DNA of 64,000 nucleotides, taken from positions 18,778,173 through 18,842,172 of the forward strand of contig OZ017798.1 in NCBI GenBank assembly GCA_963969395.1, read 5' to 3'. The stretch comes from Pseudoscleropodium purum (Eukaryota; Streptophyta; Bryopsida; Hypnales; Brachytheciaceae). Positions 1-64,000 of this stretch are shown piece by piece (within the stretch, counting starts at the first letter, position 1; each line of letters opens with the position of its first letter). The notes under the pieces were generated by a model that was not told the DNA's origin, made no database searches, and saw nothing but the letters and a program-made list of their open reading frames with translations. The position numbers and the translations under genes are program-made.

Positions 1-1080
1 AGGTGCAAGGTTCAAAGCAGGGAGGTGGAGTGGGCGGATGTGATTTGACTAGATTTAAGGCACGTCGCCAGGAAAGGCGAGGCCACCTGGGGAACAGAGG
101 GCGGAGCAAACCATATTGTGCGCATTGGCGCGATCGGGAAGAGCGGAGCCAGCGAACTCAAGCGGGGGAACGGAAGATCAAGGCCAGCGCACGAGACCGA
201 AATCACTCGCATGGCATTGCGAGAATCCGGGAAATTGCACACATGGACCGGATCACCGGCATCACCGGATTGTGCGATTGGCCCAACCTTCGATTTCAGG
301 TTAATTCCTGCAAATTCGCAGTAAATTTCTTGCGAATCTCTGTAAAATCTTTAAGAAATCCCTGTAAAATCTCTGTCAACTCAAGAAAACTTCTGGAAAC
401 TCTCATAAATTTTCTGTGAATTTCTGTAAGTTTCCTGAAATTGTTTGGAAATGTTTGGAAATTATTCGGAAATGTTGTTTGGAAATAACATTCTAAAATG
501 TTGTGTGGAAATGTTGTATGCAAATTTGGTGTGTGCAAATTTGGTGTGTGCAAATTTGGTGTGCAAGTGCTGTTTGGAAATTGTGATTGGAAATGTCGGT
601 TGTTGGGAAATATTTTGTTGTATATGTTGTGCTGGTAATATTTTTTCTTAAATGTTTTCGAAAGTATTTGGGTGGCTGAGCGACATAGTGCGGGTTCGAC
701 GTTGCTGGGGTTCAGGCGATTGCGGAGTCGGCATGTGCGTCGCCCCCGGAAGCTCACTCTGGCCGGCTCCATGTCATGTTCCTGTTTTGCCCTTTTTCCT
801 ATTTTTTCTGCTTTCGAAAAACTGTGAATCTTTGTTTTTGTTTTATTTTTTGAAACACAAGGACAATTTCCATTCCATTGCAAGCGGAAACAGTAAATAC
901 ACAGAACCAGAGGGCAAGCCCGCGACGAAACTGTGAATCTGTGGTTTGAAAAGTCCGTCTGGGTCAGTGTCTTTTGGATTGACGAATGACGATTAGAAAT
1001 TCATTTTCGGTTTGATAATTCTGGGTCGACACTAGGGATACTAGTCACAGCTTCTTCACACCCAGTTCAATTCTTGGAGA
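1..1080. other. GC-richer leader followed by low-complexity repeat-derived DNA, no gene supported
   Basis: The first ~300 bases are GC-rich and contain overlapping open frames on both strands without recognisable domains. Bases ~300-650 are built from loosely repeated TTTGGAAAT/CTGTAAA-like words and include a 15-bp tandem repeat. Bases ~861-920 carry a short block (CATTCCATTGCAAGCGGAAA followed by a cagtaaatacacagaaccagag-like tail) that recurs at ~6718-6770. I see no intact coding gene, and TE debris is the most likely explanation. Confidence 0.4.
518..570. repeat. 15-bp tandem repeat, about 3.5 units
   Basis: The unit CAAATTTGGTGTGTG starts at 521, 536 and 551 with exact 15-base spacing and is flanked by degenerate versions. 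It lies in low-complexity DNA made of similar words. There is no coding context. Confidence 0.8.
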
Positions 1081-2389
1081 ATGGAGATGTGGCAATTTCT
1101 GAGTGGCATTTTGGGTGCTGCAGACCTCCCATTCTTCAACCTCCGAGTTTTCCATTTCTTCTCCTTCTCCTATGTAGGTGAAGAAACGGCACTTCATTCT
1201 CCAACTTCAAAGAATTTTCAATCTTCTGCTCCTTCATTTCACCCCTCCATCGCTGTACTCATCACCCATTCGATGATTTCATCAAAATCACCCCAAAGAT
1301 TAAACATTCTCCGAAGCTTCCATCCTCTAATCTTGCCGCATCCCTTGCCGCATCCCGAAGGGTTGTCCCACCTACTTCTTCGAGAAACTAAATTCAATGA
1401 TGTCGGAGAAGTTGGTAAGGGAAAGGAGGAGCCAATTGGGGAGTCAATTTGCACATCATCAGAAGTTTTTCTGGTTGTGAATAACTGCAGTCAGTGAAGT
1501 GGTTTCATTTGACAATTGGTGCGGACTTTATGGTGACTGTGTGATGTTTGCCAGCAGGCAAAGCTCGCCAGCAGGCACTGGTGATGAGAGTAGTATGGGT
1601 ACGTAGAATATGATTCTGGTTTCCTTTTTTGCTTCTTAATTCACAACGTCCTTTTGAAAAAATATAAAAATACAAAAAGATGATTCTGGCGTGCATGATC
1701 AGTTGGGCGATTGGTGTTATACTTTATTTTTTATTTTATCTTATTTATTTCTAATTTTAAATTTATAGATGGCTGACTGACAGACCATTTTGTGTGCCGA
1801 GACGCGTTTTTAATTAAAATATTGATGGCGGGTACCGGTATCGTATAGTATTCATTGTGTTCGTGCAAAGTTGTCACGATGTCCAGTCAGGGAAAGAATT
1901 AGGATGAGCTTGCACAGGGTTCATTTAAAGAGTGTTGGTGGATTGCAAGATGTTGGTAATAAAAGAGTAAGGGAGTTTGCTGATACAGCGACCCTTTAAG
2001 GAAGAAGGACTGATTCACTATTATAAGGAGTTTGGCTTGTTGAAATATTTTTTGGTCAAGTTTCAGTGAAAGAAAAATGACATGCATTGACATTTAACCT
2101 AAGTCGTTTCATAATTTTTGGACCTTTGCAGAATTAGTTATAAATTTTTGAAGTGGAAACGGAGTAGTCACTAAGAGCGTTCCCCTTCCTAAAATGTGCA
2201 CTGCTTGTACATTGATGGTTCACTAATGAGTGTAATATATAACTCTGTGTTAAAAAGCACTTTTAAAGCAAGTGCACTTTTAGAGCATCCTACTTTAATG
2301 TTGTATCTATTGTCATTACAAATAAAAAGTTTGTTGGATAATTCTATAAAGATAGATAAATTACTCTCATTCTTTTGTTAAACCGCAAA

Positions 2390-2750
2390 CATCAAACCTT
2401 TAGGGGAGCCAACCCATTTCCAACCACTTAAGCAATTACGGACATCTAGGGTGCAAATTTTGTGAGTGCAAATTTTTCCCCTTGTATAGAAATAGAGTTT
2501 GGAAGAATTACATAATTTTTCAGAATTTTTTAACTCAAAATATAATTATTATAAAAAATTTAGCCAAAGTGTCCTATACAACTTATGCTAGTCATGTAGG
2601 TTGTTCTATTTCCAACCATAGGTTGCTTGCAAATCAACCAAGGGCTAATTGCAATATTGAGATTCTTGCAACCAATCATGATGCACACTACAACTACTTT
2701 AGGAACCATGCCACAACTTCACAAAAATTGAATAGGCTATAGGTTTGAAA
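2390..2750 (+). repeat. Dispersed repeat, AT-rich decayed copy (sister at 28350-28745)
   Basis: Collinear with 28350-28745: the blocks cccatttccaac-acttaagcaatta, agaaatagagtttggaag, ttttcagaattttt and a closing AAATGGGGGGTGAT occur in the same order. This copy is clearly more AT-rich, and many differences are C-to-T or G-to-A relative to the 28-kb copy. No coding potential is seen, and the repeat class is unknown. Confidence 0.7.
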
Positions 2751-5700
2751 TGGGGGGTGATAAAAAATGGATCAACTCCTATAAAATGAACAAATTAGGC
2801 CCTCTTTGTATTCAAATTGAGAAGTCTCAATGAAAACCTCTCAAAGTTGAAGGTTTATATTCGAGAGGTTGACCTTTGGAGATAGTATAAAGTGATAAGA
2901 GGGCACAAAAGTGTTCTATCTATTGTTTAAGGATATTTTCTAAACTAGGGTAAGTTCAAAATGTGAGTTCTTCTTAAATGATTGGCTATGAGATTTTTTT
3001 TGCCCAAGGGGTTTCCAGAATTGTTGTCAAGCCTACTTTGTGAGATGGGCTTGACTACAATTCTAGAGGAGTCAAAACGTGTTCCTTTTTGCTACTCCAA
3101 ACAACAATATTGTCCACATTATTATTTCCATTGTAAAGCTACGTTCTTTGGTCTTCTCAATTTTGGAAGCTTTCATAATTTGAAAGTTTCAATATCCATA
3201 ACTTCTCATCTCCTATCATATATCAATGCTCACTCATGGGTAGTTCCAATAACTACGTGGAATATGTTACACATACCTCATTAGACAAGTACTACCATCG
3301 TAACATTGCAATTTTAGTTCCTTTAGGTTTTTTCACACATAAACCACATGTAGTATTAGATATAGCACTTCTAACTTTTCTTGTAATGAATTTAATATAT
3401 TACAAATATCATAACTTAATTCTTCTTATTGTAAATCAACCTACAATCCTTAAATATTTGACCAATGAATTTTGTAGTCAAATTTAATAATATTTCATTT
3501 TTCATTGCTACTATTAAAAAAATATAATATTTTAGAATTTGAAATTAGTATGAGTTTCTTAAGATTCTATATTAAAAAAAATTGTATCAATTACTATAAT
3601 GAATTCAAAAATCTCAAAATTTTATAGTGTAAAATTGGCAATTAGACATTTTGGAGGGAACTTACAATTGCATGATAACTAAGATAATACATATCTAACT
3701 TGCAATTGTAATAAGTTTCTTAGGTATAAGAAATTTTAAAGATTGAAAAAAAATTCAACTTGCTAAGCTTGATTTTCTTAGTTGGAGTCAATGTTAGTCA
3801 AAATCATCTTAAGTTCTTGAAAGGCAAAATGGGACTCAAACATGAAAAACTTTAAAATGAAAAAATACATCACATTGTTTAAGTTATAAACAGTAAAAAT
3901 ACTGAGAAAATTCTAAAATCATTGAATGGCACAATTTTTGAAAATGCACTGATACTTGAAGTGCCATGTCCAACTCTGGTTTAAAAATAATCATAATTTT
4001 TTTATAAATACAGTTCTTTTTTAATTTGCACTTCTTGCAATGTTTATCCGAATTTCGATGCCCTTTGGAGGTTCCATTCTTTATCCAATATAACTTAATT
4101 TCATTAGTTGGATGCAAAATTTAAAATGATTAACTTTGGATAGAATTTAAAGTTACTACAAGGAGTTATAAATTATCAAATATAATAAAGAATAATCTTT
4201 ATGATCTAATTGTAGTATTTTTTCTATGGAGAAGTCAATAATACCTCAACAAAGGATTTTCTACTACCACATGCTATATATAGAATTAAGTAGGTTTATA
4301 TGATGTGAAGTTTAGCATGGATGATATATTGCTTTTTTTCATTGTCTAATGTTTATTTGAAGTCATTTGTTTGCCACTTTTGACTTTTGAGTCACTAGCC
4401 TATAACGACAAAATTGAATATCATAATAGCCTTTCATTCTATATGGATCCATTTTGTGATTATATGTGCTTGAAATTTGTATATTTATTTTAGGGTGATG
4501 AAATTGGATAAATATTTTATAAAATGGAATATTTTCAAGAAATTTGTAAAATTTTGAACCTACTATGAATTATATTTTATAAAGTGAAGGAAACTCACAT
4601 CAAATATAAATTAGCTCCAAAAGTTTGGATTTTTTTCAAATTGTATATAATAGCGTAGGATATTAGAGAATAAATATATTTATTGTATCTTCAATTAATA
4701 GAAAATTCAAAAAATATATCGTTTTTATGATTCAAATTCACATTGAGATCAACCAATTTGATGTCATCCAAAACACACTATATAGAAATCCATGGATTGA
4801 ATTTTTTTTTTAAAGTCAAATATGCCAAAAACAAAGAATCTTCAATTCCATTCCCTAAGAGTTTATTCAAGCAAATCTTTAATGATGAAAATCTAAAAAA
4901 CTATTTTTTTTTTTTCTTGTAGGCTTTCCTAAAATCGTCGAAAGGATACAAAAGCACCCTCTACATAATGTGTTCATGGTTAATTAGAGATTGAGGTTTG
5001 ACTTCTCCTTTAAGAAACTATAGGGTAGAAGTACCTATTTCAAATAATTTAAGCATTTCAACCTATATGATGTGGGAAAGTCATGGAGGAATTGAATTCA
5101 ATGTGTGCAAAAACAAGGATGAGGAAGAATGCATTAAAAAAAACTATTTTTTCTCTAGGAATGAATTTTTTATTCAATATAAGTGTGGATTTTTCATCTA
5201 GACCCATTTTGGTTTCATAGACTCACCTATTATGATTAACCTTGGTACTTTTCCCTAAGAGCATCTCCACCAGGGCACACCATATTGCTTCAACAAACGG
5301 TTTGGCATGCCTTCTTATATTTTTGTATCCCAACAATTGTAGAGTTATAAAATTGTCTATCCAGGCTACAACAAAAATCGGTACCCACGAGCAAAGTTGT
5401 AGTATGTAGAGGATCCGACATGTGCCTCGATATGATATAAAAAAAAAGCCTTGGAATTTGTGTTTGGTGGAAGATTAAGCATCCGGTCCCAAATATGAGT
5501 CACCTTCTTAAACAAACCAAAAGAAAATAGCTCCTAATTCGCTAAGTTCACCTATGCTCAAATCTCAATTCCTTGATTTAATGAGGTTGTCAATCAAAAT
5601 AACTTGAATTTTGTTCTTCATGAGGTGACCAGAGGGGGGAACAATAAGCCCCATGGACCCTATCTGATGCCTAACACACATCAAAAGCAATGTGGTGTGC

Positions 5701-8700
5701 CTCATTTGCCACGTACTAGTGGAAATGCTGTAAGCCAAGAAAGAAGAGAGATGAATGGACGAGAAGGTATAAACAATGAATCCTTTTTTTTTTAATGAAT
5801 AGTGCATTCAACTCTTGTACACAAATAGGTCAGCCTACGAAGCGCATTGAAAAGAGGGCCTATCCAAAATAGGTAAGCTTACTTCTAGCACACGTCAAGC
5901 TTTCATTGCTCTTGCACTCTGCAAATCTTCTCCATGATCGGAATGCAGGTTGCAGGTGAGCCTGCAGACGGAATTGGGATTGCACTTTGGTAACTCAAGA
6001 ATCATGTCAATTAGTTCTCAAGTTTGTAAGATAAGTTATTGAAATGCTACCTCACCTTTGTACATAAGACCATGAGTGGATGCCCACGATGAGCTGAAGA
6101 ACATGAAAATCAATAGCTTATCATGGGCTGTGCCTGGCTCCCTTGACTTGTGATGTATCTTAATAAGTTAAGTTGCGCAGTAAATTTGAGTGGGGTTTGT
6201 TTGTTGACATTGAATGGGACACACTCAAGGAGTCACTTGATGCTCACCACCCTTCAACTCAATTAATAAATATGCAATAAGCTTAGCCAGGTTTTTTTTT
6301 TTAGTTTTCGGATAAATGGTTATGTGGCCTTTCTTTCAAGAAGGTTTTAAGTTCATGGCTCTTTCATTCTAGGGGTTTGAATTGAAAGAGGCCAATTTTG
6401 AGTATAAAATTTTTGTATGTAATTTTTTGTATGTGCTAGCTCTGCTCGATAGATTTTGAAAGCATTGTGGCAACAATGTGTAGGCCATCATTACAATTTG
6501 ACATTTTTTAACACATTCACCCCCTCTTTTTTTCTTCTATAGGCTTGAAGTTGCCCTATGTTTTTTTCAGAAAATTGGGCATTTAATTGCCTAAAAAACA
6601 CACCATGAGCTTAGCAGTTCACACTGGCTTGGCATCCAAATTTGGGCAATGTGCTAACTCCTCGGTACTTACAAAGGTGTGTGTGAATTCAGAAAAAAAA
6701 CATTTTTTTTTAAACACGTGGACCATTTCCATTGAAAAGGGAAGCAGTACACAGAACCAGAGGTGCAAAATCCTCAGCAGCAATTTTTTTTTGGTTTTCA
6801 AGATCTCATAAAAAAATAATCTAAAACTCAACTAACACCAAAAAGAAGGAAAACTGTCACTCACAGAAAACCAATTTGAGAATCGGTGTTATCATTTGAA
6901 CGTTGTAACTTAATAAAGTTATGTTTGTGATGCACTTAGTAGTGTTGGTGAGAGTCTCAAGAATTGGTAGTTTTGTACATCTTTTGACTACATTCTCTGA
7001 AGTATTGTATGCTCGCATAGAAGAAGGGTAACTCTAGTGTGAATGAAATGTCTGTTGGGAATGGCTCAACTATCTAAGCCTGGTGGATTCATATAGCAAA
7101 TTCCATCTTTGGTGTCTTTATAAAGAAGTAGACCTTGTAATAAAATATGTGACATATTCCTTTCCTAGAAATCTTTTCAAGATATTCACAAGATGACAAT
7201 GTTCATAGTTGGATGGACTATAGTGGTAAACCCCCCATAAATGCTATGTCTACCTCACATTGTGCCAAAGCCAAAGCCATGGAATCAACGTTGCATATGT
7301 CTTTGCTTATTCACACTTATTGTCAAAATTGTTAGCATAGTAAATTTAGTTCAAATTAGATGTATCAAGAATCAATTCTATGATTTTCTCTCTATATATA
7401 TGCATTGCTATATGGTGCTCTAAACCTAACTAGCATGATAAGAGAGCATTGGTAGAACTTGTTTGGTCTCTATTGTGGCCATGCCTATACCAATGCATAG
7501 GCCAATCTAACATCTCCAAATCCAAACTCCAATTGGATTATAGTTCAAAGCCCTAAATTTGTGAAAATTATTATATATTCACAATCTTGATTCATGTATC
7601 ATACCATGAGGGTAATGAAAGATGAGAAGGACAATAAAATATATAGCCCTCTCCCTTCACACTAAACTATGGATAGTGAGACAAAGATGTTGAGGTACCC
7701 AAATCCAATAATCCATAAAGTTATAGCTCCTTCTAGTCAATTGATTGTAAGGGCTAGTGGCAAGCGCTAAAGATGAGGTTGCTCTATAGGCTAGTCAATC
7801 TCAATGTCCTCCAAAGACAATGTTTTGACACTATTCTTAACCCCTAAAGTTCTTTGACTATGTTTTTACCAAAAATGCTACAAAACTACCAATTCTAATA
7901 CAAGTACAAAATTTTAGAAAAAAACAAACATTTTAGAACACATGTAACTCTAGGATCTTGTACTATGCTAATTTTGAGAAGATGTGAAAAAAATTCAGAA
8001 ATTTTGAATGTGTTAATTGCATAACATTAGCTTTTGAATTGATAGCAATCTTTTTCTAGCCTTGTGGAAAACATGGGATTTGCACGTTACAAGGTTACAT
8101 GTATATAAAAAAACACCCATGTTGTTGGTGCTTCTATGGATTCATTCTTCAAGTCAAATTGGCTACATGATTGGAAAATTTTAGATCATTTGGAATTGTA
8201 CAACACAACATATACGAAAAAAACAATAAATAGAAAGAAATAGAGATTACTTCAAATATTACATTGTTGAAAATTTAGTTGAAAATTGAAAATTATGGAG
8301 TTGAAAATTGCCTATTCCAATGGTTCCAATGTTGTTATAGACAATGCACATCCCATGGTTTTATTTTTTTCAAAAAAGATTGAAAATTGAGTTAAATAAA
8401 GGCCATCAAAGTTTATTTTAGAGTAGAGAATATATAATTGTCCACAAACTAAAACTCCTTAAAACTTTCATCTCATTAATCAAAATGGAATGATTCAAAG
8501 CTATATATAAATAGAGAGAGAAAATCAATTTCAAATTTTTGTCTTTGAAAAAAGTATTTTTTTCTAATTTGTTAGGACTACCTAATGTAGAAAAAAAATA
8601 CATATCATACAATAATTTTTTAACTTTGTAGTCAAAAGTTATGAAAATTATTGGGCCCTAATGAAAAAACTCATCTATATGTTGTGTAAAATCTTCAAAG

Positions 8701-10599
8701 AAAAAAAAATTAAATTTCATTTGTAGTGAGTTGCCTAAAATTACTATGTTGCCTCTAAACTCAGTTTAGTCTTTTAGGGGTGAACACCAAGTAGAATATA
8801 CTTTAATAATATCACTAAATAAACATCATTTATTAGCACCATTCTTGACAATAAGTACAAGCTTGCCATAATTTTGTATATAATAACATTAAACTCATTT
8901 AGCTCTTGTAGTATTTTTATTATTCTTAAGCAAAATTGGCACAAACAATATATGCTAAAAATAAGGTGGAGTACACAGCTTTTGAATCTTTTGGAAAATT
9001 TCCAATTTAGGATCTTGTATTTGATTTGTATTTTTACTTGCTTAAAATTTTTCAAAGTGTATTTTGTTAGCACCTCTAAGATCACAATGCTAAAAGTATA
9101 CCATATGATTTTTTTTCTAAAGATTTTTTTGATTATTTGGAAATTAAAAAAATCTAATAAAATTTACCTCACTAATGAAAATTGAATAAACAAAATCTTT
9201 CCTTGTATTTATAGATATATACTCCAAGTAAAAAAAAAAAGTAGCAAAATGCAAGTATCTCTATGCAAATAAATAAATATATTAATTTGGACATTTATCT
9301 TTTTGCATGATATTTAGTACAATATTTTATTTTGAATATTGTATAAAAATCCCTATTTGACAATTCTTCAATGCTATTTCTCCTAAATATCCAAATGTCA
9401 CAATTCTCATAAACATAAAAAATGAATTGTTAAGAATGATGGGCCCAAAATACTATTGTTCCTTTTAGAACACATTTAAATTTCATTTGCCTACATAACC
9501 TTTGTACTTTTGAACCTTTTTGTATATTGGTATAAATCTCTAACAACAAGTTTGGTTTTCTTTTCATTTGAAAATTAGCTTGTTGAAAAGCCAAGAAACT
9601 CCTTATCTTATATAGAATTTTAAAAAATATTATCAAATTTGAGTTCATAAGATGACTTGCATAAAATTTAAATAAAACACTTGAAGTAGGATAATTCCTT
9701 GAGGACCAAAGATAATCCAAATTTTCAAAATTGTAAAGATGTATTACAAAATTCAACTTAGAATAATAATTTAATGATAACTAATGAACAATAGCCATAA
9801 AGTATGATCCATACTTCCATAGATAATATCTATATGATTAGATCCACTAGTCACAAACCAATACTTTTCATTAAAATTTGAAGTCAAAAATTGAAAATTC
9901 CTTCTAAAATCGATTGTAATTTGAATAGTTGTGAATTTTACAAGAATCTCTTTCCTATTTAGGTTCTAAATGTTAACTTCTCAGCATAGTGATTTTTGAA
10001 GATTTTGATTTTACTCTTTTATTCAAATTATTTTTGAAGTGTCACTTTTTGAACCACCAAGGTTATTTTTGAGGCTATACTACTAGTACCTTTTAAATTG
10101 TAGAATATTTGCAAAGCAAAATCTTTAAAATCTATACCATACAAAAGTTAAAGAGCTATCACAAGAATCTTCCAAAAAATCAATGAATGAAAAGACCCAC
10201 TTTTGTGTCCTTCAGGGATGTGTTTGTGTTCATCCATTGTTCAAAATTTGAATAATGTTTCTAAAAAGGTTAAGAATGTTATCATAGTGGCTCAACACAT
10301 ATTGTAGTTCCAATGTTTCTAATTGTAGTATCAAAGTGAAATGGTGAGACAATCAAAATGACAACATGCTAAAGTTATATTCTTTGATTTGTGAGTTGAT
10401 TGCTACAAATCATGTAGTCTTAAGCTTCAATGTACACAAACCATCATTCTACTAGAGATGGCACTTAAGTTGGACTATGATGATAAGCCACGTGATGAAC
10501 AAAGATTGTGCATATTTTATTTTCTCCTTGGTTTGAAATGTCTCAACAATTCATTTCACAACAAGTAACGTAGACTTAGACTACAATTTTAATCAAAAC

Positions 10600-11420
10600 T
10601 AATATACCTTGTGCCGTTGCCATGGTCAAAATCAAAATGAAAATAATTTTCTAATTTTTTAAATTATAAAAAGTTTAAAACTTCAATAATTTCCATGTTA
10701 TAGGTTCAAACACCACAAAACATAGCTAGTGCACTTCTCTTTGCTAAGGGCTTTCTGATAGTACCAAGAACTTTATTGGGAAACACATGGTCCAATAAAT
10801 GTCAACGTAATATACAAATAAACAAAACAAAACAAATAGACTAACTTAAAAGTATGGACTAGTATGCCTTGTGCTATTGCCACATTCAAAACAAAAATAA
10901 AAATAATTTTTCCTAATTCTTTTAATTCAATAACTTTCACACCATACGTCTAAATGCCACAAAACAAAGCCCATGTACCCTTCCTTGCCAAGGCTTTTTG
11001 ACAATAGTAAGAATATAATTAAAGGACGTTTGGTTCTAGAGATTTCAATGTGCCAAAAATTAAAACAAAACAAATAACCTTACAAACAAACAACCTAACC
11101 TAAGGTATAGATGGATGAAACTAATCCATCTTATTGGACTCAATAATATGAAAACAACTAATATTGCAATTGATCTATACCTTAAGTTAGTTTGTTTTGT
11201 TTTATTTGTTATGGTGACAACTCCTAGACTTTGCACTCTAGGTCACATTCTTCATACTATTGAAAATTTCTTTGTGAAATGGGTGCTCAAGCTTTGTTTC
11301 ATAGTGTTTAGACCTATAATATGAAAGATATTGAATTTTGAAGTTTTTATGAATAAAAAAATAAAAAAATACTTTTATTTTTGTTTTAGCTGTGGCAAGG
11401 GTACAAAGTATACTAGTCTA
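10600..11420. repeat. Cluster of three copies of one ~250-bp repeat (two direct, one inverted)
   Basis: Copies at ~10600-10858 and ~10860-11105 are direct; both begin with an actagtatgccttgtgc-like block followed by ttgccac. Both contain a ccacaaaac-agc block and end in an AAACAAAACAAAT-rich stretch. A third copy at ~11160-11420 is inverted and ends with gtggcaagggtacaaagtatactagt. A fourth, interrupted copy lies at ~12040-12800. No open reading frame is conserved between copies, so this is probably a non-autonomous element. Confidence 0.65.
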
Positions 11421-12039
11421 TACTTTAAATTAGTTAGTTAGGTATGTTTGTTAGTTGTTACGATGAGATCTCTAGGATCATACATCTTCTAGTCGTGTTT
11501 TTGCTCAGGGGTGCACTTAGTTCTACTATAATTGATCACGTGCAAACAAATCATACAACCCCTACATACTTTTTGAAATTTAAATTGAAAAAAAAATATG
11601 AATATATTTTTTTACTTTAAAAGTTTAGGCTATGAATTATTGGTATTTTGATTTGTTAATAGTTATTAGTTAAAAAAATTTGAATAAAAAAAGATACACT
11701 GTAGAAAAGGAAAATAATTTTCACACCTCTATATTATATAAGAAAAAAATGGTCTAAAAAATGAACAAAAAATTTCTAAAAATAACTCTCTATTGAAAGC
11801 TCTTTTTGAATTGAATATCAATGCAATGGTCACCTAAATGTGTTCTCTATAAATATTTGAGTTGAAATATTTGTCATTTTAGTTCATTTTTAACCTCTTT
11901 TAGAAATCACTTCATATTTCATTTGAATTGAAAATTTTGGCAATAGAAACCATAGTCATTATCAAACAATGTTCAAAATTTTAGGTTGAATTTTTAGTTT
12001 ATTAGAAACCACTTGTTCACACATCACCTCGCACATTGC

Positions 12040-12800
12040 CAACTAAATGAATGGGAGTGCACCCCCTAGGTCTTTTTGGTATTGTTAGAAAGCTCTCTTT
12101 GAGGAGGGGTGTATAGGCTTTGTATTATGACATTTGAACTATGGTATGAAACTTAATTTTGAATTTTTTATGAATAAAAAAATACTTTAATTATATTCCC
12201 TCCGTTTCAAAATGATCTTCTTGTGGGCCTTAAATTTTTGTCTGAAAATGATCTTCTTGTTACACTTTGTACACTGTGAATTGGTCAAATTTGGTTTTCA
12301 ATTGCTATTTAGAACTAATAGAACAACTTTGAGTTATAATTTCTATTCTATTTGTGCAATCATCAATCTAAGGACAAATGAAATGACTAAAAGAGTTCAT
12401 GGACATTGCTTGTTCTTATTTTTTGCATCTTTTTGAATATTGCGTGATTGAAGGAAATGAAACTCTAGAAGATAGAAAATAGGTTCATAGATGGTCTTAG
12501 GCTTATACTAAGTGCCTAAAAAATATTGACCACATATTCAACAATTAAATGTCTATTGGTGCTTTTTGAAAATGTCCAAAAAATTCTACTTTTCAATATT
12601 CCAAAACTATACTTTGGAAAGGGCTTCAAAATTCAAATAAGAATGCATCAAGCTCTACTTAGAGTGCAAAATGGGTCTTAAAAATGTTATTTTGAGCCGT
12701 AATCTTGAACATTTTGTCTAACAAGAAGATCATTTGGAGATGGAGGTAGTATTATATTATATTATATTGTGGCCATTGCATAGGGTACACTAGTATCCAC
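12040..12800 (-). repeat. Fourth copy of the 10.6-11.4 kb repeat, interrupted by a MITE
   Basis: The left part (ttatgaataaaaaaatacttt and upstream bases) matches the inverted copy at ~11340-11380. The right part (gtggccattgcatagggtacactagta, 12770-12797) matches ~11391-11417. The two halves are separated by a ~555-bp Stowaway-like MITE, so the MITE inserted after this repeat was already in place. Confidence 0.65.
12195..12752. mobile_element. Stowaway-like MITE (Tc1/mariner-type), ~555 bp
   Basis: The left end reads TATTCCCTCCGTTTC followed by aaaatgatcttcttgt. The right end is its imperfect inverse, acaagaagatcattt then ggagatggaggtagta. The CTCCCTCCGT-type terminus with TA flanks is characteristic of Stowaway MITEs. 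The termini match over ~30 bases with a few mismatches. There is no transposase inside. It interrupts an older repeat copy. Confidence 0.75.
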
Positions 12801-13159
12801 AACATTTACATACATTTTCTTGTCATTTCTATTTTTGGATATGGTGTCCACACGACATTTCTAAATTTGATAACTTACTATAGGATATGTCAAATTTGAA
12901 ACAATTGGATGGCCCAACAAAGTTTGAGGACAAGGCGAGTAAAGTTTGAATTTCACATTTTCATGACACAAAGAATGCAAAATATCACACAAATATTGTT
13001 TCTCTTAATAAAGTTTTCTACTTATTGAGGGAGGTATCAAATAAAGATTTTGAAATTCCACAAAAGGTTCAACCTAGATTACACTTATTTATTGATTTAT
13101 TTTTTATTTTTTCTTCTTATGCTAAGTGGATTGGCTTTTTATTTATTTATTTGTTTATT

Positions 13160-13275
13160 TATTTTTACAAGATGAATCCAATAGAAGACAAATTCATGCA
13201 TTTTCCAAGCTTTAGCTTCAATAAAGTGAAGCGCTTGTTTATGAGGGCTAGTACCATTAAGGTTCCAAACAAGAA
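13160..13275 (+). pseudogene. Remnant of a MULE-type transposase C-terminus
   Basis: The frame through 13168-13275 encodes KMNPIEDKFMHFPSFSFNKV. This aligns with KMDINEDKFIHAPSYSFNEL in the tail of the transposase gene near 56.1 kb; the nucleotide match is also strong across gaagacaaattcatgca and aagctttagcttcaat. Upstream is an AT-rich TTTATTTATT tract with no recognisable transposase core. This appears to be a short isolated fragment of a related element. Confidence 0.6.
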
Positions 13276-14559
13276 TTTTGAATGTACCTAAAATATTAAG
13301 AATCTACAAGTGCTTTCAAACTAAGACTAAAAGCTTTGAGTTTCAACTTATACTTGTTGTTTCAAAAGTATTAGTCATTCTTGGAGACAAACATTATGAT
13401 TCATGAAATATTCTATAAAATTGTATATCCATTTTCATTTACTATATACATCATTGGAGTTCTTGGTCTTCATAATCTAAACTTCTAAGATTGGAAGTCA
13501 TAATATCAATACATATTCTAATTAATTTCAATAATAGACCTACAACAATAGGTACTAAAATTTATTAAATAACAAAATTTGGCTAATTTGGGATAAAATT
13601 TATTTTTAGAAATTTAATTGACTTTTTTAGTGCTTTTTCAAATTTCTAAGAGCATCCCTACTAGTTGTTCTATATTTCTATCTCTTTGTAGATGAAGAAA
13701 GACCAAATATAAAGATTAAAAAGGCACTTCCCTGCTAGTATTGCTCTACTCTAAACATGTAGAGAGAAGTGACTTTGTGTTCTCTAAATCTCTTCCTATA
13801 TAGGGAATTGGGCATTGAATTATCTAAATATTTAAGGATAGAGAACCTTAGTGGGGAGTTTTCTTCCTTATCCAAATGAAATTCATTGGGATAATGATAA
13901 GGAATTGCTTTGGTAGAGATGCTCTAAGCTCACTGTTCACAAAGTCCTTGTTTAGTGTTCACATGCTCGTGCTCGGAGTCTCATATCTTAGTTTTGTTGC
14001 CAAAAGTTTTATAGTCATTTTCTTAGTCTTCTCAAACCTTTCTTTCTATTAAAAAAAAAGATTTATCATCATCTTTAAAATAGATAAATTGCTTCACTAC
14101 TATGGAAGGTTGAGATTGAAAGTGAATAAATAAATAGTGTAGAGCAATCTAATGAGAATATATGGTATAGTGTCTTAGTGAAAATGTACCCTAGATAGGG
14201 AGGGATGTTTCATTTATTAATGAGGTGCCTAATGACCAATGGGATTTTTTTGAGTGATATATATTTTTTATTAAAAACAAAAAATTCAAGGAGTATTGTG
14301 TGATATATTCTTCCATTGTTAGTAGATGAAATCAATAAATTGCTATGTAGTGTTAGGACAATATCATCCTTTTGGGGATGAATGTATATTATTTTTGACA
14401 AACAAATATAAGTTTCATTCACATTTTAATTTGCACATTTCATCCATTTATGTAGATGTAAGGAACTACATTACTCTTGTGAAGATTGCTTCCAACACTA
14501 CTAAAAAATAAATGAACAAAAATCCATGCTAAGAATGCAAAACTGTAGGTTATGGAATG

Positions 14560-14880
14560 CAACAAAATAGCCCCCTAGTCAACTATGCCATTGACCTGAA
14601 ACTACCATCATCATTATGTATACATTTCCAAAATCATTGTGCATGTATGTTGAAAAAACAATTTTAGAACATCTATAAAAATAAAAAATAAAAAAAAACT
14701 TTAATTCTTCATAGTTTTTGCATACGATATCCAAATGTCAAGTTATTTCGTGCGTTGGAACCTCTTCTCACTTCCCAACAAGAAGAAATGAAAATCTGAC
14801 CAGTCTACTAATTTGACCAATCTAGGTACGGTAGTCAAAAGTGGCGCTTTGGGGGCGTACCTTCCGTACCCATCCGTGTA
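14560..14880 (+). repeat. Dispersed repeat copy (related copy at 21215-21500, partial at ~19225-19290)
   Basis: Shared ordered blocks with 21215-21500 include tgacctgaaactaccat / tgaccttaaaccgccat, tagtttttgcatac / taacttttgcatac, cttcccaacaagaa and gaaaatctgaccaatct, ending in an AAAAGTGGC-like block and a gtacct-like block. No coding potential is seen. It lies just upstream of the host-gene interval. Confidence 0.65.
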
Positions 14881-15605
14881 TATTCCAAAACATGCAAATT
14901 AAACTAATTCACGTTCATCAAAGTCCAATCCCGCATCTTCGAATTTGCTTACCGAACTTACATCAGCAACTTCCATGCTTAAGGCGGCCCCAAAAGAACA
15001 GAAAAGATGTAATTTTCTACAAATCAGCTGCACCCAAATCACAATCTAGAAAATATAATACCCCATTCAAAATATGCAACAAGAAGCGCATCACTGTTTG
15101 TTCTAAACTACTTACAGCTAATATATATTGTGTCCATGGCGGTGCACACTGTTGTCTAGCTGCATGACGACAGCAATCAGGTTTGTTAATTTGCAAGGAC
15201 AGCGGTGGCGATGGCGAGCACCGTGACATGAAGATTCAAATCCATTGCCTCTGATAAGTTACAGAAAATCCTCTGACAGTCCCCGCACTTACGTCCGCAA
15301 CTTCCGCTGGCGTAACTGCCATTAGAAACAACAGAAACTCGCGCATGCAGAAACTCACGCAGAAACTGAAGTTTTGATTTTCAGAAATTCACTAGAAGCA
15401 TCGATCGATGCAGTCATGAAAAGATAATAAATTCCAAACTGAGAAGCTGCTTCGAATTCTCAAGCAAATTAGTGCAGCATATATAAAGTCTCCATGGCCT
15501 GGCTTCGAAATCACAAACTGTACTCTATTTGAACGCGAACAAGCTCTGCATGAATTAGAGGTTCATTTGGGTTTCTGGGTAGATTTGGATTGAGTGTGGT
15601 TGGCG

Positions 15606-16271
15606 ATGGCGTCCGAGCATTACGACTTGGAGGAAACTATCCGAGCTCGCCACTCGACTCGGCAGTTCCTGTCGACGCCTGTGCCGCGCAAATTGCTCAT
15701 GGAAGCGCTCTCTCTTGCGAAGTGCGCGCCGTCGAATTCCAATATCCAGCCATGGCGCACTGTTATCGCGGACGGCGCCCGTCGCGACAGGCTTAGGGAA
15801 GCGCTTGTTGCCGAGGTCAAGCGCGTGCCGCCCGTGGATACCGTGCTGCCGGAGGAGTTCCATCATTACCGGCAGGAGCTCGGGGCCGCGTTGTATGGCG
15901 TCTTGGGGATCAGGCGGGAGGATAAAGAGGCGCGGGCGGCGGCTGCGCTTCGGAATTGGGAGTTTTTCGGGGCGCCTCTCGTGGCCTTTGTGTGTATTCA
16001 TCAGGATTTAGGAAGAGAGGATTCGATGAGCGTGGGAATGTATGTGCAGACGCTGCTGCTTGCACTTACTGCTCGTGGAATTGGCAGCTGCTGTGAGGTT
16101 TCCTTGGCGGCTTATCCCGATGTTGTTAGAAAAGAGCTCGGCATTGCGCCGGAGTTGGCTATCATTTGTGGCGTGTCCATCGGGTACACTGATGAGGCCT
16201 TCGCGGCAAATCATCTGTATGTGGAACGCGCGCCGGTGGAGCATAATGTTATCATTCTTGATTCCGTTTGA
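15606..16271 (+). CDS. Nitroreductase-family FMN oxidoreductase, 221 aa, single exon
   Basis: Complete intronless frame starting at ATG 15606 (MASEHYDLEETI); an in-frame GTG four codons upstream is unlikely to be used. The N-terminus has the nitroreductase FMN-phosphate-binding pattern RARHSTRQF and the APSNSNIQPW segment. The C-terminal half has LLLALTARGIGSCCEVSL followed by ICGVSIGY, as in NfsA/NfsB- and PnbA-like enzymes that use NAD(P)H and FMN to reduce nitro or quinone compounds. Length fits the family (~200-225 aa). No targeting peptide is evident, so a cytosolic location is inferred. The gene is GC-rich and intronless within AT-rich DNA, which makes acquisition by horizontal transfer conceivable but unproven. 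The substrate cannot be predicted. Confidence 0.88.
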   Translation: MASEHYDLEETIRARHSTRQFLSTPVPRKLLMEALSLAKCAPSNSNIQPWRTVIADGARRDRLREALVAEVKRVPPVDTVLPEEFHHYRQELGAALYGVLGIRREDKEARAAAALRNWEFFGAPLVAFVCIHQDLGREDSMSVGMYVQTLLLALTARGIGSCCEVSLAAYPDVVRKELGIAPELAIICGVSIGYTDEAFAANHLYVERAPVEHNVIILDSV

Positions 16272-17549
16272 ATCTCATGGCATGCTTTACCCCAAGTCGA
16301 ACGCATGGAGTGCTGTCTGTTTCGTTCTTAGTTAGAGATGCCATCTAGCATGCATCGGACGATTTTTAGCTAGTAGACTGTCGGAATGCAGTTTACTGTA
16401 TACCGGTGAGTGTACAGTATTAATGTTTGAGAGTCCAGAGAGGGGGGTGGCGTTTAGTGTTTGGCATAGTTTATGTATACACTAGCGAATCTGAGGACCA
16501 TCGATGCATGTGACTCCGCAGATTGAACATCTGCGAAGAGAATCTTCTTCGGGTATGAAATTTGAGTTTTAATGGAATCATGAATAAAGGACTCGTCATT
16601 TTCAACCTGAGCATTTAGCTTAGATTCTTCAATTCGCAATAATTAGATGAAGAACATGAATTGGCACCGGCCGTCTGCGATCTTTCTGCACGTGGATCCC
16701 AATCTTGCCATATAATCTCGATTGTGAAGCACATGGTAATTATGCTGTGCAGTTTGCTTCGTTATTACTTAGAAATCTCATCATAATTTGCAATCTGACG
16801 AGATGAGATCTGAGGAGTGAGGCCGGTTTCCAGTATACCAGTGATTACCCACCCCAAGCTGATGTGGTCATGCTTGAAGGACATGATCGAGAGTCCTTAC
16901 CTTAGAATGGGCGGCGGTTCAATTCGCGTTTGGCTCTTCAGCAGCTGTGAACGTCGGAAGTGGGTGTTGAGCTTCGCAGCTTGCGCATCGTCGGCGTGAG
17001 ATTAATTACAAAATGAAAGTTTTCACAGATGATCGAAGTTCCATTTCATCGAAACATAGTTACATGGTTCAAGACTCTTCCAGCAGTTGAAAACTTTCAA
17101 TTGCTGAGTCTCTCTGACTAGCTGTGATTCTTCGCAAGTAAATTCAGATGGGGAACACTGGCAACATTCTCCTCTTCGGTGACGGTGAGCTTCTAAAAGG
17201 TCTTACCCTTTTACTTTAGTTTAAAAACAAAAAGTCATTGTAATAAGTGTTAAAATGGAAATCGTGTATATGAAAAGTAAAAGACATTGTTTTGAAATAA
17301 AACCCTTATTTTACTTCAACATTTTACTTTAACATTTTATTTTGACATTTTACTTTATTTTTCACAAGGTCATGAATATAAATATAAACATCTCAACATT
17401 TGTTTTGTTGTATGTTGTGTAAGAAGATATCTCAAAGATATAGTAAGTTATAGTTGTACACAATCATTTTTCTCATTCGATTTTCAATTTGTTAAGAGTT
17501 TGTTTACATTCTTGATAATCATAATTATCATCTATTCATCCACATTCAA
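16272..17549. other. Intergenic, no gene seen
   Basis: This is the 3' flank of the nitroreductase gene and the upstream region of the coiled-coil gene. Bases ~17200-17400 are dominated by TTTTACTTTA/ACATTTTA-like words, which form a low-complexity AT-rich stretch that could include the promoter of the 17.55-kb gene. No RNA gene or conserved element was recognised. Confidence 0.4.
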
Positions 17550-18836
17550 ATGGAAAACTACCGGTCCAAAATGACACAAGGAGGCGAAGAGGACAAGAAA
17601 CCAAAAATCGCAAAGCTGGAAGCGAGCGATGCCAAAGAACAAGCTTCACCATTGTCTTTGCGCTCTTTGCAAGAAAAAATTGACCGCAATACACGGGAAA
17701 CATCAACCCAAGTGTCCCAAATTCTTCAGAAACTAGAGAGTATCGACAAGGAACTAGCGGCAGCAAAAACTCGTAACAATTTGACTAGAGAGATGCTGCA
17801 GATTGACGTGCTAGACAACATGAAGGATGCCATCGGTGCATTGAAGAATGACGTTGGTGTCGTCACTGGCGATCTACAGACGAGTAGGGACAATACGTTA
17901 GGTCTCTTGTATGAATTGTGGGTTTTAAAAGACAACGTGAAGATAGTAACTCAAAACTTTTTGGAGTTCCAACAAAAAGAGGATCTGCAGGATGAAACAT
18001 TAGAGAATCATATGTTGGATGTAAGGGAGGAAATGCGTGAAGTAAGTGATAAAGTGCGTGATTTGGAGTTTCGACGTGAAGAACTATCGGAAGCACAGGT
18101 CCAAATCCCTGAACTATGGGATGAAATGTATGTAGTAAGAGAAAAAGTGGATTATTTGGAGAAACAAGGTGCTGAAGTGGTGGACGTCGAGCCTGCACTG
18201 GAGAGTCTAAAAGATGAACTGAACAATGTAAAAAACGAACTCAAGAGTGTAAAGGATGTCGGGAAGGATGTGGTGTGTGAACTAAACAATGTCAAGGAGG
18301 AATTAAGGGTTGTCGAGGAGAAAACGAGAGGTACAAACGTTGGACAAAAGGAAATGGTGGGTGTACCAGAAGTCCTGTTGTATTTACTGCAAAAAGTGAC
18401 AAACGAAGTATCATGTGTGAAGCATGACCTCCGGGATATTGGGGTGGGAGTATCCAACGAACTCGCAATGGGTGTGGGTGGTAGATTGCGGAATGTTAGG
18501 CGTGAATTAAAGAGCATCAGGCATGAAATGAGAGCTGCAAAGCATGAACAAAGAGAATTGACAAACGTAGATTTGAATTTAATTAAGGAATTCAATGATA
18601 CAATCAGAAGTGCGCAGATCGATTCTGTCCCGGATCATGCACAAAATGTAAAGCCTACCGTAGATGATTCGAGGGATACTTTCAGGGAAGTGATGACGAA
18701 GGTGATCAACAAGAAGAAACGGAAACAAGATTCAAGGCATCCAACCTTGAATCTGAATAAGAGGTTGCGGAATCAAAGCAACGACCGCGATGAGCATGAT
18801 GCTGCGGCTTCAGTTCCAAGTGCATCTGCGGTTTGA
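17550..18836 (+). CDS. Coiled-coil protein of unknown function, 428 aa, single exon
   Basis: Uninterrupted frame from ATG 17550 to TGA 18836. Most of the protein (~residues 35-355) is charged and heptad-like, rich in E/K/V/L with recurrent NNVKNELKSVKD-type segments, and predicts a long coiled coil. The N-terminus (MENYRSKMTQGGEEDKKPKI) and C-terminus (KKRKQDSRHP, NLNKRLRNQ) carry basic clusters that could be nuclear-localisation signals. There is no signal peptide, membrane segment or catalytic motif. I do not recognise a named family. The long open frame, low repetitiveness and host-gene setting support a real gene, but expression is unproven. A structural or scaffold protein is the most that can be inferred. 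Confidence 0.65.
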   Translation: MENYRSKMTQGGEEDKKPKIAKLEASDAKEQASPLSLRSLQEKIDRNTRETSTQVSQILQKLESIDKELAAAKTRNNLTREMLQIDVLDNMKDAIGALKNDVGVVTGDLQTSRDNTLGLLYELWVLKDNVKIVTQNFLEFQQKEDLQDETLENHMLDVREEMREVSDKVRDLEFRREELSEAQVQIPELWDEMYVVREKVDYLEKQGAEVVDVEPALESLKDELNNVKNELKSVKDVGKDVVCELNNVKEELRVVEEKTRGTNVGQKEMVGVPEVLLYLLQKVTNEVSCVKHDLRDIGVGVSNELAMGVGGRLRNVRRELKSIRHEMRAAKHEQRELTNVDLNLIKEFNDTIRSAQIDSVPDHAQNVKPTVDDSRDTFREVMTKVINKKKRKQDSRHPTLNLNKRLRNQSNDRDEHDAAASVPSASAV

Positions 18837-20284
18837 ATGTCTGCATCTTCCTCAGATTCAGATTGAACCTAAACCATTACGGAAAGTGAGATGAGCTTTG
18901 AATGCACACAATGTAGATTTGCAAGACCAAACTATTTGGCATGAAAACTAGTTTAGTTGTAGAAAATGATGGATTGTTCTTCTTGTCAATTATGTAACTT
19001 ACTACTACTTCTATCAAGAAGGCATAGGAACACATTTGCTATAAAATGTCAAATTTTCATATTTAACTGTGTCTTTTTTTACTCACTCAATCTCTACTCC
19101 TATTCAAAATTTTGATCATGATAAAGTTTTGTATTTGTCCATCCACTCAAATAGTAGTACTCAAAGAAATCTCAATGTATGTTTTCATTAAGCTAGTACC
19201 ACATTTAAATTCAATAGTCTTTTTTTGCCAAGTTCTATCATTTGAAAATTTGACCAATAGCAAAAAGTGGAGGTTTTTGGGGTACCCACCTGAGTTGTCC
19301 AAAAACATGCAAAGAGAAATCCTCCTATGCTAAGGGCGGCAATTTAACAAAATTGTCATTCGGGTTTATAAGGCCTGGAGCAACAGATACGCCTGAACAT
19401 CATGAAATCGTCATTTCCTCCTCAGACTCGGGTCCGTGATGTGTGATATTTGCTGTTCCCACTCTAAGCTTAGCTTGACAACCCTGCACTCTAAGTAAGA
19501 CACATGAAGTAACTGTGGAAAATGAAACAGACACGACTCTGCGGTGGTTGTGAGCTCAAATAATTATGACTACGTTAATGCAGTACTCAATTCATGGGGA
19601 TCCAAGTTTCAATTTTCCTTTTGCCTATGCTGTTCACGTACAGAACATTCTCGCTGAATCTTGAGAGAGTTCCTTCAATTCTGCATGAGAGAATTGAGGT
19701 GCTGTGATCCTCCATCTTCACCATTCAAAAGCTTAGATCCCAAAATTCATAGTGATTATGTAACCCTAGATCTCAACAAGTTTGCTGCACTCTTGGGTGA
19801 GGAAAGCAGGCTTTCCTAAATACGAGATTGAGTGTCTTTAGTACCCCATACGTCCATGATGGCTCAACACGTTTTATTTTCTGCCACCAAGCTCCAAAAT
19901 TTGAGTTATTTGTACCGAAATTGCATAAACTACGAGAGCACATCTTTAATCCTTGAAATTTAGTCTTGAATTCCTGCTGGGAGCTTTCAGAGCTTTCAGA
20001 GCCTTGAAATGACTAACCATAAATTCTGCTCACCTGGAGTGGTGGTTAAGCCATCTCCTGGTGTGCCGATTCCATGGGCACCACCATGTTTGTTGGCCGG
20101 CCGTTTCCAGCGTGCAATACCAACACTAAAAGTGTTGTTGTCTTTTCAGAAAACAGCTATTTAATCCCCCCCCCTGGCCACAGCTCGAAGAACATCCGCA
20201 CCCAACGTCGATAAGTATCTTCTCATGCAGTGCTAGAATTCAAGTCCACGTGCAAGACAGTGAGTGTACTAATTACTCACCAAC
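18837..20284. other. Intergenic; upstream part of a duplicated segment
   Basis: No gene seen. From ~19380 the sequence is related to ~23600 onward (shared gaacatcatga, gtgtgatatttg-tgtt and, close to the start codon, CAACACTAAAAGTG). It therefore forms the upstream half of the segmental duplication carrying the two secreted-protein genes. A TATTTAATCC stretch at ~20158, about 125 bases before the ATG, is a possible TATA-like element. A short block at ~19225-19290 belongs to the 14.6/21.2-kb repeat family. Confidence 0.45.
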
Positions 20285-20656
20285 ATGTCGAACTCAGGGA
20301 AGAAGATCATGTCTCTGGGAGTTTTCACGGCAATCCTCACGGCGTTCCTCCTCGTGGTTGCAACCGAGGGAGCCGTGACGGTCTACAACCCAGCAAGGAT
20401 ACCCGTGAGTGTCCTGGTGGACGGAGAAAGTCTGGAAGTGCAGTCTGGCATCATGTCCATCGACATCACCGAAGCGGAGCAGAAGATCAACATCACAAGT
20501 CTCGCAGGAGGCACTATCATGGGTTTAGATGTGCACGATCGTGATATCATCATTTTACTTCCGGAAGCATTTGTGGGCAATGCTCCTGCCTCCGTGAGAG
20601 TGGTCCCTGTCCCGGGTGATTTCTCCCTCGCAGGTGAGCCCCTGGCGCAGCCCTGA
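20285..20656 (+). CDS. Small secreted protein of unknown family, copy 1, 123 aa
   Basis: ATG 20285 to TGA 20656, no intron needed. Residues ~9-30 (SLGVFTAILTAFLLVVATEG) form a signal peptide or signal anchor. The mature part shares with the 25.1-kb copy: ATEGAVT-YNPA-IPV, VDGESL, IT-AEQKI-IT, a GG-M--DV segment, VGNAPA and VVPVP. It has no cysteines and one N-glycosylation sequon (NITS). The C-terminus (SLAGEPLAQP) differs from the paralog. I recognise no family, and a cell-wall or apoplastic role is only a guess from the signal peptide. Conservation of the coding motifs between diverged duplicates supports a real gene. Confidence 0.7.
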   Translation: MSNSGKKIMSLGVFTAILTAFLLVVATEGAVTVYNPARIPVSVLVDGESLEVQSGIMSIDITEAEQKINITSLAGGTIMGLDVHDRDIIILLPEAFVGNAPASVRVVPVPGDFSLAGEPLAQP

Positions 20657-21214
20657 ACGGAAAATGCAGTGCAACGCAGGCGGCGCCGGTGCATGGAGCC
20701 TCGTCGGTGGAAAGCTTTATAATTGATCTCTTTTCCTTCCTCATTCACCTCGGAGAGAATGTTGGTTACGCGTCTTGGAAACAGATGTTGGAAACCGCTG
20801 ATTGGGAGACTTCCCCTTAAAATAATGGAAAAGATTTGATTTCTCCTGGTGTTGTCTAAAAGCCCCAAACCTAGTTTGAATTTTGAATGGAGGAGCTCTT
20901 ACTGGAATTGGAGTAGCGGAATGAACAAGCTTGTTTATTGAATGCAAGCTCCGGCTTTGCACTAGTTTTTTTTTCCGTCAATCCCAGTTTGAAATGCCTC
21001 ATCCATGTTGTTCAATGAGAGTTCGTTATGAAGAGATTCTATATCCACTAAAACATGAGTATGTTGTTACCAATTGCTTTACTTGATTGCTGCTGAAATC
21101 GAAGCTCTTGACAGTTGTTTGTGTTACATAATACTTGTGAAAAATAGCACCTTGAACATGTGACTATAGCTAATCATTCAGGTTAATCTTAATCTGATAT
21201 ACAAAAGTGCTGCA

Positions 21215-21500
21215 TGTAAGGTAGGTACACCCAAATGTGTCACTGACCTTAAACCGCCATCTATACTATGTGTACATCTCAAAAGTCAGTTCTATACCTG
21301 TGTGGAAGAAACGTTTTTAGAACCAAACTTTGTTCCTTAATAACTTTTGCATACAATGTCTAAATGTCATGTTCTCTGGTAAGTTGGGACCTCCTTCCAC
21401 TTTCCAACAAGAACATATGAAAATCTGACCAATCTAACAATAGCAAATAGACGGCTCAGTAGCAAAAAGTGGCAGTTTAGAGAGTACCTACCTTATATCC
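21215..21500 (+). repeat. Dispersed repeat copy related to 14560-14880
   Basis: The ordered matches to 14560-14880 are listed in that entry. The clearest are acttttgcatacaatgtc-aaatgtca, ccactttccaacaagaa and gaaaatctgaccaatct. Non-coding. Confidence 0.65.
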
Positions 21501-23779
21501 AACCAATACTTTTCCTACCCATGTCCCAAGACAGACAGATCACATAGGATGTTAAGCACTAGGTTCTTGTAAGAATGCATACAGCCCATTGTTCATGAAG
21601 CTTACTATGCACTATGCACTCAAAACAGGCAGTCACTGCCTGCTCCCATTAAAAAATAAAACATTTGATCCACCCCACCCCACCCAAAAAAACAAAAAAA
21701 CAAAACACTTTGACACACATATGGTATGAGGAATACATACATAAAAAAATAATAAAAAATAAAACATTTGATTGACCCACCTACCTCCCTATACATTCAA
21801 AACCAAAAAAACTTGGATATGGATATAGTGCACTCAAAACAGTCGTGGTTGGGAGTTTGCAAAGGTTTGTTAGACCAAAATTTGAATTTTGGAAGACCAT
21901 AACTCAATATGTTATTGATCCATTGCAATAAATGTGATTGAAATTGAATAGTTGTTTCACATTGCTATGGTTCTGTCAACCTTGTCAATTAATCTTTGTA
22001 AAGTAAGAAGAAATCTCATAGTTTTAGTGATATAATTAAAAAAGTAATCTTAAGCTTAACCTTTGCTCAATAAAATCAACACTATCTTGCTATGAATTAT
22101 GGTTACACACATGAATAGGATAAATCAAAACACATCTTTATTATTGTTATTTTTTCAAGCAATGTTACATTGTCATAATGGGGTAGAATTTCATATCATC
22201 ATGTACATTTTATAGCCTTAGGAAGTAAGCCATTAGAGGATTTTTTGCAATTGAGGAGGGCTGCAAGTTCCCCTGGCTACTAGCGTTTGGGGAATAGCCT
22301 CGCAACTGCTACCTAACGTGGCACTACAACTACCACATCATCGAGAATAAAAAATTCAATTTTTTTTCTGTTTTTTTTTTCTAATCTAAGTTAATTTCTT
22401 TTTCAAAAAAACAAACAAAACTAACAACAGGAACAACAAGAACAAGGTCAAGGAAATAGGTAGGAAACAACACTCCCAAAGCCCTAGATTTCTTCTAATG
22501 CTAGAAGCGATGACATTAAAATCTAGGTTCACTATTAAAAAAGAAGTGGTTTAGAGCACCAAACTATTGTGTCAAAGCATTAAGAACAAAGGGACTTATA
22601 GGCATCAAGCCCATATGAACTTTGGGTACCAAATTCTAACATTGCAATGTAGTACTTCAAGACGTCCTTTCAACTTATGGTCTAGTACAATTGTTGTAAG
22701 TTGATGTTCCCAAGCAAGTTTAGCTAAATGTCCTCAAAAAACAAATTTTGACATTTGATGTAAATAGTAGTCTATCAAATCTATAATCAATTTTGAATCT
22801 TAAATTGACCTCTAAATGCCCAAGGTGTGCTTGAGTTTTTGTAGGATTTTTTCTAAATTGAACAAAAATCCAACATTTCACATGGGAAAGAAAAGACAAC
22901 AACATCACTTATAGATTGAAAGATTATAATGCTTGATTATGAGGGTGTTAAAATTATGAAAGTGATTTGAAGTCTTTCAATTCTCTTTTCACATGTCAAA
23001 ACTAAAAAACTGATCACCAAAAAAATATTAGGTTAAAGGGCAAAACATGTATGGTCTCAATTAATTTATGGATTTTAAAAATGTCTATTCTACAATTTTT
23101 TAAATGAATTTCTAATGTGATATTTTTCTCCAAGTTCTAGTGTATTTGAGGCTTGTTTTTAAGAGTCTTCAACAACAGAAAATTGAGATTTGCAACAAAT
23201 ACCCTTGCATAAAATCTTGAAGAGAAAAATCAAAATCATTCATTTCCAAAATCAAATTTTTGGTTCTAAAATTAGACTTCAAAAAGAATTTTTCAAAAAA
23301 TATGAAATAATAAGAACCAATAACTAGGTAAGGTTTTATTTAACTTCAAAATATAATCAACACCAAAATTTGGTGCCTTGAGCATTTAGGAGTATAGAAC
23401 AAAAGTGCAACTATTCATCTTCCTATATTTGTGTGAAAAAGAGAGGTCTTTTATAGTATTTTGACTTCCAATTAGTGCTTTCGTATTTTTTACCATACTA
23501 ATTATACACATTGTATCAAAATGGATGATTTCCATGGTTACCAATCCATCATGTAAGAATTAGAAGATATGAGCTCATATTGAGTAAGGAGTAACTCACT
23601 TGAACATCATGATACAATCGTTCTTCCTTAAAGATGGTGTATGTGTGATATTTGTTGTTTCTATTTTTGACAACATTGTAAGGTAGGGTGCTCTAAAAGT
23701 GCCCTTGTTCTAGAAGTGACCACTAATACAGAGGTACATTTTGCTTTCTTTAATGTATAGATAGTGCACATTTAAGGAG

Positions 23780-23990
23780 GTGATTGCTTTAAAAAAGTTT
23801 CAACTTCAAAATTCCATAACTAATTCTACAAAGGTTCCAAAAATATGAAACAACTTGGGTTACATACCAATTCCATTTTCCTTCCTAAAAGAATTTACTG
23901 AAAAAATTGTTTCAAGGAGCTTAGCCTCTCCCAAAATGCAATCAGCTCTTAAAAGGTTGCTTCAAAAGCAAACTACCTTACCCTTAGTAG
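23780..23990 (+). repeat. Dispersed repeat copy related to 33750-33930
   Basis: Both copies contain the ordered blocks caacttcaaaattc-ataactaattc, ccaaaaat-atgaaacaactt and gaatttactg / taatttactg, then ttca-gga-gctt and cagctcttaaa. It appears inserted in the upstream part of the second secreted-protein segment. Short frames here are not conserved enough to call a gene. Confidence 0.6.
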
Positions 23991-25066
23991 GATTCATGAA
24001 GGAATTGTGGCAAATGAAACCAACACAACTCCATGGTCGTTGTAAGACATAAAGTTTTTCTAAAGCTAGCCATGACTAAACTATTGAGCACAACACATTG
24101 GAGTCTATGTGTGCCTACATTGTTCAAATATGTACAATAGTTTTGATATGATTTCTACCAAATGAATCACTTGGATTTATCAAAAAGAAATAAATTGTTA
24201 CATGTTTTGTTACATTTTAATTCCCAAACAACTTCGTTCCCAAAAAGCCTAGCTAATGAACACTTTCAAAGAAATTGTAGAAATGAAGAGTGCACCAATT
24301 CAACCAAGAATCTCATAATTTTTGGCTAACTACCTTAGTTGTACACTTTGTCCTTCTAGGGTTTAACAATTTAATAATCATCTATTAGTTATTATAGCCT
24401 TTAAATTATTGGAAGTTCAACCTCTTATCCATACTCTAAACGAGACCTTATAATCTACAACTGAAGTGGCAGACTGTCATTTGAGAAGAATAGTTTGGGT
24501 TATTGGTTATAATCGCTCCCCTCTTTCTAGTTTCTATTCAAGATTTGTTTTAATCGAATCACCTAATCCTGTAGTGTTCTCTTTAATTGTTGCAAGATAA
24601 CTCAAATTTGAGGCTGGCTTTTGGAAAATGTGCAGCTCAATCTGTTCAAAACAGCTCCAAAATTGAGTTACCTTGTACAACATCAGGGTTGAATTGAATG
24701 AAGCATTGAGATCCACATGAAGCATGATATGACGCCTTGCAAACTACAGCTTCAAGCACAGGTACAAATGAAATTGATCTTCTGAAACTTGAACTTAATT
24801 AAATCAAGAAATTCTGCTTACTTGGAGTCTGGGTCTGGCATGTGGATCTCAATGCTTCTTCCATCTCTTGTCTGTAGTTTTTATGACATGATCATTCCGT
24901 TGGCCACACCATTTGCCTCCAGTGAGCAATCACAACACTAAAAGTGCTGAATGTTGTCCTCTCAGAGCTGCCTACTGAAACATGCCACATGTCGTAGATG
25001 ACACCCCTGGACAGCTAAATAAAAGCGTGCATAAGCACCAAGTGCAGGTGAGAGTGTATCACCAGC

Positions 25067-25450
25067 ATGGCGAACTTGGAGAAGAAGAAGGTGGTCTTGT
25101 TTCCAAGAGTTTTCATGGCAATCCTAATGGCGGTAATCCTTGTCGTTGCGACAGAGGGTGCAGTGACTTCGTATAACCCAGCAAAGATTCCGGTGGATGG
25201 CGAAAGTCTAGCCGACATCACCCAAGCGGAGCAAAAGATTAGCATCACAACGCCCGTGGGGGGCTTGATGAGCGAGGATGTGAAGGATGGTGATGCGCTT
25301 GTCGTACTTCCTGGTGTTGGCAATGCTCCTGCAGTGAAGGTGGTTCCTGTCCCTCGAGAGTCCGGCGATTTTGACCAGAAGAAGGTGGATTCTGCCTTGC
25401 CCCCTGATTTCGACCGGCATGGCCCGGGTTATGCTGAGCCTCGAAACTGA
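25067..25450 (+). CDS. Small secreted protein of unknown family, copy 2, 127 aa
   Basis: Paralog of the gene at 20285. ATG 25067 begins MANLEKKKVVLFPRVFMAIL, a basic n-region followed by a hydrophobic core to VVATEGA. The shared motifs YNPAKIPV, DGESL, ITQAEQKISIT, VGNAPA and VVPVP are kept. Relative to copy 1 there is a deletion of about 12 residues between DGESLA and DITQAEQ. The C-terminus is longer, proline- and charge-rich (DFDRHGPGYAEPRN), and unrelated to copy 1. The upstream CAACACTAAAAGTG block is conserved with copy 1, and TAAATAAAAGC at ~25016 is TATA-like. Function is unknown. Confidence 0.7.
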   Translation: MANLEKKKVVLFPRVFMAILMAVILVVATEGAVTSYNPAKIPVDGESLADITQAEQKISITTPVGGLMSEDVKDGDALVVLPGVGNAPAVKVVPVPRESGDFDQKKVDSALPPDFDRHGPGYAEPRN

Positions 25451-26238
25451 GGAGTAAATTTCACCTTGGTTCCGGCCATCTCCGAGCAGCATAATAATTT
25501 CTCTTTCTCTAGTTCGATGTGAAAGTTTTCTACCTCCTCCATGACATTTTAGGGCCATCTGACATGAACCCTCAAAAATTATGGGCCAATTCCGACCCTA
25601 TTTTGATTCCTTACAATGTCCTTTTATCACAAAATATCAGCCCTGGGAATGGAGGCTGGTCGTCATTCAAATGTCGACAGTTTTAGCTAATAAAAGAATG
25701 TCATGTCTGTACAGAAGTTCGCATTCATAGATGGCATTGTATTTGCAGCGAGCTTGCAACGACACACTGAATGCAGTTCTGGTATTAGAGCACACAGATA
25801 ATTGGTCTCGTCTTAATGACTAGTGAATTACTTCCACTATGTTTCTCGTTTCAATCCCAATTTGAAATATGTGTGCTACTTTGCATGAGGTTGTTAAAAG
25901 AGTGAAGAGTTTGAAGAGATTATTAATGAAAATATGAGTTACTACTCTGCATTACCTGCTTGTCGCTGATGCCTAACCTCTTGGTACCTTTCACGAGTGA
26001 ATTAACAAAACTTTTTTACATTTGACTTACAGATGTCCTGCATGTTTCACCAACACTTCTCCCGCGCATCCTGTAAGACAGACCACATAATTATCACGTT
26101 TAGCATGTTGATGTTAGAGCACACATGGTTGATCGTTACATGTAGCTTACGAATGCTGAGGTAACAATTTGAAACCGAACTTTCAAAATAAATTGCGCTC
26201 TTGATTACCTAGACAATGAATTTTCATAATTGAATTAT
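25451..26238. other. Intergenic between convergent genes
   Basis: This holds the 3' flanks of the secreted-protein gene (+) and the Sec14-tail-like gene (-). I see no additional gene, RNA or repeat. Confidence 0.4.
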
Positions 26239-27595
26239 CTACGTCAGAGTCACATTGCTTGTGATATGTACCAGGCATTTGTATCCTTGCATGCGCTCTA
26301 ACACAGCATAGAGCTCTTGCTGTTTTGATAGAACAGAACTCAAGGTCTGCAAAACGTTTCAAATTTCAATCATATTATTTCAACTCTAGTACCAAACGAA
26401 AGGGTTCTATGTCAAAGCAGGGCATATTAGATCAGAATCCAACAAGACTGGAACCCACCTTTCTGGTATTAGCTACTTCGGTCTCAAGAATGCTGAGCTT
26501 TTGATCAGGATCAAGTTCAGGGTCCGAGTGCTTTGGCAATCTCTGAGTCTGTAATGGCCTCAGTTTATCAACTTCAGTTTCTAACTGCGATATCCTCCTC
26601 TGAAGGGGTTCATGCGGGTCAGAACGGAACCCCGAGTACAGGGATACCACTCTAGACAGAACGGACGATATTTGTACAAGAAATTGATACGGAATGCTTA
26701 TCGCTGAAAAGAAGAATTTTGCTACTGTTGATATGCACCAATTCAAACCACCTAGAACTCCACTGCTTGATTCTCCTACAAGGTGGCAAAACGAACATGG
26801 GTTAGTATCACTAGACTAGTGGGAAAACTTTGGACGATTTCAACATCTCTCTCTGTCCTTACTTAGCTGAGAATGTTGCAACCTATTGGATTACATTATG
26901 CATAAAATGTTTGCTATTTGTGTGTCAAATCTCTGGGAGGATCGTACTGTGCTGAGGTTCATCAATGTGACATAAAACAGCATGGCCTTCTGGTCCTCCA
27001 ACGTTATGATCCTCCTGCCTTCAGCCAATATCATGGTTGTGTATTATTCCATACTGTTAGCTTTGCAAGATCGACCGCTTCTTGAATCTCTCAATCATGT
27101 TTGTGCATTTAAGAAATTTATACACTTCAGCGGTGAGACCCAAATCCATATTCTCAAACGAATACAATTGTAGGAACGCAGAATGTACAAACAGGGAAGG
27201 GTTAAACTCACGAGCTTACGAGCAGGCAATTCAGGGGTTGATGTGTTAGACCCACTCACTCCAGCTCCAGAGTTATGATCCAATGTGGTGGCCACATCTT
27301 TCCCCTGTTGAAAATAATTTTTTTGAGCTCAATTAATCAATCAAATGATCTTTCAGGAATTTGCATTTCTATCATTGATGCCAAACGTATAAATCGATGG
27401 GCATCACAGCTTACATACCTTGAAATCATCAAGAGGTGGATCTTCCTCTACTTTGTCTTTCACAATGGTCGCAACTTCTTCAACTTTTTCAACCTGTTCG
27501 CCATTTCCGAAAAATTTCATGGAGGCTGGAGGTTTGTTGATGCTGGGACTCTTGTTCAAATCCTTCGATTCGTGGTGCTTTTTTATCACTTTCAT
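26239..27595 (-). CDS. Four-exon gene resembling the C-terminal tail of Sec14-nodulin (SFH) proteins, 228 aa
   Basis: Exons 27595-27419, 27304-27220, 26775-26459 and 26346-26239 join in frame with GT-AG borders (donors GTATGT, GTAAGC, GTGGGT). ATG 27595 has an in-frame upstream stop. The N-terminal third is polar. A hydrophobic stretch (WCISTVAKFFFSAIS, then FLVQISSVLSRVVSLY) is followed by LQRRISQLETEVDKLR and KLSILETEVANTRKTLSSVL, then SKQQELYAVLE. The last blocks resemble the tail of plant SFH phosphatidylinositol-transfer proteins, where a hydrophobic patch precedes two short coiled segments and a QEELL-like end. The Sec14 lipid-binding domain itself is absent here. It could be an independent short gene, a truncated SFH copy or a separate membrane-associated coiled-coil protein. 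Confidence 0.55.
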
Positions 27596-28349
27596 CTTTG
27601 CATTGAATTCTCTTTCTCTCCTTCAATGGCCATGACGAATGCCAACGGATCCTTTGTGCAGCTTGGCATGTTAGTCACTGTCAATTACGTCTTCCTTTGC
27701 CCTGAAACCTTTAAATGCATAAATCTCGAATGGACAATCTCGCATCCATATTAGGAGGTGAAAGAACCTGCAGAAAATACATCATTAACTTCAAAAAACA
27801 GTAGAAAGGCTAAAATGAATATGCTACTAACACAATCATCCCACTGTAACAACATCAAAGTCACTGTTCAGATTTTAGGGTTTACCTGTGCATACTCGGA
27901 AAAGCTCCAAATACACACCATTTAGCGTCTAACTTCAGGTCATAGCAAGACTTTCTAAATACCCATCTTCATGGAAAGATCGAAACCCTCAACGTCAGAT
28001 GCAAATTAGCCATCAAAATTAGGGTTTCTGGAAGCAACCCTCTCACGTGCTGACAGGGATGCGAGTCTGTCAAAATAGCTTTGAAACTAGAGCCACAACT
28101 ACTGATGGAGAATGTGTGGCAGCGTGCAGAGGCTCAGAAGGACATCAATGGAGCGTGGGATTGTTGAAAAATGAGGCAGTTGATAAGTTTTAGGGTTTCT
28201 GTAAAGCTGCATTCCGCAGGAAAAGCAACACTGACCCCAAATACTCCATGGAACAACTTACTGTGTCTGACAGGCTGCTTTACTAGATGACTTCAATTTC
28301 AGTACGAACTCTGAGCTGTGAGCATCAGAGGCTCAAGTTACTAAGCTGC

Positions 28350-28745
28350 AGAGTGCAGAGTAGCCGACCCATTTCCAACTACTTAAGCAATTACACGTAT
28401 CTGGAGCGCGGGTTTCTTGAATGCGGAAATTTTCCCATGGACAGAAATAGAGTTTGGAAGGATTCCAGAATTTTTCAGAATTTTTTTCTCGAAACATTAT
28501 TACCATGAATTTTGAAGCTGAAGATTCTGTTCGACCCATACTGGTCATATAGGTCTTCCTATTTCCGACCAAGGGCCAAAAACAAAATCGACCAAGAGGG
28601 GCTGGTTGCAATCTTGAGAGACTTGTAGCCAATCATAAAGCGCCACAACTGTGCCAGGAAATGCGCCATAACTGATCACTATTCATCTGTATCATACTGC
28701 ACGGAAAGAGAGCAGCTTAAATTACACTGCCAAAATGGGGGGTGA
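28350..28745 (+). repeat. Dispersed repeat, better-preserved copy (sister at 2390-2750)
   Basis: Collinear with 2390-2750 but GC-richer. It may be closer to the ancestral sequence, because most differences read as C-to-T or G-to-A in the 2.4-kb copy. It ends with AAATGGGGGGTGATCAGAAA. No conserved frame. Confidence 0.7.
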
Positions 28746-28803
28746 TCAGAAATGAGTCGGCTTCTTCCAGAAAGTGCCAAATAGTAATTGTGTATGACAA
28801 TAA

Positions 28804-28851
28804 GGGAAGAAATGGTCCAACGGGAAGAAATGGCCCAACGGGAAGAAATGA
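28804..28851. repeat. 18-bp tandem repeat, three units
   Basis: GGGAAGAAATGG-CCAAC units begin at 28804, 28822 and 28840. It is a short microsatellite-like array next to the 3' end of the 28.35-kb repeat. Confidence 0.85.
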
Positions 28852-30053
28852 CAGAGAAGCACCTTCCTCAACCCTCCAGCCGCAACATACAAGTGCCAGC
28901 CACTTTCACTGCCATCGGATAACTTATGAGTGCAAGGAATAGAAGATTTCAGATGCTTTGATGATGTCGAAAAAGCCGCCCTCCCAATAAACGAAGTGAT
29001 TTGTGAATTTGCAAACGTGGCACGATGTCCTCAAATTTTCATTACATTCTTCAGAAAACTTTCGTTTCTATCAGCTGAAGGATCTTGACATTTCTTAGAG
29101 TACTTTCACACCAAATGAATTATCTTTCAGAGAAACCTCAATCCACACTATCAAGGCGGCCTCGCACCAACACTGAGACAGTCTCGGTCGTGTGCCTTTT
29201 GGAGTCGCAGCCTTCAATTGCGTGCTCCAATTTGAGACCCACTTCTCCAAACCCTAAATTTAGTTGTGACCCTAAATAGAACCTTATGACCGTTTGATGT
29301 GAGTGCAGACAAATGTAAGCTCTCAGGTGCTTAGTCAAAGAATCTCCTACTTGTGGTGAACTAATGTAGGGTCGTCACATACCACAGAAGTGGAAGACTT
29401 GTGAAGGATAAAGCGGAGACTGGAAAGGTGGAAGTGTGCATAAACATACTTGTATGGCTGTTACTGTGGCTTTGTGCCCGCCTGATTCTTAAGCTTCAAA
29501 GGTCCGAAATGGTCTAACTACGATTTATCGATACATCATGTGCACTCTGGTGATATCTGCAGTGAGTGACCTCACAGGCGAAGCCAGTTCTCTTCAATTT
29601 TCCACGAAGGGAGAATGTTCACATTAGATCTGAGAGCATCTCACAAGACCTGCCTTGTCTGCGCTTGAAACCAGTAAGCTCCGAAACCACACAAGCGCAA
29701 AACAGACAGACGGGTACCATCCATTTTGTGAACCCACCCACAGATTGAAATCAAAAATCAATAAATTTCCATTGTCAAATCACAGGCAGACGGCAAAAGG
29801 ATCCAACTACTTATTCTCGAAACGACACAGACTGCTCTCAGTCCCACGTCGATCTCCGCAGGGAGGTTTTATACTTCCAGCTTCCGATAGACATATATTT
29901 TATAACAGCAAGCTACTAATCGATTTATCTTACATCAAATTGTATATATATACTGATCGACCGACGTTTCTATATATATTACAATCGCCACATACATCCA
30001 GGCACAATTGAACTCTTATTTGGATGATGGGTTCCAATGCACCCTAATTCTCG

Positions 30054-31234
30054 TTAGTACCGATGCAGCCGTGCCAGCCAGTGCAGCGCTGAGGCATCCA
30101 GGAACACTGACAGACCCAGAAACGCGAAGCCGATGAAGCTGGCGATGATGGCGCCTTGCGTGTAATCGCAGAAGCGCGTCACGTAGTTGCAAAACGTGGG
30201 CCATTGGGCGCCCGTGTATTGCCCGTTCCGCGCGATTAACGCCACCGCTAACGCTGCCGAAGCCGCAGATATGATCGCCGCTGCCGCGAGCTGCACAAAT
30301 GGGGATCCATTACATACAAACACGTTCAATTCGTAATTTCTAACCTACACAACTTTTCTAGACCACATACGACCCTGTTGACTCTTTACATTTGGAAATT
30401 GTGTCCTAAATTGTCTCCCAAAGTGGTGTTAGAGAGGGTTGAGTGTCATTAAGTTTGCATTCCAGGTTAGGAAATATGACTGTAGTGGTAATTCTTGGCA
30501 ATCTCGTGGTGGGATTCTGAATTTTTAGGAGGCGAAAGAGGGGTTGCTGGCTCTAGTATAGGAATGTTGTGTGTTCAGGGTGTAAAATAGATTAGATAGA
30601 GAATGTTAATGCTAATACTAGGATATATCTGGAATGGAGAATATTCCACTTACAAAGTCGACGACTAATGTGAGGAATGCGGTTCCGGAATAGCTGAGAG
30701 GACCCCGGCGCGCGATTACAGAGGCGCAGGCCACAATGGCTGCCAGGACGGAGTATACGAACACCACGGAGTTCGCAATGACGAACCACCTGCAGCGCCA
30801 TCACCAAAATCAGCACAACCAGTTTAATTCTCTCAGCTCGTAAAGCTCTACGACGTCTTGCAGGAATTGATCAAAGCAGGCCATTGGGGAGGTTACAGCT
30901 CAAGAATACAGGATTTTGAAAAGCTATAATAGACAGAAATGCAAAACTAGCTAGGAAATTATATGAAAACGCAGCTCTGGGATTCTTCTTACTTGTAAGC
31001 GGGGTAGTCCCTCCATCGACCCCGGATGTAACCATAGGGCGTGTCGAGTCGGGTGTTGGCCCGCAGCATAACGATGACTGCCGCTGCAGTAGCCCCGGCA
31101 GTCAAGAGACGCAGGAGCAGGTTGGTGCAAGAGTGGAAGGAGCGGTGATGGCGGTGCCAGTAGTGGTGGTGGCCATCGCCATCTCCCGCGTACACGCCTT
31201 TCCGCGGCACGACCACCACTGGAGTGTCCGACAT
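30054..31234 (-). CDS. CASP-like (CASPL) four-TM membrane protein, 204 aa, three exons
   Basis: Exons 31234-30993, 30789-30654 and 30290-30054 join in phase with GTAAGA/GTAAGT donors and GCAG acceptors. The product has a polar, His-rich cytosolic N-terminus and four membrane segments: LLRLLTAGATAAAVIVML (TM1), WFVIANSVVFVYSVLAAIV (TM2), FLTLVVDFLAAAAIISAAS (TM3, with the conserved Asp of the family) and AIIASFIGFAFLGLSVF (TM4). A conserved Arg lies in TM1 and aromatic/Cys residues lie in the second extracellular loop (WPTFCNYVTRFCDYT). This matches the plant CASPL/MARVEL-like family, which forms plasma-membrane scaffolds; members are found throughout land plants. Length and two-intron structure are typical. 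The specific subgroup was not determined. Confidence 0.9.
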
Positions 31235-31261
31235 AGCTGGAGCTTCACCTCAACCCCTCCT

Positions 31262-31685
31262 GCAAAACACACACACACACAAACCTTAACTGAGTATACT
31301 CCAGATGTAAGTGAACTCCTAAAATTCGCACTCACACAGACTTTCAGAAAATTCGAAATACTCAACTGTAGATGTGAACTCCTAAAATTCACACCCACAC
31401 AGTCGTACAGAAACTTCCGCATACTCTAAGTGTGAACTCCTCAAATTCACGCCCTCACAAACTCACAGAAACGTCGTAACTGTGAACTCCTCACATTAAT
31501 TCACACCCCACACAGACGTACAGAAACTTCATAATACTGTAGAGGTGAACTCTCAAATTCATGCCCACGCAGACTCACCAATACTTCATAACACTCTAGC
31601 TCTGACCTCCTCAAACTCACACCCACGCAGACTCTCAAAACCTTCGTAATACTCTAGACACGAACTCTTCAAAATCACACCCGCT
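31262..31685. repeat. Imperfect ~58-bp tandem repeat upstream of CASPL, about seven units
   Basis: The recurring phrase GTGAACTCCT-AAATTCAC followed by CCCAC-CAGAC, CAGAAACTTC and ATACTCTAG starts at 31311, 31374, 31432, 31482, 31545, 31602 and 31660 (spacing 50-63). Units are diverged. The array begins ~30-80 bases upstream of the CASPL start codon, so it occupies its promoter or 5' UTR region. Confidence 0.85.
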
Positions 31686-33434
31686 TCGCCATAGCCGAGT
31701 GAATGATCGAGTGAGCAAACATACCCACTCCGACTGGTCACGCTCGTGTTTGCAAGACAGACAGGTTCCAGAAGCTTGAGGAGTTTACAAGTACCTGAAT
31801 GCAGTGCAGCGATGGTCCTCACTTGAATGTGCAAAGATTCAGGAGTGGAGAGGGGGGCTGGCTGTCATGACAATGAGGAAAAGCGGAGCGAGGTTGAGCT
31901 AGTTCCTAGTGCAAATGAGTAACTTGGCTTCAATAATTGGAGGTCGAAGTTCCGATCACCAGCATCTCGATGTGCTGCCTGCCCCCCACGATTTGTCGTC
32001 ACTGACGACGTAGGCGCCCTGATTGAGGGAATTGTCAGGACTAGTGTGATGAGTGTGTGATCGAATCTGCAGCTGCACTGATTTGGACTAATAGTGTGAG
32101 CGAGAGTGAGAGGGGGGGAGTTAGCGTCACCGTTGAAAATGGCTACAAAATTTTAGCTTTGTGGAAATGGGTCCAATGCGGTGTTATTTTAACCTGCACT
32201 AATTCTAGAGAGTGTGACTTTGGTAAATTAGTGTCACAGGCACTGTTAGTATAAATCAGTGTAGCCGTTCCTTGAATGTCCGTAGACTGGGTTATTATTA
32301 TCAGCAGCAGTCGCATGGGACATTGCAGCAGCACTTCTGAAAAAAAGTTCTTTGGAAGACTCGGTCGACGGCGTTGGAAGAGAGTATCATGTGAATGATG
32401 AGTGAGTACTGTAGCAGACATGCATCTGTTTGCTAATAGTCGGCTGCGAAGGTACTGTGGCAGTGCCTGTGCAGGTCTTTTACTCAATGCCACATTTAAA
32501 CGAATCAAATATAATTTTCTTTTTGAAATTTCAAAACTTTCTCAGTAAATGATACGATGCTCTGTTTACAGTACATTAAAAAAAATTGCAAAGTATTAGG
32601 TCAAAATTTAGTAGGTGATGTTTGGGAAATTTAGAATTCCGAAGAAACAATGAGAAGTAATGCATTGGGGTATGCAAACTAGTGCATTACACTATGCAAA
32701 TGCTCCTTGTCTACGATCACCAATACTCCAAAAGCAACACCTACATTTGGACCATATAGGAGCACTGCAACCTAAACATTGATTAAGCTAGAAGTACGCA
32801 ATCCAAACATGAGAGTCACTGTGCGACATTCTAGGGTCAATTTTTTGAGCCAATCCTCAAAAAATTCATAATTTATTCATATGGAATCCAAACAATGCAT
32901 GTTAAAGTGCATTGGAAATCCACTTCCACTATACATTGAATCCAACAAAAGTAGTAAATTTCGTGTTGAATATTTGTAACTACGCTTTGTCAGTTGCCGA
33001 ATTACAAAAATTAGCATCAAATTATGGGTGCTCTTCAATTCCACTTCCCTTAGGACTGAGTCCGCAACGTATGATTCAGTCTCTCCATCCAGTGTGCACT
33101 GATTTACTTTCCTGGCACCACTCACTCAGCCTCAATCAGTACGTTAAAAAGTTGTGTGCGAAGGGAATCCACGAGAAAAGGAGAAGACAAAAGGTCCCAC
33201 AAACAAAGACTGAGCGAGGCCACTGTTAAGTTTAAGCTAGTCTCGTACCTCCCTCCCAACTTCCGAAAACGGACAGCAGCAGGGAGACAGTGTGCGCGGA
33301 ATTTTCTACTCCACTCCATGCATGCAGTATAATGCAACAGTGCCGCACACTGCGACTTTCATTGAGAAGCTTTTCAGTTGAGTACAGTAGTGATAGGACG
33401 TGGATAACCCAAACTCTCTCTGACTTCACCCCAT

Positions 33435-33470
33435 GTTAAGGAAGGTTAAGGAAGGTTAAGGAAGGTAAGG
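33435..33470. repeat. 10-bp tandem repeat (GTTAAGGAAG)
   Basis: Three exact GTTAAGGAAG units starting at 33435, 33445 and 33455, followed by GTAAGG. Confidence 0.9.
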
Positions 33471-33749
33471 CCTGTCTAAGTGAGAACTAAAGGAGCGCGT
33501 GTCGGAGTGCTTTTTCCAGTCGCACAATTTCTGGACATTTTGGAGTTCGATCGTCCTTTCAAGTCTTGCATTGATTTGAGGATCTTCAAGTTACCTGAAT
33601 TCTACACTAAGGTAAGAGGTCCATAAAGCGCTCAGGCTCTAAAATCGTCCACCTTTTGAAATGTACACGATTTGTACATGTTTCTTTTTCATTGTATCAA
33701 CAATGTACAAATAATTTACATTTCAGGAGGTGGGCGATTCCAGAAGCCC

Positions 33750-33930
33750 ACTGCATCAGAACTTCAAAAATTCATAACTAATTCCAGAAAGCTCCAAAAA
33801 TTATGAAACAACTTAGATAAGATGCAGATTTCACTTGTCTTTCAAGGATAATTTACTGGGAAATATTTCAAGAAGTTTCACCTCCCCGAAATCAGTTCCA
33901 GCTCTTAAATGGGCGATTTATGGACTGCTT
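33750..33930 (+). repeat. Dispersed repeat copy related to 23780-23990
   Basis: Shares ordered blocks with 23780-23990 (see that entry). A 78-codon open frame here (from 33835) overlaps the repeat and shows no domain, so it is not called as a gene. Confidence 0.6.
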
Positions 33931-34777
33931 ACCTTATTTGCACTGCCTCATGCTGGGGTCATACAGGGAGAAAAAACTCAGTCTCTGGTTCAAAACCATC
34001 TGGTTGCAGATGCAGGTTTGGGGCAATCAAAAAGAATCTTTAATTTTGCAGACGCAGGTTTCAGGCAATGAAAAAAAGAATCTTTAATGCGGTGACTACT
34101 ATAAGTTCAAAGTTGCAATCTATTGATTGTAGCAATAGCAAAGGTATGTCCTTAATTAGTGGTAAAGAGTGTTGTTACTAAGGGTCTTACTTAGTGTTAA
34201 AGAGGAACAAATTTAGATGTACTTATGTATGGGATTCAAATTGCAAGCATCATCTTTAACAACATGTGTGAACATACCTTTGAGGTAAACATGCCTATTA
34301 TCAATGAAATTTACTATCTAGGTACCTTGAAAAAGTTATTTGTCAACTCACATAATTTTTTTGGAGGTTGAGGAGATTGAGAGAAGCCATTTACAAATAG
34401 AATCAAGACATTCTGACAAGAAATGAATTTTTTGTGATTTTTCGAAGTTTGTTGGGACTAAATTGGTAAAGCATAGGTAACCTATGGATGCTAAACCACA
34501 TGTTGGTGTGTCCCCTCTCCAAGTGCATTGTCATAATGCTAATTGAGGGCTACTAAGATTGTAGTAAATGAATGGCTTGGAGGGAGGTAGTGAGTGGTAG
34601 TAATAGAAAACTACTTACAAACAAATGATAAGGTGCCTAAAAAGCATTTGAGATAAAAAAAATTATAATTTGTTTTTTTTATACTATAGGGTACCAAAAT
34701 GCCATGATATATCTTCAAACTACTATAGGATATTAAAAAAAAATAGGTTCAATTAGAAAAAAATTAGACTTAGGATA

Positions 34778-34794
34778 CCCCCCCCCCCCCCCCC
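34778..34794. repeat. C17 homopolymer followed by TCCCC and a T tract
   Basis: Seventeen consecutive C on the + strand, then T, CCCC, TTTT and an AT-rich stretch with T9. The minus strand is G-rich and could form a G-quadruplex. Assembly length may be unreliable here. Confidence 0.9.
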
Positions 34795-37700
34795 TCCCCT
34801 TTTAATTTTTTTTTTGGACCAAAAGTATTAAATGTTGCTACTTTGTGAGTGGCATATTCAAAGTGTTCAAAGTGCATATTCAAAATGCCACTATATAAGT
34901 GCATTTATGGTGTTTTAGGATTCTAGTTTAGATTACAAATCCCATTTACTAATTTCAATTGAAAACGTATTGAATTTCATGGGTTTAGAAAAATGCAATG
35001 GAAAGTTAAAATTATAGTAAGATAGTATATGATATATTCATGGCATTTAGAAATTAAAGTTTATATATGCCCCCTTTCTAATTATGAACCAAATAAGAAA
35101 AAATATGTAATCATAGAGTGCCAAAAAAAATAGCAAACAAAAGATAATACCCCCTTATAAATTAGTAGGTGTTTGCACGTATATCCTTATTTTTTCCACA
35201 AACTATAATCCCCGAGCTGAACTTTTAAATACACAATAATACACACATCTATCCTATTATTTTAGTGAACTAACAATTATAAATCATTCTCCCTCTCAAC
35301 TATTGAATGTAAGGTTCCTTTTTAATTGTATAATAATACTTGTGTGAATTGTTCTAATTAACTTCCTAGAATCCTAGGGGAAACTACTTCATTTTAATAA
35401 ATTTGGTATTTCTTGCAATGTATTTAGAATACATTGGAAGACAATCACAATAGAAGATGAATTTTGGAGATGCTTCATTGAAAAGTACTTTGGTGATTTC
35501 ATAAATTATTATAAAATAGATTAGTTCACATAGTTTTGTGCATTTGTTTGAGGCTTATGAAGATTATTTATAAATAGATTTCTCATTGAATAAGAAATAT
35601 TCTAGGAAGACATTAAACTAACTAATTATTTTTTTATAAGAATTTTGTGAGACATATGTGACATATAAAGCTATGATGTGAAAATTATTTATTTTTAAAT
35701 ATAGTGGATTTCCAATAAGTAAGTATTAAGTTGTTATACAAGAATTTGATTCTTACAAAAAGTGCCATAATGTAAATAAACCAACCAAATATACTTTTTG
35801 ACATTGAACTAAGATTATGTAGATGTAAATTCCTTTAAGATCTTTTAATTGTAAAGGTAAATAAAGGTTGATTTGATTTGATTTCAATAGACACAATGAC
35901 TAATTAATACCTATTTCAAATCATCATTATTTATAAATCAAAATAATAATAAATTGAACAACACATAAGTGCCATCAGTTTAAAGTATTTGAATTATGTC
36001 ACTCGTACCCAAATCAATCATTGTGCGATCTATATTACAATACAAGAAGAAAAAAGATAGATTTCCATCGTCACACTTGCCTCGAGCTCTCAAAGAATTG
36101 TAAAGCGATATCACTAGTCTAATATATAATATGAAGGGTAAACTTAAAGCCTACCATTTCAAAGAATTTTTCAAATAATTATTGGATTGTGTAACATTTT
36201 ATTAGTTGAAATTTGTTGTCAATTGTATTCAAATTGTCTAATATTTAAACTAATATCTATTCTATATAGAATCATGGTGAGTGTTGTCCTTTAACCACTA
36301 AGTGCCTAACTAACCATATATGGTCGATTTGAAAAAATTGAAATCTTAGGTTCATTTTGGTGTGGGCAGTTAAATTTGTTGTACCATTTAAAAAAAATTC
36401 ATGCAATTTTCAGGATTAACTATGGAAAACTTTTATTTTTCAAAAGGTACATATTTGATTGTTGAGAGGTCTCTAAAGCCATATATGTCCATTAGTGGAA
36501 GTGTAAAGCTTGCTAATTTTACTTCATTTTCCAACTTTGAGCAATTTCACTTGATTTGAAATCTAAAAACTTGTATTTATCCATTAGCATTGAAAATGGT
36601 CCCAATAGAAAGAGCAAAGTGTTTTCATGGTTTTCACCAATTGAATTTTTTTTTAAGTCATGATTTGGATTTATTTGTGATTTATACTTATAAAAAAAAA
36701 TTGTAACTCTACAATGGCAAGGTGGATTGTGTAATGAGTTTAATAGCCTTTTGTACAAAATTAAGTTTTTTGAAAGTGCAAATGTTTTAGTGTGCTAACA
36801 CAATTTGTAGTTGTTCATGTCACCTCCAATCCCAAAAAACTTTTATGTGCGAATTTTGGAAACATTGTAGAGATGGGCAACATACTAAAAATTAAAAAAG
36901 CATACATTTCTCTTGTTATGGTCTCACAACTCTTATGCAATTTTCACTCAAAATTGGTGTGTATACTAATAAACAAACTCTTAAAACATTCGTATAAATA
37001 GATTTTGGAAAAAAAAAAATTGCTTCATTGGAGATAACTATAAGTCCATACTCTTTTTTCATAGTCAAAACACACTGGAAAATGCTTGGGCATTTAGGAA
37101 TTAATATCTCTCCACCATTGTAGAAGGTATTATACCCTATCATTATTGAAATATCTCCTTAGTTTAAAATGTATTATTAAGACTTAGTAGTATTTTGATC
37201 TAATGGAAGATTTTTGTTTCAAGCAAGTCTAAACAACAATTTGCAATAAGTCTAAACAACAATTTAGAGTCATCATTGGTAAAGACAACCATAGTCTCAA
37301 TGGAAGACCTGTAATCAAGATGATGTGAATTATTCTAAAATTTCTTTGATGGATTGATGGAATACATCAACTTTTGAAGTAGAGAGGCTCAAGACTGCTA
37401 TTGGATGCATCTAATTGCTAAATTATACTTTTGAATTGAGAACATTTAGGCTTACATTGAATGAACATTATGGATTAAAAACCTCTAGTCTCTATCTCAA
37501 CCAAATTTGCAACATGCATAGTTATGTACTTTAGTTGGTTGGTCACTTAATCTAAAACAAGCACACCTAATATAATAAGGTCATATTGTCAATGTTGCCT
37601 ATATTTGTAGAATTGGCAATCGTATAGTAGATTCAAATAAAGGTATATTCTTTAACCTTGTTGTCATGTGACATTATGATTTTTTTCTTCTTGAGAACAA

Positions 37701-40615
37701 TAAATTAACAAGATTCAACCATTGAAATCATGCCATCAATGTTAAGAAAACTAATACGTCATTATAGACATCACATGTCTAAATGATATCCTAGTTTTAG
37801 AATTGAGTCTAATTAAGTGAATGATTCTATAACCTATATTATATTTTGCAAATTTACAATACCTAATTAGATGTACTTACCCCCCTAAATGTCCAAAGTG
37901 CATTTTTTTGGCAATATAGAAATTTTGGACAATTCACTATAAATGAAGTTTTTATTTATTATATTTGAAATCTTAACACATGTGCCCAAGGAGTAGCTTT
38001 AATTCCCAACAATTTTCATGACTTTTAACTACATGGTTAAAAAGTTATTGTATGATATGTACTTTTCATTGCTTAACATGCAACCCAAGTAGCAAAAAAA
38101 ACCTTCTTTAAAAATAATTCTTTTCAAAAATAAGAATTTGAAATTGGTTTTCTAGATTCATATATACTTGGAAAGATTTGAATCATTCTATTTTGATTAA
38201 TTAGTCAAAATTTATGAGGAATTTTAGTTTGTGGGAGTTTGTGGGTTATTATTCAATCTCTACTCTAAAACAAACTCTGAAGTCTTTTATTCAACTCAAT
38301 TTTCAATATTTATACTAAAAATAAAAACATTGGGTGTAGATTGTTTATTACAACATTAAAACCATTGGATTGGCATTTTTCAATTCCATAAATGAATTGT
38401 AAACAATTTAGTATTTTGAATCATTCTCTACTCCTTTCTACTTACTATTTTTTTCCTATATATTGTTAGATTCTAAATGATTTGAAAATTTTCAAGCATG
38501 TAGCGAACTTGACTTGAAAAATTAATTCAAATAGAAACCACCATTTTGGACATTGTTTCATACAAATGTGACCTTTTGAAATGCAGCTGCTCAGATTTTT
38601 GTAGGGCCAAAAAAAAGAAATTTGTCACTTCAAATGCTAATATCTTGCGATCTACATGGTGGCAATTTCTGAAATTTTGTCAACATGTTTTCAAACAAGC
38701 TTACTACAAGATCCAACAACTACATGTGTTGAAAAATCTTTTTTTTTCTAAAATTTGGTACATGTACTAGAAATGGTAGTTTGGAAGCAGTTTTAGTGAA
38801 AACATAGTCAAAATCATTTAGTGGTTAATTTGATTGATCAACTTCTATGTACAAGTTATAGAATATCTTAGCAAAAGTCATGTGAAGCACAATATGAATA
38901 ATAGAGAAGCAACTTTGGTCATACAAACATTATTGTATACAAGACTTGGGGGAATGAAGATAAGATTATTGTGAAGGAGAAACTATGATTTACCTTAGAT
39001 TTTTTCAAATTACACATTTATTAGTTAAAGACATTGTAACTACCTAAAGCCCACATGATAATAGATTGAAGGGAAGTTGAGATAAATTACATACTTTGTA
39101 AATGTTGACTTTGTAAACCATCGATCACATTCCTATAGAAGCTAGATCTTGAGTAAATTTGCCTTTGGGAGTGATATATTTCAATAGTAACAGTTTCCAT
39201 TGAGGTGATTGACATAATATTAAAGATTACCAATAATCTTGCAAACCAATGTATAAATTTATTCATGATTTACAATAGGATAAAAAATATGTTATATTTT
39301 ATAATATATTACCATAATCATTTTATTTAAACAAACATTCAAAGTTTCTAAGTACTCATATTTTTACTCATTTTAACGTCCCTAGTAATCCAAAAGACAA
39401 ATTTCAAGTTGTTTCCCTTCTATTGGGAGTTGCTAATTTTCAATTTCTTATTTTTGTTTAGAATAATCAATTATAAAAACAAACCCCATTACGAATCCAA
39501 TTGCATTAATACATTTAAGTTTTGAGGTAAACTTTGTTATATAAGTATTTTTAGACATTGGTATATATTACAAGGCTCTTGATTTTCTAGCATAAATTCT
39601 AAAACTTAAAAATAATAAGCTTCACCAAAAGTTTAAAAATGATTGAAACATTGCATTATGAAATTTTAGAAAATTGTTCCTAAATTTTTCTTCTTCCTTG
39701 AATACAAAAAGGTTACCATTTTGAAATATCTTTACCAAAATATGTTTGATTCCTAATGATAACATGTCAAATGAAATTAAAAATTCAAATACATACTATA
39801 ACATACAATTATAGAATAATCTATTTTTCTTCTAGAACTCACTTTCAATATTAATAATAAGTCTCTTTTGGTTATATTCCATCTTATCTTAAGAAAATGA
39901 GTAAAAAAAAAATTTCTTCAATCTTGGCCATCCCATTTTGAAGGTAACTCCCTTGGCTTGAATCATTGGGAATTAAATCCTTTGAATTGTAAGCTTAGCC
40001 AGGCATTTATTTATTTTTTCAACTTCTTTCATGTTGTTGCCAGAATATTTCAATATTTTCCCCACATCACAACAAGTGTGAGAAACAATGAAAGAAGTTG
40101 AAAAGTTATATTTTTTTTTGACGGAGTATGAATTTGCTATGAATTCTTGCAGCGTTTAATGCAGCACTTTCACTGTGGTTACATCCAGGGTTGCTAGCGT
40201 GTGAGCCTGTGAGCATGAGAGCGGGAACTTTTTTTACTGAAATTTGATGTGAAGGCCCTATGACCATGGATCTTAGGATTGTTCATTTTAATAATTTTAA
40301 AGACAAAATATTTTAGGGTTGTGATAAAAAAAACTATTGTAAATTTAAAGAGGAAAACCCAAAACAATTGTACATGAATTGTTACATACAAGTGGTGGGG
40401 ATCAAGGTTTAGAAATTCATTGTTGAAATTCTGTGGCGCTAAATTATTGTATAATTGCATTTGTTGGTAATGAATGTTCATTGATATTTTACTCCAAAAA
40501 ACATTTTAGAAGTAACAGTGTGCACAATAAATGTAGCCATAAAACACACAAATCCACTCATAAAAAAAATCAATACAAAAAATTGTAACTTATAAGATAT
40601 GTCTAACTTATGAGT

Positions 40616-43600
40616 TTAGGTCATAGTAGATTCGGTTGCAGAATCATTGTTTGCAGAAGACTTAGAAGTCTCTCTATCTTCCACAGCACTAACATCTAAA
40701 TACTCTAACACATTTAAAGCATAAGTGTCTCGCCGCTTCTTTGGTTCTGAGCAACCAAACTCTACAAATGCCGATGCCAATTGCTTTGCATACACTGGCA
40801 AATCAAAAGACTTTTCTGGACTCAAAATTAGTCTTCTTTTGCGCAATGTTGTATTTGAGAACATCACTCCATGGGATCTGCAAAAACAAATTCAAATTTG
40901 TTTAAATCATAAACACTAGAAACAAAATATTCACATTGAACATAAACCTCTGGAAACTTACTTACTAGTGTTTTTCTTCCGAGCAAAACTAAAGACCTCC
41001 ACTTCCATTGCATCAAGATCTTGAGTAGTGTCTTCTTCTTCCTCCTCTTCTTCTTCTGTTGTCTCTTCCTGTTCAATTGTCTTCCTCATAGGCAGCAACA
41101 TTGCGTTGAAAATGGCATCATCTTTCTCCAAAGCCACAACATGGCGACCTGTACCCCGACATGTTGTAATTGATGCACCTAACAATAAACACATGCAATT
41201 CATTAATAAAATGTAGAGCTAGGATTATAATAAATGAAAATAATATTAGTTGAAATTAATCTTACCAGTTGCTCCAGTGTTATCAAGAACAATGTCTCCT
41301 TCGCTAGTTGTTCCTTCAATTATGAATTGAAAAAGCCTTGCGTCTTTCTCACGAGGACCACGCCATGGTACACTTCCGTTCATCATCATGTTGTCAATGG
41401 TGGTGTAGTTGATCAATGTATCGTCACGTTCAAGATCTACTTTGGCCTTCTTCATTGCTTCAGTCAACCTGAACTTGAACTGTGACTTGCGTCTCTTGTC
41501 AAGCTTCTTCACTAGCAACGTGATTCCAAACTTCATTGTCTGCATACATTTAATTCAGAAAATCATCAATAAAAATAATATAATCAATATACCAAAATAA
41601 TTAAACAACGATACAATCGAAACACATTCATACCGTATTTGCTGGATTCACGTCCGAAGTCAAGTGCATGCGATTGATTCCCAACCACTCTTTAAACTTA
41701 AAAAATAGATACATCTGGGTCAAACCCACTACCACGCCCCTTGCCTTTGCACTCCAAGAATGAAAAATGACAAAACAACCATTGTCTTGCAAATGCTTTG
41801 TTGCAAACACAATTGCCTGCTCAATCTCCTTAAACTCCTTGTCAAAGTTCCAGTGCGGCACATGGTTTGCTGGAACGGACACTTCTGGAACAGGGAGGTT
41901 TTCTTGAAGGTCAAACAAAATGAGATCCACTCCAGCCTTCTTGCTCATTTCGCCATTGAACATGCGACTGCTACCATCAGACAACTACACACAGAAGATC
42001 TATAAGTGATTTCATATTATAAAAATAATGAATGCATGCAATATGTTCAAATTCTGGAATGGCAAAATTTCAAAAACAAAAAACACACCTTCATTAAGAA
42101 CTCCATCACTTCTTCATAGCATGATCCATTGCCCTTGCCTTCATTTTTCATCACATCCACAATGGAATTGTTTAGGATCAACTCCTCCGTGTTCACCTCC
42201 TGGTCATCTTCTATGACAATCACTTGGGTGCCTTGTATGACCATCTCCTCAGTGAGCTCCTGTAAGACAGCCTTTCTCTTCACACCGCTACGTGATCCAG
42301 ACTCTATCTGTGATTCTTGGTCCACTGTAGAAGACCCTCGCACTTGATTTCCACCCTCCAGTTTCTTCTTCCCTTTCCCTTTATCCTTCCTTTCCTTCTC
42401 TGCCTCCTTCTCCTTCTCAGCCAACTTTGCTATGCGCTCTACTTCCCTTTTTTCTTTGTTAGCCTTCATTTCTTCCTCCTTTTTCTTCTTCTTTTCGTCT
42501 GCAATCGTTCTTCGTGCAATAGCTTTCCTCTTTTGGGCATCGGGAAGGTCTGCAAACTCGGGCACCTCTACATCAATCACACCTAGGCCATCAAATGATT
42601 TACGAAATGCAACCTCTGAGAAGTGGGTGTAGTCCACTGGGCACTCCAAGTACCACCCGCCACCGGTCAAATTAGCTGTAGTAAACATTCGGAGCTGAGT
42701 GGGTGTAAACATGCAGTCTTTTGAACTCCGATCCAACCAAGATGAAAGGAAAGGAGGTAGAGAGCCTCGTAATATAGCACCCTTTGGAACAAGCTCAAGC
42801 TTGAAGTACCTACAATGTGAAGACAATTCTAAGTCAACGCCTTAAGAGAAACATACATGAATCACAAAATATTTTGTCTTGTCTTCAATCAACTTCAACA
42901 TTTATAAATGTACTTAGAACTCAAAAAATACATGTCATGAAGTACTCTAAAAATTACATTGAACAATATTTAACCGAAAGTTGGAGTACTAGGAGATAGT
43001 GTCCATACCCCTGTTGGGTCGGACAAGGGTATTGAAGGTCCTTCCCAATACTCCAACTTCTGGTTCACTCTGTCAATATTGTCTCTTTATTTATTTATTT
43101 CCAAAATTTAAAAAAAAATTACATATCTTGCAATAAGGAACCAAGAAAAAATTGATCTAAATCATTTTTCCCATTTACAATTTCATTTAGGAAAAATAGA
43201 AAAGAAATGTTAATTTCCCTCGCAATACCAAAAACAGGGGTAGGCCCAAGGAATCGTAGCACCCCTGTCGGATCCAACAGGGGTATTGGGGCTCCCTTCC
43301 AATACTCCCACTTTTGATTTTCCAAGAGATATTTTAATTTTATTTTACTTTTAAAAGCTAATTTAAAGAAACAACAAATTCTAATGAACTTCTCATTTTT
43401 AGCATTTCATTCAAATTGAAAGCACTCACCTAAATAGAACCCTTCGAACAGCTTGGTCAGATCCCTCGCGACTTGAAAATGATTCGTGCTTCTTAAAGTA
43501 GTTTGGTCCCTTTAAAACTGGACCAAATGCATTATCCCATATTTTCTTCCTCCACCCCTCAACGTACTCCGATAGAGTTTCCGGTTGAAGGGGCACGTCC

Positions 43601-45403
43601 ATGTTGATGTCAGGCTTGTCTTTTGCCACTACGTTGTCAAAATATTGTTGTGCACCATCTTCAAGCTGTATTTGACATGGCAATTAACTTTCTCATCCCA
43701 AAAATGCAACTTTCAATTAATCAAAAAAGGAGATCAATTTAAATACAATAAAGAATATGCATTCCAAATTATTGAATATTGTAAGAACATTTTATATAAT
43801 GAATGATCTTACCCCGGCCCACCAAACAACTTTATGCAAAAAAGCCGAGAGTCTATCTTCTGAAACAGGGGACGGTGGAAACTTCAATGACTCCTTTGAA
43901 ATATTAGAAGAATTCCACCACCTCAGCACTTTCATCTTGTGAGCTGCTGACATGGTACTTGTTGCAATCATCTGGAGCTTTTCCAAAGTCATTTCCGGCA
44001 CCTCATTCCAAACCCAATGTTTCTCCACCTGCAACATGATAGTAGATTGTTCAATATATATCTTTTTTTACCAAACATCAAAATAAAATAAAAAATTCAC
44101 TTAAATTTCTAAGTATACCTCTTCAAGGAACTTTGATCCAAGGGCCGGATCTGCAACTACCAACAACTTTCCCATCTTCACACGTAACTTTGAGGTTTTT
44201 TCTTTTGCTGCAGATCTCATAGCGTCTGCAACTCCGCAGTCAGTTCTTTCCTCTGCCGGTGTCACATCAATGTAACACTGAGCAACGGTGTCTGCAGCTT
44301 GAGAGATTTCATGCTGCAAATGGAATTCATCATAAGAAATTTATAAGCCATAGAACTAAAAATCTAGTTAACTCTTTTCTTTTTCCTTTCTAAAAATACA
44401 ATTTAGTAGGCAAAATAAAACTCACCCTAAAATTGAATGATGTAAAAACATCCATAGGCATCGAGTACCACGCCTTTCTACCCACTTGAAATACGCACTG
44501 CTTCCTTTCAGAGGGCTTGAGCATCTCTAAGATCTTCAACTCCATTCTTCCATATTTTTGCACACGGTACAACGTGTGTACTAAGTTTGTCTTCACATGT
44601 GAATCTTCGGTGGACCTGAAACATGAAATTCAACTTTAGAATTTATACAATCATATGCTACTTTCCATCCTAAACAATTTAGAATAATGTGAGATATGAA
44701 TTTTGAAATCAATCCAAATTGCAAGATGAAGTACTTACTTGTTAATTTCATGCATCACCTGCATTGTCATCTGCACTCTTCCTTTTGTTTCCAGCACAAT
44801 GCAGTCGACTGAGATGTGCCAATTAATGTCCAAAGGGTACTTTCTTCGAATATGGCTCATCCAAGTAATTTGTTGGTGATTGCCATCACATATGAAAAAC
44901 TTCATGTTCTTCATGAAATGCAACTCTGGCTTTGTTTCTAGAAATGCAACAAATTCTTCATTCCTTTGTTGCCAAAAAGGGCCCCATCTTACAACCTCTT
45001 CCCTAGTGAATTCTGCACTCTCGCCGGCCTCATTGGTTGTTGACACATAAAACGATGCTGTTCCATCTCGGTAGCCATGTGCAAAGTCCTGCTCAAGTTT
45101 CTGTAAATCGGAGGAAAGAGTAGGCCTCACCATTGGCATCGGCACTAGCCTGCAAAGTGGAATCTTGAAACGCGATAGATTCTCTGGCTTCAACCTTAGC
45201 AAAGTTATTGTGGCCACAGAATCCACCTTGTGAAATCGGCGGAGTTCATCTTCAAGAAGTTCTTTATCTTCCTCCATCTCTATCTCTTCCTGTATTTCTT
45301 CTGCCTCTTCTTCTCCTTCTATCTCTGGCTGTTGTGTGTCATCCGTTGCGGGTGTGACTTGGTGTTGCACATTTTCTGACAAAATGAGTGGTGAATCTTG
45401 TCC
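40616..45403 (-). CDS. ParB/sulfiredoxin-like domain fused to a beta-class DNA amino-methyltransferase-like domain, 1108 codons in ten exons (5' end open)
   Basis: Exons 45403-44739, 44615-44426, 44313-44119, 44028-43813, 43665-43430, 42809-42089, 41984-41634, 41539-41266, 41178-40962 and 40877-40616 join in phase with GT-AG borders and no internal stop. Residues count from the acceptor at 45403, so at least one upstream exon exists. Residues 25-55 are acidic. Residues ~80-230 carry IPLCRLVPMPMVRP, DFAHGYRDGT, FFICDGNHQQITWM and WHISVDCIVLETKG, a ParB/Srx-like fold with a DGNH core. A helical middle (230-570) precedes a K/E-rich coiled stretch. Residues ~757-980 read as an N6_N4-type methyltransferase in beta order: VDLILFDLQENL at the motif IV position, then REKDARLFQFIIEG and IVLDNTGATG (motifs X/I), then GRHVVALEKD. 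Motif IV lacks the expected (D/N/S)PP(Y/F/W), so activity is doubtful. Phage-like ParB-methylase fusions are known in bacteria. DNA binding or modification is inferred. Confidence 0.72.
42972..43065. mobile_element. Palindrome-core MITE copy 1 (in methyltransferase-gene intron)
   Basis: Termini AACCGAAAGTTGGAGTACT and AATACTCCAACTTCTGGTT are imperfect inverted repeats. The centre carries TGTTGGGTCGGACA (43012-43025), a decayed form of TGTCGGNTCCGACA, flanked by ATACCCC and AAGGGTAT. About 94 bp; it lies in the 43429-42810 intron. Confidence 0.75.
43224..43322. mobile_element. Palindrome-core MITE copy 2 (same intron as copy 1)
   Basis: Left end AATACCAAAAACAGGGGTA and right end AATACTCCCACTTTTGATTT are inverted and diverged. 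The core TGTCGGATCCAACA (43266-43279) is flanked by CACCCC and GGGGTATT. About 99 bp. Confidence 0.7.
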
Positions 45404-45704
45404 CTGCAAAGAAAATGCACACAAAAATAATGAGACATACAATCAGTATTATTAGAATTTACATCATGAAGATCTCAAAAAATGTACTCATTAAAGAATT
45501 CTAAAAACACTACTATACAAAATTAGAGTACATAAAAGTGCTAGGTATATGTGAATGCAATTTATGAATACCATGAAATTATTTATTTCCAATGGATTTT
45601 ATAGTATACATCAAATATGTTTGTAGATAACTGAAAAACGAAGCAATACCATATATGCACAAATTAAAACCAACTAGTTTTATATATCCTCTTAATTACA
45701 TTTT

Positions 45705-46187
45705 TCACTCAATGTCCACATCCTCATGATAGTTGGAACATTGGTGAATGATGACCACTAGGTTGTACCTTAACTGGTGAAGTCCTGAGCAATCACAATG
45801 TATAGGACCCCACGGACTACATACAGATGGGGATGAATCTACAGTAGAGCTCAATGAGTTGGGATCACTACACTCTGTGTCAGAGCTCTCATCTGAGAAT
45901 ACTGGCACTCTAGGATCTCTTGGCTTTGGGAAACTAATACGACTTCCCTTGTCTTTCTTATACTCATCTGCAGCACGATCACAAGCATCCATGATATCAT
46001 AAAAGCTTACCACATCAACATCTTCATCCTGTTCTAAGTCATCGGATTCGATAACAGGAAGAAGCCCAGGAGTCTGAGGAACTCGATCATCCTCAATTTC
46101 TTGATCCACAACTTTAGTTTGTGGACCAGAAAAAAATACTTGTTCTTTGTTCATATCTGTGGAGTCCATTTGCAAAGGCAATGACCA
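45705..46187 (-). CDS. Acidic exon-like frame, probable terminal exon upstream of or alternative to the methyltransferase gene
   Basis: Open frame of 160 codons with a TAG acceptor at 46188-46190 (reading on as WSLPLQMDSTDMNKEQ) and a stop at 45705. It is rich in D/E/S with PRDPRVPVFSDESSDTECSD and has no domain I recognise. The 5' border is phase 0, matching the phase-0 donor of the exon at 50813, so the two could form one transcript ending here. A weak internal donor (AG|GTACAA, ~45769) would be out of phase with the exon starting at 45403. It may be a separate small protein, an alternative 3' end of the same transcription unit, or TE-derived. Confidence 0.4.
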   Translation of the reverse strand, partial: WSLPLQMDSTDMNKEQVFFSGPQTKVVDQEIEDDRVPQTPGLLPVIESDDLEQDEDVDVVSFYDIMDACDRAADEYKKDKGSRISFPKPRDPRVPVFSDESSDTECSDPNSLSSTVDSSPSVCSPWGPIHCDCSGLHQLRYNLVVIIHQCSNYHEDVDIE

Positions 46188-46897
46188 CTATTAGAATAAT
46201 AGAATTTGACATGATAAAACTATTTGGATTTGATTAAAGTCCATTTGTCTTGTAAGGTTGGGTATGAATAACATATGTAAGAACAACTACCAGTGGAAAT
46301 GACAAGCATTGCCCATGTAACATATTTTCCTATTTTTTTGGACATCAAAATCATTTGAGAATTAAGTAGGGGTTCCTAATCTGGGTGAAATTCTTCAATG
46401 ATTACGCTTCCTAAATCCAAAAAGTATCAATTGTAAATAAGTTGAGATGAATTGGAATAAATTGAGATGAATATATGAATTAAACTATGTAAGAATTATA
46501 TAGTTTCATTTACTTTCTCTAAACAATCTAAAACATTAAATTTCAAGATTTTGACTACACGAATATAAAGAAGACTTTCCAACTATGATGTGAAAATGAA
46601 TGACTAGAATATCACATAAATAATTGTATTGCATACATATATTGATTCAACAATAGAATTTCTGTATCTTATTCAAGCTTTGATTATTGAAAGTATTGAG
46701 ACCCCAAAAAAAAGTCTCTCTTTCATAACGTCCCATTCCTTACATATTCAAGACATTTTCAATGAAACTATTTATTTAAGGCACAATTTTACAAATTCCA
46801 TCCCAAGTGACCTAGAAATAGAAAATGGCCTTCAAATATTCACCATTTCAAGTCAAAAAACAAAACATCATAAATAGGAACCATGAAGTCCCCCTAA

Positions 46898-46997
46898 AGT
46901 GACATATTCTTGGGGTCTCTTCAGATTCCATTAGGTGCCATGTCGGATCCGACAGGGGTCTAAGAGGAATCTCAAGGTACCCCCTATATGAGTCACT
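46898..46997. mobile_element. Palindrome-core MITE copy 4 (diverged ends)
   Basis: Ends AGTGACATATTCTTGGGGT and ACCCCCTATATGAGTCACT are inverted. The perfect core palindrome TGTCGGATCCGACA lies at 46941-46954, followed by GGGGTC. The termini differ from copies 1-3, which suggests a related subfamily sharing the core. Confidence 0.6.
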
Positions 46998-48004
46998 AGA
47001 GAGGTAATTGTTACTCTTTCTTTTAAACTTATGAATTGGTAAGGTAGCATGGGAACACAATGACTACTAGAAACACCTTGTTCTCTAATGATAAGCATTT
47101 CAAAGGCCATTGCAAAATGAATTGAGGTGAAGCATTGTTAGCAATACAATGAGAAATTCATGCTCCCAAATTGTCAAATACCGTTGACTAATTTGCTACA
47201 CTCATCTTAGTAAAACATTTTCATGAACATGTGAAGGAAGATTAAATGATGCCTTAGATTTGGGTTCGTTCAAAGCATCATTCATGACCAAAAATTTACT
47301 GGCAAGGTACACATTGCCGTGTGTCTAGATGGTAAACATATGTCCTCTTCCACAAACTAAAAGTGAATTGGATCAAACTAAGCTTTCACTAAACATTCCC
47401 TTAATCGTTCTTTTCGCTTTCATATTAACGGGAGAGAACACGTCATGTATACTATGCTTCAAAAATCATGAGGGTTATGTCAAATTTCATATTGAGCCAA
47501 GATTACTTCAGTTAAACTTGTGACCACCTCTCATCTAACAGCTTGCTTTACACAGCATCCATCAACGTACATTGAGTCTAGAAAAATAACCGAATTAATA
47601 GCTCTCTGAGATGGAAACATCATCAAACTGGACTCAAATCGCTCCAAGACAATATTGATTTTCCAAAAATCAGAACCCAGAAACTTGAATGCACTTCTTC
47701 AGAAACGCCAAGTCACCTACTTTGTCTTGGTTATAGTAACTCATGTCCAAATGAAAGAATAAAAAACAATGCTTTGGATCCTCAAAAGAGATCAAAGACT
47801 ATAAAAAAAAGTAAAGTTGAATTGTGTGAGAGCAAGTTTCATGGACAGGGTCTGGTTTAGGCAAAATGAGAAGCTCCTCGCATGCGAGTATCAGAAATTC
47901 TAAACGATCAAATCTAAAATTTCAACCGACTCATCCACCATCTGACATCCCTCAATCTCAAAAATTTGAGGTCACTAGAAACTAGGGTCTGAGGCATGGA
48001 GTAC

Positions 48005-48673
48005 GTAGGATGTCGATGGCTCCTGAAATTAATTTCAAAAGTACCTGGCTAAACGCCAAAGCCACGCTGGAGCAACTCTGAAGCCACGCTGCAGCAACTT
48101 AGAAGCCAAGTCGCAGCAACACCGCAGCAACTCACAAGGACCAGGACGTCTCGGAGGTCCAAAACAAGGGGTGCTCTGAGCTCCCCAAAGGACCTCTGTT
48201 GGTTCTGACAAAGGCCTTGTAGGAAGCTCGACGTACTCGGGGTAGGATGTCGATGGCTCCCGAAATTAATTTCAAAAGTACCTGGCTAAACGCCAAAGCC
48301 ACGCTGTAGCAACTCAGAAGCCAAGTCGCAGCAACACCGTAGCAACTCACGAGGACCAAGACGTCTCGGAGGTCCAAAACAAGGGGTGCCCTGAGCTCCC
48401 TGAAGGACCTCTGTCGGTTCCGACAAAGGCCTTGTAGGAAGCTCGACGTACTCGGGGTAGGATGTCGATGGCTCCCGAAATTAATTTCAAAAGTACCTGG
48501 CTAAACGCTAAAGCCACGCTACAGCAACTCAGAAGCCAAGTCGCAGCAACACCGCAGCAACTCACGAGGACCAGGACGTCTCGGAGGTCCAAAACAAGGG
48601 GTGCCCTGAGCTTCCCGAAGGACCCCTATTGATTCCAACGAAGGCCTTGCAGGAAGCTCGACGTACTCGGGGT
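48005..48673. repeat. 215-bp tandem repeat, three units, each containing the TGTCGGNTCCGACA palindrome
   Basis: Units begin with GTAGGATGTCGATGGCTCC at 48005, 48242 and 48457. The last period is exactly 215. The first unit is 22 bases longer because an internal AGCCACGCTG-CAGCAACT block is duplicated. Each unit ends with GGAAGCTCGACGTACTCGGG. The palindrome is TGTTGGTTCTGACA (48197-48210), TGTCGGTTCCGACA (48413-48426) and a decayed form at 48628-48641. Two 81-codon frames on the minus strand are shadows of the repeat. Confidence 0.9.
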
Positions 48674-49199
48674 TTCAATTCACGAGGAGGTACTGCAGCG
48701 AAATCTCAGCCGCAACCAAGAACCAAACATGGAGCTTTCTAGTTGATGACAGGTTTGAGCAAATCACGAGCCCCAAGACATGAAGCTGACTGACCAAGCA
48801 AGTGCATTCGAAACCTCACATGCAGATTCACGTGTTGATTGAACTGGTTCCGAGCATCCACAGCCTCGTCTTCACGCGAGCGACTTCTTGTGCTCCGTCC
48901 TTGTTGCTCCGTCCTTGAGCGCTGCCAGGTCGCCATTACAAAAGATTAGATTTCGCAAGACAATTGCTTGGAAGTATGAGAATAGGGAAGCAATGGTGAT
49001 TAAGAATCCCGTCGCTCACAGTTAGTAGAGCAGTTCGGAGAACTCATGCTTTGAGCAGGTGTTCACTCTTCCCGATGAGTGATTCCAGTGGCGCGGGAGA
49101 AGATTTTTAAAAGATTTCCAATTTTGGTAGCTAAACTAGTGGGACGTAGCTTTCAGTGCGGGGAGCCAGGTAAAGTTGCAACGTGACGCAGGAAGCATT

Positions 49200-49301
49200 G
49201 TGGCGGAGCTTCCAGCTTTAGTGGCGGAGCTCCAGCTTTTGTGGCGGAGCTTCCTGATTCAGTGGCGGAGCTCCCGATTCAGTGGCGAAGCTTCCCGATT
49301 T
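49200..49301. repeat. 20-22-bp tandem repeat (GTGGCGGAGCTTCC...), five units
   Basis: GTGGCGGAGCT begins at 49200, 49221, 49241, 49262 and (as GTGGCGAAGCT) 49282, each followed by TCC/CC and an ATTC/TTTA-like tail. Every unit carries an AGCT core. Confidence 0.85.
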
Positions 49302-50812
49302 AGCCTACGGAGGAACTTCATTCCTGACGATGCATGCAAGCAAGGCTATAATCTCTGAGAAGTTTTCCATAATCCAAGGTGCTGGATGTATCAATGAACT
49401 AGCTGGGTGAGAGAGGGCGTCAATCCAAGCAGGCGCTTCACCACTGTGAATGCGTAATCTGTAACGTCCTCCGGCCATCTTCGAGTTAACTGTAACTATG
49501 AATGAGCTTTCCTAACACTCACTTTGGCACTTCTTGCAGTAGGTGAGGTGCAAGTGCACACCCCACACTCTCGCAATAGAGTGATAAGCAACTATTCCTT
49601 TGTCAAAATCCTTCGCAACTGAAGTACTCTCGTGATTGCTCATCTTTGCCAATGAAACCTCGAATCACGGATTCAAGGCATGTGCAGTCAGTGATGCACT
49701 AGTTCCCGAAAAACTTTAGAAAAAACAGAAGGAAGGAAGAGAAAGAGCAAACAAGACTAAGAGAGAAAGCAAACAGCAGTGGTTTCAGTTTTAGGGATTC
49801 GAGAGAGAACTACACTATTTTTCGTAACAAAGAGGGAGAATTAGTGTCGTCTAGAAAATTAGTGCAATCACCTTCAAAAAAGATTTTGAGGAAAATTAAT
49901 CCAATACAAGAATATTAGAATTTGCATTGGTTTAAAATAGTGTTAAGAGTCACATATTATCTATTTTTCTTAAAGAATTGTAATAGTGCAAAGCTGGAAA
50001 TCTATGTGCAGCCTAATTTGTAAGGACTTTACACCCTAAACCTATTCATTGCTAGAAGGACGTGGCTAAGAAGCTTGAACAATCATAACTTTATTTTCTT
50101 CCAATTTGAAACTAATGGAAGTGGAAGAATTTTAGTTTAATATTCTGAAATGAAGTCATATGTTTGTTACATGTTCTTCAATTTTCAAATTTTTTGCTAG
50201 AAAATTTCAAATTATTATGAATTTCTTGTGAAATAATTATATATTTCAAATCTAATATATAATATCCTTAATAAATATTAAAATTTCATCATGGTTTTAT
50301 ATTATAATGTGGAAGATTTTAGTATAAACAAAAGATAGCATGTTGCTCTAAAATTGAAAAATAAACTAAGCCTAGATATAAGCCCAAAGTTCATATTGCT
50401 ATATGATATTGAGATTCAAGAAATTTTGAGAATTTTCAATTGGAGTACAAACTGCACCTTACTACCTTCATTCCATCAATTGGATACAAATTTGGAAGAC
50501 ATCGTTTTTATGGTTACAATTCACATGAATAGAAATTTTGAATAAATAGTCAAAATACATTGTACGGTTGATCCATAGATTGAACATCTTCATTCTTATA
50601 GAAGTCAAGAAGACCACAATGATGGACTCTGAAATAGTACTTCGTCAAGTGAAACAAACCTCATCATAATTTCAAATCAAAGTCTCAATGAAATACTTGA
50701 ACTTTGATAAAGTATGAGACTCGTACTGTAAGTTGTATATTTTTTGGGTAGATTCAAATCCAACACATTGAAAAGTATACAAAGAATAAGAATTGATTAT
50801 GCAGATTCTTAC

Positions 50813-51108
50813 TTGTAAGAGTCTGTCGTGTCTTGAGATGTCTTGGTTGCTTGTCATGTCTTCAGCCGACGTCTCCTGTGACTGCAACTCTTGTACTTCT
50901 GGGTTGACTTCTATGCCACTATCTCCACTTTCAAAGAGAAGGTGTTTTCGGAGTTGTATCTGTGACGACTGACCTATCTTTGACACAAGTTTCTTTGAGC
51001 GAGTCATTCTAGATCTTCTAAGTGCCTTGCGTGATGAGAAATACAATGAAATATGTCTCTTCCGTTTGTTTCTAAGGTCTGGAACTATGTCTGCAAAGCT
51101 CTCACAGT
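50813..51108 (-). CDS. Basic exon upstream of the ParB-methyltransferase gene (candidate 5' exon)
   Basis: The frame between a TGTAG acceptor (51109-51113) and a GTAAGA donor after 50813 encodes CESFADIVPDLRNKRKRHIS, then a basic stretch with RKALRRSRMTRSKKL and a polar end SAEDMTSNQDISRHDRLLQ. The donor is phase 0, matching both the acceptor at 45403 (methyltransferase exon) and the one at 46187. I cannot decide which it joins. The basic cluster could be a nuclear-localisation signal. The acceptor requires a further upstream exon that I could not find. The ORF extends past the donor only into intron-like sequence. Confidence 0.45.
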
Positions 51109-51798
51109 CTACAAGCATAAGGATCAATATATAAACTTCAGAAGTCTCACACTATGAGAAGTATAGAACTATGTTGAAGGTAGTACTGGAAAGACATGTA
51201 TGAAGAAACATGGAGACTATTTATTCAAAACAACCAAGTAGGTTAGTCCTTCCCGAGTGCCTCAATAGATAGACCTATGAGAAGCGCCGCCTTGCAAATT
51301 TCAAATTCTAAATAGCTGTCCTAAGATTTTATGAGCCGTCTTTTATTCTGACACCCCTTTCATTGTCTATCTTCACTTTGGAGTATAAAACTGGCAAGAT
51401 TTAATGAGTATCTTCTTGAACGCATTTTTCAGAGCTGCCTCAATACATAAATTTCATTTTTTTGAAATGAAGCTCTTGCCAGAGCCGCCTTGACTCATTG
51501 ATTTTTGTTTACTTTAAATCAATCTCTTGCCAAAGCCGCCTGAACTCATTTATTTCTCTCAACTCATTTATTTCTTGTAACTCACATGAAAGCAGTAATG
51601 AAGGAACTAAATGACATTTTTGTATAAATAGTTTGTACATATACTATCAAAGTTCTCTTATGAATGGATACTTCTAGAATACCATAGGTTGAATTGAAAC
51701 TACATAATTTCTGTGGACTATATTGACATACTTCACATGCTTCTGTCTTCTATAGTTGAAGTTGATGTATCCTTGGCTTTTCATTCCGTTGTTTTGCA
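51109..51798. promoter_or_regulatory. Candidate divergent promoter region with ~50-bp direct repeats
   Basis: This interval lies between the minus-strand exon at 51108 and the plus-strand transposase. At ~51430-51600 it holds three imperfect ~50-bp direct repeats built on AGAGC-GCCT-AACTCATT and CTCTTGCC (units near 51431, 51481 and 51532), with a weaker GCGCCGCCTTGC at ~51285. Arrays next to transposase start sites are often transposase-binding subterminal repeats; that role is an inference. A TTTTGCAG at 51792-51799 is a likely acceptor of a 5'-UTR intron. Confidence 0.4.
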
Positions 51799-51814
51799 GT
51801 GTTGCTTTATCACC

Positions 51815-54800
51815 ATGGCTTGCATTAGAGTAGACGGTCATGTAGTTCCGCTTGTGTTTTCTTTGGCGAATGGCAATCTGGCTAGAGTATCCAGTCATCT
51901 TCTACATGTACGTTTCAGATTTGATGAGTCCTCTATCTATATAGAAGAAGAGAGGAAGTCTGAATGTGGTAGAAGCGTAGAATTTGTTCCTATTGAGAAG
52001 AGTGAAGACAAGGATGGAGTTTGTTGGTTCCTCCCTATAGGAAACTATAGAGCATACGGTCTTCCTATGGCTATTCTAAATGCATCTATAGAGATGGTTA
52101 GCCGCCAGTCCGATAATTCAACAGTGGATATGCCATATGTCACAAACGTAGTTTCTCCTAGCCCTCTTCGACAGGAACTTCCAATTCCTAGTTCAAGTAC
52201 TTTTCTACGTGCTGTAAAGATTGAGAAATTGGACCCTATTATCGAGTTTTCAAGTGATTCGGAAGGACAGTCACCTAGCTTGAGTGTCCGTGAAAAACCG
52301 CAATGTGTCAAAAACGCTCTTGGTAGTCATGATAGTAATCATTCAGTTTCAAACATCCAAGGCAATAGTCCCATACAATCTCTGTTATCTCCTCCTCCGT
52401 TGTATCCACCTACACTTGATCGGAGAAGCATAATGGAATGCTTGAGGAATTTGAAGAGTATGCATCGGTCTAAGAACGAATTGTCCACAATGGATGTAAA
52501 TGCCATCAAGCACCATGAAGTTGGGTTTCTTCCATCATTCTTCAATGGAAACGTCATCTTTGAGTTGCCTCCATGCCACACGTGGCCATCTTCGTCGGCT
52601 ACCGGAAATTTGGAGGGGATGGACAAACGTTATGATGGACATGCGTGGTACAAGGTACAAACTACCAATATTCACAACTCCGACAGATTGAGATTCCGGA
52701 AGTCCTATTGCGCTGGTCACCTTGTTTGTATGAATCTCGATTGTGAATATCTAAAGAGAGCTAATAAGCACAATGAGACGGAGTGGAGTGGATATACAGT
52801 GTCCCCTTTTCTAATAGAAGACAAGCCTCCCAAGGATTGTACGTTAGTTTGCAAACTATGTAGACAAAATCCAACATGTCTAAAGCAATGCGACGCTAGA
52901 ATATACTATTGTTATAGCGAGATTCCTAAAATGACAAGGGCCGCAATTCATCTTGGAGATCACTCTCACCCAGTAGCAAAAGGCATGTATAGAGATTCTG
53001 TAGAGAAGATTTGTGAACTCATTGCAGAGCAAGTGGCAAAAACTCCTACTGCCACAAACTCAGCCATTGCTCTCTCTACAAGCAAAGATTTTCTCACGAC
53101 CTATTTGTTCCATAACGGAGAGGGAGAGAAAGTGATGTTGAAGGGAGAAGAGCTAGAAGAGGTGATGGATCGGTTTCAATACTTGAGTAGTCCCAACATT
53201 AGAAATGTGATATCGTCATTTCGCTCAAACAACCGTGGAGGCATCATCGACAACATAATGACTATGAAGAAAGAGTCGAAGTTCGAATTCATCCACGACA
53301 ATGTCTTTCCAGGCCAAAGAAAAGAGAAGGTATTTATCTTCAAGATGCTCACAGAAGGACCTGGAAGCGGTGTGGACTTGGTGCAGCGCATGCAATCCGG
53401 AGGAAATCTTCAAAATGCGTGGATGATGTTCGACCACGTCAAGCGTGTAAAGGAATGGACAACAATGGCTTGCCACGTGTATGATCCAGATTACAAGAAG
53501 GTCATGACAATTGCAACCTGTGATATGCAATCAGAAGATACTGAGGTTCAGTTGCTCTTTTGGAAGTGCTTGAATACTGTAATGTTGCGACACGGAGTTG
53601 AGAATCCAAATTTTAAAGGATTTATGGCTGATAGCGCTATGGTGAATTGGAATGCCGTACGAATTGTATATAGAAGTGGTTTTGCAGATCAGAAAATGGA
53701 GAATAGGGAAAGAACATGCTTATTGCATTGGAGTACTTCTCTCCAGAAGCACATGCAGAAGTACATTAAGGAAGCGTTTCAGCAACAACACAATTTACTT
53801 TGTAAACAGTACAAAGATGCAAAATCAATGGAGGAAGCAGAAACAAAATACCTGGCAATTCGGTCCTGGTGGTTATCATCGGGAGCAACAATAGAAGATG
53901 CACTTCACCACTTAGAACATTGGCTTGCTTTTTGGCATTTCCGATATAGGCAATGGGGAGGATTCATGCAATTGGTAAGTCAATTTGATTGGAGTATAAA
54001 AATTTTCAAATCCGTTTTAAAATTTTTTTGGTGCATTCAAAGCAATTTTCTATTGAAATTAATATTTCTATGATTTGATTTGAATGCATGGAATTTCCTA
54101 AATCTTTGTTTTAAAAAACATAGGAATGTCCCAAATTGATGAGAAATTGGAATTTTAGGAAGGACTTCAAATACACTCGTGAGATAGGAATTATGTATAT
54201 AAGGTTCACGGTTTACTTCAATATCTCCAATTTTTTTTTAACATTTTTTCGTCCAAAAAATTGGGAAAGAAACAGTCCATGAACCAAAAGTAGGGGTAGG
54301 GGTAGGGACCTTCTATACCCCTGTCGGGTCCGACAAGGGTATGTAGGGTCCCCCTCAATACCCCTACTTTTGGTTCATGTTCAAGGAACATTTAATTAAA
54401 AAATTAAGAAATAAATAATAAGTAAATTTGAAGGTTGTTGTGCAAACCCAGAATCCCTACTTTTGAAATAAAAGGTTTATTTGTAGGCTATATAAAATAT
54501 ATATTGAATAGTGGTTATTTGAATTTGAATTTTTGTTTGGGTTTGTTGAAAGTTTTCATTTGGGTTTGTTGAAAGTTTTCATTTTATATTTTAAGCTTTG
54601 AAAAGTCACTTTACTGGAAAAGATCTTGCAAAATCCCGTTTGACCAAACACGGATATTATTGAGATCTTCTTACTACTCTCACTTTTGATTCATGTATTT
54701 ATAAATGTTTATTTATATCTCAAATGGATTTCACGATGGTATAAAGCATTGAATTAGCAAAGTCTAATGTTTGTGCAACTTCATTTTCAGGATTTAAGTT

Positions 54801-56166
54801 TGGAAGAACTTGCCAATATGCCTTCATGCAATTTGTCAGAAACCGTACACAACAAGTGGCTTCAAATGTCTGGTAATAGAGGGAACAATGTCTTTGATGC
54901 AACATGTGATGACAGTATTCGGGCATGGATGCAAATGACAAATTATCGAGCTTACTTGAAGGGATATGCTTCGGGATCTGGTCCATCAAAAGGGGAGTTG
55001 AAATTGAGAGCAGCAAGACGTAGTGGTGATCCAAAGAAGATTGCAGAGGCATTGAATTCATTGTCAGGTTCCGAAGGTATTGGAACTCGCATTCCTCATC
55101 TCGAAGGAGAAGAGATTTTTGGGAGCTTGAAGAGGAAGTTAGACATTCCTATCGGTGATGCAAGTGACTCACATAGACCTGATAAAATCAACTTTTCCCA
55201 ACCTCGTGTTCAAACACGTGCCACAACAACGTCAATGGAATCTTCAGGACATAAAGGTCCTAAATCTCTAGTGAACACTCCGCCACATGTCACGGTTGCA
55301 TTTGAAAGTGACTGTGATACATCAAAATGGCACATTGCAAGGATTAGCCACAAGTCAAATGCAAAATGTTGTGCTCAACAAAAAGGTTCAAACATGACAT
55401 GCAAGGGGAAGATTGCCAAAGGTTGCAAGGGAACTCCCGCTCCAACCTATAGTGGAAGAAAAATAGATTACGGAAGTAAGAAAGAGGTAGTGGCAGACTT
55501 TTGGTTTTGTGCAGATGACATCGAACGGTGCGTCAAAGGAAGTAAACGCAAGTGGGTTATAGAGTGGCCGGAGGTTCCCGAAGTATGGCCTATCTTAGTA
55601 GGAACAAATCTTACCCGAGAGGAGACCCTATTGTTGCAGCATGCTGGATTTCGACTTCAAGAGCGTCCTATATTGTCTCCACAACGTCTAATGTATTCAA
55701 GAGTGTGCTATATGATGAATCAAATCCAGTAGACGCACATGTATATCCAACTGTACGAAATAGCCGTACCATACACTGAATTGTAAATGCACCTACAATT
55801 GAACAACGCAACAAGTGGGAGAGTGCTGGAAACATTAAAGGAGAGATATTGGGAGTGACATTGTTACCATTTCCTGGCTTAGGAGCAATTGTTTCACTAC
55901 AAACTGGGGCTGAACCAAATCTCAACATTTATTGAATCACTGTGGGTATGTACCCATCATGTATGTGCCTTGACTTTACTTCTATGGCGGTTTCAGCCAT
56001 TGGAGGTCGGCAACAGTATGTAAATTGCAAGCATTTGTACTACCTCTTCCAGTACTTCTGCAAAATGGACATAAACGAAGACAAGTTTATCCATGCACCA
56101 AGCTATAGTTTCAATGAGTTGAAGCTTGTTTTGGTTAAAGCGGGAATTATCACAATATTAGAGTAA
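51815..56166 (+). pseudogene. MULE-type transposase with N-terminal WRKY/GCM-like zinc finger and C-terminal SWIM finger, decayed at the 3' end
   Basis: Exon 1 51815-53974 (720 codons; ATG follows an acceptor at 51799), intron 53975-54790, exon 2 from 54791. Residues ~285-385 form a WRKY/GCM-type finger: FRKSYCAGHLVCMNLDC, CKLCRQNPTC and GDHSHPV (C/C...HxH). Residues ~545-660 resemble the MULE DDE core: HVYDPDYKK with the first Asp, KGFMADSAMVNW with the second, then CLLHWSTSLQKH as the C-x2-H. The catalytic Glu cannot be assigned. NLSETVHNKWLQ in exon 2 matches the post-core region. The frame ends at 55732, but the product continues in the +1 frame (VLYDESNPVDAHVYPTV), interrupted by TGA at 55777 and 55933, into SCMCLDFTSM...YVNCKHLYYLF, a SWIM CxC...CxH finger, ending at TAA 56164. 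One frameshift and two CGA-to-TGA-type stops imply it is no longer functional. It is divergent from the ParB-methyltransferase gene. Confidence 0.75.
54279..54379. mobile_element. Palindrome-core MITE copy 3 (in transposase intron), perfect 19-bp TIRs
   Basis: Left CATGAACCAAAAGTAGGGG (54279-54297) and right CCCCTACTTTTGGTTCATG (54361-54379) are exact inverse complements. The core TGTCGGGTCCGACA is at 54322-54335, flanked by ATACCCC and AAGGGTAT. It is 101 bp, the best-preserved copy, and lies inside the 53975-54790 intron. Confidence 0.85.
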
Positions 56167-56843
56167 TAGAAGACGCTAGCTGTAAGTACTTCAATGGCTT
56201 GTGAAATGAATCCATTTTATACGATTGAATATATTTTCAATTAATTGAAAAAAATTTCATTTTCTCACAAAAAGTGATCATTTCGTCTAAACTCTTCTTT
56301 CCACTTGTAGTTCAAATTCCATTGGAATGAATTCAATGAAAATAGTCACTATGTTTATATTTGTAAGTTCAAGATTTATTTGTCAATTTTATTAGAAATA
56401 TGCCATGTATTCATTGAAGTTGATTTTCTTTATCTTGATTGCACTTCATTAAATAGGAATATTGTAGCCAAAGGTCAAAGAGATTTAAATATGGTGGGCC
56501 GGGTTTGAAACCCACAAGGTTTCAATTAATTCCAGTGGGTATAATATAACCCTAGTTAACAATATATTCACTATTTTGGGAGTTTTCCAAGGAAATGAGA
56601 GTCTTTATTCTAGAACCTTGCAACTTTTGACGCGCATAAGTGACAAACAAAGAGGCCTCTAGGCCTTCAATCACCTAGGAATCCAATGCCATGACATTCA
56701 AAACAAGTGCGCATATAAAGATTTCAGAAATACCATGCATTTATGAGGCACGTATTACTATTAATAGAATTACTTCAATACTTACAAACGAAATTCTAGG
56801 ATGAATCCATCCAAAATGTTTTTTTTACATCTAGAATCAAGAC
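56167..56843. other. Spacer between transposase tail and the next minus-strand gene
   Basis: AT-rich, no gene seen. If the transposase belongs to a discrete element, its right end should lie here or further right. I could not identify terminal inverted repeats or a 9-bp target duplication by eye. Confidence 0.4.
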
Positions 56844-57485
56844 CTAACAACTACGAGATGAATTCTTCATCTTCTCCAAGGCCTTCAGAATTTCCGGTCC
56901 GCAACTATACCCTCCCTTATCGATTGTCCCACACTGTCGAATGAATTCCCAGCTCTGTGCTCTTAACGACCTCTCCTCCCACGGGTCCCAAGTACGAGTC
57001 GACGAATGACTACCCGATGGCATAAGGACTTTCCTCTTTAGTCTTCCTACCTGAGTTTGAGCACGACAACGTGGGAGTGCGAGCGCAAGAACAGGGAGAG
57101 CATCATTTCTTGGATGTTGTCCAACAGGCACAGATTTCTTTACTTCTGGTGTGGATACCAAGTAATTAGCATCTTCATACAGCTTCCTTTGCGTCCCTTT
57201 CTCCAAAACAGTTGGCGACATTGACTTCTCCCGAACCTCCCTAGAACGCAACGGAGACGGTGAGCACGACACGGGCAGGCGCACCTTCTTGTTGGGAGGA
57301 CTATTTACCACTCCGTCCTCAATGTTCTTGACGGAGAAGTCCATGGACGAATTCAGCGTAGGCGCCGAGCAAAGGAAATTTCCCGTACTGAGAATAACGT
57401 ACTATCCATAGTCAAGGATGGAATCCTCCGACGCTTGACAAGGCATGTCCGCATTGAGCCCAGTTTCGCTCGGGATATTTTGCAT
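56844..57485 (-). pseudogene. Proline/arginine-rich nuclear-type protein fragment with one in-frame stop
   Basis: A TTAG acceptor (57486-57489) is followed directly by ATG 57485 (MQNIPSETGLNADMPCQASE). The frame meets TAG at 57402-57404 (DYG-stop-YVIL) and then stays open from 57401 to TGA 56844 (SSMDFSVKNIEDGVVNSPPN, later WDPWEERSLRAQSWEFIRQC). There is no recognised domain; SP/TP and basic clusters suggest a nuclear protein. An alternative frame through the first part gives a basic peptide ending at 57353. It lies downstream of the ParB-HAD gene on the same strand and may be a separate gene or a further exon of it. The single stop resembles those in the neighbour. Confidence 0.4.
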
Positions 57486-57635
57486 CTAACAGAAATAGAA
57501 ACAAAATTAGCATGAGAAACACTCCACAGTTGCATCACCCAAAATCACTACAGACACCTAAGAGCATGCTGCTTCTAGTAACACATGAACAAAGGGATTG
57601 TGGACTACTGAAACGAAGATTATAACATGCTACAC

Positions 57636-57656
57636 ATTAGCGCGACCCGCGCTGAA
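57636..57656. repeat. 21-bp palindromic element, copy 1
   Basis: Core TTAGCGCGACCCGCGCTGA. It lies between the HAD exon and the frame at 57485. Arms pair except at the centre and one end position. Confidence 0.8.
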
Positions 57657-57748
57657 GTGCAACTGCCGCATACATATGACCTGATAACAGCTGCACATGC
57701 AGCATAATCGCCGAAATAAAAATGAGTTGCATACCTCGGGAAGCAACA

Positions 57749-58916
57749 CTAAATAAGCACACTAGGTGACCCCCGGACCACTGCCATCAGTTTGTCGTAC
57801 TCTCGACGACCCCTCTCCTCGCACAGCATTTTTTTTCCAATCTTCCGTTTTACATTTTGGCGGAAGGACTTGAGCCCGACGTCCCGGCTGCCGTGCAATT
57901 GTCGGAACCAGGGAAGTAGGACCCCTAGAAGAAACGTGTCCCTGTCACCATTCCCTCGATTACTCCATGAATCCACTAATATGACATTCTCTGGGCTATT
58001 CATGATATGCTTGCGAGGACTGTCATCGACTATGACTGTATTATCCAGCGAGAAGGATCCCTGGAAGCCAGCAGTGAGGAATTCAACATTTTTGAGGAAC
58101 AAGTCCTTATTGGATCCGGGTTCCTTATAAGTGGTCATCCTTCCGAACTTATCCTTGCACTTGACAGTCTTACATGAGTCCTGCCCAAGAACTAGGAAGG
58201 GGAGGCTTCCTTCTCTGAAAAGGTATGCACAGATTTCCTCCGTGGTAGACTTTTTCATGGAGCTCCACACGGAGATGATTGCTATTTTTTCTAACTCCTT
58301 CAAGAAGTGAGCGCAATCTGGACGGACGTAGACGGCTTTGGGCCCAACTACTGCAGCCACTACGGCAGAGTGAGGCTCTGAGTCCCTATTAAATTGCAAC
58401 CTTGACCCCTGTGACTTCCAATCCTCGCAGAGGCACAGAACGCCATTGAGGTCTAGGACGACGTTAATCCACTTGTCTGCCACCCCCGACCTCAATGACC
58501 GGCGCACTCCCTTGGATTCCTCCTCACGAGCTAGTGCAGGATCGGATTCCTGACAAGAAACGTAGGAGTTTGAGGCCAGTTACGATCGTGAAACTGGCCG
58601 AGATGGGGAACCACGTAAAATGAACCAGGAAAGTATGCCACAGGACCGGCAAAACCATGACTGACTGTGTCTACTGAAGTCATGAGAAGATGAGAGAACC
58701 GTCATACCTTCGGTACTTGAGAATGTGAAGGCTTCTCATGTCCTTCACGACGCGTTAGCGAATGATCCCGCAATGCAATGTCATCGCCGATTTCCGAAGA
58801 CACGGGATGATTCAAAGGTTCAGCGTCCTCAATCGGGAGGGATGATTCCGCTGGCAACTGAGAGTGATCGATAGGATACTCAGACTCTGGAAGCGATTCT
58901 CTAAGATTTGGAAGGC
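57749..58916 (-). CDS. FCP1/NIF-type HAD phosphatase module (two exons), C-terminal part of the ParB-HAD gene
   Basis: Exons 58916-58708 and 58549-57749 join in phase 0 (GTATGA donor, GTCAG acceptor) and end at TAG 57749. HAD motifs are visible: WINVVLDLNGVLCL (motif I, nucleophile Asp; the second Asp of DxD is replaced by Asn), AIISVWSSM (motif II), DKFGRMTTYKEPGSNKDLFL (motif III Lys region) and NTVIVDDSPRK (motif IV, DD). This matches the FCP1/NLI-interacting-factor phosphatase fold, and the DLNG variant also occurs in plant FCP1-like proteins. These ~337 codons carry no internal stop. The upstream exon border (1-base phase) matches the exon ending at 59153, so I favour its being the C-terminus of one long protein. 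It could instead be an independent gene. Confidence 0.7.
58574..58599. repeat. 26-bp palindrome of different sequence in intron 4
   Basis: GGCCAGTT-ACGATCGT-GAAACTGGCC: outer arms GGCCAGTT/AACTGGCC and inner ACGATCGT are self-complementary. It is the only intron of the ParB-HAD gene lacking the GCGCG-type element, and it carries this one instead. Confidence 0.7.
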
Positions 58917-59093
58917 CTGCGATTTTCAAGTGGAGGCAAGAATACATGTAAGTGATATATTACACTGTCGCAAACAACAGATTTACAATTTGGAAAATGC
59001 GTCCACTTTGGTTGACGCTGTTCAGACTAGAAGTACATCAAAAATGAGCACTGTATCTGAAATGAAAACTACAGGTACTCTTCTACGATACAG

Positions 59094-59114
59094 ATTAGCG
59101 CGATCCGTGCTAAA
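59094..59114. repeat. 21-bp palindromic element, copy 2
   Basis: Core TTAGCGCGATCCGTGCTAA, in intron 3 of the ParB-HAD gene. One arm position is mutated (GCGCG versus CGTGC). Confidence 0.75.
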
Positions 59115-60266
59115 ACTACAATATAAAACACTAAGTTTTCATTGGGCAGAACCTGTTGGTGGATCCTCGGTGGGCAGGGCATCACTTCCAGGCGCCACCT
59201 CGGATGTACCCATGGGCAGGTTCTGCGCAAGGCCTATCAATGACGTCTCCCCCTGCGCTTCTGCTCTGGATTCGAGGTGCTTCTCCTCTGCTCCGGCTGC
59301 CTCAAGATTCGTTGAAGAAGACGGGTAGGCTACATCACCCTCGCACGGGGGAGGGGGTGTCGGCGTGGGCGCTTCCACAGGAAGAGGCGCAGCATCCTTG
59401 AGCGGATTGGAAGGACTGGAGGCATTGCTGATATTGGAACCAGATGGCTGTCCCTGCAATTGCAAAATTGGCTCTCCAGAGGCAGGCGGCAGCGTCGCAA
59501 CGGGCTCGATACCGATCTTCTTGATCAATATTTGGAGCATGTCCCTGTTCTGTTGGGAGAGCTCCCTGTTTGCCTTCGACTCCTCTCGCATCCACGCCTG
59601 ATTACTCTTGTGGATTTCTATGTTTGCTAGCCTTTCCTTTGCATTGTCCGCCCTCATCTGCGCCAGAGCCAGCTCAGTCTGTTGCTGCACCAACTCGGTC
59701 TGTCTCTGCATGTTGGCTAGGGAGATAGCATTCTGTTGCTGGATCTCCACTAGTTGCTTAGCAATACTGGTGATCGTATCCCGCTTCCTCTTCTTCTCCG
59801 GCCGTCCCGATGCAATTGGAGTCTACGGCGTTTGAGAGAGAGGAGGCAACATAGAGCTTGCAGACGACCCTGGAATATCTGTGGACGGACGACTGGTTGG
59901 TGTAGTCATCTCGTCCAGTCCCTCAATCCCGTCGTCTTCAAGCTCTTCTTCTTCTTCTTCTTCTTCCTCCTCCTCCTCGGAATCATACAGGACTTCATGA
60001 GAGACATGAGTCTGCCTATTCCTCTGCTGACTCAATGGGAAATTTTAAGCGGACCTCAGCTTCCTCCTAGAGGAGGAAGGGACATCGGCAGAGTGGGTGG
60101 AGTAGCTGCTGTCCAAGAAGTCCGCAATGTCTAAAGTCATTGCCTTGGTACAGATATCTTCCCACCATTGCGAATCCTCCGATGTACCCGTGACATAAAC
60201 GTCCACCCCACTCATCTGTCAAAGACAAACAAAGGAGTTATGACCGTCATATCTTGCAACATGCAT

Positions 60267-60287
60267 TTCAGCGCGACCCGCGCTGAA
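60267..60287. repeat. 21-bp palindromic element, copy 3
   Basis: Core TCAGCGCGACCCGCGCTGA, in intron 2. Confidence 0.85.
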
Positions 60288-60355
60288 CTGACATAACACA
60301 TACACACAACAAATAAAAATACATATCACAGAATAAATGAGATCAGGAATTGCTA

Positions 60356-60376
60356 TTCAGAGCGACTCGCGCTAAA
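60356..60376. repeat. 21-bp palindromic element, copy 4
   Basis: Core TCAGAGCGACTCGCGCTAA, in intron 2, 89 bases from copy 3. Arms partly mismatched. Confidence 0.8.
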
Positions 60377-61833
60377 CTGAGACTGCGGTGCTCACCACCG
60401 AAGCGCAAGTCAACTTCCCCCCTGTGAAGGCAGAGAAGACTGCCGTGCCCGCCCTTGCGAATGCCTTCACCAGCCAGAGATAGAATTCCATACGCAGTTC
60501 CGTGTTATAAATTCTATACTCTAGCTCACTGTAAGCATGGGCCTTCATATAGCGAGCTGTTTCGGGACAGTTGAACTCCGACGGAATGGTGACTTGATTG
60601 GTGTTCTCAGGGTGCTGCAAGAACATAAGGAACACCTTCTTTGGTGTCTTCGCGGCCGCAAGATCCCCAATCCTGTCATTTTTTCCTGCGCAGTACAAGG
60701 AGTAGTGAACCAAGTATTTGTTCAACTCCTTGTTAGACTCCACGAAGATCGTCACTTGGGCCTCCTCTTTCTCGTCTCCACATATGAAGAGCCACGACTT
60801 GACTTCTTCGAGTGCGGGCTTCTTGCTCTTCTGAAGTGAAGACAGAACTTCAAAGAAAAAAGGATTCTCCATCGTAGAGCTCTCCTTCTTCTCCACCCCT
60901 AGCAACGACCGGAAGTCTATAACCCCGAGAGATAAACGATTACTTGTCTCCGCAGTCCAGGACTTCACCGGCCAGTCCTTGTACTAGTTTCGGGCCACCT
61001 CATATACCCGATAGTATGCCTTTGCAGATGGCCTTTCGAATTTGGCTTTGTGGTCAAGAAATGATTTAAAAAAATCATATGCGTCTTGGGACAACTCAGA
61101 GCACGTCTTATGCTTCGCATGCGTGCTCTTCGCTTTGCCAAAATAGGCTTCACCAGGTCTCTCAAGGAGGATGTCCATTGTCGCGCTAGAGAAAAGGCGC
61201 TCCTTCTTAAACGCCTTCCAATTCTCGCTGATCACCTCGTTCCCTGAGTTGAGAAGGCCAAGGCTGGGATCAATCGCGTGGAGCTCCTTGATGACGAGAT
61301 TCTTCCGCTTACGATGCTCTACCCACTCCTTGGTGCTATAACAATCATCCTGCACTGTAGAGATTGCCTTCACTGTCACCTTAGGATATGAATGCCTGCG
61401 CTTTCCACCCGTTTGATTTAGAAGGTGTTTCGCAAGCTTGGATAGTTCTTCATAGCTGAGATTGCCCAAGTGCTTGAAGAACTCCCGATTCAGCAGACAA
61501 TTCTCGGGGCTCCAGCCCGCCCGTGCGTTAAACATCTTATCCGTGTCGGGGTTAATTAGTTCCCCATGCGCAGCTGCAGAGATTACTTCACTCCACAATT
61601 TATAGACGTCATCAGGTGCAGTAATCAGCCGCAACTCATTCGTCAGCTTCAGCTTCTCCTCCCTCCCCTTAGTCTTGGAAATTTTCAAGCTCTTCACAAC
61701 CTCGATCAGTGAAAATCTTACGTACATGGCCTTCTCAAACGCCTACAAAATATCATGAAAATCAATTATATTATGCACTTGATCCACATATTGAGAGATT
61801 GCAATATACCATAATCAACTCAAGGAGGAACAC

Positions 61834-61854
61834 TTCAGCGCAACTCGCGCTAAA
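61834..61854. repeat. 21-bp palindromic element, copy 5
   Basis: Core TCAGCGCAACTCGCGCTAA, in intron 1. Confidence 0.8.
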
Positions 61855-63391
61855 CTGCATACCTGGAAAATTTCGCGGTTCTTCTTGTTCTCAACAGTCC
61901 GCCGACTGATGGTAACAGCTCCCACAGATTTTGCTGGAGTGGGATTCTTCAGTCTTCCCATTGCCTCCCATACCGATCAAGCTCCTAAAATATTAGTCGC
62001 CCACGACGGCTGCACTGCCACAAAGTGATTGGTTCGATTGTAGTAGGCAGAGATACATCTGAGCGTCTCCACATCCTTCGACCAAACAACGAAGCAGTTC
62101 CACCTACGGAAGTGCTCTCTTTCTTCTGCGTTCACCTTGTTCCTCTCGTCCAGCATAAATTTGCTAGCTGCAACACTGTGCTGTCCGTTTATAATATAGA
62201 ATTGGCCATTCTCAATATCCTCCCAGTTCTTGGGCATTGTGTCGTGCCCAACAGGCATAACGCAAAGTGTCTGCTTCGTGCTTTTGTCGGGGATATTCAG
62301 CAGATAATTGACCATATCTTCGACAATGTTGTCCTGCTTGGAGCGTATATTGAAAGTTGCCGGTGGATCTACCAATTGGGAGACGTCAATCACTTTCTTT
62401 TCCCCAATCTTGAAGATGTATGCGTCCTCGCAGGTCGTCCAAAATTTCTTATAGACCTGGCTCACTTGCTCGTAGTTAGGTTTCTTCTCTGTTGCCCGTG
62501 AGTGAGGAACATTGGACATCTCGTCCGCATAGCTCCCTTCAGCGACCTCGGACACTTCAGAGTCTCGAGTGACCGGTTTCCGTTCTGATGAAGATGGAGC
62601 ATCCTTCTTGCCTTTCTTTTGGGGAGTTTTCTGTACACTTTTCCTCTGCCCCCGGCTGGTACCTGACTGTTGACCCACGTTCAGTTTTGAACCTTGACTT
62701 ACGCCTTGGTTCATTATCTCCCTTGATACAGTGCGTGGTTGGTTCATTTCATTCTGCTTTTCCATCTTCCCCTTCAGCATGTAGAAGTCGTTGAATAGGA
62801 GCCGGATTTTGCTACACAACTTTTTCCAGGACAACGGAGTTCCGTTCGCGTTCTTCCACTCGTTATTGTCCAATTTCTTCTCCAGCTCTTTCACTTCGTC
62901 TCGGTATGGAGTTGGCTCGAGGCTGCTCAGGAATGGACTTAAGTTGAAGGGAATTAACACCGAGTCGAGGCAGATAGCAAAGTGGTATTGGTCCCTTCTT
63001 GACTCGCCGGGTATCGTTGTCATACACTTGATTTTGATCATTGGGTAGGCGTCAGCCTCGATGTCTTTGATCTTCTCGTGGAAAGAGAGTTGTAGGAAGC
63101 ACTGCGATTTCTTGAATTTGTAGGAAAAGCAGAACTGGTTGATGAAAGGGATCGTGAATAAACTCCATGCTTCTACTTCTTCTAGATCTCAAAAGACCCA
63201 GTACTCCCCTTCAATCAAGTGGTCTTCAGCAGCCTTGTCATCATCTAAGAACTGTACATCGGATCTCTTGAAGTACATCTCGAGCGCCTCTAGTTGGTTT
63301 TCCATTCTGCAACGTAAGAAAAATCCGGACTTCAGTCAGACCGGCAAAACACAAACCGAAGTCTCTACAGTTCTTGAAAATAATGATGCAT

Positions 63392-63412
63392 TTCAGCGCG
63401 ACTCGCGCTGAA
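63392..63412. repeat. 21-bp palindromic element, copy 6 (perfect)
   Basis: Core TCAGCGCGACTCGCGCTGA with 10-bp perfect arms around a single central base. It lies 87 bases upstream of the proposed start codon. Confidence 0.9.
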
Positions 63413-63628
63413 ATGACATTTATAGCGTTCCATTATGGTCTTACTGTTACAGGCTTTCTGTAGATATTATAGAAATTTTATAGTGGATGAATTTACGTAC
63501 ATATTTTTGAGTCTTTCATTCAACCACTGTTTTCTGTGGCGGCGACTGTCAGATTCATATTTGTTTTTGGTGACACTGAGAGTAATTTCATCCGCTAGAA
63601 TAACTTTCATCATTTTCTCCAATTGCAT

Positions 63629-63649
63629 ATTAGCGCGACTCGCGCTGAA
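63629..63649. repeat. 21-bp palindromic element, copy 7
   Basis: Core TTAGCGCGACTCGCGCTGA. Confidence 0.85.
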
Positions 63650-63731
63650 CTGCTTTATACGTCGTTATCGCTGTTTATTATTTGGTTTCTGAAACTTGCT
63701 TTGCTTTGCTTTTAAGATCATAGAATGTCGT

Positions 63732-63752
63732 TTCAGAGCGGCTCGCTCTGAA
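63732..63752. repeat. 21-bp palindromic element, copy 8 (covariant arms)
   Basis: Core TCAGAGCGGCTCGCTCTGA: the arm is AGAGCG instead of AGCGCG, and the opposite arm changes to CGCTCT, which preserves pairing. Confidence 0.85.
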
Positions 63753-63957
63753 TTGTATCCTATTTGTATGCGGATGGACTTCTATAGTAATGTATTTCTT
63801 GGAATCATTTTTGTTCTTCTACTTGAGAATGAATTGGTAATGTAAAGCGTTTAGTGCACAATTAATAATTCGTCATATTCTATTTCTAGAGAATTGGATA
63901 GGAAATGGAATGAGTTTTATGAATATATTATGTCGTAGGAATGGTGATGATTGACAG

Positions 63958-63978
63958 TTTAGCGCGAGTCGCGCTAAA
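63958..63978. repeat. 21-bp palindromic element, copy 9 (perfect)
   Basis: Core TTAGCGCGAGTCGCGCTAA, extended by T and A to 10-bp perfect arms. The outer pair differs from copy 6 (T-A instead of C-G), again with symmetry kept. Confidence 0.9.
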
Positions 63979-64000
63979 CTGCCTTACTGTTTAGTTTTTT

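Follow-up and report, generated by a model that had tools for sequence, protein, structure and literature searches.

Palindromic sites in a high-copy moss transposon

The window, the whole 64-kb stretch of moss DNA analyzed here, holds a gene encoding a ParB-fold domain, a methyltransferase-fold domain, and a NIF/HAD phosphatase, together with nine palindromic 21-mers against a chance expectation of about 0.01 (Table 1). The gene model is a GT-AG splice reading guided by the exon ends of homologs. Five of the nine sites are intronic, spread over four of the five introns, and four lie upstream of the ATG; the first-pass annotation, which had placed every site outside the exons and had left one intron empty, agrees with this model, the empty intron being 58552–58706. 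The 19-mer of that annotation, searched across the window with up to 3 mismatches, gave 15 strand-matches that represent eight of the nine sites (expected 0.01), the site at 63732 being missed because it carries more mismatches than 3. Scanned with a matrix, the 64 kb yielded all nine with scores of 26.7–35.8, and the next best place scored 8.3; the first-pass annotation, too, had seen no further copy in the window. The center base is C on the plus strand for eight sites and on the minus strand for the site at 63958. In several sites the dyad extends to ∼27–29 bp, with perfect dyads of up to 29 bp.

Table 1. Coordinates of the palindromic sites, coding exons, and transposon portion in the window
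Feature	Position	Strand	Basis
Left 7.4 kb of 18,942-bp DNA transposon	56558..64000	.	left end AACAATATATTCACT... at 56558
Palindromic site, intron 5	57636..57656	+	19-mer search, matrix scan
Coding exon 5: NIF/FCP1-type HAD phosphatase	57732..58551	-	PF03031, E 1e-18
Palindromic site, intron 3	59094..59114	+	19-mer search, matrix scan
Coding exon 3: low-complexity region; 5′ splice site approximate	59144..60215	-	
Palindromic site, intron 2	60267..60287	+	19-mer search, matrix scan
Palindromic site, intron 2	60356..60376	+	19-mer search, matrix scan
Coding exon 2: helical basic region, then predicted beta-class N6A/N4C DNA-methyltransferase fold with degenerate motifs	60396..61742	-	
Palindromic site, intron 1, 8 nt past 5′ splice site; second-family counterpart altered in both arms	61834..61854	+	
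Coding exon 1: N-terminal domain (weak PH/Tfb1-like match) and predicted ParB/sulfiredoxin-fold domain with GQHS motif	61863..63305	-	GT-AG reading and homolog ends
Palindromic site, upstream of ATG	63392..63412	+	19-mer search, matrix scan
Palindromic site, upstream of ATG	63629..63649	+	19-mer search, matrix scan
Palindromic site, upstream of ATG, AGAGCG...CGCTCT	63732..63752	+	matrix scan
Palindromic site, upstream of ATG, opposite orientation	63958..63978	-	19-mer search, matrix scan

All nine sites are internal to an 18.9-kb high-copy DNA transposon whose right end falls beyond the window (coordinate 75499 on the window scale). The left edge is common to ten copies, including that in the window, and an exact right edge was found in nine; aligned pieces of the copies are ∼95–99% identical. 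Shared exact ends, imperfect terminal inverted repeats, and a 4-bp target duplication in eight of the nine bounded copies identify a cut-and-paste DNA transposon, bearing out the suggestion that the palindromes are transposon-internal repeats. Each bounded copy carries 16–18 sites in two clusters, one belonging to the ParB-fold/methyltransferase-fold/NIF/HAD gene (its introns and 5′ region) and the other upstream of an ORF encoding a DUF7869 protein, with seven sites just 5′ of that ORF. The sites occur in both orientations, upstream of both genes and in noncoding parts; the left 1,078 bp and right 3.4 kb of the element contain none.

Proteins encoded by the element

The window copy of the gene is broken by two in-frame stops in exon 1, one in exon 2, and a disrupted reading frame in exon 3. 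The exon 1 domain is predicted to adopt the ParB N-domain fold and exon 2 the beta-class DNA N6A/N4C methyltransferase fold. No significant Pfam match was found for these exons, and a PDB sequence search returned no match for the transposase or ParB profile and one match, at E = 1, for the exon 2 profile. ParB proteins carry a GERRxR-type signature at the position that, in our reading of positional equivalence, corresponds to the GQHS motif; among 42 homologs this signature is absent and the position reads NGQHSV, with N and Q invariant and G, H, S, V, A, and S conserved in at least 90%. Beta-class methyltransferases have the catalytic motif [DSN]PP[YFW], which is absent from exon 2 in 52 homologs, where the majority reading is LGxxDFRxxPG, with D invariant and R present in at least 90%; from these residues, the domain is probably not an active methylase. 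The exon 5 phosphatase has 77 homologs at E ≤ 1e-10. For the large second ORF, Pfam gave DUF7869 (PF25273; E 1.4e-42) as the one significant match, and the product of this ORF is likely the transposase.

Searched by tblastn against 50,697 phage records, exon 2 had no match at E ≤ 1, and no viral relatives were found in viral contigs, a set that may leave out records of the window's own genome. In the papers searched there was no account of ParB with a methyltransferase in Physcomitrella transposable elements, of DUF7869, of a Sola1 transposase superfamily with 4-bp duplications, or of a ParB-like plant-genome transposon with palindromic sites.

Distribution and divergence of site types

The genome was scanned for the palindrome and for its association with the gene, as the first-pass annotation had proposed. 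Among the matches listed, 95 of 100 exact window-type sites have a ParB-exon match no more than 15 kb away, although such neighborhoods make up 1% of the genome. For the site type of the window, this rejects a dispersed microelement with no connection to these genes. The second site type (CT-type) is more loosely distributed: only 23 of 50 places among the matches listed have a listed ParB match within 25 kb, and one CT-type cluster (C46) sits on another inverted-repeat sequence, which shows no similarity to the element. AT- and GT-type sites, taken from homologs of other sources, gave 2 one-mismatch places in the genome against 1 for the control. Two matches to the palindrome in bacterial and archaeal genomes, both bacterial, were put down to chance.

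A second element family in the same genome has a ParB exon 56% identical to that of the window, and its site is altered in both arms at corresponding positions (GCGCGA to GCTCGA). Comparison of the introns of homologous copies, also proposed earlier, showed that homologous ParB genes retain a site in the same intron. Between the two elements, seven site positions agree within 40 nt (13 of 2000) and five within 20 nt (66 of 2000), an agreement that is weaker at tight tolerance and in which several CT sites are paired with one and the same counterpart. Site divergence was read at the DNA level in the second family and by back-translation only in families beyond it. Site classes cluster on the protein tree, with the motif class for tails having been defined after the tails were inspected; P0059 and P0053 bear other site classes though they fall inside the clade of the window. 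A motif-free test of back-translated palindromes (25 of 40 perfect against 9.6 shuffled; 37 against 34.8 at ≥9/10) is too weak because of codon freedom. The transposase may co-diverge as well, and might itself be the protein that binds.

Candidate binders and known systems

The explanation that we prefer, to which we give about an even chance, is that the transposon encodes the protein that recognizes its palindromes, most likely the ParB-fold/methyltransferase-fold protein, and that this serves element-specific control. As a symmetric dimer, this protein would recognize a pair of inverted half-sites (CANTTYAGCGCGA) flanking one center base, and sites in noncoding parts of both large genes would let the trans-acting product find every family copy without constraining protein sequence. 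Binding would control element chromatin or transcription by countering silencing, perhaps with ParB-like loading and spreading. By analogy with VANC of Arabidopsis VANDALs, the sites probably serve element-specific regulation or anti-silencing.

Binding by the DUF7869 transposase at internal recognition sites for transposition is unlikely. Its gene is in the same element immediately behind the second site cluster, and subterminal repeats serve as transposase recognition sites in plant CACTA elements; however, the sites here are not subterminal, both end regions being empty, most of them belong to the other gene, in its introns and 5′ region, and homologous ParB genes retain one in the same intron. 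Binding by a transcription factor or chromatin protein of the host, at sites that act as enhancer or insulator and are exploited by the element, appears similarly improbable. Cis-regulatory sites typically lie in introns and 5′ regions, as these do, and some CT-type sites lie on sequence that shows no similarity to the element. Against this, the window-type sites listed are nearly confined to the neighborhood of the ParB gene, and two families in one nucleus differ in both site and element protein, so that one host factor is no explanation.

We consider it still less probable that a short palindromic repeat was multiplied in the element without function, although decay between copies is consistent with this. 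Among nine young copies, CpG differences on the gene side were 0.049 in sites, 0.054 in coding, and 0.046 in noncoding sequence, and on the transposase side 0.034, 0.038, and 0.044; at other positions the corresponding values were 0.0154, 0.0161, and 0.0226, and 0.0086, 0.0091, and 0.0145. Sites thus decay about like their surroundings, with no clear protection. A by-product is at odds with the restriction of sites to noncoding parts, their retention at corresponding introns with both arms changed in the 56% identical family, and the clustering of site classes on the protein tree.

Little probability attaches to RNA or cruciform DNA hairpins acting in splicing, small RNA production, or replication, as the long perfect dyads and the intronic position of over half of the window sites might suggest. 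Own-arm matches numbered 202 of 252 in the window copy against 195.0 ± 4.0 for permuted arms (p 0.058) and 204 against 196.9 in a second copy (p 0.054), at ±8 the arms match in 9 of 18 against 9.7 by permutation, and the base adjoining the center is A in 28 of 36 arms, though pairing there would be only across a one-base loop; both orientations, and sites upstream of both genes, also speak against hairpins. The symmetric changes described in the first-pass annotation are therefore not supported within the element (p ∼0.055) but are seen between families, where both arms are altered. Because arms within an element match little better than permuted arms, the pattern suggests two half-sites of a dimeric protein rather than a hairpin. 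Partition sites segregating an extrachromosomal form are very improbable: the predicted ParB fold and several dyads per element would fit, but the copies are integrated, most with target duplications, the sites are spread out without a single centromere-like cluster, and no ParA was recognized by eye among ORFs of at least 90 aa in two copies, with the annotation covering the element on either side of its middle 6.7 kb.

Returning to the element's own protein, a more elaborate and rather doubtful scheme would join the ParB-type protein, the probably inactive methyltransferase fold, and the CTD-type phosphatase in transposon self-recognition, loading on family-specific palindromes in the introns and 5′ regions of the element's own copies, spreading over these copies, and keeping them transcribable; protein and palindrome would diverge together, leaving each family to address only its own members. 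If true, sequence-specific self-recognition, known from VANC, would have arisen a second time through an apparently unrelated ParB-based protein; one genome would hold two natural protein–site pairs with specificities swappable by experiment, and a plant-nuclear ParB-fold protein with defined palindromic targets would bear on whether chromatin allows ParB-like spreading. Should the proposed function prove wrong, the data still suggest that a family of uncharacterized plant "hypothetical proteins," including Physcomitrium patens records, are transposon genes.

Sola, Ginger, and Chapaev are eukaryotic DNA transposons with 4-bp target duplications and terminal inverted repeats; the moss element resembles them in these two features, and its likely transposase bears DUF7869. 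Bacterial replicons carry several parS sites, each of 16 bp. With bacterial ParB–parS the element shares a ParB/Srx fold and several dyad-symmetric sites, and the earlier comparison to dimeric, parS-like sites fits the half-site-like arms and the joint divergence of site and protein; a role in partition is not supported, the moss site being a longer dyad (21–29 bp) of unrelated sequence, with NGQHSV instead of GERRxR, in an integrated, eukaryotic element with no ParA recognized among the ORFs screened. Bce_0392 is a prokaryotic ParB–adenine methylase fusion (PMC5512222), and such fusions likewise unite ParB-like and adenine-methylase-like domains in one gene; the moss gene differs in being intron-split and in its extra helical region, degenerate methylase motifs, and NIF phosphatase.

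Compared with VANDALs, the moss element encodes a ParB, methyltransferase-fold, and NIF protein beside its DUF7869 protein. VANDAL transposases are of the Mutator kind, and since the large second ORF gave no Mutator-like transposase match, the moss element is not classed as a VANC/VANDAL member. Motif binding and hypomethylation were demonstrated for VANC/VANDAL in Arabidopsis (PMC5735166, PMC10398659), and VANC21 has the nine-base motif YAGTATTAY, with targets often in tandem repeats (PMC5735166), whereas the moss site is a 27–29-bp dyad known here from sequence. Both transposons encode an extra protein beside other ORFs, as VANDALs do with VANC (PMC5735166, PMC10398659), and both carry short motifs in their own noncoding regions, which in VANDALs comprise introns and intergenic and terminal parts (PMC5735166). 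Related VANDAL families differ in protein and in target (PMC5735166, PMC10398659), as do the window's family and the one second family compared at the DNA level, in which motif and putative trans-factor have both diverged.

Palindromes in the window and the gene that carries them

The nine 21-bp dyads at 57636..63978, which the first-pass annotation had placed around the ParB gene (with predicted ParB and methyltransferase folds and a NIF/HAD phosphatase part), were confirmed at those positions. A 19-mer allowing up to three mismatches recovered eight of the nine, against an expectation of 0.01 in window shuffles. When a matrix built from the nine sites was run over the 64 kb, the lowest true score was 26.7 and the next 8.3, in agreement with the claim that the window holds no further copy. 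The sites do lie outside exons: five are in introns 1, 2, 3 and 5, and four are upstream of the ATG. Intron 4 is site-free and carries another inverted repeat at 58573-58601, GGCCAGTT...AACTGGCC, conserved in nine copies of the transposon described below except for one base each in copies E9 and E2. Exon boundaries are our own GT-AG reading, guided by homologues.

Exons of the ParB gene (window positions)
Feature	Position	Strand	Remarks
Exon 1	61863-63305	minus	GT-AG reading guided by homologues
Exon 2	60396-61742	minus	GT-AG reading guided by homologues
Exon 3		minus	between exon 2 and exon 4
Exon 4, small	58707-58916	minus	GT-AG reading guided by homologues
Exon 5, NIF/FCP1 phosphatase	57732-58551	minus	PF03031, E 1e-18
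Last exon		minus	after exon 5

The window's copy of the gene is broken: its long exon-1 ORF is bounded by two in-frame stops where homologues read on, and exon 2 has one in-frame stop. Several other copies have no stop within the matched part of exon 1, and exon 2 is open in one fetched copy. Homologues include the Physcomitrium patens records P0022, P0195 and P0220, from which we take the window to come from a moss. Another family member, P0095, is filed under "uncultured Leptolyngbya sp."; at a guess, this is plant sequence that probably ended up among cyanobacterial contigs by mistake.

A scan of the window for repeated dyads (arms of at least 8, at most one mismatch, at least six G or C) returned three families: the ParB-gene sites, one beside another ParB-like gene, and a weak two-member pair. 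The second ParB-like gene (42047-46187, minus strand) is putative, its DGNHQQ motif having been recognized by eye. Its own palindrome, CCCTGTCGGRTCCGACAGGG, gave seven strand-matches in the window (expected 0.00) at four sites, 43009, 43263, 46938 and 54319, which fall between the ORFs of that gene, upstream of it, and between the ORFs of a neighboring plus-strand gene. Gene and palindromes together could represent a second element, built to the plan of the transposon described below. Hairpin repeats of about 100 bp (AACCAAAAGTAGGGG... type) at 42972-43067, 43226-43321 and 54278-54379 look like miniature inverted-repeat elements, and the CCCTGTCGGRTCCGACAGGG family sits near their centre. The window, otherwise plant-like and repeat-rich, also contains a nitroreductase ORF without introns (15594-16271, plus strand; PF00881, E 1.1e-28) and a 215-bp unit that is present three times in tandem (48067-48711); identity with the first copy is 93% and 76% for the other two.

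A transposon-wide family of sites

Of the earlier suggestions, transposon-internal repeats stood, and the description of the palindromes as a feature of one gene gave way to a transposon-wide family. Ten element copies were viewed, the window's own among them; all share the left edge at window 56558 and nine share the right edge. By these edges the copy in the window is 18,942 bp long. The element is mobile, with imperfect inverted repeats at its ends (AAC..ATATTCA..TGGGAG) and a 4-bp target duplication in eight of the nine bounded copies, absent in E9; copy E6, split by nested insertions, was excluded from the counts. A second large ORF of 967 codons matches PF25273 (DUF7869; E 1.4e-42), to which Pfam assigns no function, and we infer that it is the transposase.

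Eighteen sites were counted in the window's copy of the element. Eleven occupy the introns and 5' region of the ParB gene (element coordinates 1079-7632), and seven lie upstream of the DUF7869 ORF (14334-15462); the interval 7.7-14.3 kb is empty, as are the exons of both genes in our model. Together the nine bounded copies contain 155 sites (16 to 18 per copy), and their flanks (71,329 bases) gave one match scoring above 12, a weak 13.4. In the 313-Mb genome, the pattern CAGCGCGACTCGCGCTRAA with up to three mismatches matched 759 times on the forward strand and 778 times on the reverse, and the reversed control 14 times; since a symmetric site may count on both strands, this amounts to somewhere from about 780 to 1537 distinct sites. 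The window-type palindromes listed for the genome keep close to ParB-exon matches, of which there are at least 103 (a lower bound, from 103 of 390 candidates scored): the zone of 15 kb on either side of these matches, 1.0% of the genome, takes in 95 of the 100 exact sites listed, and widening it to 25 kb takes in 98. One contig, C49, holds 29 of these listed matches, many with several stops; at a guess, C49 may be where old copies have accumulated, on a sex chromosome or one with little recombination.

The half-site CANTTYAGCGCGA, read towards the centre base, was derived from 36 arms of one copy. Symmetric arm changes, previously taken as a sign of maintained dyad symmetry, were not borne out within the element: arms matched their own partners little more than permuted ones in the window's copy (202 versus 195.0 ± 4.0, p 0.058) and in a second copy (204 versus 196.9, p 0.054), as expected of two separately read half-sites, whereas a selected hairpin should give more. 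In a comparison of nine young copies, the rate of decay was roughly the same for the sites as for the DNA around them, a result that speaks neither for nor against selection in the active lineage.

Divergence of site and protein

In many homologues the predicted protein continues past the exon-1 splice site. The motif TYAGxyCGANTCGy'x'CTRA (x, y complementary) occurs in these tails exactly in 22 of 59, with up to one mismatch in 36 and up to two in 40, against 0.08, 1.08 and 8.1 in shuffled tails, and earlier counts gave 21/55 for exon 1 (0.055 shuffled; none in exon parts) and 3/31 for exon 2 (0.025 shuffled); these numbers are descriptive, because the motif class was drawn up after the tails were viewed. 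Sites are of CG type in the window's clade and of AT, GT and CT types, named by their arm bases, elsewhere. Mapped onto a 32-row ParB tree, the classes need nine changes versus 17.7 with shuffled labels (0/200 as low), a result inflated by near copies, and the match is not strict because P0059 (CT) and P0053 (AA) lie inside the CG clade.

When one mismatch is allowed, the window's genome has the CT-type pattern at 79 places, against none for the control; the AT and GT types give two, against one. A 21.4-kb cluster on contig C44, again two-part, accounts for 18 of the 50 CT places listed. From the spacing of the CT sites, exon 1 there was predicted to lie between two of them. The 1,651-base stretch taken from this place codes for a ParB homologue with stops of its own, which shares 55.7% identity with the window's protein across 406 residues; TTAGCTCGAATCGAGCTGA lies some 40-50 nt past the exon end. 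Of the 10 sites on the gene side, nine have a window-family site position no more than 60 nt away (0/2000 random sets), seven within 40 nt (13/2000) and five within 20 nt (66/2000), some sharing one counterpart. Protein and site have diverged jointly in one pair of families. Two observations count against co-divergence: 27 of the 50 CT places listed are more than 25 kb from any of the at least 103 listed ParB matches, and a CT cluster on contig C46 sits in another sequence, whose inverted arms are 98% identical. These arms (C46:15875700-15876700 and 15880200-15881200) lie about 4 kb apart and have no blastn similarity to the window's element; they represent another element that shares the CT site type.

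Proposed mechanism and known systems

The palindromes themselves are secure, and the idea that they are binding sites is plausible. The mobile element, its sites, their placement and the predicted folds are established; the element's ParB-type protein would bind the sites as a dimer, and this binding may regulate or protect the element. A bacterial ParB-methylase fusion exists, Bce_0392, according to PMC5512222. The nearest working model for the sites is VANC, the Arabidopsis VANDAL anti-silencing protein, which, as described in PMC5735166, recognizes motifs in the non-coding DNA of its own VANDAL family (introns, intergenic and terminal regions) by binding them and removes methylation; related families have different targets. 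By its likely transposase (DUF7869, PF25273), the element does not belong among the VANDALs. We rate its sites as a transposon-wide family of self-marking sites, a variant of selfish self-recognition of a known sort.
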